Origin: Taxillus chinensis
Lineage: Eukaryota; Streptophyta; Magnoliopsida; Santalales; Loranthaceae
Reading direction: 5' to 3'
Assembly: GCA_023512835.1 (NCBI GenBank)
Contig: CM042087.1
Span: 6,516,550 to 6,580,549 of the forward strand
Length of the DNA: 64,000 nt
The notes under the pieces are model-generated. The model did not search any database, had not been told where the DNA came from, and worked only from the letters and a program-made list of their open reading frames with translations. A program made the translations under genes and the position numbers. Positions 1 to 64,000 of the stretch are shown here, in pieces (the stretch's first letter is position 1; every line of letters starts with the position of its first letter).

Positions 1-928
1 TGAGCAACCACAGCTCAGTAGGGATCATGTCTCCCCAACCCATCCCATGCCCCTAGCATCTACATGCCATGTGTACAAGTGCAGTGTCGTGTTACAATAA
101 TTTCAACGGACATAATAACAACCACATCAACAATTACAATCTTCCACCGCCACACAGGCTAACAAAACACATCTCAAGCAAGTAGTTTAACCGCCTCTTC
201 AGGCCATCGATTTAACCGCCTCTCAGGCAAAGTAGTTTAACCGCCTCTTCAAGCCCTTGGTTTAACCGCCTCTCAGGCAAAGTAGTTTAACCGCCTCTTC
301 AGGCCGGATGACACAATCATGCACACAACACACACCACGGTCACTCAAGCATAAAGCCAAACACTTGGTGTGCACCCGTTCACAAGTGCACAAACCCAGC
401 CATTCAGGCCATAGAACAAACACCCAAAGATACATACATACACTAAACCACAAGGCCAGCCACACGGACATATTACCAAACACGTAATGGGCATATACAC
501 ACAGCTAAATTCATACAGGCATTTCATCAAACATATAGCATGTAATCCACGGAATCACACCAAAATGCCATCAAGGCCAACATCCATATAGGAGATCACA
601 CCTATATGGATTACATATGTATATATAACAGATATAACCCATAATCTGCCCTAGAACCCTAGGACAGAGGAGGATTTCGGAAGAACAGAACCCCTAGCCT
701 CCTTGCATCATGTAGAAGACAACCACACTTGCACGTGAATTGGACCCATTTCACGTGCACCTCACATACACGTCTGTTTGGCCTGAAACTTCGTGGTAGA
801 TAGAGGACATCATTCTAAGCATCTTTCCTTTTGCACGTGAATTCATTGGAGTCCATTCACTAGGTCACAATCTAGAAAAACTCTACTCGAAGGCAAAACG
901 TGACTAACTCAAGGTACGGGTCCTTACA
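1..928 (-). repeat. 3' LTR of element 1 (partial)
   Basis: The segment ends CCTTACA at 928, directly against the polypurine tract, and matches 6788-7681 base for base apart from scattered changes. About 325 bases of the LTR lie left of the window. It holds the leader stem-loop (arms 583-592 and 601-610), five degenerate copies of a TTTAACCGCCTCTTCAGGC unit (about 184-305), and CACGTG boxes near 735-860. Compared with the element 3 LTR it lacks about 470 bases between AACAGAACCCCT and AGCCTCCTTGC (junction near 700), and with them the TATA box. Confidence 0.92.
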
Positions 929-961
929 TCCTCTCCCCCTTAAGACTTTTCGTCCTCGAAA
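929..961 (-). other. Polypurine tract and upstream hairpin of element 1
   Basis: On the minus strand the run AAGGGGGAGAGGA directly precedes the TGTAAGG start of the 3' LTR; this is the plus-strand primer site of reverse transcription. Just upstream lies the inverted repeat CTTTTCG-AGGA-CGAAAAG. The same block is found next to every 3' LTR of this superfamily in the window (26012, 42124, 45568, 55964, 62990). Confidence 0.9.
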
Positions 962-1229
962 AGAAATGACATACAAGGAAAACAAACACAAGCTACCCAT
1001 TTGCCACCCGGCAAGCCACCACACCCAAATGGGTCATACACCGCACACAAGACAACAAGACATAACAAGGTACCACCATAATCCATAACCACAATAATGC
1101 ATATAACACATGTCCGCATGTTACGAATACACATCTCAAAACACATCACAAATAAGAACACATGTCTTTAAAAGACAATACAAATACACCAAATCGTACA
1201 CAACTAATACAAGAAAACACAAAACACAT

Positions 1230-2660
1230 CACTATCCCTTGGCCAACACCACCTCCCGCGCTTAAGATTGTTCGGTCCTCGAACAAGTCCGGGTGCTTGC
1301 TCACGCATCACGGACTCACGTTCCCATGTCTCCTCCTCAATGCCACGGTGCTGCCACAAGACGCGAACCAAAGGAATAGCACGACCACGCAAAAGCTTCT
1401 CTCGCCGATCTAGGATACGGATAGGGGCCTCAACAATGGACATGTCATCCTCAATGTCCAATGTCCCCCAATCGAGCACATGAGTGGGGTCGGGGTGATA
1501 CTTCCTCAACTGGGACACGTGAAACACGTTGTGCACTCGACTCGGCCGTGGTGGTAACGCTAACCGGTAGGCTACAGGCCCCACTCAATCTAGAATCTCA
1601 AAAGGACCAATAAACCGCAGAGAGAGCTTGGAACCTCGCCCAAACCGTCGATGTCCACGACGTGGAGAAACACGAAGAAACACATGATCACCAACAGAAA
1701 ACTCCAAAGGTCGCCGCCGCTGATCCACATAAGATTTCTGCCGACTCTGAGCTGATAACAACCGCTGTCGAATCAACTTAACCTTCTCGGTAGCCTCTTG
1801 AACCAACTGCGGTCTCAAGAGAGCTGTCTCCCCCACCTCGGTCCAACACAAAGGTGACCGACACGGCCGCCCATACAACGCCTCAAAAGGAGCCATCCCA
1901 ATGGATGCCTGATAACTGTTATTGTAGGCAAACTCCACCAAAGCAAGGTGAGTTGCCCACGAACCCCCAAAGTCTAACACACATGCCCGTAACATGTCCT
2001 CCAAAGTCCGATTCGTCCTCTCTGTCCGGCCGTCGGTCTCAGGGTGAAAGGCTATACTCAAGTGAAGCTTGGTCCCCATAGCCTCCTGCAAACCTGCCCA
2101 AAAACGGGAAGAGAACCTCGAATCCCGGTCGAGACAACCGATGATGGTACCCCATGCGATCGCACAATCTCGTTCATGTACACCTGACTCAAGGTCCCAA
2201 TAGAGTCCCGCTCGCGAACAGCCAGGAAATGGGCCGACTTTGTGAGTCGATCCACAATCACCCAAATCATATCTTTCCGCCCTGTGGTGGGTGGAAGACC
2301 AGTCCACAAAATCCATCGCTATATGGTCCCACTTCCACTCCGCAATGGGCAAGGGTCTGAACATGCCCGCCGGCCGCTAATGCTCGCCCTTCACCTACCG
2401 ACACGTGAGGCACCGCGAAACAAAGGCAGCCACATCGCGTTTCATCCCAGGCCACCAAAAATGTCCCCAAAGTGCATGGTACATCTTCGTACCCCCTGGA
2501 TGCACAAGCAACTCTAGACCGGTGAAACTCCCTCATCACCTCATCCCTGAGGGAAGAAGCCACTACCAACCGCCCCTGAAATGACAACTCATGCTCAGGA
2601 CCCTCTGTCCCGATCCTCGGATAGCTCACCGGCCTCAATACGGGCACGGAGAACCTCACA
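1230..2660 (-). pseudogene. Element 1 integrase and chromodomain, frameshifted
   Basis: C-terminal part of the pol polyprotein. The integrase core inserts element cDNA into host DNA. A continuous stretch (2364 down to 1585) shows LDRDSRF, then TERT after 35 residues, so the second Asp and the Glu of the D,D(35)E triad are present; the first Asp is in MDFV near 2320. The N-terminal HHCC zinc finger (2530-2390) is broken by frameshifts. GPFEIL and FHVSQLRKYHPDPTH are the usual chromovirus C-terminal blocks. The chromodomain (about 1480-1280) reads RILDRREKLL, IPLVRVLWQHRG, EETWERES. Chromodomains are thought to guide integration to heterochromatin. The bases from 962 to 1229 are 3' untranslated sequence without any other feature. 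Confidence 0.88.
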
Positions 2661-2739
2661 CTCAAGGTCACCCAGTGTGTTCCCCCCCGACACGCGCTGG
2701 TACAACCCAGGCACAACCACCAAAGGACTCAGGGTCGTC

Positions 2740-3999
2740 CCCACTATCACGAGCAACAAGCCGCACCGTAACATCGCCAACTGCTCCATCGCCTTCCACT
2801 CTCGCACGGCCACCTCAGCTTTCCCTTTTCGCTCAACGCATCAGGCACAATATTACCCTTGCCCGGGGTATAGGCAAGAGTAAAGTCAAAGGTCTGCAAA
2901 TACTCCACCCATCTCCTTTGCCTCAAATTCAAGTCCTTCGGGTAAAGATGTACTGAAGGCTCTTGTGATCTAAGAACACCACAAACTTCTCCCCCCAAGA
3001 GGTAATGCTGCCAACTCTTCAGGGCGAAGATGACAACCGCTAACTCAAGGTCATGAGTAGGGTAATTCTGCTCATGAGGCTTCAGCTGCCTTGACCCATA
3101 AGCCACCACACTGTGCTCCTGCATAAGCACACACCCCAAACCAACCCTGGACGCATCACAGTATACCTCATATGGAATATCCTCCCGAGGTAACCTCAAC
3201 ACCGGCGCAGTGGTCAAACGGGTTTTGAGAGTCTCAAACGCCTGCTGGCACTTGTCCGTCCAATCAAACTTCACGCCCTTCCGAGTCAACGCCGTCATAG
3301 GAGCCGCCAAACGGGAGAACCCCTCGACAAAACGACGATAGTACCCTGCCAAGCCAAGAAAACTACGGATCTCAAAAACGTTGGTTGGCCTCGCCCACGA
3401 TGCCACGGCCTCAATCTTGGCCGGGTCCACCCTAACCCCCTCACTGACACCACGTGGCCAAGAAAGTGAACCTCCTGCAGCCAAAACTCACACTTGCTAA
3501 ACTTAGCAAACAGCTGCTGGTCCCTCAAGGTTTGCAACACTGTTGCCAAGTGCTCCACATGCTCCTTCTCGGTCTTGGAATACACCAAGATATCGTCGAT
3601 AAACACCACCACGAACGAGTCCAAGTATAGGGCAAAGACTTGGTTCATCAAGTGCATGAACACCGCTGGCGCATTAGTGAGCTCGAAAGGCATCACGACC
3701 CACTCATAATGCCCATACCTGCACCGAAAAGCCGTCTTAGGGATGTCCTCCTCCCCAACCCTGAGCTGGTGATACCCCGACCGTAAATCTATTTTGGAAA
3801 ACCACTTGGACCCCACTCAATTGGTCGAACAGGTCATCTATCCGAGGCAACGGGTACTTATTCTTCACAATCCACGAATTCGACTTCCTGTAGTCGATGC
3901 GGAGACGAAGTGTGCCATCGACCTTCTTAGCAAAGAGCACCGGAGCACCCCAAGGTGAGGTACTCGGTCCGATATACCCCTGGCCCACCAACTCCTCGA
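2740..3999 (-). pseudogene. Element 1 reverse transcriptase and RNase H, frameshifted
   Basis: The RT starts with [19 protein letters not shown] near 3985 and holds [27 protein letters not shown] and the catalytic [11 protein letters not shown] (about 3610-3570), with both Asp kept. The connection domain [28 protein letters not shown] follows. RNase H begins at [16 protein letters not shown] (about 3165) and runs through [22 protein letters not shown] to TPGKGN. Frameshifts fall near 3830, 3450 and 2990. One is visible where the RNase H block ([11 protein letters not shown] in related copies) reads [11 protein letters not shown]. The polymerase probably cannot be made as one protein. Confidence 0.9.
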
Positions 4000-4660
4000 T
4001 TTGCCTCTCGCTCGCTCGCTCGCTCGGCTGGCCCCATACGATACGCTACTTGGGAAATCGGACCCGTCCCCGGCACCAACTCAATGGTGAACTCCACACT
4101 CCTCTTAGGTGGCAAACTCCTCAACTCCTCAGGAAAAACATCCTGAAATTGGTCCACAACAGCGGGCCACACCCTCTTTTCCACCTTACCCTCCTCAACA
4201 AAGGTCAGGGCTGCCAACCTGTGGGTAATGGCACCCCACTGGTCCATCACCGGCCCGGCCTGACTCGCCTCACAGTCCCACTCCCCCTGCAGGGTGCAAG
4301 AGGTCCCTGCAGGTGTCACGAAGGATACACGCCGCCGGTAACAGTCTATCTTGGCTTGGAAAGCCATAAGCCAATCCATACCCAAGATCAGGTCAAAAGT
4401 ACGCATGGGCATCACATGCAAGTCAAAACTCAGCTCCACCTCGCCTATCGTTAACACACGGTCCACGACACACTCGCCGTACCTCAATCATACCCCCCCA
4501 CCTGGAGACTCAACAACTAGGGGCTTCGCTGCCTCCACACAAGCTAACCCCAAGCTATCTATCACAAGCTCGGCAACAAAAGAACACGATGCACCCGTAT
4601 CGAAAAGAACAGCTAATGTACGGGAGATCAAAAGGGTACCTCCGACTACCGATGGTCTGC
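4000..4660 (-). pseudogene. Element 1 protease and protease-RT linker
   Basis: Aspartic protease region of the polyprotein, which cleaves gag from pol. Minus-strand bases near 4610-4580 encode the active-site run F-D-T-G-A-S, with an indel nearby. Downstream are LTIGEVELSFDLHVMPMRTFDLILGMDWLMAFQAKIDC (the ILGMDWL flap end is typical of plant gypsy proteases) and the linker [39 protein letters not shown] duplicated run of CTCGCTCG near 4010-4025 has disrupted the frame before RT. Confidence 0.85.
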
Positions 4661-4894
4661 TCCACCCTCGCTTGTGGGGGTGGTAGCTTAGCCTCCTCCT
4701 GGTACGTCGCCTCCAGGCGCAAACACCCTTCCTTGGCCCGTGCCACTGGTCGGCTCACTCACCGGACGTTTCCCGCTAAGGTTGCCTCCGGCTCCGGTCT
4801 GTGCTTGCTCCGGCCTCCCCCTGGGGTCGGGTCCGACTCGATCTGCCTGACTAGCTGCCACCGACGAGCTGGTCTCTCTGCTGGTGCACGGAAG

Positions 4895-6054
4895 CTAGCA
4901 TCACTCCTCACGCCGGATGCCATGCCCCCCGCTCCCCCTGTTGCCACTCCCGCAAACCCGGCGCAAATGACCCTCTCGTCCACGGTTGTTGCATCGCCGG
5001 TCCTTCTTGGGGCACTCCCCTTTGAAGTGACCCTGCTCTCCACAACGATGGACAGTGCTAGGTAGACTCCCAAGATGGACCACCCTGTCTTCCGCCGCCA
5101 AAGGTGAACCTCCCGGGGTTCACAGATGTCCGACCCCGACTGCGAAAAGAACTGCTATCCCTCTCCTCCGTCTTGAGCCTCTTGGACCCTGCATCTCGAT
5201 CAGGACCACTCTGCAACTGGCGACCCCGATGGGCCTGCCTCCCATCATCCGGCTCTCTCTCGGCTACACGGGCCGTCTCCACGGCCTCGGCATAGGTCCT
5301 CAAGCGTAGGATTGCCACCCTCTGCCTAAAGGCTGGCCTAAGGCCCAAAGTGAACTTGTGGGCCTTCAGGTCCTCCCGTGCCACGATCTCAGGAGCAAAC
5401 CTACTCAAGCTCCGGAACTCCCGCTCATACTCAGGTACCGTCCTGGATCCCCGCTTCAGCTGCCAAATTCTTCCCTCTTCTGCCATCTCACCGATTCCGG
5501 AAGAACTCATCATGGAAGAGTTGCAAGAACTCCTCCCAAAGCATGAGTTGCACCGCACGGCTCCCCGCGACACTCGTCCACCACTCCAAAGGATCCACCT
5601 CCAGTTGCCGAATTGCCGGTCGCACCTTATCCTCCTCCCGGGCAGGAGAAAGGAGAACACATGCTCGATCTACCTCAACCACTGTTCAGCCTACCACGGG
5701 TTCACCTTCCCCCTTGAATCGCGGAGGTTGTTCTTTTCGGAACCGTGTCACCACGTCATCCTCTGCACGAGTTGGTACACCACCCAGCGAACTCTCACGC
5801 TCACGAGGCAGCTCTCCTACTGGTGGTGGTGGTGGTGGCACCACCTGCTGTGTTGCCATCTCACGGCGCACCTCCTCCCGAACGTCCTGCCGGAGTCCCT
5901 CCCGTAGCTCTCGTACCTCCAGCCGGATGCCTTCTTGTAGCTGTGCCAGTAACAACGCATGCCCTCCAACGGACGGTCCCGCACCCGGACCCTCTTGGAC
6001 AGATGACTCATCGGCCACTGCCCCGGACGCACGTGTCACTCTCCTCGGCGGCAT
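4895..6054 (-). pseudogene. Element 1 gag (capsid-nucleocapsid), frameshifted
   Basis: The start at 6054 (MPPRRVTRASGA) is chosen because the same opening is found in elements 3 and 5. A proline run encoded by a GGT repeat (near 5820) leads to the capsid core: FRKEQPPRFKG, WWTSVAGSRAVQ, WEEFLQLFHDEFF, SRTVPEYEREFRSLSRFAPE, EDLKAHKFTLGLRPAFRQRV. The nucleocapsid knuckles are CGEQGHFKGEC and CNNRGREGHLRRVC (about 5040-4960). In the second the second Cys is Arg, a state shared with elements 3 and 5. Frameshifts lie near 5700 and 5480. The bases 6055-6448 are untranslated leader with nothing else recognisable. Confidence 0.9.
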
Positions 6055-6448
6055 TCTTACTACACGAAGTAAGAAGCACAACGTCAAAACAATTTTATAA
6101 TCTATCACGTCACTACCTCTACCCCACCTGATCAATTCCACTATCACATGACATTACACACATACAATGTATCAATCACATTTCACGGTTCGGTACGCAT
6201 TGCCAAACAAATCGAGTTGCACATTTCACTTAATCATATTATCTTATCCACGGTTTAGCACACATTCACAAAGAAATGCAACTAGTGCCCTAATGCCAAT
6301 GCATGCAAATCCTACCACAAAACCGGACTACCCTAAGTACACCTTGGAGGCTCAAAGAGGACCATGTTGATCAGGCATGTCCCTCCAGGCTCCTCCAAAG
6401 GACTTAGGATAACCAGGTCCGCCCACTACCCTAGGCCAACTAGACCAT

Positions 6449-6460
6449 GCTCGATACCAT
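6449..6460 (-). other. Primer-binding site of element 1 (initiator Met tRNA type)
   Basis: Minus strand reads ATGGTATCGAGC two bases after the LTR end. The canonical plant site TGGTATCAGAGC is intact in element 3, so one base is missing here. The site pairs with the 3' end of initiator Met tRNA to start minus-strand DNA synthesis. Confidence 0.85.
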
Positions 6461-6462
6461 AT

Positions 6463-7681
6463 TGTCACGCCCCGGATTTCCAACCCGAGGAAACCGGTAC
6501 GTGACTCCCCTTTACCCACACGAAGGGTAAAGGGGTTAGGATACAAACCAAGAATATCACATTTTAAACATCCACAACATTCAAGAAAGTAATGTTCATA
6601 AAAGCAATCCAAACCAGTTCATTACAACAAAATCCTTTCCAATCCCATCCTCACTAGGGTTACATCAATTCCCATAAGAAAAACAAAACTTAAATGGAAG
6701 AGAGTAAAAATAATTATGGTCTTCCACCTTGGTGTATCCACCTAACGCCTGTAAGTCCCCGGAAAACAAACAAACACGGTAGGAGGGGTGAGCAACCACA
6801 TCTCGGTAGGGATCATGTCTCCCCAACCCATCCCATGCCCCTAGCATCTACATGCCATGTGTACAAGTGCGGTGTCGTGTTACAATAATTTCAACAGACA
6901 TAATAACAACCACATCAACAATTACAATCTTCCACTGCCACACAAGCTAACAAAACACAACTCAAGCAAGTAGTTTAACCGCCTCTTCAGGCCATTGATT
7001 TAACCGCCTCTCAGGCAAAGTAGTTTAACCGCCTCTTCAGGCCACTTGGTTTAACCGCCTCTCCAGGCAAAGTAGTTTAACCGCCTCTTCAGGCCGGATG
7101 ACACGATCATGCACACAACACACACCACGGTCACTCAAGCATAAAGCCAAACACTTGGTGTGCACCCGTTCACAAGTGCACAAACCCGGCCATTCAGGCC
7201 ATAGAACAAACACCCAAGATACATACATACACTAAACCACAAGGCCAGCCACACGGACATATTACCAAACACGTAATGGGCATATACACACAGCTAAATT
7301 CATACGGGCATTTCATCAAACATATAGCATGTAATCCACAAATCACACCAAAATGCCACTGAAGGCCAACATCCATATAGGAGATCACACCTATAATCTG
7401 CCCTAGAACCCTAGGACAGAGGAGGATTTAGGAAGAACAGAACCCCTAGCCTCCTTGCATCATGTAGAAGACAACCACACTTGCACGTGAATTGGACCCA
7501 TTTCACGTGCACCTCACATACACGTCCGTTTGGCCTGAAACTTCGTGGTAGATAGAGGACATCATTCTAAGAATCTTTCCTTTTGCACGTGAATTCATTG
7601 GAGTCCATTCACTAGGTCACAATCTAGAAAAACTCTACTCGGAAGGCAAAACGTGACTAACTCAAGGTACGGGTCCTTACG
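6463..7681 (-). repeat. 5' LTR of element 1
   Basis: Starts TGTCACGCC on the plus strand and ends CCTTAC at 7680; base 7681 is G where the 3' LTR has A, so on the minus strand the element opens CGTAAGG rather than TGTAAGG. About 1.22 kb long against 1.70 kb for element 3. The same promoter-removing deletion as in the 3' LTR is present (junction near 7447). A further deletion of about 40 bases removes one arm of the leader stem-loop (near 7390). Tandem TTTAACCGCCTC units lie at 6970-7095. Confidence 0.93.
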
Positions 7682-9501
7682 CTCTCTTCCCTTGGAGAAT
7701 TCGATCATCCTTTGGTCCAAGAGTTTTTGCACCACCTCGGAAAACTCACTACATTCTGCGATGTCATGTCCCCGCGAAATCTTATGATAAGGGCATTGTT
7801 TTTCCCCATTTGTTCCCTTTCCTACCTCCGGCGTGTCTTTAGCAAGTATATAGCCATGTTCTTGTAGCCAGGTTAACAAATATGTTTTCTCCATTTGTAC
7901 TTGGGAGACCTTCTCCAGTGTCCTTCATTCTCGATACTAGCAACATTGTTGGAGTGTTTTGGGAGAGGATTATCGTTCACATTTGGCATCCCGATCGGTG
8001 TAGAAAAGTCTAGCCACTTCCCATCCTTAATGCCTGAACCTTCCTTTTGAATGTAATACAATTTTCGATATCATGTCCAGCTCCACCTGCATGATATTCA
8101 CATCCGGCATCCTGGCTTGTACCAGGCCAGGGGGAGGAGACTTTATTTCTCCCAAGGGTATAGGGGTTACCATCCTTGCCTCTAAAAGCTTGGGGTATAA
8201 TTCCGCATAAGTCATTGCAATTAGGTCAAACTCTTGTTGTGGTCGACGAGGAGCCTGATTCGCTCCTGCCTATTGTGTCCGGGCCCTTGGTTGCCCCTGT
8301 CATTGGAACGCAGGCCTCGATCTGTCTAGAGCCGACGCCTTTGGTTGCTCTTGGTACGGTGCCCCCGGTTGAAATGGGTTTAGTGCCATTGGATATGGAA
8401 ATGGAACCCCTCCTTGTGGTAAGTAGGGAGTGAATTGGGCAGCGGAGCAGGTGCGGCGTAGGCGGCTACCAGGTGACCCTCAGCAGCACCCTGGTGCTTG
8501 GTAGAATGTTGGTTATATTGACGGGTGTGATGGGTATACCAGGTTGGTCTCATTTTCCTTCTTCTTTGCTAGTGGTTGAAATCGTTTTGATGCCTCAGCC
8601 GCATCACCCTTTAGCTTTCCTCCTTTAATTCCACTTTCTACACGTTCACCGGATGCAACCAAGTTTGCAAAGCTGCTGAGACGTTGCCTATCAACTTCTC
8701 GTAGTATATGCCTTTTAGTGTGTTGATAAAAAAAGTAGTGAGTTCTCTTTCAGTAAGGGGAGGTTGGACCTCCATAGTGGTCTCTCTCCATCTTTGTGCA
8801 TAATCTTTGAAATTTTCCTCGGATCCCTTTTCCATGGACTGTAGGGTTAGTCAATCCAGGGCCGGCTCGGTGACATGTTTGTATTGTGCCAAGAAGGAAG
8901 TAGCTAATTCTTTCCATGTCTTGATGCGGTTTCCATTTAGCTGAAAATACCAACGAAGGGATGCCCTAGTTAGGCTTTCCTGGAAATAATGCATGAGGAG
9001 CTTGTCTTCACCAAAGATAAGCGACCATCTTTTGACAATACATGGCTAGATGTGTCTTTGGACATTGGGTCCCGTTGAACTTCTCAAACTTTGCATTTTG
9101 AACTTTGGTGGCAGCACCACTCCAGGGACCAGACATTAGTCTTGTGGGCTGGTCATGCCATAGCTATTGATGCCTTCTATGGATTTCAATCTTTTCTCCA
9201 GTCGTCTTAGAGCAGGGGACTCAATGTCCTCCTTCGGGGCTGGAGACCCCATTACCTCCATTGTATGTCCCGATGTGGGCATAGTGAAGTGAGTTTGATT
9301 TCGAGTTGGGGGTTGGGCCATAGCAGGATGATAGGTGGGTGCTTGGCTTGGAGCCAAATTGGGCGGTTGAATTGCTTCCTGCCCTGCTCTTGATGGTCAT
9401 TGGTAGTTCCCCCTGTCGGGGTTCCTCTTGCCGTGATTCTTTCTCTTTCTTGATCGGCTTGGCGAGCATATCCATCATCAAATCCATTTGCCCCTGTAGG
9501 G
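7682..9501 (-). pseudogene. Element 2 gag, main part
   Basis: Gag of an Ogre/Tat-type element, broken by several frameshifts and stops. In order on the minus strand: LQGQMDLMMDMLAKPIKKEKE (from 9501); a Pro/Gln/Ser-rich stretch; ALRRLEKRLKSIEGINSYG (near 9190); NGNRIKTWKELATSFLAQYK (near 8920); NFKDYAQRWRETTMEVQPPLTERELTTFFINTL (near 8800-8700), the conserved retrotransposon gag core; MTYAELYPKLLEARMVTP (near 8210); DGKWLDFSTP (near 8020); and a zinc-finger-like CPYH, GHDIAEC block (near 7790) before the reading is cut by element 1. The region 8220-8640 is coding sequence with a scrambled frame. Confidence 0.85.
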
Positions 9502-12219
9502 TGTTGGACCCCATTTTGTCCGGGTTGGACATACTAACCCCATTTGATATATATACCTTTTTACCCATGCCATATACCTTGTTGAACAGGTCCTTAGAGA
9601 TTCCCTGTGATTTGCACAAGATGGATGCATTGACATGAACCAGGAAGCCCAAAATGGATAACCATTGCTACAAGTCCCTGAAGTGCCACAAGACCAAAAC
9701 CAGGAGATAGAGGAGGAAATTTGGAGAATAACACACTTGACCGAGCTCAATTCCGATGAAAAACGAAGAAGTTATGGCCAAAACAATTTTCATTGAAAAA
9801 AGTCAAACTTGCCAAAAGACGGTCAATGCCCCTGGTCAAACTACCCGAAAATGTGCATGTGAGGAATAGTCCGAAATGTCAATTTTTACAAATACGGGTC
9901 CTCCCAAACAATCCCCGAAAGGTTGTCTATTTTTGCATTTTGGGTGGGGGTAAAAAGGTAATTAAAAGGAAAAAAAGAAAAAATGTGACTCGTAGCCTCG
10001 AAGTGTCGGCAGGTCGAAGCTTCAAGACTCAAAGCCTTGAAGCCTCGAAGCCTCGAAGTCTCGAATCCTCGAAGACTCGAAGCCTCAAAGACTCAAAGCT
10101 TCGAAGCTGGTCATGCAGACACTCCGACCTGGCGACACTTCGACCCGTTCACCGTTGACCTTCGACCCACCAACCTTCGACCCGTTGACCATTGACTTTT
10201 GACCCTACCGACACTTCGACCCTTTGACCCGTTGACCTTTGCTGTTTGGCTTCTTTCGCTGGCTCTCTCGCTGGCATTCTCACCTGGCTACTCACGGGAC
10301 ATGTTTTAATGAGCCGGCCATCCGACGAAATCATTTTTCAACGCCTGTTGGTCACATGTGTTAAATGAAAACTTAAAAAAGGACAATCACGAGCCGCACA
10401 GGTTGCTAGACCACCTGACCACGCACGTAATCTGGAAATAAAAATACCGCATCAATAATACGGCATTAAATGCCGCAATCAATGCAATCCAACCAAATCC
10501 TTTAAAATGCGGTCCTCTGTTCAGGCGAAAGAAGAGGTTCGACCAAGGAAAAAAGGGCGAGTTTGGCAGAGAGAAAAAAAAAGAAGAGTTTGTCCAAAAA
10601 AAAAAAAAAAGTTCAGCAGGGAGAACGCCCAGTTACGCCCAGAGAGAGAGAGAACGATTCCGCCCAAAAAAACGTTAAGGCTCGCTTTTTCGTCATCCGC
10701 CCAATCTTCACATCCAATTTCCTGATCCCAAAAGCGGAACACCCGATTTTCACCCAACTCTCTCCCTTTCCCAAAACCAAAATCGCCCATCCTTTCCAAC
10801 TCCACTTTCCCTCTTATCTCGTTCCAGCCCTCTTTTTCCCAAAAAACGAAAAAACATAAAAAAAAGCAACTCCAGTCCTGCCTTTTCCTTACGTTTCCCT
10901 CACAAAAACAAAAAGAAAAACAGAAAAAAACCAGTCTCCGTTCTTTTTCATGCCCCTGCTACTCACGCCCACTTTGCTTATTGCCAGCTACCAGAAAATC
11001 TTAACCTCAAAAAATATCACTCCGGTCTCCAAATACCAGGAAATCCTCTTCACAAGTCCCGCCAGATCTGTTGGTTCCAATTCAAGCAAGTGACTATCGG
11101 CGCAGACAGGAGATCAAACAAGACTAGTGTTGTAAGCCCCAAAGTCGGTTCAGTCTTTATTCATTCATTACTTTTCAGCTTATTTACATTGATATTTGAT
11201 GTAATTCTTAATATTTCCTTGTCTTTCTTTATTGGTATGCGTTGTGTTTTCCTTGTATTTCCCTTTCCTTTGTATATGTGTATGTTGTAATATGTAAAAT
11301 ATAGCAAAAAAAAAAAAAACAAACAAAGAAAGAAAAAGAGAGAGAGAGAGCAAAGGGGAGGCATGAAGAAAAAGAAAAGAAAGAAAAAGAGTGGGTCATT
11401 TTGATTTATGGAGGTCACAATCACACACATCACTTTGTATGTTATTGTGTTAGTTCATGGTTTTATCCTTACAAAAAGAAAAAAAAGGGAGAAAATGTTT
11501 TCAAAACCAAAAGGCATTGCAAAGCCAAAAGACAAAAAAAACAAAAAACAAAAAAACAAAAAAAAAATTCAAGTCAAAACGTATTTCCACTTTTGGGAGT
11601 TCCAATTCCACGCAAAAACAAAACAAAAACAAAACGATTTTTTTAACAAAACACAAAAACCAAAAAAATGTTTTCTAACCCAAAAAAACCAAAAAAGGAA
11701 AGTAAAAAAAAAACAAAACAAAACAAAAAAAAAGAAGAAAAAAAAAAAAAAAAAAAAATGTGTTTCCATTTTTTAGGACTTCAATTTCCAAAATGAAACC
11801 AAAAAAAGCCCAAAACAAACCCCTAGGATCTCATTCTCCACTTTAAACAAAAACCCGAAACTTTTAGGATTCCCTTTAGAAATTTAGGATAAATCCATTT
11901 TTTTTTAATAAAAAACTTACCTAAATAAGAATTATAGACTATTTAGGAAACCTAACCCGATTGTGGCGAGACAAATAAAATAGAAAACCTCCTCCTAAAA
12001 TAGATACTTGAAAGGGCGCTGTAGGGGTGCTAATCCTTCCCTACACGTAACCAACTCCCGAACCCTTCTCGATAACACAGACCACACCTTTAAACTACTC
12101 AAAGTAGAGGGTATCCAACTGTACCCCAAAAAGCGGTTGGTGGCGACTCTAAATTTTCTCACCATTGGTTTAGTTTGAGCTCACCCCAAACGGGCCCCAG
12201 ACGAAAACCAGTGATGACA
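9502..12219 (+). repeat. Solo LTR of the Ogre/Tat-like family inside gag of element 2
   Basis: Starts TGTTGGACC and ends GTGATGACA, the reverse orientation of the LTR at 14670-16416. Removing it leaves the gag frame continuous from 12220 to 9501, which shows insertion into an existing gag. The flanks AGGG (9498-9501) and CGGG (12220-12223) are a near-match target duplication. Contents: a CTCGAAGCC minisatellite (9985-10245), purine-rich low-complexity sequence with long A runs (10500-11760), and the conserved 3' end with CCTTCCCTACACGTAACC (near 12035). Length is 2.7 kb against 1.75 kb for the element 2 5' LTR. It contains no gene. Confidence 0.85.
9985..10245 (+). repeat. CTCGAAG / TTCGACC minisatellite in Ogre-family solo LTR
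   Basis: Nine-to-ten-base units of the type CCTCGAAG repeat head to tail from about 9990 to 10105, with variants CTTCAAG and CTCAAAG. A second array of units TTCGACCC alternating with GTTGACC follows to about 10245. The same two unit types occur in the other two family LTRs (15595-15945 and 59385-59915) with different copy numbers. Confidence 0.85.
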
Positions 12220-12275
12220 CGGGCATTGTTGTGATTGTTCTAAACCCATGAGTCTATTCTCTGCTCGTCTGCCAT
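12220..12275 (-). pseudogene. Element 2 gag, 5' end
   Basis: The ATG at 12275 opens MADEQRIDSWV, then an in-frame TAG, then NNHNN, and the frame continues across the solo LTR into the main gag part at 9501. Charged N-terminal starts of this kind precede the gag core in Ogre/Tat elements (recalled, not searched). The TAG would stop translation after 11 residues unless read through, so this copy is dead. Confidence 0.65.
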
Positions 12276-12603
12276 TGGTTGTGGGTGTGATACCCGATTG
12301 TGGCAAGATCCGAGATTGTAAGAGTACGCAATCCTGGAAAAAGTCTGCTACCCACCTGGGTACAAGGGAATTTTTATTTGATTTTTTTTCATTTCATATG
12401 CATGTATGCATGAATGTATATATGGAGGGTTAGAAAAATTTCTAACAAACAACTTTATTGCAAACAAAACACATAATACAAACACACAATACAAATATAC
12501 AATGCCTGAAATGCCATGTAACATGAAAGCTATCGCTACATGATCTTAAGGCATTCTTCTAGTCATCTCCTAAGTAGTACAACGCCTCTTCCTCCTGGGG
12601 TGG
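12276..12603 (-). other. ORF1-gag spacer with candidate splice acceptor
   Basis: No coding capacity is visible. On the minus strand, about 58 bases upstream of the gag ATG, the run CTTTTTCCAG (plus 12334-12343) has the form of a 3' splice site, and the bases upstream are T-rich. Splicing that joins the leader to gag would let gag be translated despite the upstream ORF1. This is inference; no donor could be fixed. Confidence 0.35.
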
Positions 12604-14012
12604 TCACTCACCTGCTTCCTCCCTCTGCTGCAATATGGTCTCGACTTGTTTTACCCTCAGCTGCAACCTCTGCAGAGTTCCTTCTAATGATGCTTCTAAC
12701 CTTTGGATCTGTTGCCTTAGAGTCTGATTCTCTTGGAGGATAGCTCTCATGTCCGAAGTTAACTGTGGCTTGTGTTGTGCCCTCCAAGATATGTATGCAG
12801 GATAAACACCAGGCTTTGGACTGTTGGGCTGGATCTTGTGTGGGGTGGACCATGCCTGATACATCTTTTTGCCTTTTTCTATGAGCATGGTTCTGTCATA
12901 GGTGAAGTCACAAACTTCCATGCCAAATAGCACAGGGATAATCCGATGATGCCCAACTTGTCTTCCACCTCTGCAGTGGTGCATATGCGGTTCCTCCCCA
13001 AGGACCTAGGAGTAGGACCCAATTATAGTCCCCACAACTATAAGTCATGGAGACAACTGGCATCCATGGAGCGGTCCAAGTAATGTCATCTTTTGTGAGG
13101 TTCTCTAACTTTTTTTTTCCAGCTTTCAAAGTCTTTAGTTAGGTTCCACTTGCTGAGCGAATATCCAGTATTGTTGTGGCTGGTACCTGGTAAACAACAA
13201 GAAAACAAGGAACACTACGGGGGAAATGACCTTGCAACCAGGTGCATAGGAGAGGGAGGTGCCCCATGAACTGTCCCGAGCCTTTACTCCTCGGATAAGT
13301 AAGAGATCGAATGGTTTCAGCCAATATAGCAGGGAGTAGGGTCACATCCTTTGAGCACCTGCTGGACCAAATCTACAATTGCTCCATCGATGTGGGCTGG
13401 TATCCTCGGAAAAATGACTAGCCCATATATAGCTAGTGTAAGCAATTTGTGCGCCCCTACTTCGTCACAATTTGTATCATTTCTTTGATTATTTCCCATG
13501 GCAGATATTCCCGCCCACCATAGGTTGTGGCCGCCGGTGAGTCCCATACCTGGCTTTCCCATTATCTCAAAGAAAGCCCCTTCAACATGATCTTCTGGGC
13601 TCCGGTAGATAGATCTTCATTTTGTTTTCCATGGGGATATCCAATAATCTTCTATATTCTTCTATTGTGGGAACAAGATCTATGCCATTGAAGTCAAAGC
13701 ACCGCCGTCGAGGCTCCCAGAAATATATGGCTGCCCCAAGCATATCCTTATCGGCCGGGGCTCGGTCACATGGAGCAAATCCCCAAACTGTTGTATATAT
13801 ATGCTTTTCCTTTCGTCTGACCACTGCCTCCATATTGTCTGTACCTCTTTAGTGTAGTCCAACTGATCTTCTATGATAACATGTTCTGCCTTGTAGGCTT
13901 CTCCTAGTGGAAAATCTCCAAGGCGAAGTTAGATGTCCCCAGATGCTTGGGCCACCACTGCGACAACCTCTTTATCCTGAAGGTTTTTTAAGAGATGACT
14001 AAAAGTTGCCAT
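12604..14012 (-). pseudogene. Element 2 ORF1, DUF7745-like protein with C-terminal coiled coil
   Basis: Extra ORF between the LTR and gag. The start at 14012 (MATFSHLLKNLQ) is the first ATG in the frame. Recognisable blocks in order, split over two or three frames: MEAVVRRKEKHIYTTVWGF; FWEPRRRCFDFNGIDLVPTIEEYRRLLDIP (about 13740-13640); LLTLAIYGLVIFPRIPAHIDGAIVDL (about 13440-13370); LLPAILAETIRSLTY (about 13340); LTKDDITWTAPWMPVVSMTYSCGDYNWVLLLG (about 13110-13010); and a heptad-rich coiled coil, LRQQIQRLEASLEGTLQRLQ, before the stop. These blocks match the plant DUF7745 family as I recall it; its function is unknown. At least one stop (after ASGDI) and two frameshifts make this copy non-coding. 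Confidence 0.75.
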
Positions 14013-14649
14013 GCCTATATGAATGTCATGTTATGCATGATGAGAGGTTAGGATGGCAGTCAAATGCATAAACACTTATCTAGGTAGATGTGCAGGATAA
14101 AGGAATAAACTAATAATAATATGTGCAGGAGATGACTTAAGGACTACCCTACAAAACAAAGGTTAGTATGGCATGGAATGAGCAAACAACATGTGGGTCA
14201 ATGCCCCTGATGGGCTTCTATTGCTACACCTATCTTATTCGTTGGTTCCCAAACTTCCTTAATAGAGGGCTTTGTACACCATGGGATTTACCGGAGGGGG
14301 GTCTTAAAAGGACGTGCCTTAAAAGAACCTCAAGCTTGAGTGAGGAGTCCGAGGCCCCGTTGCGGATAATGATCAACGCGTTGGGGACCGTCTTGAACCT
14401 CGCTAACCTAAATTGTGCTAAACCCGGGTGTAGGGTTATTCATGGATGCAACAAGTAGGGAAAGCAGTAAATTATAACAATCATGGTAGTTAAAGCGTAT
14501 AAATAAATCGCAGTTAAAAAAATAAACGACAATTGTAATGGCGGTTAAACAAGTAAATCACAATTACGCCTAGAAAATAACTCTATAACAAGACAATGAA
14601 AATAACCACCTAATCCTAGTTTTAGACCTAACTCTCTAAAGTGTGTATG
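14013..14649 (-). other. Leader of element 2 between primer site and ORF1
   Basis: About 640 bases with no convincing coding frame on either strand. On the minus strand a T-rich run ends TTTTGTAG at about 14151, which could be a splice acceptor. The plus-strand open frame at 14168-14458 has no recognisable domain and is treated as chance. Confidence 0.5.
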
Positions 14650-14669
14650 TCCCCAGTGAAGTCGCCGAC
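14650..14669 (-). other. Primer-binding site of element 2
   Basis: Minus strand, directly after the LTR end ATGACA, reads G then TCGGCGACTTCACTGGGGA. This is two or three changes from TGGCGACTCCACTGGGGA, the site recalled for Ogre/Tat elements. Its position against the LTR fixes the orientation of element 2 and of all three family LTRs in the window. Confidence 0.75.
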
Positions 14670-16416
14670 TGTCATCACCTGGTTTTCGTCCGGGCCCATT
14701 TGGGGTGAGCTCAAACTAAACCAATGGTGAGAAATTTAGAGTTGCCACCAACTATTTTTGTGGTACAATTGGGTACCCTCTACTTTGAGTGGTGTAAAGT
14801 GTGGTCTGCGTTATCATAGAAGGGCTTGGGAGTTGGTTACGTGTAGGGAAGGATTAGCACCCCTACGGCGCCCTTTCGATATCTATTTTTGGAAAATGCG
14901 GTATTCTATTTATTGTCAACTGCAGGTGCTTGAGTTGGGTTTCCTAGAAAGTCTAGGCCGTTTATTTGGCTAAGTTATTTGTTGAAGTTATGGTTCAATT
15001 GATTTACCCTAAATTTCTAAAGGGAATCCTAAAAGTTTTTGTTTGAAGTGGAAAATGAAATCCTAATTTTTATTTATTTATTTTTTGTTTTTTTTGTTTT
15101 GTGTATTTTTTTGTTAAACAAAAATGTTTTGTGTTTTTTTTTGTTCTGTGTTTTTAACTTTTGAAAGCTTTTCCTTTTTTTTGTTTTATTTTGAAAACCC
15201 AAAGTCATAAATGCGTATCAAAGTAATGAACACATACATTAAGATAAACAAACGTGGAGTGTGTGATTATGACATCCACAAATAAATAAACGTAAAAGCA
15301 CTCTTTTTTTTTCTTTCTTTTTTTTCATCTTCTTTTTTTTTAATGTTTCTCCTTGCGCTCTCTGTTTTTTTTGTTTCCACTATATTTTACATATTACAAT
15401 GTACAACATACAAAAAAGGAAAATACAACGGCAAATACTAAAAATTACATCAAATATAGAGATAAGCTAAAAATGAAAACCAGGAAAATACTAAAATTAC
15501 ATTAAATATAAATACAAATAAGCCGACAATTGCCGGCAAATAAAAACACATCCCGTGAGCAAACAAGTGAGAGAACCGGTGAAAGAGGCCAAACAATGGA
15601 AGGTCGAGGTCAAAGGGTCCGATTGTTGGCAGGGTCGAAGGTTAGTGGGTCAACGGTCAACGGTCAACGGGTCGTAGGTCAATGGTCAATGGGTCGTAGG
15701 CCAAACCTCAGGGTCGAAGATCAAAGGGGCCAAGGGTCGAAGGTCCACAGGTTGAAGTGTTGGCAAGTCGAGTGTCGGCAGGGTCGAAGGGTCACTCCTC
15801 GAAGACCCGAAGCTTAGTGTGTCGGAGGTGTACATGCTTTGAGGCTTTGAGTCTTTGAGGCTTTGAGTTTTTGAGGCTTTGATGCTTTGAGTCTTTGAGG
15901 CTTCGATGCTTTGAGTCTTCAAGGCTTCGAGGTTTCGAGGCTACGAGTAAAGTTTTTTTTTGTTTTAACTTTTAATTACTTTTTTACCCCCACCCAAAAT
16001 ACGAAAATGGATGACCTTTTGGGGATTGTTTAGGCAGACCCGTATTTTCTTAAATAGATGTTTTGGAGAATTTCGCATAGTCACTTTTCCGGGCAGTTTG
16101 ACCAGGGGCATTGACCGTCTTTTGGCAGTTTTGACTTTTTCCAATGAAAGTTGTTTTTGTCATAACTTCTTTATTTTTCATCGGAATTGAGCTCGGTCAA
16201 GTGCATTATTCTCCAAATTTCCTCCCCATACCCCCTGGTATTGGTCTTGGGGTACTTCAGGGACTTATAACAATGGTTATCCATTTTGGGCTTTCCCGTT
16301 CGTGCAAGTGTATCCGTTTATGGACCTGTTTAACACAAGTATATGGCATGGGCAAGAATGGTATATAGAAAAACGTGGGGTTAGTATGTCCAACCCAGCC
16401 AAAATGGGGTCCAACA
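14670..16416 (-). repeat. 5' LTR of element 2 (Ogre/Tat-like)
   Basis: On the minus strand it runs TGTTGGACCCC to GGTGATGACA. It aligns with 9502-12219 and 57685-60342, sharing the 3' block (AGGGGTGCTAATCCTTCCCT), the T/A-rich low-complexity segment and the CGAAG minisatellite. It is shorter than both, mainly in the purine-rich segment. Plus-strand base 16417 onward (GGTAA) is the target flank, and the partner flank is outside the window. Confidence 0.85.
15595..15945 (-). repeat. GTCGAAG / GAGGCTTTGA minisatellite in element 2 LTR
   Basis: Units of the form AGGTCGAAGG and GGTCAACG fill 15595-15800. Units of the form GAGGCTTTGA, GATGCTTTGA and GAGTCTTTGA fill 15835-15945. Copy number and unit variants differ from the two solo LTRs, as expected for a fast-evolving array. 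Confidence 0.85.
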
Positions 16417-17582
16417 GGTAATACCCCCCTTATATGTCTCGTGACCTCTTTCCTGGTTGTCTATCTAAGGGGGAGTTCATCACTGAGAGGATTGCATGAT
16501 CTACGGGGGAGCAAAAGCTTTATCTATTATTTCAGTAATAACCCCCTAATATGTCTCGGATGCTCCTCCCTCTAACTTCTCACTTCCGGATCTAACTGGA
16601 CATGCATTGTTGAATCGGACTTGTGGCATGTTTGGATGTCTTTATTTCTTTAACTATGCATCTTAATCGGATAATCAATTAACCGTATCCTGGCATGTGT
16701 TTTTTCTTCCATTCTCACTCATGAATCTTAATCGAGTAACTCATATATAGTTCATTTATCTTGGCTACGATGTTCGGTATGACGGTTTCACTATATTGAC
16801 CAATGTGAACTTATGTGTTTCTAATCCGACATATGCTTATTTCTCAAGAACTTTGATTTAGTAATTCGTTTTGTATGTGTCTAGCATTCATTTTCAATAG
16901 TTCGGATTACGCTATTTTTCATATCTGTTTACATCCGTACTAATCCCAACTTGTAAAAGCTCTGTGTTCCTTTTAGTTTATCTTTGTGGAGCTACAAGGT
17001 TCCGATTCACTTTGCCTTCTCATCGAAATAATCTTGTCTAAAGTCTCGGATATGAAGTGTTATTGTACTTCGTTCTTCTTCGACTTTAAGATAGCAAAGG
17101 AATCATTTTCTCTCTTACCACACTCTGTTTCTACGGACACACTCTGTTGCTCATCCGGATATTCTTCTATGGATTATTTTTCATCCGGATGATCATTGGT
17201 TCATTTCCTCCAGACTTTTGAAACACTCAAGTCTCATCGCGTGTTTTTGAGGAATAATAATGACGGTCTATTTCAAATGCAAGTCTCGAGACAAGCAATT
17301 TCCGGAAGAAGGTATACAGCTGTCATAAATACTTTATTCGCAACCTCCACGTCACTTTTACATTCGGAGGCGCTTAAGTATCAAGATAAATGACATCGGC
17401 TTGTCGGACGGATCACTGTTCATCTCACTTAATCCCTAGACCCGCTGGCAACCACAAACTCGGTCTTATATATACTAGATTTTACCATGCAAGCATGAGT
17501 TTACATTTCCAAATGCGTAAAACCTCGTTGCTCTTCCAATCTCTAAGACCTACCTTCCTCGTCCCTCTCACACTCCCTCGAA
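16417..17582. other. Element E upstream region, no gene recognised
   Basis: AT-rich, without a credible coding frame. A short direct repeat is visible: TAATACCCCCCTTATATGTC at 16420 and a similar TAATAACCCCCTAATATGTC at 16535. A TATATATA run near 17467 lies about 115 bases upstream of the ATG at 17583 and could be a core promoter. I cannot define an LTR here; the left end of element E is hidden behind element 2. Confidence 0.45.
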
Positions 17583-18623
17583 ATGGCACCCAAGCTCTCT
17601 CTTTCAGGCGTTAATCCCGGCCATCCGGTCGATTGGCCTGCAATTTTTGATCCTCCGGCTTGGTTTTTGGACCTACGCCCTCTCCTGGAAGCCTCCCACA
17701 TTCCGAATCTGGTCTCCAATCCCGTCGACCTTCTTATCGATGATATTACTAAGTACTACCAACACATCCGCTACACCACCGATTCTATCCTTTCCCATGT
17801 TCGGGGTGAATCCATCGTCATCACCCCCGCCATCCTCCGCACCGCTCTCAACCTACCCACCGGTGAACCTCGGCGTCCGAACCCAGAATCGATGGAAGCT
17901 TTCATGGGCTGCCCTTACAAAGGGAAGGAATACAAGGTGAAGTCCTTCCAAGGTCGCTACCGGTGTATAGCGACTATTCCGAGCCGATGTCTACTGGCTC
18001 ACACATCCGCTGTGGACTCGTTTCGTATGACCTTCTTCTAGCCATGTACGGCGTCTTTGAGGGTCTCCCGATGGACCGGGGGAACCTTCTTGTTCCGATT
18101 ACTAAAGAATGGTCCCAAGAACCAATCTTTTGGGCGGATTCTCGGCATTGTCTTCAGGTATCTGCGTCCGTCCCATTTCAATGGAAGTGGCACTATACCT
18201 TTCCCCCAGGCTTACTATCTTCGCCATCTTACGCTTGATGGGACCATGATGGCACGCCGGCCTTCAGTGCTCTCCACCTCCTTCCCACCTCGGAAGAACA
18301 GGGCGATTCGGTTGGTGACCCAGCCGACGGCCATGCCCACGAAGTCGGCTCCGCTCACCGGTCCTCGTGGATTCAGTCCATTGCTGCCCCATCCATCTCT
18401 TGAGCATCCCGAGACAACATCCATCCCAAACCATCCGAGGTTGTGGGGCCCTCTCAGCCAAGTCCTCATCCAGTTGATTCTCCAGTGCCTTCTCCCGCTA
18501 ATGTCCCCGCACCTGACTCACCAGCTATTGCTGCTCGTTGATGCTTGTCGTTGCTACGGCAATGGTAAATGTCCCTCCTTCTCCTCCGGAAGCCCCTTTA
18601 CCTCCCCTACCTTAACCTCGTGA
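17583..18623 (+). pseudogene. Element E gag-like / putative plant transposon protein
   Basis: An ATG at 17583 opens MAPKLSLSGVNPGHPVDWPAIF and stays open for 152 codons, with blocks YYQHIRYTTDSILSHVRGESIVITPAILRTALNLPTGE and YRCIATIPSRC. The frame shifts near 18020 into LLAMYGVFEGLPMDRGNLLVPITKEWSQEP, then again near 18150 into HFNGSGTIPFPQAYYLRHLTLDGTMMARR, before a Pro/Ser-rich tail. The layout (a helical domain with a GxxxxITPxxLxxxLxLP-like motif, then a low-complexity tail) resembles the gag-like putative plant transposon proteins found in many large plant genomes. This is family recall, not a search. No protease or pol follows, so the carrier looks non-autonomous. Confidence 0.55.
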
Positions 18624-20427
18624 CTACCTTGACCACCGACACCTTAATGGACCTATGGTTCCGTTTTAGCCTAGCCTGACCGCCTCTATCCCCGAAAATG
18701 ACATTCGAGTGTTTTATGCCCAACACACCCAAACCCCGGAGGATATGATCATCCTGGAACCTGGACCACAACTTCCTTTTACCGGCCCATATTCCAAACG
18801 TTCTCTTCGTCACCACCTCCGGACCGGCCCATGACGCACGAGTTCCTTCTCCTACTAAAGGCCGGCCTGTCTCTCTCCTGCTGCAGCCCATCCCCGTAGT
18901 TGACATCTCTGGTCAAAGTGGATCTGCTGCTCCGGATGCCTCCGATGCTCCCGATGCGCCTCTTCTGCTGCCGACGCACCCTCCACTCCTGCGGACTCCT
19001 CGCGCCAGACACCCCCGCACCTATTCCTGCAGGGGAGTACTCGAAAGCCCCGGAGTTGGCGCTTGGACGTGCATCCTTTGGCATGGTCCACTCCAATGCT
19101 GTGCTCTCCGCTCACTGGACCGCCACGCCCAAGGCCGAGCGCCCAAATTTCGCCATCGCCGCCAAGGTTGATGCTTTAGGCGCCCAACGCCTCTCTGCCC
19201 TGACCGACTCCTCCACTTCCATCGAGCGAAAGGTGGATCTCGTCCCCTCGTCCGTTCCTTCCCTATCTACATCCTTCGTGGACCTGGCGCACACCATGGC
19301 TTGTCCTCCTACCACACCGTAGCGATCTGCCAAAATAGGGGAGAAAGTGTCATCCGATCCTTGTGCACCTTCCTCGGCTCGTCTTGAGAAGCGGTCTGCA
19401 TCTTCACCGCTTCCGGGAGTTATAATCCCCAAATGCAGCCGCTTCTCTCGGCCCTGGCTCCTCAAGTGCAGCTCCTCCTTCGACTACTCCATCTGCGGCT
19501 AAACCCTTCCTCCCATCATACGCAAATCATGATCCTCTTGATGCAAATGAACGTGTTTTTGATGCAATGACCAAGTATGCCGCATCCAATGCCGAGTGAA
19601 GATGTCTATCAGATTTGTACGCCTTCTCTCCTCAAGACATCCGGACTATTCATTCTAAGATGGGTCTGCTTACCACGAAAGGCCTAGATAACTTCTCTTG
19701 GGCGATTAAGATGGAGATGAGGTTGTTTCCATCTCTCGTACAAGGACGGACACATGCCGAGCGAAGATGTCTTGCCGTGTTGGAATGAGGGCTATCTTCC
19801 GGATATAGCCCACATTCGACATTCATCAATAGAACTGCCGAGGATAGCATACCTTGGAAAACTCTCTCATCTATCCTCATTCCGTATCGGGTTATGACAC
19901 CGCACTTCATGCCGGTTGTTTTTATGATTCCGTCCAAGCGGCTAATCTTAATTGATTCTCATCGGATTATGGAGAGCTATGTTAAAAGGAATCAATGGGA
20001 GCCACTGCGTCTTAAACCGATGAAAGCCATAAAGCAATCTGGACTTTATGAAGAAAGGGGCCTAACTCCATTAGGTCCGATCGAAAAGTGAAGGCAACGA
20101 TTCGGGGCAAGAAGCTAGTGCCGCAATAGCCCGATGGAGATAGTTGCGAGCCTTTGTCTATTTCTTCATCAAATCTATTATAAAGGTGGATGAAAGATGG
20201 AACACTATCCAAGCCTATATGAAGAAGCAGACAATGGAGCTAAGGGAGAAAGCAAGAACGATGATCTTCAAGTATAGTAAGCGTTATGTACTTTAGTGAA
20301 AATGTTGTGTAAAGGCTGTATTGTACTATGTTGTTGCTTAATGAAAATAGAAGTTATTTCTTTTTTGTATACTATCCTTTTGCTTTGCTTACCAGATCAT
20401 ATTACAAAGGGTTTTGACATATCCATA
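18624..20427 (+). other. Element E 3' internal region, no pol
   Basis: GC-rich and proline/serine coding-like up to about 19330, then mixed sequence. Short open frames exist on both strands, but none shows a retroelement, transposase or host domain. It is most likely the decayed tail of the gag-like frame followed by untranslated sequence of a large non-autonomous LTR element. Confidence 0.45.
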
Positions 20428-20439
20428 ATTGGGGGAGAT
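20428..20439 (+). other. Polypurine tract of element E
   Basis: ATTGGGGGAGAT directly precedes TGTTGGATCAAG, the usual arrangement of a polypurine tract and the start of a 3' LTR in plant LTR elements. It supports calling the next segment a 3' LTR although the matching 5' LTR is not in the window. Confidence 0.6.
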
Positions 20440-20961
20440 TGTTGGATCAAGCCTAGAATTTGGATGATGAAACCCTATGTAATTTGATTTGAGACTTTGG
20501 TTGTTTTATTTTAAGTTATTACAAAAGATATGATCTTAATCCGGACCAACACTCATGAGAGCAAAGCTAAGGACAGGATACATAATCCCGATCCGGACGA
20601 GAGTGAGTGTCGTCAAAACACTTGGTAAATAACCAAGTCTTTACTTCATACGGAATAAGGATCATTCGTGCGGACTAAACATTTAAAGCTACGGACTAAG
20701 GAATTTGCGCCTAACACTTTAATCAGACTAAGTCAAATAGATGCGGGGTAAGAATCGTAGTCTACAAGTCGCACGGAGTAAGACATAGTTATCGCGGAAT
20801 AAAAGGCTAAGTCTTCCAATCAAGCGGACTATGGAAAAGAAGACACAAAGTAAGAAATCCAAGTCTTCCATACATACGGAGTAAGGAACGACTTGTGTGG
20901 AATAAGGAGCCGAGTCTTTATTCGCACAAAGTAAGGAAACCAGATGCGGAGTAAGGAATCC
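20440..20961 (+). repeat. 3' LTR of element E, first piece
   Basis: Begins TGTTGGATCAAG after the polypurine tract. From about 20640 it is filled with CGGAGTAAGG-type motifs. It is interrupted after AATCC (20957-20961) by the solo LTR at 20962, and the motif-rich sequence resumes at 22744, which proves one split unit. Confidence 0.65.
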
Positions 20962-23015
20962 TGTCACGTCCCGGATTTCCAACCCGAGGAGACCGGAACG
21001 TGACCCTCCCTTTACCCGGGTTTGCATAAAGGGGTTGGAACACAACATATGAATCACATTATATATCCGGAGACAAAACCAAATATTTATTAAGTTCAAA
21101 CATTACATTTATTACATTAAGCTCCACATTACAAGATCTCCCCACTGGGGTTACAAAGTTCATAAAAACAACAAAACTCAAGAACTATAAGCAAGCCACA
21201 AGTAGGTCTTCCTTGGTTCCACCTAATGCCTGTAGGTCCCTGTAAGAAAACAACACGATAGGAGGGGTGAGCAACCACAGCTCGGTAGGGATCATGTCTC
21301 CCCAACCCATCCCATGCTCCTAGAATCTACATGCCATGTGTACAAGTGCGGTGTCGTGATACAATAATTTCGATAGACATAATAAACAACCACATCAACA
21401 ATTACAATCTTCCACTGCCACACAGGCTAACACTTTAACCACAAGTGATTTAACCGCCTCTTCAGGCCAATGATTTACCCGCAAGTGATTTAACCGCCTC
21501 TTCAGGCCAATGATTTAACCGCAAGTGATTTAACCACCTCTTCAGGCCAATGATTTAACCGCCTCTCATGCATAGTTTCCACAGCCTCACAGGCTAACAC
21601 GATCACTCCTGGGCTTCCACGCCACCAGGTTCAATAGAACAGGCCCGGGCTTCCACGGCCACCGGGTGTATAAGCAAACACGCAACACACATGGCCATAT
21701 AGGCATAACATCAAACACTTAATATGCATGGTCACACAGGCATAACTTCAAACACTTAGCATGCATAGCCTCACAGGCATAACTTCAAAGACTTAGCAAG
21801 CATACATTCACAAACTCACAAATCCGGCCACACAGGTATATTATCAAACACGTTATAAGCATGTACACACAGGCATATTCACACGGACATTTTATCGAAC
21901 ATTTAACATGCACTAACCACCCAACATCGAAATCACACCAAAACGCCATCAAAGGCCAATATTCATATAGGAGGTCACACCTATATGAATTTACATATAA
22001 ATATTATAACAACAACCATAGAAACTCCGTAAAAACTACGCAGGGCTAACCCCAAAACAGACCGGGAAGGACAGAACCCCTACCTTAAAGAAGATCTTCC
22101 TTGTTCCCGCGCTAGACGCTGTCCTCCCCACGCAAGACGCCCGGCAAGACAACTAGCGACTCTCCTTCCTTCCCTCTCTCTAGCTGTCTCTCTCTCTACG
22201 ACGGCTGCAGCAGCTCTCTTTCCTTCACCTCTTTATATAGGTATCACAACATCAAAACAATGTAGTTTTGATTAAGTGAATCCCAAAGATCAAAACAACG
22301 TAGTTTTGATTGCACAAGCTACAATCTTTCCGCATCCAGACACGACAAAATATCCATAATTCCAACATGGTCCTTTGGGGAAAGATGATTAGAATAACAA
22401 AATGAAGGTGATCGTACAAAAATATGGCTGCACGCCATATCCCCAATTGGCGTGCAAGTCCAAATACCCTGAAATTCTACCCCAAGCTTCCTTGCATCAT
22501 GTAGAAGACAGGCAAACCAAACTCCCCTTGCACGCTATATCCCCAATTGGCGTGCATTATCACGTGCACCTCCCAAAAGTCTCCTCTTGGGCCCATCTCT
22601 TGCCTCAAACTTGTGCACCAACATCCAAGGTGTTTTAGCTAAAGTGTGTGGGAAGAAAACTCCCTAAAACCCAACAATTTCCACTCACAAGGCATCTGTG
22701 GTTAACTTCGTACATCTTGCAAAACACGGGTCATTACAAATCCGAGCTTGTTACTCATGCGGAGTAAGGATGTGCTAATATAGAGTAAGCCATCGGATCC
22801 TTTAACTCATGCGGAGTAAGGAACTCTTGCGGAGTAAGAAAGCCCTAATGTGGAGTAAGCACTCCGACCTTCTCATTCATATGGAGTAAGGAAGCACCGA
22901 CACGGAATAAGGATTCCTGTCTTGAATTGATATGGAGTAAGCAATCACTAACACGGAGTAAGCAATCACTAACACGGAGTAAGGATCCAAGCTTAGTTAA
23001 CACGGAGTAAGGAAC
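20640..23015 (+). repeat. Dispersed CGGAGTAAGG motif array (interrupted)
   Basis: About two dozen copies of a ten-base core, consensus CGGAGTAAGG with variants CGGAATAAGG, CGGACTAAGG and TGGAGTAAGC, spaced about 15-45 bases apart and always in the same orientation. Thirteen or so lie left and eleven or so lie right of the solo LTR. Spacers are mostly unrelated, but two neighbouring units share ACACGGAGTAAGCAATCACTA (near 22945-22980), which suggests growth by local duplication. Confidence 0.8.
20962..22738 (-). repeat. Solo LTR, chromovirus subfamily with TGTAATGACCC start
   Basis: Runs TGTCACGTCC to GGGTCATTACA (plus strand), flanked by a perfect 5-bp target duplication AATCC (20957-20961 and 22739-22743), with no internal region. 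A solo LTR of this kind forms by recombination between the two LTRs of a full element. Contents match the LTR of element 7: leader stem-loop with T-A pair (arms 21961-21971 and 21980-21990), TTTAACCGCCTC tandem units (21440-21570), TATA box on the minus strand (22233-22239), and two ATCAAAAC...GTTTTGAT palindromes (22250-22310). Confidence 0.95.
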
Positions 23016-23095
23016 CTTAAACTGGATTCGAAGACGCCGCTTCAACTTATCTCTTCGCATTGAAAGTTATCAACTCGTTAAGTCCCGATGTAAGA
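22739..23095 (+). repeat. 3' LTR of element E, second piece
   Basis: Continues the CGGAGTAAGG-rich sequence directly after the target duplication. The right end is uncertain. The motif stops near 23010 and gag coding of element 4 is clear from about 23262, so the LTR end and element 4 sequence must meet between about 23030 and 23260. Confidence 0.5.
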
Positions 23096-23261
23096 CAAAC
23101 TCATTGAGAACCTGAAGAACCTTACACATGGATCTCCCGGATATGTGGACACAACTTCAACTGGATTTGGGAACTCACAAAGGTACTTATGCTTTGCAAA
23201 CCCAAGACCTTGAGCTCCACATCCGCAGCATTCAAGGCAGAGAGAATTCCAAGGAACAGTC

Positions 23262-23650
23262 AAGCTGGAACCGATGCAGGTGAGCAGCTACGAGGAGGCG
23301 GTCGACAAGGCACTCATTATTGAGCGAGGTCAGGATCAAGCGAGAGCCCAGAGATCAAGTGGTTCAGCAGGTCCGAGCAGGAAGAGGTGGGGAGAGCAGT
23401 GCAGTTCAGCCTGAGAGGAGGCAGGTGCAGAGGGTTTCCAGCCAGGCGGTGGGACCCCAGGAGAGTTCAACCAGCAGGAGGCTAGGTGCCTGTTGGAGTT
23501 GTGGTTTGACCGGGCATGTATCGAGAGATTACCCGAGGAAAAAGATGACATGCTTCCGATGCGGGAAGGTGGGACATGGAGCTAGGGAATGTGTTACCCT
23601 TATCTCGAGCAGCAGTGTAGGCCCTCATCCGAGAGAGCAGGAATAGAGGA
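23262..23650 (+). pseudogene. Element 4 gag C-terminus with two zinc knuckles
   Basis: Gag tail SSYEEAVDKALIIERG followed by a basic linker and nucleocapsid knuckles CWSCGLTGHVSRDYP and CFRCGKVGHGAREC (about 23493-23592). The last Cys of the first knuckle is Tyr; the second knuckle is a canonical CCHC. The capsid part lies beyond element E, outside the window. Confidence 0.8.
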
Positions 23651-24296
23651 GTGGGGCTTCATCTCGAGAGGTCGGTGCCGCCGGCACAGAGCACGCAGAT
23701 GCGACTGCGGTGCGGTAACCTCGAGTGGGAGGCACAGGGTCATCTTGATCAATGGGGCAAGGCCCCAATGGGCAAGGCTAGTCCTAGTAAGCCAGGAGGG
23801 AGGACTTTTCCCTTACCAACAGAGAGGCAGAGGTTCCACTAGTGAACGAGGGAGGCAAAGGGTCATGTTTCTTTTGACGGCGTATGATGTTTCTCACACC
23901 AGGAGGGCACGTGTGGTGTCTTTGTGGGTGAGTGGAATGAGGAGGCATGCAAGTTGGGACCTTTGAGGCATGGGTGGGGTGATGTGACCCACCGGTTAGC
24001 CAGCTTGACATTGGTTGACGGGAGGATAGAGGGGAAGGCTGTTTTGCCACACATTGTATATCGGTTCCCAGGATATATTTCTCGATGATTTAGTCGGTTT
24101 GCCACCTGTGAGGGAGGTAGAGTTTTTGATTGACTTATTACCAGGGACAGCACCTATTAGGTTGGCAACCTCTTGGATAGCGCAGACAAAGCTTAGAGAG
24201 CTCAAGAGGCAAATAGATGATCTTCTTGGCACAAGGCTTTATCAGGCGGAGTAGCTCACCGTGGGGTGTTCCAGGTGTTGTTCGCCAAGAAGGCGG
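23651..24296 (+). pseudogene. Element 4 protease remnant and RT start
   Basis: The protease is largely eroded; only FLLTAYDVSHT near 23870 recalls the start of the domain. The linker to RT is clear: LVGLPPVREVEFLIDLLPGTAPIR (about 24085-24160), then LRELKRQIDDLLGT and a frameshifted GFIRRSSSPWG. It ends at the target duplication GGCGG (24292-24296), where element 3 is inserted. Confidence 0.8.
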
Positions 24297-25996
24297 TGTC
24301 ACGCCCCGGATTTCCAACCCGAGGAAACCGGCACGTGACTCCCCTTTTACCCACATGGAGGGCAAAGGGGTTAGGATACAAACCAAGAGTTTTATATTTC
24401 AAACATCCATAACACATTCAAGAAGGAAATATTCATAAAAATAATCCAAACCAGCTTATTACAACAGAATTCTTTCCAATCCCATCCCCACTGGGGTTAC
24501 ATCAGTTCCCATAAAAGAAAACAACATAAATGGAAGAGAGTAAAATGGTTAAGGTCTTCCACCTTGGTGCATCCACCTAACGCCTGTAAGTCCCTGGAAA
24601 ACAAGCAAACACGGTAGGAGGGGTGAGCAACCACGGCTCGATAGGGATCAAGTCTCCCCAACCCTTCCCATGCTCCTAGCGGCTACATGCATGTGCACAG
24701 GTGTAGTGACGTGTTACAACAATCTCAACAAACAATAACAAACCACATCGGTAGTCACAATTATCCACCACACAAAACACAAGTGATTTAACCGCCTCTT
24801 CAGGCCAAGTTATTTAACCGCCTCTTCAGGCCAAGTGATTTAACCGCCTCTTCAGGCCACTGGTTTAACCGCCTCTTAGGCAAAGTAGTTTAACCGCCTC
24901 TTCAGGCCAGTTACCACAGTCAGGCACACAACTTACACCACAGTCACACAAACATAAAACCAAACACTTGGTGTGCACCCGCTCACAAGTGCACAAACCC
25001 AGTCATTCAGGCAACAGAACACACACCCAGGATACATACATACACTAAATCACAAGTCCAGCCACACGGGCATATTATCAAACACGTAATGGGCATATAC
25101 ATACAGCTATATTCACACAGGCATTTCATCGAACACATAACATGTAATCCACGAAATCACACCAACATGCCACTGAAGGCCAACATTCATATAGGAGGTC
25201 ACACCTATATGAATTTACATATAAATAATATAACAGATATCTCATATTCTGCCCTAGGACCCTAGGACAGAGGAGGACTTAGGAAGAACAGAATCCCTAC
25301 CTCAAGGAAAACGCAACAACACAAAGAACGGTCCGATCCCAAGCCGAACGCCGTCCACCCACGAAGCACCGACCACCCACGCAAGACGCCCAGGCGGCAA
25401 CCAGGAGCTCTCCTTCCCTCTCTCTCTCTCTCTGCGATGGCCGGTGAAGCAACAAACCCTAAACCTAAAACAGAGGGACTCCTCCTCCTTATATAGACAA
25501 CACAACATCAAAACGACGTAGTTTTGATTAAGTGAATCCCAGGATCAAAACGACGTAGTTTTGATCACACAAGTTACCACCTTTCCGCACCCATATAGGC
25601 CAAAATACTCGGAATTTCAACATGGTCCTTTGGAGAAAGTTCCTTAGAATGACAAAACCAAGGGAACCATGCAAAAATATGGCTGCACGCCAATTTGCAC
25701 GTGAATTCCCAATTCACGTGCACCTCCATATGGACTCCAAATGCTCTCAAACTTCACCCCTAGCTTCCTTGCATCATTTAGAAGACAATTACACTTGCAC
25801 GTGAATTGGACCCATATCACGTGCACCTCACATACATGTCCATTTGGCCTGAAACTTCTGTGGTAGATAGAGGACATCATTCTAAGCATCTTTCCTTTTG
25901 CACGTGAATTCATTGGAGTCCATTTACTAGGTCAAAATCTAGAAAAACTCTACTCCCGGAGGTAAAACTGACTAACTCAAGGTACGGGTCCTTACA
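24297..25996 (-). repeat. 3' LTR of element 3
   Basis: TGTCACGCC to CCTTACA. Contains the leader stem-loop (25185-25195 and 25204-25214, T-A version), tandem TTTAACCGCCTCTTCAGGCC units (24783-24910), a CT microsatellite (25417-25433), the TATA box on the minus strand (25489-25495), two ATCAAAAC...GTTTTGAT palindromes (25506-25566), and inverted CACGTG pairs at 25697-25721 and 25797-25824. Confidence 0.96.
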
Positions 25997-26030
25997 TCCT
26001 CTCCCCCTTAAGACTTTTCGTCCTCGAAAA
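25997..26030 (-). other. Polypurine tract and hairpin of element 3
   Basis: The minus-strand purine run AAGGGGGAGAGGA abuts the 3' LTR, and the CTTTTCG-AGGA-CGAAAAG hairpin lies just upstream. A related hairpin, TTGTTCG-AGGA-CGAACAA (26343-26361), lies about 330 bases away at the end of pol. Confidence 0.92.
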
Positions 26031-26305
26031 GAAATGACATAAGAGGAAAAACGAACACAAGCTACCCATTTGCCACACGGCGAGCCACAACACCCTAATG
26101 GGTCATACACCACACACAGCACAACAGCACATAACAGTACCACCATAATCCACAACCACAATAATGCACACACCACTTCGCACAAATACACATCTCAAAA
26201 CACATCACATTAAGCACATGTCTTTAAAAGACAAAACAAATACATCAACTACTACAAGAAAACACATCACAAGAAAACACAACACTATCACAAGAAAACA
26301 CAACA

Positions 26306-27653
26306 CTATCCCTTGGCCAACAGCCACCTCCCACGCTTAAGATTGTTCGTCCTCGAACAAGTCCGGGACTCACGTATCACGGACTCACGTTCCCATGTCT
26401 CCTCCTCAATGCCACGGTGCTGCCACAGCACGCGAACCAAAGGAATAGCACGACCACGCAAAAGCTTTTCCCGCCGATCTAGGATACGGATAGGGGCCTC
26501 AATGACGGACATGTCATCCTCAATGTCCAACGTCCCCCAATCAATCACGTGAGTGGGGTCAGGGTGATACTTCCGCAACTGGGACACGTGAAACACGTTG
26601 TGCACTCGACTCAGCCGCGGTGGTAACGCTAACCGGTAGGCCACAGGCCCTACACGATCCAGAATCTCAAAAGGACCAATAAACCGCGGAGATAGCTTGG
26701 AACCTCGCCCAAACCGTCGATGTCCACGACGTGGAGAGACACGAAGGAACACATGATCACCAACAGAAAACTCCAAAGGTCGCCGTCGCTGATCCGCATA
26801 AGATTTCTGCCGACTCTGAGCTGCCAACAAACGCTGACGAATCAACTTGACCTTCTCAGTAGCCTCTTGAACCAACTGTGGCCCCAAGAGAGCTGTCTCC
26901 CCCACCTCGGTCCAACACAAAGGTGACCGACACGGCCGTCCGTACAACGCCTCAAAAGGAGCCATCCCAATGGATGCCTGATAACTGTTGTTGTAGGCAA
27001 ACTCCACCAAAGGAAGGTGAGTTGCCCACGAACCCCCAAAATCTAGCACACAAGCCCTCAACATGTCCTCCATGGTCTGATTCGTCCGCTCGGTCGACCG
27101 TCGGTCTCCAGGGTGAAAGGCTGTACTCAGGTGAAGCTTGGTCCCCATAGCCTCCTGCAAACCTGCCCGAAACGGGAAGTGAACCTCGAATCCCGATCGA
27201 GACAACCGACGATGGTACGCCATGCGGTCTCACAATCTCGTTCATGTATAGCCGACTCAAGGTCCCAAGAGAGTCCCGCTCGCGAACAGCCAGGAAATGA
27301 GCCGACTTTGTGAGTCGATCCACAATCACCCAAATCATATCCTTCCTCCCAGGTGGTGGGTGGAAGACCGATCACAAAATCCATCGCTATATGGTCCCAC
27401 TTCCACTCCGCTATGGGCAAGGGCGTAACATGCCCGCCGGCCGCCGATGTTCGGCCTTCACCTGCCGACACGTGAGGCACCGCGAAACAAAGGCAGCCAC
27501 ATCGCGTTTCATCCCAGGCCACCAAAAATGTGCCCGAAGCGCATGGTACATCTTCGTACCCCCTGGATGCACAAGAACTCTAGACCGGTGAAACTCCCTC
27601 ATCACCTCATCCCCGAGGGAAGAAGCTACTACCAACCGCCCCTGAAATGACAA
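26306..27653 (-). pseudogene. Element 3 integrase and chromodomain
   Basis: The N-terminal zinc finger is intact (27653-27411): HRSRVLVHPGGTKMYH, then [11 protein letters not shown]. The core region shows [20 protein letters not shown] and YGRPCRSPLCWTEVGE but is frameshifted around the second catalytic Asp (near 27200) and again near 27110. The C-terminal reading from about 27223 to 26306 is long and open, with GPFEILDRVGPVAYRLALPP, FHVSQLRKYHPDPTHVIDWG and the chromodomain RILDRREKLLRGRAIPLVRVLW / EETWERES. The bases 26031-26305 are untranslated. Confidence 0.9.
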
Positions 27654-27867
27654 CTCATGCTCAGGACCCTCTGTCCAGTCCCCCAGATAGCTCCCCCGGC
27701 CTTAATACGGGCACGGAGAACCTCACACTCAATGTCACCCACTGTTCCTCCCGGACGCGCTGGTATAACTCCTGGCACAACCACCAAAGGACTCGGGACT
27801 GTCCCACCATCACGAACAACGGGCTGCAGCTGCAACATCGCCAACTGCTCCATCGCCTTCCACTCCC

Positions 27868-29040
27868 TCACGGCCACCTCGGCTTTCCCTTTTCGCTCAA
27901 CGCATCAGCCACAACATTACCCTTGCCCGGGGTATAGGCAAGAGTAAAGTCAAAGGTCTGCAAATACTCCACCCATCTCCTTTGCCTCAAATTCAAGTCC
28001 TTCTGAGTAAAGATGTACTGAAGGCTCTTGTGATCTGAGAACACCACAAACTTTTCCCCCAAGAGGTAGTGCTGCCAACTCTTCAGGGCGAAGATAACCG
28101 CCGCTAACTCAAGGTCATGAGTAGGATAATTCTGCATGAGAGGCTTCACCGCCTTGACCCATAAGCTACCACACTGTGCTCCTGCATAAGCACACACCCC
28201 AAACCAACCCTGGACGCATCACAGTACACTTCATATGGAATATCCTCCCGAGGTAACCTCAACACAGGTGCAGTGGTCAAACGGGTTTTGAGAGTCTCAA
28301 ACGCCTGCTGACACTTGTCAGTCCAATCAAACTTCACGCCCTTCCGAGTCAACGCTGTCATAGGAGCCGCCAAACGGGAGAATCCCTCGACAAAACGACG
28401 GTAGTACCCCGCCAAACCAAGAAAACTACGGATCTCAAAAACGTTGGTTGGTCTCGCCCACGATGCCACGGCCTCAATCTTGGCCGGGTCCACCCCGACT
28501 CCCTCGCTGACACCACATGGCCAAGAAAGTGAACCTCCTGCGGCCAAAACTCACACTTGCTAAACTTAGCAAACAGTGCTGGTCCCTCAAGGTTTGCAAC
28601 ACTTGTTGCCAAGTGCTCCACATGTTCCTTCTCGGTCTTGGAATACACCAAGATATCATCGATAAACACCACCACGAACGAGTCTAAGTATGGGGCAAAG
28701 ACTTGGTTCATCAAATGCATGAACACGCTGGCGCATTAGTGAGCCCGAAAGGCATCACTACCCACTCATAATGCCCATACCCGCACCGAAAAGCCGTCTT
28801 AGGGATGTCCTCCTCCCTAACCCTGAGCTGGTGATACCCCGACCGTAAATCTATCTTGGAAAACCACTTGGGCCCCACTCAATTGGTCAAATAGGTCGTC
28901 TATCCGAGGCAACGGGTACTTGTTCTTCACCGTCACCGAATTCGACTTCCTGTAGTCGATGCGAGACGTAGTGTACCATCGGCCTTCTTCGCAAAGAGCA
29001 CCGGAGCACCCCAAGGTGAGGTACTCGGTCCGATATACCC
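27868..29040 (-). pseudogene. Element 3 reverse transcriptase and RNase H
   Basis: Full set of motifs on the minus strand: [19 protein letters not shown] (near 29040), [11 protein letters not shown] with both catalytic Asp (about 28675-28640), [20 protein letters not shown], RNase [16 protein letters not shown] (near 28220), [20 protein letters not shown] and [18 protein letters not shown]. Frameshifts fall near 28960, 28700, 28500 and 28150. The bases between 27654 and 27868 encode the RH-IN spacer. Confidence 0.9.
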
Positions 29041-29700
29041 CCGACCCACCAACTCCTTGATTTGCCTCTGCAGCTCCCTCAGCTCGGCTGGCCCCATACG
29101 ATATGCTACTTGGGAAATCGGACCCGTCCCCGGCACCAACTCAATGGTGAACTCCACACTCCTCTTAGGTGGCAAACTCCTCAACTCTTCAGGAAAAACA
29201 TCCTGAAATTGGTCCACAACAGCGGGCCACACCCTCTTTTCCACCTTACCCTCCTCAGCAAAGGTCAGGGCTGCTAACCTGTGGGTAATGGCACCCCACT
29301 GGTCCAACACCGGCCCGGCCCGACTCGCCTCACAATCCCACTCCCCCTGCAGGGTGCAAGAGGTCCCTGCAGGTGTCACGAAGGTCACACGCCTCCGATA
29401 ACAATCTATCTTGGCCTGGAAAGCCACAAGCCAATCCATACCCAAGATCGGGTCGAACGTCCTCAAAGGCATCACATGCAAGTCAAAACTCGGCTCGACC
29501 TCGCCTATGGTTAACACACAGCCACGACACACGCGCCGTACCTCAATCATGCCTCCCACCGGAGACTCCACAACTAGGGGCCTCGCGGCCTCCACACAGG
29601 CTAACCCCAAGCCGTCTATTACAAGCTCAGCAACAAACGAACATGATGCACCCGTATCGAAAAGAACGAAGCTAATGTACGGGAGATCAAGAGGGTACCT
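29041..29700 (-). pseudogene. Element 3 protease
   Basis: The minus strand encodes the active-site run FDTGASCSFVAE near 29660-29625 (one indel upstream), then LTIGEVEPSFDLHVMPLRTFDPILGMDWLVAFQAK and the linker [51 protein letters not shown], which leads in frame into RT. Confidence 0.87.
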
Positions 29701-29929
29701 CTAACCACCGATGGTCCTGCTCCACCCTCGGTGGTGGGGGTGGTAGCTCGGCCTCCTCCTGGTATGTCGCCTCCAGCCAGAAACACCCTCCCCTTGGCCC
29801 GTGCCACCGGTCGGCTCACTCACTAGACGCTTCCCGCTAAGGTTGCCTCCGGCCTCGGTCATTTGCCGCTCCGGCCTCCCCCGGGGTCGGGTCCGACTAG
29901 ATCCTGCCTGGCTGGCCTGCCACCGACGA

Positions 29930-31112
29930 GCTGGTCTCTCAGTGGTGCACGAAGCTAGCATCACTCCTCACGCCGGATGCCGCGCCCCCTATTCCCCTGT
30001 TGCCACTCCTGCAAACCCGGCGCAAATGACCCTCTCGTCCACGGTTGTTGCATCGCCGGTCCTTCTTGGGGCACTCCCCTTTGAAGTGACCCTGCTCTCC
30101 ACAGACTGGCATCCGCTCGGTAGACTCCCGAGATGGACCACCCTGTCTTCCGCCGCCAAAGGTGAACCTCCCAGGGTTCACGGATGTCCGACCCCGATTG
30201 CGAAAAGAACTGCTATCCCTCTCCTCCGTCTTGAGCCTCTTGGACCCTGCATCTCGATCGGGCCCACTCGCAACTGGCGCCCCTGATGGGCCTGCCTCCC
30301 ATCATCCAGTTCTCTCTCAGCTATACGGGCCGTCTCCACAGCCTCAGCATAGGTCCTCAAGCGTAGAATCGCCACCCTCTCCCTAAGGGCTGGCCTGAGA
30401 CCCAAGGTGAACTTGTGGGCCTTCAGGTCCTCCCTTACCACCGTCTCAGGGGCAAACCTACTCAATCTCCGGAACTCCCGCTCATACTCAGGTACCGTCT
30501 TGGATCCCTGCTTCAAGCTGCCAAATTCTTCCCTCTTCTGCCATCTCACTGATTCCGGGAAGAACTCATCTTGGAAGAGTTGCAAGAACTCCTCCCAAAA
30601 CATGAGTTGCACTGCACGGCTCCCCGCAACACTCGTCCACCACTCCAAAGCGTCCCCCCTCCACTGCCGAATTGCCAGTCGCACCTTATCCTCCTCCCTG
30701 GGCAGGAGAAAGGAGAACACATGCTCAATCTGCCTCAACCACTGCTCAGCTACCACAGGGTCTTCTCCCCCCTTAAATCGCGGAGGTTGTTCCTTTCGGA
30801 ACCGTGTCACCACGTCATCCTCTGCACGGGTGGGTACACCACCCAGCGAACTCTCACGCTCACGAGGCAGCTCTCCTGCTGGTGGTGGTGGTGGTGGCAC
30901 CACCTGCTGTGCTGCCATCTCACGGCGCACCTCCTCCCGAACATCCTGCCGGAGTCCCTCCCGAAGCTCTCGTACCTCCAGCCGGATGCCTTCTTGTAGC
31001 TGTGCCGGAGCAACGCATGCCCTCCAACGGATGGTCCCGCACCCGGACCCTCATGGGCAGATGACTCATCGGCCACTGCCCCGGACGCACGTGTCACTCT
31101 CCTCGGTGGCAT
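29930..31112 (-). pseudogene. Element 3 gag
   Basis: Start MPPRRVTRASGAVADESS at 31112. After a frameshift near 31015 the capsid frame is open from 30930 to 30178: VVPPPPPPAGELPRERESS, FRKEQPPRFKGGEDPVVAEQWLRQIEHVFSFL, ALEWWTSVAGSRAVQLMFWEEFLQLFQDEFF, KTVPEYEREFRRLSRFAPE, REDLKAHKFTLGLRPALRERV, YAEAVETARIAERE. A second frame carries the knuckles CGEQGHFKGEC and CNNRGREGHLRRVC. The bases 31113-31520 are leader with no further feature. Confidence 0.92.
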
Positions 31113-31520
31113 TCTTACTACATGAAGTAAGATGCACAAACGTCGAACGCGCGTTTGACTACTAACAAGTTGACTACCTCTACCCCATTATCAAGTCAAG
31201 CCATACATGGCATTACACACATTTTGACCATTGCATCAATCAATATTGCACACGAACACAGTCCACATTGTAGTCATACCCAAGCATATTCGAGTTGTAC
31301 AGTTCACACATAATCATGTTATGCACATCCTTCACACATGACAACAAATGCAACTAGTGCCCTAATGCCAATGCATGCAAATCCTACCACAAGACTGGAC
31401 TACCCTAAGTACACCTTGGAGGCTCAAAGAGGACCATGTTGATCAGGCATGTCCCTCCAGGCTCCTCCAAAGGACTCAAGATAACCAAGTCCGCCCACTA
31501 CCCTAGGCCAACTAGACCAT

Positions 31521-31532
31521 GCTCTGATACCA
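31521..31532 (-). other. Primer-binding site of element 3
   Basis: Minus strand TGGTATCAGAGC, a perfect plant initiator-Met tRNA site, three bases downstream of the 5' LTR end (31536). Confidence 0.95.
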
Positions 31533-31535
31533 TAT

Positions 31536-33233
31536 TGTCACGCCCCGGATTTCCAACCCGAGGAAACCGGCACGTGACTCCCCTTTTACCCACATGGAGG
31601 GCAAAGGGGTTAGGATACAAACCAAGAGTTTTATATTTCAAACATCCATAACACATTCAAGAAGGAAATATTCATAAAAATAATCCAAACCAGTTTATTA
31701 CAACGAAATTCTTTCCAATCCCATCCCCACTGGGGTTACATCAGGTCCCATAAAAGAAAACAACATAAATGGAAGAGAGTAAAATGGTTAAGGTCTTCCA
31801 CCTTGGTGCATCCACCTAACGCCTGTAAGTCCCTGGAAAACAAGCAAACACAGTAGGAGGGGTGAGCAACCACAGCTCAGTAGGGATCAAGTCTCCCCAA
31901 CCCTTCCCATGCTCCTAGCGGCTACATGCATGTGCACAGGTGTAGTGACGTGTTACAACAATCTCAACAAACAATAACAAACCACATCAGTAGTCACAAT
32001 TATCCACCACACAAAACACAAGTGATTTAACCGCCTCTTCAGGCCAAGTTATTTAACCGCCTCTTCAGGCCAAGTGATTTAACCGCCTCTTTAGGCCCTT
32101 GGTTTAACCGCCTCTTAGGCAAAGTAGTTTAACCGCCTCTTCAGGCCGTTACCACAATCAGGCACACAACTTACACCACGGTCACACAAACATAAAACCA
32201 AACACTTGGTGTGCACCCGCTCACAAGTGCACAAACCCAATCATTCAGGCAACGGAACACACACCCAAAGATACATACATACACTAAATCACAAGTCCAG
32301 CCACACAGGCATATTATCAAACACGTAATGGGCATATACATACAGCTATATTCACACAGGCATTTCATCGAACACATAGCATGTAATCCACAGAATCACA
32401 CCAACTTGCCACTGAAGGCCAACATTCATATAGGAGGTCACACCTATATGAATTTACATATAAATAATATAACAGATATCTCATATTCTGCCCCAGGACC
32501 CTAGGACAGAGGAGGACTTAGGAAGAACAGAATCCCTACCTCAAGGAAAACGCAACAACACAGAGAACGGTCCGATCCCAAGCCGAACGCCGTCCACCCA
32601 CGAAGCACCGACCACCCACGCAAGACGCCCGGCAGCAACCAGGAGCTCTCCTTCCCTCTCTCTCTCTCTCTGCGACGGCTGGTGAAGCAACAAACCCTAA
32701 ACCTAAAACAGAGGGACTCCTCCTCCTTATATAGACAACACAACATCAAAACGACGTAGTTTTGATTAAGTGAATCCCAGGATCAAAACGACGTAGTTTT
32801 GATCACACAAGTTACCACCTTTCCGCACCCATATAGGCCAAAATACTCAGAATTTCAACATGGTCCTTTGGAGAAAGTTCCTTAGAATGACAAAACCAAG
32901 GGAACCATGCAAAAATATGGCTGCACGCCAATTTGCACGTGAATTCCCAATTCACGTGCACCTCCATATGGACTCCAAATGCTCTCAAACTTCACCCTTA
33001 GCTTCCTTGCATCATTTAGAAGACAATTACACTTGCACGTGAATTGGACCCATATCACGTGCACCTCACATATATGTCCATTTGGCCTGAAACTTCGTGG
33101 TAGATAGAGGACATCATTCTAAGCATCTTTCCTTTTGCACGTGAATTCATTGGAGTCCATTTACTAGGTCAAAATCTAGAAAAACTCTACTCCTGGAGGT
33201 AAAACCGACTAACTCAAGGTACGGGTCCTTACG
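31536..33233 (-). repeat. 5' LTR of element 3
   Basis: Nearly identical to 24297-25996 throughout. TATA box on the minus strand at 32727-32733, stem-loop arms 32424-32434 and 32443-32453, CT repeat near 32655-32671, inverted CACGTG pairs near 32935-32960 and 33035-33062. The first base on the minus strand is C. Confidence 0.96.
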
Positions 33234-34340
33234 GGCGGATGGTTCGCTTCATGTGTATAGACTACCAGAAGGTGAACCAGGTGATCGTAAAGAACATATC
33301 TCCATTACCGAGGATCAATGATCTGTTCGATCAATTTTGAGGTGCGAGATGGTTTTCCAAGATAGACTTGAGATCTAGATACTATTAGTTGAGGGTTAGG
33401 GAGGCAGATATCCTTAAGGCAGCGTTCGGTTGTCGTTAAGGGAATTATGAGTGGCTCGTGATGCCGTTTGGGCTCACAAATGCTCCAGCGGTGTTTATAG
33501 GATTGATGAACCAGGTGTTTGCTCCGTATTTAGATATGTTCATTATGGTGTTCATTAACAATATTTTGGTCTATTCAGCGACCAAGAGGGAGCATGAAGA
33601 GCATTTGCAAGGTTGTGGTACGAGGCTTGCGAGAGAACCGGTTGTGGCGAAGTTCACAAAATGTGACTTCTGGTTACAACAAGTGAACTTCTTGGGACAT
33701 GTGGTATCTTCGGAGGGTATCACAATGGATCTTGTGAAGATCGAGGCGGTTATGTCGTGGAAGAGGCCCACGAATGTGTTTGAGGTTCGTAGCTTCCTTG
33801 GTTTGGCATGCTATTATCGGAGGTTTGTGGAGGATTTTTTCAGGTTGGCGGCTCGATGACAAACTTGACCGAAAAGGGAGTTCCTTTTGTTTGCTATGAT
33901 ACTTGTGAGAGTGCTTTCATGGAGCTGAAGGCACGAGTGACCTCAACACCTATCCTGATTCTTCCAAAGGAGGGTGTGCCTTTTGAGGCGTATTGGGATG
34001 CCTCTAGGGTGGGGCTTGGTTATGTGTTGATGCGGACTCGAAAGGTGATTGCTTATGGGTCTAGACAGTTAAGACCACGTGAGCAAGAACTATCCCACGC
34101 ATGATTTGGAGTTGGTGGCGGTGATCTTTGCTCTAAAGAGCTCGCAGATATTATCTCCTTGGGGAGAAATTTGTGGTGTATATAGACCATAAGAGCTTGC
34201 CGTATATCTTTTCTCGGTGAGACCTGAACCTTAGGCAAAGGCGGTGGGTGGAGTACCTGTAGCGATTTCGGTTTGATATGTTTTATACCCCTGGCAAGGG
34301 TAATGTGGTGGCAGATGCTCGATTAGGAAGAGCAAGGCTG
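33234..34340 (+). pseudogene. Element 4 reverse transcriptase and RNase H, continued
   Basis: The frame resumes after element 3 with [25 protein letters not shown], then stops within WFSKIDLRS / LRV / [19 protein letters not shown]. The catalytic box reads [10 protein letters not shown]: both Asp of FIDD are now Asn, each one G-to-A transition away. The connection domain [20 protein letters not shown] (about 33780-33840) and RNase H blocks [14 protein letters not shown] and GSRQLRPREQ follow, then a frameshifted HDLELVAVIFALK and [11 protein letters not shown]. The RT is certainly inactive. Confidence 0.88.
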
Positions 34341-34698
34341 TGGTGGCCCATTGTGCCATTAAGGAATGGGGATGATGGGTTAGTTGGCAACAATGAGGTT
34401 GCAAATGGTGACCGGCGCGGGGCGAGGGACCCTCGGTGTTATTGTTGCGATCACTAAGTTGCAAGTAGGATCATAGAGGATCAGTGGGGCACATTGATGT
34501 GAGGTCATTAGGGGCGGGATTCACACAGGGTAGGCATCTTCCGATTGGACCGAGGATGCAGAGCGTGTCATGCGGTATAGGGGTAGACGATAGTTCTCAC
34601 TTCTCTTTAAGAGGAGGTTCTTTGGGAATTTCACCAGTCACGGTTAGTTGTACAATCTGGTGTGACCAAGATATACCATGACGTGAGGAGACAATATT
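34341..34698 (+). pseudogene. Element 4 RH-IN spacer and integrase zinc-finger start
   Basis: Poorly conserved spacer, then YHDVRRQYW at the right edge, where the frame is cut by element 5 after the duplication ATATT (34694-34698). The Trp codon is split by the insertion and completed at 44139. Confidence 0.75.
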
Positions 34699-35263
34699 TG
34701 TAAGGACCCGTACCTTGAGTTAGTCACGCTTTTGCCTTCCGAGTAGAGTTTTTCTAGATTTTGACCTAGTAAATGGGCTCAAATGAATTCACGTGCAAAA
34801 GGAAAGATGCATAGAATGATGTCCTCTATCTACCACGAAGTTTCAGGCCAAACGGACGTGTATGTAAGGTGCACGTGAAATGGGTCCAATTCACGTGCAA
34901 GTGTGGTTGTCTTCTAAATGATGTAAGGAGGCTAGGGGTGAAGTTTGAGAGCATTTGGAGTGCATATGGAGTTGCACGTGAATTGGGAATTCACGTTCAA
35001 ATTGGCGTGCAGCCATATTTTTGCATGGTTCCCTTGGTTTTGACATTCTAATGATCTTTCTCCAAAGGACCATGTTGAAATTCCGAGTATTTTGGCCTAT
35101 ATGGGTGCGGAAAGGTGCTAACTTGTGTGATCAAAACTACGCCGTTTTGATCCTGGGTTTACTTAATCAAAACTACGTCGTTTTGATGTGGGTAGTGCCT
35201 ATATAATGAGGGCTTGAGTTTGAGTTTAGGGTTCTTGTGTTCTCCTTTGCTTGTAGCTACGCC

Positions 35264-35313
<50 letters not shown>

Positions 35314-36698
35314 CTCTAGGGCATTGCCGTGGTGGTTCGCGTCGTTGGGAGCTATCTAGCGTGGAGGTTAGGACAAAAGTCCGAGGTAGGGATTCATGTT
35401 CTTCCTAACTCTCATCTGTTCTAGGATATTCACCTATATATATATATATATGTAAATCCATATAGGTGTGATCTCCTATATGGATGTTGGCCTTCAGTGG
35501 CATGTTCTGTTGATTCTGATGTTGAATTTGGCCTGAGGATTTTTTTTGGGTTTGTTTATGCCCACCATGTGTTTGATGAAATGTCTGTGAGGCCTGCACA
35601 CTATGTGTTTGATGAAATGTCTGTGAGGCCTGCATGCCATGTATTCAATATAATGCCTGTGAGACCTTATAAATGGGTGTCTGATGATATACCTACGTGA
35701 CTGGTGTGTACTGTGTTTGATTTGTATTTGATTCTAAGCCTATGAGGCTGATGTGTGTGGCTTGTACCTGACCATGTTGGTCCCTCTGAAATAAAGTGTA
35801 AATGCTTGTCTTGAGTTTACATGTTGAGATGTAATGCTATGCTATTTTGTTGGTCTATTTGAGACCGAAGCCGAGATATGGGCCAGGCACAATAGCTGGA
35901 CCCCTTTGAGATTTGGCCAGGACGTGGTCCTGAGTCTCGGTGTAGCACTCACGACGGTGGGCTAAGTCTACACCCATTCCTGAGGGTAGGTATGGCGCCC
36001 GAGGAGGTGGTTGACCATATCTGACTCGGGTGGAAAATGTTGCATTGGTGTCCATGCAACATTCGCCTGGATGTGGTATGTCATGTCGCCGTGGTGGCGG
36101 GGTGTCCTCTGCCCTCCGGTGCGGGCTCGGGTAAAGAGTGTTTACTGGGTGATGTTTGCTTGCTTTAGCCTTAGGCACGACAATAGCACAAGCATACACA
36201 TATCATGCATGTTGTAGAGCGGGACGGGTCCTGGGGAGCCTGGATCCCCTCTTGAGCTATGGTTTGCTCACCCCTCCTATAAATTGTTCTTTGGCGGGGT
36301 TTAGTAGGCGGTAGGTGAAGGCCGAGGAGCTAGGCCCCTGGGGCTGGGAGTTTTATGCTATTTCCTTTGTTGTACTTTGGTTTTATGTTCTGGAATTTGG
36401 TTTGGTTTTATTTGTAACAAGACACCTGGCTTCATAGGGGTTTTTCCTCGACTGGGTTGTAATAAACATTTAGTCTTTGAAATGAAATAAAATGAGATGT
36501 TGTTATTCAATTTGTGTTTGTGTGCATGGTTTGGGAGCAGGAGCATGCCCCTTGGCATGTTAGCCTGGTTGTGCAGGTTTGGGACAGCACCCGTGCCAGA
36601 AGTCCTTTTTAGGTGCTTGCACCAACCCCTTGTCCCTTCGGGTGCGGGCATGGGCAGTCACTACTCATTTCCAAGTGGAAGGAAATTGGGGCGTGACA
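34699..36698 (+). repeat. 5' LTR of element 5
   Basis: TGTAAGGACCC to GGGGCGTGACA. U3 has CACGTG boxes at about 34789, 34873, 34892 and 34975 and two ATCAAAAC...GTTTTGAT palindromes (near 35132 and 35165). The TATA box is TATATAAT at 35201-35208. The leader has a GA microsatellite of 47 bases (35266-35312), a TA run, the stem-loop (35456-35466 and 35475-35485), and tandem GTGTTTGATGAAATGTCTGT units (35565-35660). Poly(A) signals of the form AATAAA lie at 36461 and 36486. Confidence 0.96.
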
Positions 36699-36701
36699 AT
36701 A

Positions 36702-36713
36702 TGGTATCAGAGC
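36702..36713 (+). other. Primer-binding site of element 5
   Basis: TGGTATCAGAGC, a perfect initiator-Met site, three bases after the LTR end. The following 442 bases (36714-37155) are leader without other features. Confidence 0.95.
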
Positions 36714-37155
36714 GATAGTTCAGGGTCTAGTGGACCTAGGATAGTGGGGAGGCCTGGGCCGCTTCGAGACTCTTAGGAGGCGGTATAGGACACGCCTGAT
36801 CAACGTGGTCCTATCTGGTTTTCTGGGGTGTACTCAGGGGGTAGTTAGACCAAGGAGTAGGGCACTTGCATTTGGGTTGAGGGTGCATACATGCATTGGC
36901 ATTAGGGCACTAGTTTAATTTCAGTATGAGTATATGCTGTGTTGCTGAAAACTTGTTGCTAAAAACAAAATTTTGTTGCTGTGAAATTCGGTGATTTTCT
37001 GTGAGACTTGTTGCTATGAATTGCTGTTGTGTGCTTCGTAATTTACCTGTGTGTTTAAATGTAAAACGTTGCTTGAGTACCTCATGGCCCATGGGGATGA
37101 GGGTGTGTAGAGCTTGAGAGAAGCTTATCCTAGTTTGGTTTAAATGATGTAGACT

Positions 37156-38265
37156 ATGCCTCCTAGGAGAGTAACCCGAGCTACTCCAGCTATAGAAGAT
37201 GAATCTTCTGCCCGTGCTGGAGAGGGAAGAGGACAGTGTGTAGAGGGCGATGATCCCCTGGAGCGGATCATGGCCCAAGTCCGGGCCCTAAGCGAGAACG
37301 TGCAAGGCATGCGTGAGGACCTCAGGGGAGAGATCCTAAACGAGGTGCGTCAGGAGATGATGGCACGACACGCAGTGCCACCCTCTCTACCCCGTGAGGC
37401 GGAACCTCCGTGTAAGCAAGGAAGTGCCGGTGAGGCGGGAAGAGGGAGACGTGTTGACGCAGTTCCGAAAGGAACATCCACCAAGGTTCAAGGGAGGAGC
37501 TGAACCTCTAGGAGCAGAGCACCGGCCGTGGCAAATCGAGCATGTGTTCTCCTTTCTTTGACCCCAGGGAGGAAGACAAAGTGAGACTAGCAGTCCGGCA
37601 GTTGGAGGAGGAAGCCTTAGAATGGTGGCTTAGCATCTCAGGAAGCCGGGACATGGAGACCATGGCCTAGAATGAGTTCCTCCAGCTGTTCCATGAGGAG
37701 TTCTTTCCGAGTCATTGCGGTGGCGAAGCGGGAGGAGTTCGGCGGCTTGAAGCGGGGATCGCGCTCGAGTAGCGAGTATGAGCGAGATTTCCGGGGGCTG
37801 AGTCGGTTTGCTCCGAAGCAATATCAAGGGGAGGACCTGAAGGCCCATAAGTTTACCATGGGTCTCAAACCTGCCCTGAAGCAAAGGGTGGAGATGCTTG
37901 CGATTGAAGACCTATCTTGAAGTCGTGGACACCGCCAAGATTGTTGAGAGAGGATTAGAGGAGGGAAGACAGGCTCACCAGGAGCGGATGGGGCGAGGCG
38001 CGCGCGACAAGCACGGTGAAACCAAGAGGCGAAGGTTGAGCCCAGGAGTGGGACTTTTCCCAAGGATGGGGGCCAAGCTTCAATGGCTCCGCCCTGATCC
38101 CGTTACTTTGGAGGACAGGGGAGTCTTGCTGGGAACTTCCCAAGCGGGTGTACCTGTTGTGGCCTATCGGGGCACGTCAAACGTGAGTGCCCCAAGCAGA
38201 CTTGACGTGTCATAGCCGTGGGAAGGTGGGACACATCAGCAAGGTGTGTTTCAGCAAGGGGAACA
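37156..38265 (+). pseudogene. Element 5 gag
   Basis: Start MPPRRVTRATPAIEDESSA at 37156 with a coiled MAQVRALSENVQGMREDLRGEIL segment. Capsid blocks FRKEHPPRFKGG, EEDKVRLAVRQLEEEALEWWLS, SSEYERDFRGLSRFAP and EDLKAHKFTMGLKPALKQRVEML are present over three frames (37400-37920). Knuckles near 38150-38250: CTCCGLSGHVKREC is canonical, while CHSRGKVGHISKVC has Arg for the second Cys, as in elements 1 and 3. Confidence 0.9.
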
Positions 38266-38519
38266 GCCGGGGAGCCGGAAGCTTAGCACAAGGGAGCAGG
38301 GGTGGAACCCAATTCCAGGCCCCACCCCTAAGCCAGGACATTCGTGGCAGGCTAGTCGGCCGGGTTCCGGTCACACTAGGCCACGGGGGGAGAGGCAACC
38401 ACAAGGAGGATCGGAGGGGCGTCCCAGGTGGACTGCGAGCAGGAGCAAAAGGGAAGGCAAGTGAGGCTAGTGGTGGGGCAGGCCAAGGCGAGTGTTCGCG
38501 CTTACCTCGGCACGAGCTG

Positions 38520-39230
38520 AAATGGAGGATTTACCATCACCCTCCGAGGAAGGTGGAGCTGGACCATCGGTGGTTCGAGGTACTATTCTAATATCTCGCA
38601 CCGTTGTTGTTGTATTGTTTGATACCGGAGCTTCGTGCTCCCTGATTGCTAAGTCCTTGGTGGAAAGCCTTGGACTTGATTGTGTGGAGACCGATAAACC
38701 TCCGAGGGTCGAGTCCCCAATGGGAGGTGTGGAGTTGATCCACCAAATGTGTCGAGAGTGTGCGCTTACGATGGGAGAGGTTGACCTCTCATTTGATTTG
38801 TACGTAATGCCCATGAGGACTTTTAGTTTGATTCTGGGGATGGACTGGTTGATGGCCTTTTAGGCTAAGATTGATCGCTATAGGCGACGAGTATCATTTA
38901 CTACACCCACAGGATCTTCCTGTACCCTAGTGGGTGAATGGGATAGGGATGCTTGGGAGAGCTGGACCGACGAGGGAGCTATGGGGCAATATTACCCATA
39001 GGCTTGCCACCCTAACCTTTGAGGAGGAAGGTAACTTAGAGAAAAGGGTGTGGCCAGATGTTGTCGAGAATTTCCAGGATGTCTTTCCTGGGGAGTTGTT
39101 GGAGTTGCCTCCACACAGAAGTATCGAGTTCACGGTTGAACTGTTGCCAGGGGTGGGACCCATCTCACAAGTAGCATACCGGATGGGACCTGCTGAGTTG
39201 CGGGAGCTTCAAGCAAATAAAGGAACCGGG
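38520..39230 (+). pseudogene. Element 5 protease and linker
   Basis: GPSVVRGTILISRTVVVVLFDTGASCSLIAKSLVESLGLDC: the Asp-Thr-Gly active site is intact at 38621-38629. LTMGEVDLSFDLYVMPMRTFSLILGMDWLMAF ends in a TAG near 38862. The linker [37 protein letters not shown] leads to RT. The bases 38266-38519 are the low-conservation gag-protease junction. Confidence 0.9.
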
Positions 39231-40600
39231 AGATAAAGGTTTTATCCGTCCTAGTACCTCACCTTGGGGTGCACCGGTCTTGTTTGCTAAGAAGGCGGAT
39301 GGTTCGTTGCGACTTTGCATTGATTATCGGAAGTCAATCAAGTAACGGTAAAGAACAAGTACCCTTTGCCGCGGATTGATGACTTATTCGACCAGTGAGT
39401 GGAGCACGGTGGTTCTCAAAAATCGATCTGCGTTCGGGATATCACCAATTGAGGGTCAGGAGCGAAGACATCCCTAAGACGGCGTTCAGGTGCAGGTACG
39501 GACACTATGAGTGGTTAGTGATGCCTTTTGGGCTCACGAACGCACCTTTGTGTTCATGCATCTAATGAATCGGGTATTTGCCCCATACCTGGATTCCTTC
39601 GTGGTGGTATTTATTGACGACATCCTTGTGTACTCCAAAACCCAAGCCGAGCATGAGGAGCACTTGGCCGTGGTGCTGCAGGCACTACGAGATCATCACT
39701 TGTATGCTAAATTTAGCAAGTGTGACTTCTGGATGCAAGAGGTGCATTTTCTTGGGCATGTAGTATCTGCCCGAAGGAGTTAGAGTGGACCCAACCAAGA
39801 TTGAGTCCGTAGCATCTTGGAAGAGGCCCACAAATGTTTTTGAGATCCGGAGTTTCTTGGGTCCGCAGGGTATTACCGGCGTTTTGTGGAAGGGTTTTCT
39901 CGGTTGGCGGCGCCCATGACGGCTCCTACACGAAAGGGAGCCAAATTCGAGTGGACGGACAAGTGCGAGCAGGCATTCGAGGAGTTGAAGACTCGCCTGA
40001 CTACCGCACCGGTGTTGAGTCTACCGCAGGAGGGAGTGCCATTCGAGGTGTATTGTGATGCATCTCGCATTGGACCGGGGTGTGTTCTGATGCAAGAACG
40101 CCAAGTCATAGCATATGGCTCGCGACACTGAAGTCCCATGACCAAAACTACCCAACACACGACCTGGAGTTAGCGGCAGTTATTTTTGCCCTGAAGTCTT
40201 GGCGACATTACCTGTTGGGAGAGAAATTTGTGGTATATACTAACCACAAAAGCCTACGATATATCTTCACCCAGAGAGACCTAAATTTGCGACAACGGAG
40301 GTGGGTAGAGTACCTGCAAATGTTTGACTTCACGCTCTCCTACACGCCTGGGAAGGGAAATTTAGTAGCCGACGCGCTAAGTAGAAAGGGGAAAGCTGAG
40401 GTTTCCATGAGAGAATGGAAAATGATGGAGCAGTTGGCGGTGCTTCAGGTGCAACCTGCTTTCAGCGATGAGGGAGCTATCCTGTGTCCTCTCACCGTGA
40501 TACCAGAGTTGTATCGGCGTGTCCGTGAGGGACAGTTAGGCGACGTGGATCGTGAGGTGATCCGGGCCCGATAGAGGCCGGAGAGCTGTCGGGAGGACCG
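39231..40600 (+). pseudogene. Element 5 reverse transcriptase and RNase H
   Basis: [76 protein letters not shown] (catalytic Asp pair at 39615-39620 intact), [47 protein letters not shown], RNase [70 protein letters not shown] and TPGKGNLVADALSRKGK. At least four indels break the frame (39340, 39545, 39870, 40130). Confidence 0.92.
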
Positions 40601-40639
40601 GACGAAGGAGTTGAGCATGAGCTGAAATTTCGGGGGCGT

Positions 40640-41972
40640 CGATAATACCACCTCCCTTGCGTGAGGATGTCTTGAGGGAATTTCATCATTCCCGTTTGGC
40701 TGTACATCCAGGAGGAACTAAGATGTATCATGCCGTTCGCGCACGTTCTGGTGGCCGGGGCTGAAACGGAGTGTAGCGAGTTTGTTTCCAGGTGCCTTAC
40801 ATGTCGGCAAGTGAAGGCGAACACTAACGACCCGCTGGTCAATTGCGGCCTTTACCTGTAGCCGAGTGGAAGTGGGAGCATATTACCATGGACTTCGTGA
40901 CGGGACTTCCTACCACTTCGGGAGGAAGGACATGATTTGGGTCATAGTGGACCGCGTAACTAAGTCATCCCATTTCTTGGCAATTCGAGAGCGCGACTCT
41001 ATCGGCACGTTAAGCCGGTTGTATGTTGATGAGATTGTCCGCTTGCACGGAGTGCCCTTGTCTATTGTTTCGGACAGGGATGCGCGGTTTACATCCCGGT
41101 TTTGGGGAGGTCTGCAGGAAGCATTGGGAACCCGACTTAATTTGAGTACTGCATTCCATCCCGAGACCGATGGTCAGTCCGAGAGGACCATTCAAACATT
41201 GGAAGACTTGTTGAGGGCTTGTGTACTTGATTTTGGAGGATCATGGGCTTCCCACCTTCCTCTGGTGGAGTTTGCCTATAATAACAGTTACTAGTCTTCG
41301 ATTGGGATGGCCCCGTTTGAGGCATTGTATGGCCGACCATGTCGGTCTCCATTATGTTGGGCAGAAGCTGGTGAGGCAGCTATGTTAGGACCTCAATTGG
41401 TCCAGGAGGCTACAACAAAAGTTCAGCTGATTTGGCAACGCCTTCTTACAGCTCGGAGCGACAGAAGTCTTATGCGGATCGCCGACGCCGATCGTTGGAG
41501 TTTTTGGTGGGAGACCACGTATTCCTTCATGTTTCTCCACGGAGAGGGCATAAGAGATTCGGGACTGGGTCCAAGTTGTCCCCTCGGTACATTGGACCGT
41601 TCAAGATTTTGAGCGAGTTGGACCTGTTGCTTATAGATTGGCGTTACCACCTAGTTTGAGCAGAGTTCATAATGTTTTCCATGTATCCCAGTTGCGGAAA
41701 TATCATCCAGATCCCACACACGTGCTAGATTGGGGTACCCTGGATCTTGGAGAGGATGTGTCTGTTGTCGAGGCACCCATCCATATTGTAGATAGGCGCG
41801 AGAAGCAGTGAGAGGTAAGACTATTTCATTGGTTCGGGTGTTGTGGCAACACCGAGGGCCGGAGGAAGAGACCTGGGAACGTGAGACCGAGATGCGTGCT
41901 CATTATCCTGATCCGTTCGAGGACGAACAACTCGAAGGAGGGGAGGAGGGCAAGCATCAAACTTCAACATAA
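40640..41972 (+). pseudogene. Element 5 integrase and chromodomain
   Basis: The zinc finger is degraded by an indel: FHHSRLAVHPGGTKMYHAV, then CLTCRQVKA. The core is open from 40866 to a TAG at 41292: [28 protein letters not shown] and [11 protein letters not shown], with exactly 35 residues between the second Asp and the Glu. The first Asp is in TMDFVTGL. After further frameshifts come YADRRRRSLEFLVGDHVFLHVSPRRG, FHVSQLRKYHPDPTHVLDWG and the chromodomain ALVRVLW-type block with PEEETWERETEMR. The frame stops at TAA 41970-41972 after FEDEQLEGGEEGKHQTST. Confidence 0.92.
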
Positions 41973-42123
41973 TCAGGTATTTGCCCAACTAGTCATCGCT
42001 ACATGACCATGTGAAGTGTATAAATGTGTGAAATAATTTGTGATTTGTTATGTATTAATTTGTGCTAGTGGGTGTTAGAGGCCTATGCTTTGGTTGTGCT
42101 TGTTTTCTTTCATTCCACCTTTT

Positions 42124-42158
42124 CTTTTCGAGGACGAAAAGTCTTAAGGGGGAGAGGA
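42124..42158 (+). other. Hairpin and polypurine tract of element 5
   Basis: CTTTTCG-AGGA-CGAAAAG followed by TCTTAAGGGGGAGAGGA against the 3' LTR. The related sequence GTTCGAGGACGAAC encodes FEDEQ at the end of pol (near 41915). The bases 41973-42123 are untranslated. Confidence 0.93.
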
Positions 42159-44133
42159 TGTAAGGACCCGTACCTTGAGTTAGTCACGCTTTGCCTTCCG
42201 AGTAGAGTTTTTCTAGATTTTGACCTAGTGAATGGGCTCAAATGAATTCACGTGCAAAAGGAAAGATGCTTAGAATGATGTCCTCTAACTACCACGAAGT
42301 TTCAGGCCAAACGGACGTGTATGTAAGGTGCACGTGAAATGGGTCCAATTCACGTGCAAGTGTGGTTGTCTTCTAAATGATGCAAGGAGGCTAGGGGTGA
42401 AGTTTGAGAGCATTTGGAGTGCATATGGAGTTGCACGTGAATTGGGAATTCACGTTCAAATTGGCATGCAGCCATATTTTTGCATGGTTCCCTTGGTTTT
42501 GACATTCTAATGATCTTTCTCCAAAGGACCATGTTGAAACTCTAAGTATTTTGGCCTATATGGGTGCGGAAAGGTGCTAACTTGTGTGATCAAAACTACG
42601 TCGTTTTGATCCTGGGTTTACTTAATCAAAACTATGTCGTTTTGATGTGGGTAGTGCCTATATAATGAGGGCTTGAGTTTGAGTTTAGGGTTCTTGTGTT
42701 CTCCTTTGCTGCAGCTGCTGCCAGAGAGAGAGAGAGAGAGAGAGAGAGGATCTCCGGGCTGTTGCCGTGGTGGTTCGCGTCGTTGGGAGCTGTCTAGCGT
42801 GGAGGTTAGGACAAAAGTCTGAGGTAGGGAATCATGTTCTTCCTAACTCTCATCTGTTCTAGGATATTCACCTATATATATATATATATAAATCCATATA
42901 GGTGTGATCTCCTATATGGATGTTGGCCTTCGGTGGCATGTTCCGTTGATTCGATGTTGAATTTGGCCTGAGGATTTTTTTTGGGTTTGTTTATGCCCAC
43001 CATGTGTTTGATGAAATGTCTGTGAGGCCTGCACACTATGTGTTTGATGAAATGTCTGTGAGGCCTGCATGCCATGTATTCAATATAATGCCTGTGAGAC
43101 CTTATAAATGGGTGTCAGATGATATACCTACGTGACTGGTGTGTACTGTGTTTGATTTGTATTTGATTCTAAGCCTATGAGGCTGATGTGTGTGGCTTGT
43201 ACCTGACCATGTTGGTCCCTCCGAAATAAAGTGTAAATGCTTGTCTTAGGTTTACATGTTGAGATGTAATGCTATGCTATTTTGTTGGTCTGTTTGAGAC
43301 CGAGGCGAGATATGGGCCAGGCACAATAGCTGGACCCCTTTGAGATTTGGCCAGGACGTGGTCCTGAGTCTCGGTGTAGCACTCACGACGGTGGGCTAAG
43401 TCTACACCCATTCCTGAGGGTAGGTATGGCGCCCGAGGAGGTGGTTGACCATATCTGACTCGGGTGGAAAATGTTGCATTGGTGTCCATGCAACATTCGC
43501 CTGGATGTGGTATGTCATGTCGCCGTGGTGGCGGGGTGTCCTCTCGCCCTCCAGGTGCGGGCTCAGGTAAAGAGTGTTTCCTGGGTGATGTTTGCTGCTT
43601 TAGCCTTAGGCACGACAATAAGACAAGCATACACATATCATGCATGTTGTAGAGCGGGACGGGTCCGGGGGAGACTGGATCCCTACTGAGCTATGGTTTG
43701 CTCACCCCTCCTATAAACTGTTCTTTTGCAGGGTTTAGTAGGCGGTAGGTGAAGGCTGAGGAGCTAGGCCCCTGGGGCTGGGAGTTTTATGCTATTTCCT
43801 TTGTTGTACTTTGGTTTTATGTTCTGGAATTTGGTTTGGTTTTATTTGTAACAGTACACCTGGCTTCATAGGGGTTTTTCCCCGACTGGGTTGTAATAAA
43901 CATTTAGTCTTTGAAATGAAATAAAATGAGATGTTGTTATTCAATTTGTGTTTGTGTGCATGGTTTGGGAGCAGGAGCATGCCCCTTGGCATGTTAGCCT
44001 GGTTGTGCAAGGTTTGGGACAGCACCCGTGCCAGAAGTCCTTTTTAGGTGCTTGCACCAACCCCTTGTCCCTTCGGGTGTGGGCATGGGCAGTCACTACT
44101 CATTTCCAAATGGAAGGAAATTGGGGCGTGACA
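42159..44133 (+). repeat. 3' LTR of element 5
   Basis: Collinear with 34699-36698 and nearly identical. It is shorter mainly because the GA repeat has fewer units (42722-42749). TATA box 42659-42666, stem-loop arms 42892-42902 and 42911-42921. Confidence 0.96.
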
Positions 44134-45331
44134 ATATTGGTGCCCAATCCTAAAGAAGGCCGTTGCTGATTATGTGAGGAGGTGTTTGACCTGCAGCGGT
44201 CAAGCGGAGATCTTGAGATATGCTTGGTGAGTTGCGATCAATGCTAGTGCCAAAGTGGAAATGGGACCACGTAACCATGGATTTTGTCACCTGGACTTCC
44301 TCATTCCTGGGGACACGACACTATCTAGGTTATTGTGGACCGATTAACCAAATCGGCGCATTTTATCCCAATTCAAGAGCTGGACCCGGTGAGGACTTTG
44401 GGACAGAGGTATCTTGATGTGATTGTGCGATTACATGGAGTCCCATTGTCTATTGTATCTGATCGGGATGCGAGGTTCACCTCTCGGTTTTGGAGACAGT
44501 TGTAGTGAGGCTTAGGTACCAGGGTGAACCTGAGTACGACCTTTTATCCGTAGATGGATGGTCGGTCGGAGCGGACGGTTCGACGCTCGAGGATATGTTG
44601 CGTGCCTATGTCTTAGATTTTGGAGGTTGTTGGGAGACTCACCTTCCTTTGGTGGAGTTCTCTTACAACAACAGTTATTAGGCCACAATTAGGATGGCTC
44701 GTATGAGGTGCTATATGGGCGGCCTTGTAGATCACCTTTGTGTTGGGCACAGATGGGAGAGACAGCGGTTCTCGGTCCCGATATGGTTCAAGAGACCACG
44801 AGAGATTGTGCGGCTGATTCGACATCATATGTTGACAAGACAGAGTAGCAGAAGTCCTACGCGGGTCGGAGGCATCGACCTTTGCGGTTTGAAGTGGGTG
44901 ATTGCATATTTTTGAGGCTTTCACCGCATCGAGGCCATCGAGGTTTGGACGTGGATCCAAACTCTCCCCTCGTTTTGTGGGGCCATTTGAGATTATTGCC
45001 ACCGTAGGCGCAGTGGCTTACCGATTAGCTTTGCCACCGGATTTGTGCGAGTACATGATGTGTTCCATGTGTCTCAATTGAGACAGTATCACCCAAATCC
45101 TTCTCATGTGTTGGACTATCACGAGATAGACTTGGATGATGATGGTGCTGTTGTTGAGATGCCGGCACAGATTTTGGACAAGCGGGAGCAAGTCGCAAGA
45201 CGATCCCACTAGTCCGGGTGTTATGGTAACACCGAGGCATGGAGGAGCAGACTTGGGAGAAAGAGAGCCGGATGCGGGTTCTTCATCCTGAGCTATTCAA
45301 GGACGACCGGTCTGTGGTGGGGACGATGTGA
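44134..45331 (+). pseudogene. Element 4 integrase and chromodomain, continued
   Basis: The frame resumes right after the ATATT duplication with AVADYVRRCLTC-type zinc finger coding, then [16 protein letters not shown] (frameshifted), [19 protein letters not shown] (about 44435-44500), SERTVR / [32 protein letters not shown], and RPCRSPLCW-type coding. The chromodomain is near 45110-45280 (LDYHEIDLDDDGAVVEMPAQILDKRE, RVLW, EEQTWEKESRM). It ends HPELFKDDRSVVGTM with TGA at 45329-45331. Both later catalytic residues are present, but frameshifts and stops near 44503 and 44680 disable it. Confidence 0.88.
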
Positions 45332-45567
45332 GGACCTTCCCTGAGGTATGAGTTATGTTTTATGCATTTGTTTTGCGTATGTTTTGTATGTGGTTCTACT
45401 AGAGATGTGGTTATTGTTTGTTGGCATCTTGTGAGCCTTTTTGGCTTGTTGTGAGTTGCATTGCACATGTGTGGTTGGTGATCATGTTAACGATCATGTG
45501 TTTGTATCTTGTTGTTGTGTGGTGTTTGAGCTTAGATTTTGCTGTCCTTTGGGCGTGTGTTTTATTT

Positions 45568-45598
45568 TCGAGGACGAAAAGTCCTAAGGTGGGGAGGA
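45568..45598 (+). other. Hairpin and polypurine tract of element 4
   Basis: TTTTCG-AGGA-CGAAAA, then CCTAAGGTGGGGAGGA against TGTAAAGACTCG. The T inside the purine run is a likely mutation. The bases 45332-45567 are untranslated. Confidence 0.85.
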
Positions 45599-46207
45599 TG
45601 TAAAGACTCGTATTTGGGTAATGTTGACAGATAGCCATTCTATAGGAATGCAACTATCCTGGATGGTAGTGTAGTCGTCGATGTGAGCATTTTGATAGTA
45701 CTTGGGCCCGATTCTGGGGTCGGGGCCCCGAGTGGCCCGATTGTTGACTTCTCGGGGTTTATTGGTTGACTTTGCGTTTAAGCGGTCATTTGAGTGTGAT
45801 AATATTTAAATAGTGTTGTGCTCCTCATTTGAGCATTTTGACTGGAATTTGACTCAATTTGGAGTTCGGGACCTTGGAGGTCAATTATTGTGTCGGGAGG
45901 TCAATTATTGACTAGGTCAATTAGTGGTCAATGATTGGCAAAAATATAAATAGAATGAAAAGTAAGAGCTTTCATTTTACGCTATCACGTTTGTGCGTTT
46001 GAGAGAGAGAACTTGGAAGCTTGAAGCCTTGGCGATTTGGGGCGATTTGGGTTCGTAGAGCTCAAAGAATGGCTCCAAGTAGGTATCCTTGAACTTCTTA
46101 TCTTGATTCAGTCTTTTGGTATGCACGAATTTGTCATGATTTATGAAATTTAGCATGAACCCTGGGTTTTGGTGCAAATCCAATTTTGGGTTAGATCTAA
46201 TGGTTTA
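45599..46207 (+). repeat. 3' LTR of element 4, left part
   Basis: Starts TGTAAAGACTCGTATTTGGG after the polypurine tract and does not align by eye with the other LTR subfamilies beyond its first bases. It is cut at 46207/46208, where the LTR of element 6 begins. The remainder is not recognised on the far side of element 6. It lacks the leader stem-loop and CACGTG pairs seen in the other LTRs. Confidence 0.75.
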
Positions 46208-49200
46208 TGTAATGACCCATGTATTGGAATGTGAGGAGTTAGTCATTGACCCGTAAAAATTGTGTCTATAGGTTTTGCGGCAAGTGCACCTGGTCAAGTA
46301 ATAAAATGGAGTATTAAGACTCGGTTATCGAACTCACAGGGAGGTAGCTAATGCCGTTAAGCAACAAACACTAAGCTAATAAGTTGATTTTATGTCTGGA
46401 CAATTGATTTTTCTTATACAAATAGTTTGAACGAAAAATGATTAAATTAGAATGTTGGCAAGCTATTGGTATAGAAATTTCAGTGATTAAGAATCTAGGG
46501 TCACAATGTTTACCACTCAATCGATTGTACTAGTCCTGGTTATGGCTCTTGTTCTTGATTTATGTTCTAGTTCATGTTCATGTTGATTATCTCCTGCCTA
46601 TCTTACATTTGGTCCATGCTAAGATAGACTTAAGGCTTTTATCTCATTTGGTCCATGTTAATAAAAGTAATCAAGGTAGATAAACAATCTAATAGTTGCA
46701 GACTTGGTCCATCATGCAATATTAAATCTAATTCACTAATGTTCCACCCTAAACAAGGGCTACGATTACCTAATTATGCATAAACTAGGCATTTCCATAC
46801 AAGCAAGTGAATTAAACAAGAACTGAATTCTATTTTATTGAACAACCATAACCAAACTGAATACAATTTATTGGGGGCTACATTGCTCCCCTAGACTAAC
46901 AAAACTACTCCATAATCATGACAAAAGCAATAACAATTTCGAGAAAGAACATGATTACGGTGACCAGGACAATAAAGGAAGACCCCAAGATGAACCAGGA
47001 CTCCGGCCTCCAAAGACTCCAGCGTCTGCGCCCAAAATCACTCCTTGCCAAGGACAATCCGATCTTTTAGCAACGGCTCAGCCTCTTTTCGAACTCAGAT
47101 CAGATTCTCCCACTCAAGATGATTTACAATGCCTCCAAAGACCCCTATTTATAGGATTTAGTGGGCCAAATTAGGGTTACAAAAGGTGTGCCCTAATTAT
47201 AAATGTGGTCGCAGCCAAAACGACGTCGTTTTGGTAAGTGACACTATTCGACGTTCTAGGCGCAATAAAACTCAAACTACACCAAATTTGACCCCAGTTC
47301 TTTAGAGGAAAATGATTAAAACAACAAAACACATCATTTGGAGCTCAAAAATGCCTGCACGCGAGAATGAACGTGAGAAGACCCTTTTCACGTGCGGCTC
47401 CAATTCGACTCAAATTTGCTCCAAAGCTTCCTCTTGAGTTGTAGAAGGCATCCATGCAATAAAATCCTTGCACGTGAGAATGCACGTGAGAAAGCCTTTT
47501 CACGTGCACCTTGATTTTGCCTTCATTTTGTTTCCATCTTCTTCCTATAGCTTCCTCTTGAGTGTATGGAGTGATCTAACCAAAGTGTGTGAAAAGGTTG
47601 CTCCAAAACCTGCCAAAAACACTCAAAAAGTACCACTATACACCAAACAGGGTCTTCCTAGGGGTTAGAGCAAATATGCGTAAAATATCATGCAAATAGG
47701 TACAAAACATACGTTAAAACACCCTATATAAGGTCTAGGATAACGTCATAAATGCACGTTATTAGTCACCGTTATGCCTTTTGAGTAGCAATTGTCGGTT
47801 TTTGGGAGTTTTCTTTCCACACACATTGTCTAGATCACTTTGAATATAGATGAGCAAGCATGAGGCAAAAGATGAGCTCAAGAGGGAACATATTGAGGTT
47901 ACACGTGACAATGGCTTTGTCACGTGCGGTGGTGTTTTTGCATGGGAGCCTTCCAGACTAAGTTATAAAGCTTGTGGCAAAATCTTAGGCCATTTGGAGC
48001 TTGCACGTGACAATGGTCTTTGTCACGTGTAGCCATGTTTTTGAACCATCACCTTGGTTTTGTTATTATAATAATCTTTTCATAAAGGGACATGTTTGAA
48101 TTATGGGTATTTTGTCATATGTCGATGCGGGAAGGTTGTAGCATGTTTTAATGAAAACTACATCGTTTTGATGATGGGGTTCACTTAATCAAAACTACGT
48201 CATTTTGATGTTGTGGTGTCTATATAAGGAGGTAGAGACCTCTTCTATTGGGGTTTTAGGGTTCATTCGCCGCGGCTATCACGAGAGAGAGAGAGAGAGG
48301 GAGATTGGGAGAGAGAGCTCCCGATCGTGGGCTGTCGTGGTTGTTCCCGTGGTTGCATGGCGTTTGGCGTGGAAGCAAGAGCGTGAGGATCCTTTGAGGT
48401 AGGGGTTCTGTCTCTTCTAGTACCCATTCGGGGGTTAGGCCCTGTGGTAGATGATTTGTAGAGTATCGTCGTTGTCTTTATAATATATATATATATATAT
48501 TGTAAATCCATATAGGTGTGATCTTCTATATGGATGTTGGCCTTCAATGGCATGTTTCATTTTATTCGACGTTGAGTCCGAGGTATGGGAACTCTCGGGG
48601 GTTCGTTTCGGGCTGGGGGCCTTAGAGGCCGTTGGGATGTCTATGGTTCGTTAGGCTTCGTTCCTTTGTAGGATTACGTGGGAAACCTTGGGGTTTCCGG
48701 GAGGGGGGGGGGGGGAATATACTTGATATAATGATTGTTGATCCAGATGCATACTATGTGTTTGTTTGTATGCCTGTGTGGCCGAGACGCATGTTATGTG
48801 TTTGATTGTATGCCTGTGTGGCTGAGATGTATGCTATGTGTTTGATTGTATGCCTAAGTGGCTGAGATGTATGTTATGTGTTTGATTATATGCCTGTGTG
48901 TGGCTGAGATTGGAGCCTGTGTGCCTGGAGCCTTCGAGGTGGTTATGGGGCCTAGTGGCTATGGAAGCCCGTGGTTGGTTATGGAGCCCGGTGGGTGTGT
49001 CAATGGTTGTACTGTTGATGTGGCTTGTTTGTGTATAAATGTTGATTATGGCCTGTCTGTATAGTATTGCCATGACACCGCACTTGTGCACGTCAACATG
49101 TAGTTGTTAGGAGCATGCTATGGGTTGGGGAGACATGATCCCTACTGAGCCGTGGTTGCTCACCCCTCCCATTGTGTTTTGTTAAGTTTTCAGGAACCTA

Positions 49201-49548
49201 CAGGCGTTAGGTAGGAACACCAAGGTGGAAGACAATTCGCTTTATTGCTTTGTTTAATATTATGTTGTGGTTATTTTTGTGGGACTTTTGTAACCCTAGT
49301 GGGGAGATATTGTAAGGGGAAATTTAATTGTAATAAAGCCATGTTTCATTTGTAAACACCTATTATCCTGGTTTGTAAATGATTATTATGTTTTAATTTG
49401 AATAAAGATACATGGTTTGTTCTTTCCGAATATGTATAGTGGGAGTTTGAGCTTTGTGTAGAGTTATTTTATCCCAACCCCTTGCCCACCGGGTGGGTAA
49501 AGGGGAGTCACATACCGGTTTCCCCGGGTTGAAAATTCGGGCGTGACA
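46208..49548 (+). repeat. 5' LTR of element 6, interrupted
   Basis: Pieces 46208-46245 and 47762-49548 together match the 3' LTR from 55997. CACGTG inverted pairs at 47902-47926 and 48004-48029. Palindromes lie near 48160 and 48188, TATA box at 48221-48228, GA repeat near 48282-48300, TA run 48482-48500, stem-loop arms 48506-48516 and 48525-48535 (one G-U), a 12-G run near 48704, and TTTGATTGTATGCCTGTGTG tandem units 48720-48905. The end is GGGCGTGACA. Confidence 0.92.
46246..47761 (-). mobile_element. LTR-like insertion in element 6 LTR, superfamily unknown
   Basis: A 1.5-kb insertion flanked by TTAGTCA (46239-46245 and 47762-47768), with no coding capacity. On the minus strand it reads like a solo LTR: CACGTG-type boxes (47340-47520), a CAAAACGACGTCGTTTTGG palindrome (47217-47235), a TATAAATA box (47146-47153), then a leader rich in GCAAGTGCAC- and ATCGAACTCACAGGG-type sequence (46270-46370). 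The termini are not a clean TG...CA. The upstream half resembles chromovirus U3 sequence, the downstream half does not. Confidence 0.6.
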
Positions 49549-49551
49549 AGT

Positions 49552-49563
49552 ATAGTGTTAGAG
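49552..49563 (+). other. Degenerate primer-binding site of element 6
   Basis: ATAGTGTTAGAGC just after the LTR end aligns with TGGTATCAGAGC with transitions at three positions. The following GTTAGAGCATGGTCTAGTTGG is shared with elements 1 and 3, which supports homology. Confidence 0.7.
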
Positions 49564-50040
49564 CATGGTCTAGTTGGCCTAGGGTTATAAGCGGATCTGG
49601 TTATCTTGAGTCCTTTGGAGGATCTTGGAGCGACATGCCTAATCAACATGGTCCTCTTTGAACCTCTAAAGTGTACTTGGGGTTGTCCGATCTGTGGTAG
49701 GATTGTATGCATTGGCATTAGGGCATTAGTTGCATTTGTTGTTTATATGTGATTGTGTGGTTAACTATAATAAAGCTTTAAATGTGATAGGAAATATGAA
49801 TAACGTGTTAAAGTTTTAATTGTGCAACTCTGATTTTGTGATAACTTGAGCATGAACGCAAGGAAAAGAATTTGTGGTATTGAAACCGTGTGCTTGTGAA
49901 CTTGAAGCTTGTGAAATGTGAACGAACTGAAAAATAACAATAATGTTGGTGTTCGTGAATGAAAGCATGTGATTTGAATGGTATTGTGTGGAATAAGCGA
50001 GGTTATGAGCAATGTGATGGGGTGTAAATTTGTATAGTCT

Positions 50041-50720
50041 ATGAAATGTGAATATATGCATTTGTGTAGTGATAATGGGTGTTACGGCTCAAACCGCTTA
50101 GTCGGTGAGAGAAGGGTGTTAACCTGGGTGCTACCTTTTCGTGTAGCCAATGTCTCTGAAACTGTAAACCGTGCGACTATCAAGGTAATAGAGGAGGCTG
50201 CGACTCAGGTTGGGCAAGTGGGAGAGTTGCGGGCTAAAGTAATAATCCAATCACGGCAGAGGTTGGTGTCTTGAGCCCAATTATTCAAGAGGTGAGGGAT
50301 GCAATTCGACAACCGATTAGGAGCGAGGTATGCCGAGAGTTGTCAACCCATATCATTGAGAGCTTGGGTGAGGATCAACTGAAGCAAAATTTTCCCAATT
50401 AACGGAAAGGACCTAAGAGGCGGAGGGCGCAATTTGAGAGTGGCCACGAGTTTCAAGATGGGGGCAACTCCCAACACTCCCATTTGAGTCACGTTTCCCA
50501 AAGGGTTGTGCCTGTTGTGGACAACCGGGACATTAGAAAAGAGAGTGTGCCAAGAAGCAATACCAGGTGTCGCCTCTGTAGAAAAGTAGGACATCTACGT
50601 ATAATCTATTTTTTTAGGACCAAGAGTGATGCTAGAGGACTGGTTCAGCGAGCTAGGGGTAAAGCGCAACGTGGAGTCTTGATTGGAGGCAGGAGGACTA
50701 CCTAGTGAGGCCAGTAGAAG
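50041..50720 (+). pseudogene. Element 6 gag remnant with two zinc knuckles
   Basis: Knuckle 1 is encoded at about 50505-50546 as CACCGQPGH, then a stop in place of one residue, then KREC. Knuckle 2 at about 50569-50610 reads CRLCRKVGHLRIIYF, with the last Cys changed to Tyr. The upstream EVRDAIRQPIRSEVC-like coding recalls the gag coil. The capsid core is not recognisable. The bases 49564-50040 show only scattered short frames. Confidence 0.65.
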
Positions 50721-51403
50721 AGCAAGGTAGAACTTTCCTTAATAGAGGGTATGATTTCAATTCTCGTGTGATAAGACTTCATTTTTATTGGCGGTATCGT
50801 GTCCCTTTAGTGATAGTTATTGGTTGAGTCTTATACTAGTTTATGTGAGGATGGGTGAACCTTTTATTGCTAAGTTCTTGGCAATTGAATTCGGTCGCTT
50901 GTGATGGAGGGGTATGCTCGTCGGGAGGGCTTTTGAGCCACAATTTTATGTTAAGTGAAGCTTAAGAGATCGTTTGGGTTACCATTTTGAATGGATGTGG
51001 TTGGTGACCTGATGAAAAAAAAAAGAAGTAAAATGAATAAATATATTTATAACACTAGAAGAATAATAAGGAACTAATAGTTCTAATAATACATAGATGG
51101 GTGTTGATTTTATTTGTGAGTGGTATTCAATTTTGGCACCCGTGGATAATAAAAGTAATCAAATCTTGTAGGATACCATTTGCTAGTGGGAGGGAATTTA
51201 GATTGGCTAGCTAGTAGAGCTTGAGGCGTGAAGTGATGGCTTGTGGGTTATTGTGTGACCCCTCCATGGCAACCTTGAATAATAGAAATATGTTTTTATA
51301 TAGATAAAGGTATGTGTTAGAGTACTACGTGAAAGGGATATTCCTATGGTTACCTTTCCAAGCGTTGGGGTTGAAGGGGGACAACACATCTAGTATAGCT
51401 CAT
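50721..51403 (+). other. Element 6 protease-region remnant
   Basis: Short similarities only (for example FIAKFLA near 50862, as in a protease start). It is heavily mutated, with an A-rich insertion near 51015. No reliable domain can be placed. Confidence 0.4.
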
Positions 51404-53148
51404 TGTAATGACCCGTGTTTTGGGTAGAACAAGCTGGAACGAAGATGAACAATACCTTGGGCGAACGCTTGGGTCGAAAGGTGGAAGACCCGAAGATTTG
51501 GGTCGTAGGGTCGAAGACCGATGGTCGAAGTTCGAAGGTTTGAGGGTCGAAAGTTAGATCTTCGAGATAGATCTTCGAGGCCGCGTTTCCAGCTAATCTT
51601 CGAAGGAGTGTTTCTACGAGTCTTCGTGGCTTGGTTGTTAGAGAGTGTAATGAGCTCAAGTGGGAGCGTGTAGAGGCTGCGTGTGACAATGACCATGTTC
51701 GGATTGTGGGTATTTTGTCCTGTGTGGAAGCGGAGTGGTTAGTTCATGTTTGATTTATCAAAACTACGTCGTTTTGATGGTGTGTTTCATTTATCAAAAC
51801 TACGTCGTTTTGATGGTGTGTTTCATTTATCAAAACTACGTCGTTTTGATGGTGGGATTTCATTTATCAAAACTACGTCGTTTTGATGGTGGGATTTCAT
51901 TTATCAAAACTACGTCGTTTTGATAAGTGAGGTCTATATAAAGAGGAGCTCTCTTTATTTTAGGTTTAGGGTTTTTGTTGTCAGCCGCCGCAGCCGTCAC
52001 GAGAGAGAGAGAGGGAGATTGAGAGAGAGGGCTCCGGTTCATGGTCTGTCGTTGTCATTCCCGTGGTTGGACAGCATTAAGCGTGGAGGCAAGAGCGTGG
52101 AGGATCTTTGAGGTAGGGGTTCTGTCTTTCCTGGTATGTTCCGGGGTTAGGCCCTGTGGATATTTTGTAAAGTTTCCATTGTTATTGCTATAATACTTAC
52201 ATGTAAATTCATATAGGTGTGATCTCCTATATGAATGTTCGCCTTCAATGGCGATTTTGGTGTGTTTTTGGTGTTCGTGTGATGCATGAAAAGTGTTCGA
52301 TAAAATGCCTGTGTGACATGCCTGCTACATGTTTGAGAAAATGCCTGTGCGGCCGGGTTTATGAGTCTGTGAATTTATGCACACCAATTGCTTGGTTTTA
52401 TACCTGTGAGGCTTTGCATGCTAAGTGTTCGATGTTATGTCTGTGTGACTAAGTGTGGCTGTCTTGTGTTCTTGGAACCCGGTGGTCGTGGAAGCCCGGG
52501 ACTGTTCTTGGAACCCGGTGGCCGTGGAAGCCCGGGATCTGTTCTTGGGACCCGGTGGTCGTGGAAGCCTGGGACTGTTCTTGGAACCCGGTGGTCGTGG
52601 AAGCCCGGGACTGTTCTTGGAACCCGGTGGTCGTGGAAGCCCGGGAGTGTTTATGTACCAGCCCGTGTATGATTGTATTTGTTTGTTATAGCCGGTAATT
52701 ATATCTGGTAGAATAATTGTAGCACGACACAACAGCTTGTACACAAGGCATGTAGATATTAGGTGCATGGGATGGGTTGGGGAGACATGATCCCTACTTG
52801 AGTTGTGGTTGCTCACCCCTCCTACCATGTTGTTTTCTTTACAGGAACCTACGGGCGTTAGGTGGGAACACCAAGGTGGAAGTCCTCCTTGTGGCTTGCT
52901 CATCATTATTTTGGGTTATCTTGCTTTTCTTTTTGTAACTTTGTAACCCCGGGGGAGATTGTAATGTGGAGTTCAATGTAATAAAAGTGTGTTTTGAACG
53001 TATTTGCTATGTTTGGACTCAATAAATATAAGGTTGTTCTCTGAATATAAAATGTGAGGTGTATGTTGTATTCCAACCCCTCTATCCAACTTGGGTAAAG
53101 GGAGGGTCACGTTCCGGTCTCCTCGGGTTGGAAATCCGGGGCGTGACA
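51404..53148 (+). repeat. Solo LTR with five tandem ACGT palindromes
   Basis: TGTAATGACCC to GGGGCGTGACA, 1745 bases, flanks CTCAT (51399-51403) and CTCGC (53149-53153), so the target duplication is imperfect. After the start is a block of GTCGAAG-type repeats (51470-51640). Then come five copies of the 22-base palindrome with ATCAAAAC and GTTTTGAT arms (51757, 51793, 51829, 51866, 51903), directly followed by TATATAAAG (51935-51943). The stem-loop arms are 52206-52216 and 52225-52235. A 36-base minisatellite of about five units fills 52468-52645. Poly(A)-type AATAAA lies near 53020. Confidence 0.9.
52468..52645 (+). repeat. 36-bp minisatellite (CCCGGTGG...GAAGCCCGGG) in LTR leader
   Basis: About five head-to-tail units of 35-37 bases, each with GGAACCCGGTGG and GTGGAAGCCCGGG, differing by single bases. 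Open frames across it are a product of the repeat and not genes. Confidence 0.92.
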
Positions 53149-55983
53149 CTCGCTCCTTCGGTCCTTGAGTCCTTGCATCCTTGAGGTGTTATCTTGTTGG
53201 CTAGAGTGGTCATTGCAAATTTTTGTTAGTGACTATATGGGTGTTCCGAGTTCTCGGATGGCCAAGCAATGGCCATGTGTCGTGCTTGTGGTGTGTAGGA
53301 GACACCGAGTAATGTAAAAAGCATATGTTGTGAAACTAGTATGTGCATGTATAAAATATGCGGTGTTCTAGAACTAAACTATTAGATATGAGAGGGTTTC
53401 AAGGATTGTGCCCGGTTCATCCAATCGATAAAAGGAGGGCCATTCCATTGGTTCGTGTTTTGTGGGGAATAGGCTTTGAGGAGGGGAGAAGGTGTAAGGC
53501 TAGTATGTTTTACTCTTCATGTGTTTTGTGTTTGTTTTGCATTGTGGTTCATCTTATGTGTTAGTTGTTTTGTGTTTTGTTGCATGTGTTAAAAATGTGG
53601 TATGGTGTTGTTGTATGTATTGCATCCGTGGTAAAGGTATATAGCGGAGTTGCTACGTGTGGCTATTGTGACGTATATGTGTAGAGGAGGATGAGGTGTG
53701 GTGTATTGGCATATTAAATGTGGTGTGAGGATAAAGTAGAGTGTTATATGTGATGTTGTTTATATTATTCCTTTTAAGTGCGATGGCTGGCTAAGTTAAA
53801 TATTAAAGTGTTGATGTCTTGGGAAAAGGTTGCTTGATTCCCGAGTTGAGTCGGTTGTGACGGCTTTTGCTTGGAAGGGGTATTAGTGCTACTCCTTGGG
53901 GAGAGCTTTATGTCGGGCGGATATCACAAAGGTGTATGTTTTAGAGCGGTGGTGGTAGGCGGATGACCTACATCTGTTCTCCTTGAAAACCTTTCATGTG
54001 CGGTATCATGCGGTAGGTGAGATGGTTCACATCATCAAGGTGTTGGTATGTTTGGGAGCTACGTGAAAGTCTCGAATCAGGAGTTTGCATGTCTTATGTC
54101 CTGTGCCTACCCGGAGGAATTGCGGTGACCACATTAAGCTGCGGCTAGAGCCTGAGTATTTCTTGGTCGAGGAGAAGTCACACTTTATTACGTATGGTGT
54201 CTGCCGACTCGGTAAGGCATTATCTCTTGGGCTGTAATGTAAGCCTCGGTTAGTGTGAAGGCTGTGTGGGACCTTGCTGGATTCCTATTCGATCGTGATC
54301 AAGGATGCTAGTATGAAGTGTTCTAGAGGCGTTATTTATGTGGCGTTCCGGTTCATGGAATTCTTTAGTAGATTCTCAAAGTCGGTGGCTGGTGATAGCC
54401 CGATGGTGGATTTTGGTCTTGTTGTGGTTGTGTATGGTACTGAATTTGTTATTTTGAGTTAATCCATGGACTCCGTTGGGCGTCATATTGACTGTGACTG
54501 AATGGTTGAGGGCCAACTCCATCCTAGTATAGTTGTGTCCTAGATTGTAAGTCATTTTGCGTCACCATTGGCGTTGGTTGGGTTCCAATGTTCCTTGATT
54601 GAGGATGTGTTCCTCGGAGCCCCACGCATGTTTCCTAATCAAGTGAGGTAGTTTTAGCGGTGATGATGGTGCTTTTGTGGTGATCTCCCTGTGTGGGACT
54701 GTGATTATGGTTTGCGTAATGCTCTTATCCTATTTGTTTGTGTTTCATTGTGACCTCATTGTGCTTCTTGTAAGGGCGAGGTCTACATATGGGGAGTGAC
54801 GCGTTGTAAGTTGTTGGTGTCGGTTGACATCAAATCTGAGTGGTGGGTTATTGTTGGGTATCTTCAATTGTCGGGTGTTGGTCCTATTATAACGTGAGTA
54901 GGCGTCTAAAGCAAAGTACCCTGCTATGTCGATGCGGTGACTTGTCGTTCAATCATATGAATTCTAGCGAATGCATGCTTCCCGCGTAGGCTGATGGTGC
55001 GGGCCTTGTTTGGTTGTCGGGGTCTTAGTGAATCTATTGGAGGTTTCTCGACCTCACTGTTGTCAAACTTGCTCACATGAGTTGTTGTTAGTGCGCTAAT
55101 TGGCCAAGCTCTAGTTCTTGATATGCTCATGAGTGTTACGTTTGTGTTGGATAAAAGGAGGTACTCATTTGGAAATTACAAACCATGTTTGTAATAATTA
55201 ATATAGTATGTGTTGCTTTGATCTCATTGTGGTGTTTGTTGTTTGGCTTCTCTTTTCGAGGACGAAAAGTCCAATGGTGGGAAGGTTGTGAGGAAACTCC
55301 CAACTCCTAACGGATGAGTTTGTATGGTGTTGGTGAATGGACGGTGGAACGTTAAAACGTATTGGGGATGGAAGTATGTCTTACACCATCGTGACATGTG
55401 AATACTCTTGAACTATGTGTTAGGTGAGGAGGACATGGGTTGTTTGTGAGATTAGAATATGTGTTTCCCTATCGTGTTGTGTTATATTGGGTTTGTGGGC
55501 ACGTGCCTTCACGTGTGTGGTTGTGTGATATCCTCAATCGCGGGTATGTGAATGGTTGTGAGCGATGTGCATTCGCATGTGGGTTATAGAAGGTGTGTTG
55601 TCTTCTCGAGGATGACATGTCTTGCGGAGGAGACATGGGAACGTTAGTCCATAATGCGTGAGCGGCACCCGGAGTTGTTTGACGATGAACAAGCTTGAGG
55701 GTGGGAGGTGGCTTTTGGCCAAGCAATAGTGATGCGGTTTTATGTGTGTATTGTCCTTTTTAGACATTAACTGGTATTTGAGGTGTGTATTTGAGGCGGA
55801 TTTGTGTTATATGCATTGTGGTGGTGCTCTATTGCATTTGTGGACGTATGTCTTGTTGTGTGTTGTGTGCGGTATATGATCCATTTGTGTTGTGGCTTTC
55901 GGTTTTGTATAATGGGTTGCATGTGTTTGTTATTCCTTGTGGTTCTAGTGGCATGTTGTCTCTTTTCGAGGACAAAAAGTCTT
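53149..55983 (+). pseudogene. Element 6 pol remnants, strongly decayed
   Basis: Only islands are readable: a chromodomain-like RRAIPLVRVLWGIGFEEG at 53430-53490; a possible RT start (ISATPWGELYVG) near 53880; and a second chromodomain end, EETWER with HPELFDDEQA, at 55630-55697. A CTTTTCGAGGACGAAAAG hairpin occurs at 55251 as well as the one next to the polypurine tract (55964). Two pol ends and two hairpins imply that two chromovirus 3' regions are fused here by nesting or deletion. Confidence 0.55.
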
Positions 55984-55996
55984 AAAGGGGAAAGGA
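55984..55996 (+). other. Polypurine tract of element 6
   Basis: AAAGGGGAAAGGA directly before TGTAATGACCCGTG. Confidence 0.85.
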
Positions 55997-57684
55997 TGTA
56001 ATGACCCGTGTTTTGGAATGTGAAGAGTTAATCACCGTTATGCCTTTTGAGTGGCAATTATCAGGTTTTTGGGAGTTTTCTTTCCACACACATTGGCTAG
56101 ATCACTTTGAATATAAATAAGCAAGCATGAAGCAAAAGATGAGCTCAAAAGGGAACATATTGAGGTTGCACCTGACAATGGCTTTGTCACGTGCGGTGGT
56201 GTTTTTTGCATGGGAGCCTTCCAGGACTAAGTTGTAAAGCTTGTGGCAAAATCTTAGGCCATTTGGAACTTGCACGTGACAATGGCCTTTGTCACGTGCA
56301 ACCATATTTTTGCACCATCACCTTGGTTTTATTATTCTAATAATCTTTTCCCAAAGCGACATGTTTGAATTATGGGTATTTTGTCATGTGTGGACGCAGG
56401 AAGGTTGTAGCATGTTTTAATCAAAACTACGTCGTTTTGATGATGGGGTTCACTTAATCAAAACTACGTCATTTTGATGTTGTGGTCTTTATATAAAGAG
56501 GTGGAGACCACTTGTGTTGGGGTTTTAGGGTTCATCCGCCGCTGCCGTTGCAGAGAGAGGGAGGGAGATTGGGAGAAAGAGCTCCCGATCGTGGCTGCCG
56601 TGGTGGTTCCCGTTGTTGGACGGCGTTTGGCGTGGAAGCAAGAGCGTGAAGGATCCTTCTTAGGTAGGGGTTCTGTCTCTTCTAGTACCTATTCCGGGGT
56701 TAAGCCCTGTGGTGAATGATTTGTAGAGTATCGTCGTTGTTTTTAAAATATATATTTGTAAATCCATATAGGTGCGATCTCCTATATGGATGTTGGCCTT
56801 CAATGGCATGTTTCGTTTGATTCGACGTTGAGTCCGGGGGTATGGGAACTCTCGGGGTTCGTTGCGGGGTTATGGGCCTTAGAGACCATTGGGATGTCCG
56901 TGGTTCGTTAGGCTTGATTCCGTTGTAGGATCACATGGGAAAACTTGGGGTTTCCGGGGGGGGGGATATACTTGATATAATGATTGTTGATCCGGATGCA
57001 TGCTATGTATTTGATTGTATGCCTGTGTGGCCGAGATGCATGCTATGTGTTTGATTGTATGCCTGTGTGGCCGAGACTTATGCTATGTGTTTGATTGTAT
57101 GCCTGAGTGGCCGAGATATATGCTATGTATTTGATTGTATGCCTATGTGGCCGGAGCCTTCGAGGCTGGTTATGGGGCCTGGTGGCTATGGAAGCCCGTG
57201 CCTAGTTATGGAGCCCGATGGCCGTGGAAGCCCATGGATGGTTATGGAGCCCCGTGGTTGTGGAAGCCCATGGCTGGTTATGGAGCCCGGTGGTTGTGGA
57301 AGCCCGTGGCTGGTTATGGAGCACGGTGGTGTGGAAGCATGTGGCTGGTTATGGAGCCCAGTGGGCTGTGTAAGCGCGTGGATGGTTATGGAGCCTGTGT
57401 GGCTGTGGCAATGGTTGTACATGTTGATGTGGTTTGTTTGTGTATAAATGTTGATTATGGCCTGTCTGTATAGTATCGCCACGACATCGCACTCGTGCAC
57501 ATCAACATGTAGATGTTAGGAGCATGGGATGGGTTAGGGAGACATGATCCCTACCGAGCCGTGGTTGCTTAACCCTCCCGTTGTGTTTTGTTTAATTTTC
57601 AGGAACCTACAGGCGTTAGGTAGGAACACCAAGTTGGAAGACAGTTATGCTTTATTGCTTTGTTTAATATTATTTTGTGGTTAT
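55997..57684 (+). repeat. 3' LTR of element 6, left piece
   Basis: Aligns with 46208-49275 without the 1.5-kb insertion. CACGTG pairs near 56180 (one arm mutated) and 56275; TATA box 56490-56497; stem-loop arms 56762-56772 and 56781-56791; GTTTGATTGTATGCCTGTG units 57005-57150; expanded 36-base minisatellite 57150-57410. It is cut at TTAT by the Ogre-family solo LTR. Confidence 0.92.
57150..57410 (+). repeat. Expanded minisatellite in 3' LTR of element 6
   Basis: About seven to eight units of roughly 36 bases (GGTTATGGAGCCCGGTGG / GTGGAAGCCCGTGG). The matching place in the 5' LTR (48935-49005) has about two units, so the array changed length after insertion or between template LTRs. Confidence 0.9.
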
Positions 57685-60342
57685 TGTCATCACCGGTTTT
57701 CGTCCGGGCCCGTTTGGGGTGAGCCCAAACTAAACCAATGATGAGAATTTTAAAGTCGCCACCAACCGTTTTTTGGGGGTGCGGTTGGTCACCTAAAAAT
57801 GTGTCTGGTCTACATTACCGGATAAGGGTTCGGGGGTTGGTTACGTGTAGGGAAGGATTAGCACCTCTACGGCGCCCTTTCGGTACCTATAGGAGGAGGA
57901 GGTTTTCTATTTTATTTGCATTGCCGTGACAGGGTTAAGTTTCCTAAAAAGTCTATATTTTTTATTCAGCTAAGTTATTTATTAAAGTTGTGGTTAAAAT
58001 GAATTTACATTAAATTTCTAAAGGGAATCCTAAAGTTTTGGTTTTGTTTTTTTTTTTCACCTTTTTTTTTTGTTTTTTTTTGTTTAAAACATTTTTTTTA
58101 TTGGAAAACATTTTTTTTGTTGTTTTTGTTTTTTTTTGTTTTTGAAGAATTGAACGTAAAGTTAAATCTTAAAAACTCATATTTGTCCCTTTTTTTTTGG
58201 TTTTTTGACCATGACTATGACTAAAACAACATAAATGTGAAGCATGTGATCCACAAACAAAATGAAACCACTCTCTTTTTTCTTTTCCCTTTTTTTCCCT
58301 TCTTTTTTCTTGACTCTCATTTTTTTTTCTTTGTTTGTTTGTTTTTTTTTTACTATTGGCTATTACATATTACAACTTGAATAAAATGGAGAAAAGAACA
58401 ACGAAATAAGGAAAACAAGAAACGAAACAACTAAACAAAATTAACAAAGAAAGAAAAAATAAAATCACAACACAACCGCTGAGAAATATATTAAGTTAAC
58501 AAAACTAATGATAATAATGAAACCGACTTTGGCTTTGGTATGGGACTCCGGTAGTGGCAATGTTAGCGGGAAGGCGTGACTCCTTTCTTGGTGTTTTTGA
58601 AGAGAGGTGGTCAGGCGAAATTGGCGACAAACCTGGGCGTTTTTCGGGATTGGGCTCTTCTTCCCCTCTTTTTTGGATCAGGGAGCTGGGTATGAAGAAA
58701 AAATGGCAGTAGGTTTTTTTTGTTAGAGATAAGGTGTCTTTCTGTTCTCTCTCTCTCGGACGTTTTTTGCAGGGGAAGAAACTGGGGTGTTTTTTTTTAT
58801 GCGAAGACTTTGGGGAAAATGAAGAGCTTAGTATAACCAGCACTTGGGCAAGAGGGTTCCTCGTCGGATGAGGGGGTCTCTCTTTTCTCTTTCTCTTTCT
58901 CTCTTTTTTTTGGTCGAACTCCCCTCTTTTTGTTGGGCAAACTCTCTTCTTTTTCTTTTCCTCCTTTTTTTCTTTGGACAAATCCTCTTCCTTTTCTGCC
59001 TTTCTTTCTTGTTTCTCGCTCAATTCTCTTGCGCAGGGACGGACTCAGCGTCATCCTCCTCTTTTTCGCGTGGACGGGAGCCTGGATTTAAAAGGCTGGC
59101 AGAATTTTTTGGATGGATTGTCATTAATTGCTGCATTTAATGCTCTATTATGAAGGCCAGCATTTTTTAATTGCAGATTTTGTGCTTTGTCCTGGTGGTT
59201 GGACAGCCTGTGCGTAAAATGGGGCAGCTCGTGATTGCCGTTTCGTTCTTTTGTGAGCACATGCATCTGACAGGCGTTGAAAGGCATCTTTGACAATTGC
59301 CAGCAAATAAAAACACATCCCGTGAGCAGCCAGCAAGAAAAGCCAGCGAGAGGAGCCAAACAGCGAAAGTCAGACGTTAAGGGTCAGAATGTCGGCAGGG
59401 TCGAAGTGTCGGCAGGTCGAAGTGTCGGCAGGGTCGAAGCTGCGATGGGTCGAAATTTCGGTGGGGCGAAAGTCAACGGTCAACGGGTCGAAGTGTCGGC
59501 AGGTCGAAGGTCAACGGTCAACGGGTCGAAGGGTCGAAGGTCGGAGGTTGATAGGCTTCGAGGGTCCGTGGGTCGTAGGTCAAGGTTCGAAGGTTCGCAG
59601 GTCCGTGGGTCGTAGGTCAAGGTTCGAAGGTTCGCAGATCAGGGTCGAAGGGTCGAAGGGTCGGAGGTTGGAGTGTCGATAGCGGGGCTTTGAGGCTTCG
59701 AGAGTTAGGGGGTTGAAGGGCCGAAGGGCGAGTCGAAGGTCGGAGTGTCGGCGGCGGGGCTTCGAGGCTTCGACTCTTCGAGGCTTCGAGGCTTCGATGC
59801 TTCGAGGCTTCGAGGCTTCGAGGCTTCGGGGCTTCGATGCTTCCGGGCTTCGAGGCTTCAAGGCTTCGAAGGTCAATGGGTCGAAGTGTCGGCAGGTCAA
59901 CGGTCAATGGTCAACCACGAAGTTTTTTTTTTTAACTTTTAATTACCTTCTTACCCTTCACATAAAATGCAAAAATGGACAACTTTCCGGGGATTATTTG
60001 GGAAGATCCGTATTCGCCTAAATTGACGCTTTGAAGAATTTTGCATGGTCACCTTTTCGGGCGATTTGACCAGGGGCATTGACCGTCTTTTGGCAAGTTT
60101 GACTTTTTCAAACGAAAGTTTTTAAATCGGAATTGAGCTCGGTCAAGTACGTTAGTCTCCAAATTTCATCCTCTATCACCTGGCGTTGATCTTGGGGCAT
60201 TTTAGGGGCTGGCAATAGAGGTTATCAATTTTGGGCTTCCTGGTTAGTGTCAATGCATCCAACAAGGTATATGGTATGGGCAAAAAGGCATATATATCAA
60301 ATGGGGTTATTATGTCCAACCCGGACAAAATGGGGTCCAACA
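57685..60342 (-). repeat. Solo LTR of the Ogre/Tat-like family in element 6 LTR
   Basis: Minus orientation: TGTTGGACCCC (60342) to GGTGATGACA (57685). The element 6 LTR is continuous across it (GTGGTTAT / GATTATTTTTGTGGG against GTGGTTATTTTTGTGGG at 49269), giving a target duplication GTTAT/ATTAT with one change. It contains the CGAAG minisatellite (59385-59915) and T- and purine-rich low-complexity sequence (58040-59000). It contains no gene. Confidence 0.92.
59385..59915 (-). repeat. Large GTCGAAG / GAGGCTTC minisatellite
   Basis: The longest of the three family arrays. GGTCGAAGTGTCGGCA and GGTCAACGGTCAACGG units occur at 59385-59560, CGTGGGTCGTAGGTCAAGGTTCGAAGGTTCG units near 59565-59640, and a nine-base TTCGAGGC array at 59755-59870. 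Confidence 0.88.
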
Positions 60343-60451
60343 GATTATTTTTGTGGGACCTTTGTAACCCTAGTGGGGAGATATTGTAAGGGGAAATTTA
60401 ATTGTAATAAAGGGATGTTTGATTTGTAAGCACCTATTATCCTGGTTTGTG
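60343..60451 (+). repeat. 3' LTR of element 6, right piece, truncated
   Basis: Matches 49271-49378 up to TATTATCCTGGTTTGT and then loses similarity. About 170 bases of the LTR end, including GGGCGTGACA, are absent. Confidence 0.85.
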
Positions 60452-61217
60452 ATAGATATTGTAGTCCGTTGAGTAAAATGTGAGTTTGGGAGCATCCGGG
60501 GATCGTTGGGTTGATTCCAAACAAAGAACATGCAAAAATGATGATGAACAGTACCCTGGGCAAACTATTGGGTTGAAAGGACGAAGACCCAAAGATTTGG
60601 GTCAAAGGGTCATAGATTTTTGGTCATAGGGTCATAGATCCGTAGTCGTAGGATCGAAGATCCGTAGACTCGTAGTCGTAGGGTCGAAGATCCGTAGACT
60701 CATAGTCGTAGGGTCGAAGATCCGTAGTCAAAGGTCGAAGGTCGAAGGTCACGGCTTCGAGTCTTTGAGGCCGAAATTCCGCAGCTATGAGTCACGGTTC
60801 CGCAGCCTACGAGTCGTAGTCCTGGAGCTACAAGTGACGCAGCTCTACGACTTTGAGCCGCATAACCGCACTAGACTGGACCATTTACATTGTAAACCAT
60901 TATGTCTCTTTACATTTAAGTATTATACTTAAGTTACAATGTAAATAACGAAATACCCCCCCCCCCCTCCAATTTGGATTCAAAGAAAAATACTAGAAAA
61001 TTAAATTCACACTCCTTCAAAATGTAAAAATTGGGATTTAGTGTAGAATCTCGAAAAAATTCAGTTTTTTCGTAGAAGTGAATTTTTGGAAAATAGGGTT
61101 AAACATTTCAGAAAAATCCCTAAAAATCAGATTAATTTAGTTATGATATAGAGACCCAATGCCAGGACTTTTTATTTCAAGAAAACAACTTTTATAGGTA
61201 TCTCCTTCCTTGGTCAA
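60452..61217. other. Unassigned spacer with GTCGAAG repeats and an AT palindrome
   Basis: No gene. A block near 60535-60620 (GATGAACAGTACC, GAAGACCCAAAGATTTGGGTC) is similar to 51440-51510 of the solo LTR. A 28-base unit with GGGTCGAAGATCCGTAGACT repeats about three times at 60640-60735. Nested inverted repeats lie at 60884-60946. A C run lies at 60957-60967. Confidence 0.6.
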
Positions 61218-62387
61218 TGTCACGCCCCGAATTTCCAACCCGAGGAGACCAGGAATGTGACCCTCCCTTTACCCGAGTTTGGATAAAGGGGGTAGAATAC
61301 AACATGGCCACACAGGACACCATACACTTCACATTTTATATTTAGAGAGACAAAATCATATATTTATTAAACTCAAACTTTACAAATGTGTCCAAAACAT
61401 GCTTTTATTACATCACACGCCTCATTACAACATCTCCCCGCTGGGGTTACATCAATTTCCATAAATTAACATAAACGAAAAGAAATGGTAAAGCAAATAC
61501 GGTCTTCCACCTCGGGATTCCACCTAACGCCTGTAGGTTCCTGAAAGAAAACACATCACAAGTAGGAGGGGTGAGCAACCACAGCTCGGTAGGGATCAAG
61601 TCTCCCCCAACCCATCCCATGCACCTATCATCTACATGAGAGCGTGTACCAGGTGCGATGATGTGGCAAAAACAAATAGCATGGAAACACACCACACAAA
61701 CGGGCACAACCTTAGCCCCACCTACACAGGCTCCACGGCCCCATAGGCTAACACTTTAACCACCCCAAGCAAGTGATTTAACCGCCTCTTCAGGCCAATG
61801 ATTTAACCGCAAGTGATTTAATCGCCTCTTCAGGCCAATGATTTAACCGCCTCTCAGGCAAATAGTTCTCACAGCCTTCACAGGCTAACATAAACAGTCC
61901 CGGGCTTCCACAGCTACCAGGTGTACAAGCAAACACGCAGCACACATGGCCATACAGGCATAATATCAAACACTTAACATGCGTAGTCACACAGGCATAA
62001 CTTCAAACACTTAGCATGCGTACATTCATAAACTCACAAATCCAGCCACACCAGCATATTATCAAACATGTACTAGGTATATTCACACAGGCATTTTATC
62101 GAACATTTAACATGCACTAACCACCCAACGTCGAATCACACCAAGACGCCATTGAAGGCCAACATTCATATAGGAGATCACACTTATATGAATTTGCATA
62201 TAAATATTATAGCAACAACAATAGAAACTCTGCAAATCTCCTACACAGGGCCTAACCCCGGGACAGACCAGGAAAGATAGAACCCCTACCTTAACAGATT
62301 CCTTCATGCCTTAGCCTCCACGCCAAACGCCGTCCATTCACGGAAACACCACCGCAAAGAACTACGACTAGAAGCTCTTCTTCCTTC

Positions 62388-62438
<51 letters not shown>

Positions 62439-62972
62439 CGATAGCTGCAGCGGTTGAAGAAGAGAACCCTAAACCTAAAACAAGGAGCCTTCACCTCTTT
62501 ATATAGACACCTCCACACCCCAAAACGACGTCATTTTGATTAAATGAATCCCAGAATCAAAACGACGTAGTTTTGATGACGGACTACAACCTTTTTGCAA
62601 CCACACAGGACAAAACACTCATAATTTCACCAAGGTCCTTTAGCAAAAGAGTATCGGAACAACAAAACAAGGGTAATGGAGGCCGCACGTGAGAAAGGCC
62701 CTTGTCACGGGCACCTCCAAATGCTCTAGAATTTTGCCACAAGCCTTAAAACAACATCAGGAAGGCTAACATGCAAAAATATCACTGCACGTGAAAAGCA
62801 TTCTCACGGGCACTCCCTATTGGGCTCAAACTTTGCCTCTTGCTTGCTTATTAACATACAAGATGATTTAGCCAAAGTGTGTGGAAATAAAACTCCCTAA
62901 AACCCAACAATTTCCACCCAAAAAGGCAAAACTCGGACTAACTCCTCACATCCCAAAATACGGGTCATTACA
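61218..62972 (-). repeat. 3' LTR of element 7
   Basis: TGTCACGCCCCG to GGGTCATTACA, 1755 bases. TTTAACCGCCTC tandem units 61770-61860; stem-loop arms 62164-62174 and 62183-62193; CT microsatellite of 46 bases (62391-62436); minus-strand TATA box 62499-62505; palindromes near 62521 and 62553. Confidence 0.94.
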
Positions 62973-63008
62973 TCCTCTCCCCCTTGAGACTTTTCGTCCT
63001 CGAAAAGA
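62973..63008 (-). other. Polypurine tract and hairpin of element 7
   Basis: Minus strand CTCAAGGGGGAGAGGA against the LTR, with the CTTTTCG-AGGA-CGAAAAG hairpin upstream. A partial second hairpin (TTGTTCGAGGACAAACA) lies at 63267-63283 near the pol stop. The bases 63009-63244 are untranslated. Confidence 0.9.
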
Positions 63009-63244
63009 AACAACATGCAAGGAAAACAAACACAAGAAACCACAACACCCAAATGGGTCATACACCACACATTGCACATAATAGCACATAACACGGTGCC
63101 ACCACAATCCATAACTACATGCATCACAATCCATCGAAACACATCCACATGTCACAAATACCCATCTCAAGAACATTTCATTAACACATTCAATATAAAT
63201 AAAAGTCAAAAGTCGAAAGGAAATACAAATACACCAGCCAACAG

Positions 63245-63498
63245 CCACCCCTCCACCCTTAAGAGTGTTTGTCCTCGAACAACTCTGGGTGTTGCTCATG
63301 CATCAAAGACTCTCATTCCCAAGTCTCCTCCTCAATGCCACGGTGCTGCCACAGTACGCAAACCAAAGGAATAGCACAACCCCGCAGAAGTTTCTCCCGT
63401 CGATCTAGTATACGGATAGGGGCCTCAACAACGGACATATCATCCCCAATGTCCAAAGTCCCCCAATCTATCACATGAGTGGGGTCGGGATGATACTT
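63245..63498 (-). pseudogene. Element 7 chromodomain end of pol
   Basis: Minus-strand coding closely matches the ends of elements 1 and 3: KYHPDPTHVIDWGTLDI, APIRILDRREKLLRG, AIPLVCVLWQHRGIEEETWE and MHEQHPELFEDKH-like coding. The N-terminal side is replaced by element 8. Confidence 0.87.
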
Positions 63499-64000
63499 TG
63501 TAAGGACCCGTACCTTGAGTTAGTCGTTTTACCTCCGGAGTAGAGTTTTTCTAGATTTTGACCTAGTAAATGGACTCCAATGAATTCACGTGCAAAAGGA
63601 AAGATGCTTAGAATGATGTCCTCTATCTACCACAGAAGTTTCAGGCCAAATGGACATGTATGTGAGGTGCACGTGATATGGGTCCAATTCACGTGCAAGT
63701 GTAATTGTCTTCTAAATGATGCAAGGAAGCTAGGGGTGAAGTTTGAGAGCATTTGGAGTCCATATGGAGGTGCACGTGAATTGGGAATTCACGTGCAAAT
63801 TGGCGTGCAGCCATATTTTTGCATGGTTCCCTTGGTTTTGTCATTCTAAGGAACTTTCTCCAAAGGACCATGTTGAAATTCCGAGTATTTTGGCCTATAT
63901 GGGTGCGGAAAGGTGGTAACTTGTGTGATCAAAACTACGTCGTTTTGATCCTGGGATTCACTTAATCAAAACTACGTCGTTTTGATGTTGTGTTGTCTAT
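63499..64000 (+). repeat. 5' LTR (or solo LTR) of element 8, partial
   Basis: TGTAAGGACCCGTACC onward, matching the element 3 LTR (reverse complement of 25500-25996) almost base for base, including GTAGTAAATGGACTCCAATG-type U3 sequence. Inverted CACGTG pairs lie near 63669-63697 and 63770-63800, and both ATCAAAAC...GTTTTGAT palindromes are present (63928-63949 and 63965-63986). The window ends just before the TATA box. Confidence 0.93.

What the first reader, a model, noticed from the sequence alone, without database searches (positions are those of the whole stretch)
35456..35485. Conserved stem-loop with compensatory pair change in the LTR leader
In the transcribed leader, about 240 bases after the TATA box, at least ten LTR copies carry an 11-bp inverted repeat with an 8-base loop (sense TGTGATCT or TGTGACCT). 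Arms are ATCCATATAGG / CCTATATGGAT in element 1 (582-611), element 5 (35456 and 42892) and element 6 (48506, 56762). They are ATTCATATAGG / CCTATATGAAT in element 3 (25185, 32424) and in the LTRs at 21961, 52206 and 62164. The C-G pair is replaced by T-A on both arms together, in two LTR subfamilies. One arm change at 48525 still allows G-U pairing. Flanking sequence is less conserved. A selected RNA structure (packaging, dimerisation, strand transfer or translation control) is inferred.
Basis: partly seen in the sequence, partly recalled or inferred. Interest (0 to 1): 0.8.

Follow-up and report, generated by a model that had tools for sequence, protein, structure and literature searches.

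The report
Conserved hairpin in plant retrotransposon leader
A very abundant family of jumping genes in a plant genome carries, in the stretch read into RNA before its first protein, a short hairpin-forming sequence whose two arms have changed together repeatedly, probably because the RNA of the element needs it, although a role in the DNA itself is not ruled out.

Summary
The stem-loop is real. It is among the most conserved 30 bases of a divergent LTR. The window's 521-Mb genome holds 11,225 exact core copies. At the variable pair, both-arm states (C-G 5,956; T-A at most 4,991, by subtraction) dwarf single-arm states (T-G 202, C-A 76). On a tree of 80 copies, 6 of 7 well-supported contrasts change both arms. 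But promoter inverted repeats of the same LTRs co-change as strictly, and wobble against mismatch changes at four core pairs match flank mutation bias. So selection on RNA is likely, not proven. New context: from the inferred start to a conserved AG|GTAGGG, 65-132 nt before the stem, AUG is rare (24 seen, 257 expected), and TGTAG precedes the gag AUG in 13 of 13 recognised starts. I infer a leader intron holding hairpin and PBS, marking unspliced genomic RNA as retroviral packaging signals do.

The parts
35456..35466 (+). 5' arm of the stem (ATCCATATAGG), element 5, left LTR
35467..35474 (+). 8-base loop TGTGATCT (sixth base T or C in the genome: 74 T and 15 C in 89 exact-core copies)
35475..35485 (+). 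3' arm of the stem (CCTATATGGAT)
35486..35501 (+). largely conserved 3' flank GTTGGCCTTCAGTGGC (possible 3-bp GCC/GGC hairpin with variable loop)
   Evidence: the small hairpin is a reading, not tested
35450..35455 (+). ATGTAA at the base of the stem (AUG-stop, or A-rich signal); in 77 of the 90 loci rows printed, of which 10 rows repeat places of other rows and 30 were chosen for the C-A state
35200..35206 (+). TATA box, element 5 left LTR; transcription start inferred about 30 nt downstream
   Evidence: TSS inferred
35384..35391 (+). AGGTAGGG, candidate splice donor AG|GTAGGG
   Evidence: once within 330 nt upstream of the stem in 96 of 110 copies; splicing not tested
36702..36713 (+). primer binding site TGGTATCAGAGC just after the LTR of element 5
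37148..37152 (+). TGTAG, candidate splice acceptor 3 nt before the gag AUG at 37156
   Evidence: 13 of 13 recognised gag starts; 22 stretches examined
42892..42921 (+). stem-loop, right LTR of element 5, perfect
582..611 (-). stem-loop, element 1, C-G form, perfect
7371..7400 (-). element 1, other LTR: 5' arm mostly deleted
21961..21990 (-). stem-loop, T-A form, loop C, perfect
25185..25214 (-). stem-loop, element 3, T-A form, loop C, perfect
32424..32453 (-). stem-loop, element 3, T-A form, loop C, perfect
48506..48535 (+). stem-loop, element 6, C-G form, one G-U pair
52207..52236 (+). stem-loop, T-A form, loop T, perfect
56762..56791 (+). stem-loop, element 6, C-G form, perfect stem, loop TGCGATCT
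62164..62193 (-). stem-loop, T-A form, one A.C mismatch in sense

Best explanation
The 30-base stem-loop and about 20 flanking bases are a cis-acting element of the transcribed part of the LTR of a plant Ty3/gypsy family, most likely working as folded RNA. SHOWN: conservation, very high copy number, joint change of both arms on several well-supported branches. INFERRED: the transcript has a leader intron whose donor is AG|GTAGGG, 65-132 nt before the stem, and whose acceptor is TGTAG just before the gag AUG. The spliced RNA would have a short, AUG-poor leader and serve as mRNA; the unspliced RNA would keep the hairpin and the PBS and serve as genome. Placed just past the donor, the hairpin would be recognised only on unspliced RNA, most probably by Gag or a host protein for packaging or retention, or by the splicing machinery to hold back splicing. 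The protein partner and the step are guesses.
For: Conservation 0.92 mean pairwise identity over 6 LTR representatives, 4 of 2,091 windows higher. 11,225 core copies, 0 of the reversed control. Pair 3: C-G 5,956, T-G 202, C-A 76, the rest at most 4,991 (the T-A pattern itself did not complete). Tree from flanks of 80 copies: C-G against the other states needs 9 changes, 7 forced by starred branches, two T-G copies included; in 7 independent contrasts on starred branches the second arm goes the same way in 6 (5 in some pairings), never opposite, median p 0.031; the loop base between the arms follows in 2.3 on average. Spacer 8 in 10 of 10 window copies that have both arms, unlike U3 repeats; genome patterns fixed the spacer, so it is untested there. 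Same state in both LTRs of an element: T-G 15 pairs to 70 singles in the first 100 of 202 places, C-A 4 pairs to 68 singles in all 76, Fisher p 0.026. ATG from inferred start to donor: 24 seen, 257 expected by shuffling, in 89 copies. TGTAG before gag in 13 of 13. The isolated 30-mer folds with mean stem probability 0.80-0.96.
Against: U3 inverted repeats, upstream of the promoter, show joint arm change too: 70 concordant, 2 discordant. Wobble-type against mirror mismatch-type changes at four core pairs: 507 to 327, ratio 1.55, no more than flank bias (C>T/G>A 1.67, A>G/T>C 1.12; p 0.65 against 1.5). In about 560 nt of sense context the stem is predicted lost in 2 of 10 window copies (S22, S62) and weak in E1 (0.33); in about 960 nt E6b also drops to 0.16; antisense folds at 0.87-0.98 in all 10. 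Only pair 3 varies; pairs 1-2 never vary in 89 exact-core copies. Some elements transposed with a C-A mismatch (4 pairs). Spacer and loop types recur in different clades, so block exchange between LTRs may inflate the number of switches. Against the intron: AUG is still below expectation between donor and stem (55 seen, 127 expected; 48 of 96 copies none) and only reaches it in the bin -60 to -31, so depletion does not end exactly at the donor. No transcript data: start, splicing and poly(A) sites are inferred.
Confidence: 0.5

Rival explanations
1. A DNA-level dyad: the inverted repeat is a binding site for a dimeric transcription or chromatin factor downstream of the start site, like the CACGTG inverted repeats in U3.
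For: The same LTRs keep several perfect inverted repeats in U3 whose arms change together. Core changes show no wobble preference above mutation bias. Antisense folds at least as well.
Against: CACG-type U3 repeats have spacers of 3-22 while the leader spacer is 8 in 10 of 10 window copies with both arms. T-G is commoner than C-A at pair 3 (202 to 76; p 0.0008 against a 1.7:1 bias, but copies are related). A half-site model does not explain why C and T are each accepted mostly with the matching partner.
Confidence: 0.25
2. Mutational upkeep: template switching of reverse transcriptase within the hairpin (quasipalindrome correction, recalled), or exchange of the whole block between LTR lineages, makes the arms match without selection for pairing.
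For: U3 repeats also match. Upstream spacer types and loop base recur in different clades, as block exchange would give.
Against: It does not explain why this block is among the most conserved parts of the LTR. The loop base, which lies between the arms, follows the arms in only 2.3 of 7 contrasts, though donors with the same loop would hide this. A tree from the nearest 60 bases on each side still needs 9 changes of state, with 5 of 6 contrasts concordant, p 0.0625.
Confidence: 0.15
3. A ribosome-shunt-like configuration: AUG-UAA ends at the base of the stem, as the first uORF of plant pararetrovirus leaders ends before a stem.
For: ATGTAA touches the stem in 77 of 90 rows. AUG stays below expectation in part of the stretch between donor and stem. 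Shunt configuration described in passages of PMC5902531.
Against: ATGTAA is the first AUG in only 34 of 96 copies; 47 have an earlier AUG and 15 lack it. AUG is back at the expected level from -60, before the stem. The stem spans 30 nt and leaves about 1 kb of AUG-rich LTR to cross.
Confidence: 0.07
4. Ordinary leftover: inherited similarity of young copies plus chance, no function.
For: Copies are numerous and many lie as LTR pairs.
Against: Over six LTR representatives most windows score between 0.2 and 0.65, gaps counted as differences, while the hairpin scores 0.92; chance expectation 0.18 sites per window.
Confidence: 0.03

Closest known systems
Retroviral packaging and dimerisation hairpins downstream of the major splice donor (HIV-1 type)
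   Same: Short stem-loop in the 5' part of the genomic RNA, after a (here predicted) splice donor, absent from spliced RNA. Recalled for HIV-1; not tested here.
   Different: The loop is not a palindrome kept in all lineages: GATC in most copies, GACC in 15 of 89 exact-core copies.
Ty3 dimerisation site PAL6 (yeast Ty3/gypsy; passages of PMC11381356)
   Same: Same superfamily; palindromic cis sequence near the 5' end of the genomic RNA, placed in a short hairpin.
   Different: PAL6 is a 6-nt palindrome in the apical part of a hairpin; here the palindromic part is the stem.
Plant pararetrovirus leader (shunt stem, packaging signal, splice donor; passages of PMC5902531)
   Same: Plant host, leader stem preceded by a short uORF, Met-tRNA PBS, splice donor in the leader.
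   Different: Those leaders fold in one large stem-loop; here an 11-bp stem, and AUG is back at the expected level before the stem.
BARE retrotransposon of barley (passages of PMC3735527)
   Same: Plant LTR element with separate RNA pools for translation and packaging, one pool spliced.
   Different: Copia superfamily; two TATA boxes and a 104-nt intron in gag; no leader intron in the passages seen.
Intron-containing plant elements Ogre and EVADE (passage of PMC12786077)
   Same: Plant LTR elements with functional introns.
   Different: The passage says that plant LTR elements generally lack introns and names these two as exceptions; a leader intron of a family like this one is not named in the passages seen.

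Membership tests
Ty3/gypsy LTR retrotransposon (Metaviridae) | gag, protease, RT, RNase H and integrase domains between LTRs | tested here: met
   Pfam on five pieces of elements 1 and 3: PF03732, PF08284, PF00078, PF17919, PF24626 (the integrase catalytic core was not among the hits); LTR pairs; PBS TGGTATCAGAGC (its tRNA, initiator Met, is recalled)
Del/Tekay lineage of plant chromoviruses | chromodomain at the integrase C-terminus and place in an RT tree | not tested
   No chromodomain family among the hits of the integrase piece at E 0.001; a likeness of its end to a chromodomain is recall only; no RT tree was built
Structured RNA with covariation support | compensatory changes beyond phylogeny | tested here: inconclusive
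   Pair 3: 6 of 7 contrasts, p 0.031, but one pair only, and the U3 repeats behave alike; R-scape not available
Structured RNA with covariation support | G-U tolerated better than mismatch in sense | tested here: inconclusive
   Four core pairs at mutation baseline; pair 3 suggestive; of the other half of the core test one pattern was asked and not answered, its mirror was not asked
Retroviral-type dimer initiation site | self-complementary loop kept across lineages | tested here: not met
   Loop GATC in 74 and GACC in 15 of 89 exact-core copies; GACC also in two window lineages
Pararetrovirus-type ribosome shunt | 5'-proximal uORF ending before the stem | tested here: inconclusive
   ATGTAA at the stem in most copies but first AUG in only 34 of 96
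Known Rfam RNA family | score above a gathering threshold | tested here: not met
   Window 34600-36800 only: one match, mir-3688, 21.4 bits against a gathering score of 84
Leader intron | spliced transcripts | not testable with these tools
   No RNA reads held; sequence signals only

The most novel reading that the evidence does not exclude
A plant Ty3/gypsy family separates messenger from genome by a leader intron: splicing joins a short AUG-poor exon to the gag AUG and removes hairpin and PBS, and the co-varying hairpin just past the donor is the packaging or retention signal of the unspliced genomic RNA. It would be a psi-like arrangement in a plant Ty3/gypsy element.
Probability: 0.18. Interest if true: 0.75.

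Novelty: new member of a known kind. Interest (0 to 1): 0.5.

Why it matters
Cis-acting RNA signals of plant Ty3/gypsy elements are, to my knowledge, hardly known, although such elements make up much of many plant genomes. An element present in over 11,000 exact core copies of one genome, with a natural series of paired and unpaired variants, gives a ready test of which RNA structures a retrotransposon needs. The predicted leader intron would offer a simple answer to how one transcript serves both as mRNA and as genome.

Tried and rejected
Relatives elsewhere: exact pattern in viral contigs 0 hits; looser pattern 7 contigs whose loops and flanks are unlike these; U3 motif 0; RT piece, 2 stretches matched a pattern and none was confirmed; Gag piece in the protein set, 2 distant hits. 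No other species was compared. Kissing-loop dimerisation by the loop: rejected as a general rule because of the GACC loops. Conserved uORF peptide starting in the 3' arm: rejected from reading the window copies (frame shifted in E1, stop in S22). Nearest Rfam match is noise. The wobble test was meant to be decisive; its other half (wobble changes in the 5' arm, asked, and their mirror, not asked), the T-A count and an unbiased pattern anchored on the flanks got no answer, so these counts are missing. Samples are not unbiased: fetched copies were found by exact core, 30 of them by the C-A state; the 89 lie in the first 3 Mb of contig C1. The 110 copies include the 30 C-A copies, as do half of the 60; one search counts several matches per copy and is not corrected for kinship. 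In one search one row (L048) had a three-base offset; that alignment was not used. In one search the script took a wrong TATA box for element 6 left. Papers: searches showed no paper on such a hairpin or leader intron in the titles and abstract openings listed; PMC3601003, PMC12786077, PMC3735527, PMC5902531 and PMC11381356 were seen as passages, all others as listing only. This is weak evidence of novelty.

Full report
OBSERVATION. The core CATATAGG-N8-CCTATATG occurs 11 times in the window with up to 3 mismatches, against 0.18 expected. The copies lie in LTRs of seven lineages as I group them, on both strands. Pieces of two elements carry Ty3/gypsy domains. In 8 of the 9 LTRs examined the stem starts 201-280 nt after the inferred start site (TATA+32); for the ninth, element 6 left, the script took a wrong TATA box.

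CONSERVATION. In an alignment of 11 LTR copies, six representatives agree at 0.92 mean pairwise identity over the hairpin, and 4 of 2,091 windows of 30 bases score higher; most windows lie between 0.2 and 0.65 with gaps counted as differences, the block around the TATA box and the palindromes before it near 0.8. TGTAA before the stem and GTTGGCCTTCARTGGC after it are largely kept as well, with many small changes in the latter.

GENOME-WIDE COUNTS. The window lies in a held genome of 521 Mb. The exact core with loop TGTGAYCT occurs 5,716 + 5,509 = 11,225 times, the reversed control never. At the third pair: C-G 5,956, T-G 202, C-A 76. The T-A pattern did not complete; by subtraction T-A is at most 4,991, and in 89 exact-core copies nothing but C-G (60), T-A (27) and T-G (2) was seen. 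Single-arm states are thus 278 of 11,225. The tool warns that counts of large families can be lower bounds, and also says that the printed counts are whole.

COVARIATION ON A TREE. From 80 copies (10 in the window, 70 fetched) a tree was built from up to 330 bases on each side without the hairpin. C-G against the other states needs 9 changes, 7 forced by starred branches; all three states together need 10, two of them for the two T-G copies. Among 7 independent contrasts on starred branches, the other arm changes the same way in 6 (5 in some of 200 pairings), the opposite way in 0, and not in 1 (median p 0.031, range 0.031-0.0625); the loop base follows in 2.3, opposes in 0.8 and is unchanged in 3.9. 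A tree from 60 bases each side still needs 9 changes, with 5 of 6 contrasts concordant (p 0.0625). Exchange of the block between LTR lineages could inflate this, since spacer and loop types recur in different clades.

IS IT RNA? In double-stranded DNA each wobble-making change has a mirror change of equal context that makes a mismatch in the sense RNA. In the core, wobble-type changes in the 3' arm gave 11,732 - 11,225 = 507 and their mirrors 11,552 - 11,225 = 327, ratio 1.55. This differs from 1:1 (p 5e-10), but flank changes show a strand bias of 1.67 for C>T over G>A and 1.12 for A>G over T>C, so 1.55 is no excess (p 0.65 against 1.5, 0.30 against 1.67). The other half of the test did not complete. 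At pair 3, T-G exceeds C-A 202 to 76 (p 0.0008 against 1.7:1, but copies are related). Split by listed places, copies that come as same-strand neighbours 5.5-10 kb apart, hence probably present at insertion, are 15 pairs to 70 singles for T-G (first 100 of 202 places) and 4 to 68 for C-A (all 76): Fisher p 0.026. This hints that wobble is tolerated in transposing RNA more than mismatch; whether the T-G pairs are independent lineages was not tested. Against the RNA reading, U3 inverted repeats with CACGTG or CACGCC arms are concordant in 70 of 72 matches in 60 copies, with spacers of 3-22. Joint arm change is therefore a habit of this LTR family and not proof of RNA. The leader stem differs by its spacer of 8 in all 10 window copies with both arms and by its conserved loop. 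Folding: mean stem probability 0.80-0.96 alone; in about 560 nt, 0.00 in S22 and S62, 0.33 in E1, 0.80-0.98 in the other seven; in about 960 nt E6b drops to 0.16; antisense 0.87-0.98 in all ten.

LEADER CONTEXT. In 89 copies with a TATA box and AGGTAGGG, the stretch between inferred start and this octamer holds 24 ATG where shuffling gives 257, and 68 of 89 copies have none. In 30-base bins over 110 copies the ratio of seen to expected is 0.13-0.36 from -240 to -61 before the stem, 1.09 from -60 to -31, 1.92 in the last 30 bases (which hold ATGTAA), 2.2-3.3 in the first 300 bases after the stem and 0.98-2.4 beyond. From the octamer to 8 bases before the stem there are still fewer ATG than expected (55 to 127; 48 of 96 copies have none), so the depletion runs some 25 bases past the octamer. 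The octamer occurs once in 96 of 110 copies, 65 to 132 nt before the stem in the 89. Of 22 stretches read behind an LTR, 13 have a recognisable gag start, all 13 with TGTAG 3 or 5 nt before the AUG and with several AUGs upstream; these 13 fall in two sequence groups, so they are not 13 independent cases. The simplest reading is a leader intron from AG|GTAGGG to TGTAG|, removing hairpin and PBS. This is an inference without RNA data. AATAAA in the last part of the LTR in S22, E5, S52, S62 and one copy of E3 suggests a long R region that contains the hairpin.

MECHANISM. If the intron is real, the hairpin is a mark of unspliced RNA. Packaging or retention through Gag or a host protein is my first guess, control of splicing the second. 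Loop kissing is unlikely as a rule, since the loop palindrome GATC is GACC in 15 of 89 copies. Ribosome shunting is possible (ATGTAA at the stem base) but ATGTAA is the first AUG in only 34 of 96 copies.

KNOWN WORK. Ty3 has a palindromic dimerisation site in its 5' region, plant pararetroviruses combine stem, uORF, donor and PBS in the leader, BARE separates RNA pools, and plant LTR elements are said generally to lack introns apart from cases such as Ogre and EVADE. None of the passages seen describes this hairpin. The lineage name Del/Tekay was not tested.

VERDICT. A real, strongly conserved and repeatedly co-changing hairpin, probably a genomic-RNA element of a known kind in a new setting; the RNA reading is favoured, not proven.

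Noticed in passing
LTR U3, e.g. 25696-25722, 32934-32960, 56270-56301, 63771-63797: Perfect inverted repeats with CACGTG cores (G-box-like, name recalled) in U3; in other copies the arms read GCACGCCA/TGGCGTGC, changing together, spacers 3-22.
   Followed up: partly
35129-35188 and equivalents in other LTR lineages: Repeated ATCAAAAC-N6-GTTTTGAT palindromes just upstream of the TATA box; five copies in the LTR around 52207.
   Followed up: no
1-938 and 6463-7691: Both LTRs of element 1 lack the same segment that holds the TATA box in other lineages, so this element would have been copied without it.
   Followed up: no
35384-35391 and 37148-37152: Candidate leader intron: AUG-poor first exon, AG|GTAGGG, and TGTAG before the gag AUG.
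   Followed up: partly
35450-35455: AUG-UAA start-stop touching the stem base in most rows examined, either as ATGTAA before the stem or with its last A shared with the stem.
   Followed up: partly
48667-48940 and 56916-57189: Tandem 40-base repeats inside the element 6 LTRs; a 37-base tandem occurs at 21664-21879 and 61919-62134.
   Followed up: no
flanks of the hairpin, 110 sampled copies: Sense-strand bias of changes in LTR flanks: C>T 0.032 per site against G>A 0.019.
   Followed up: partly
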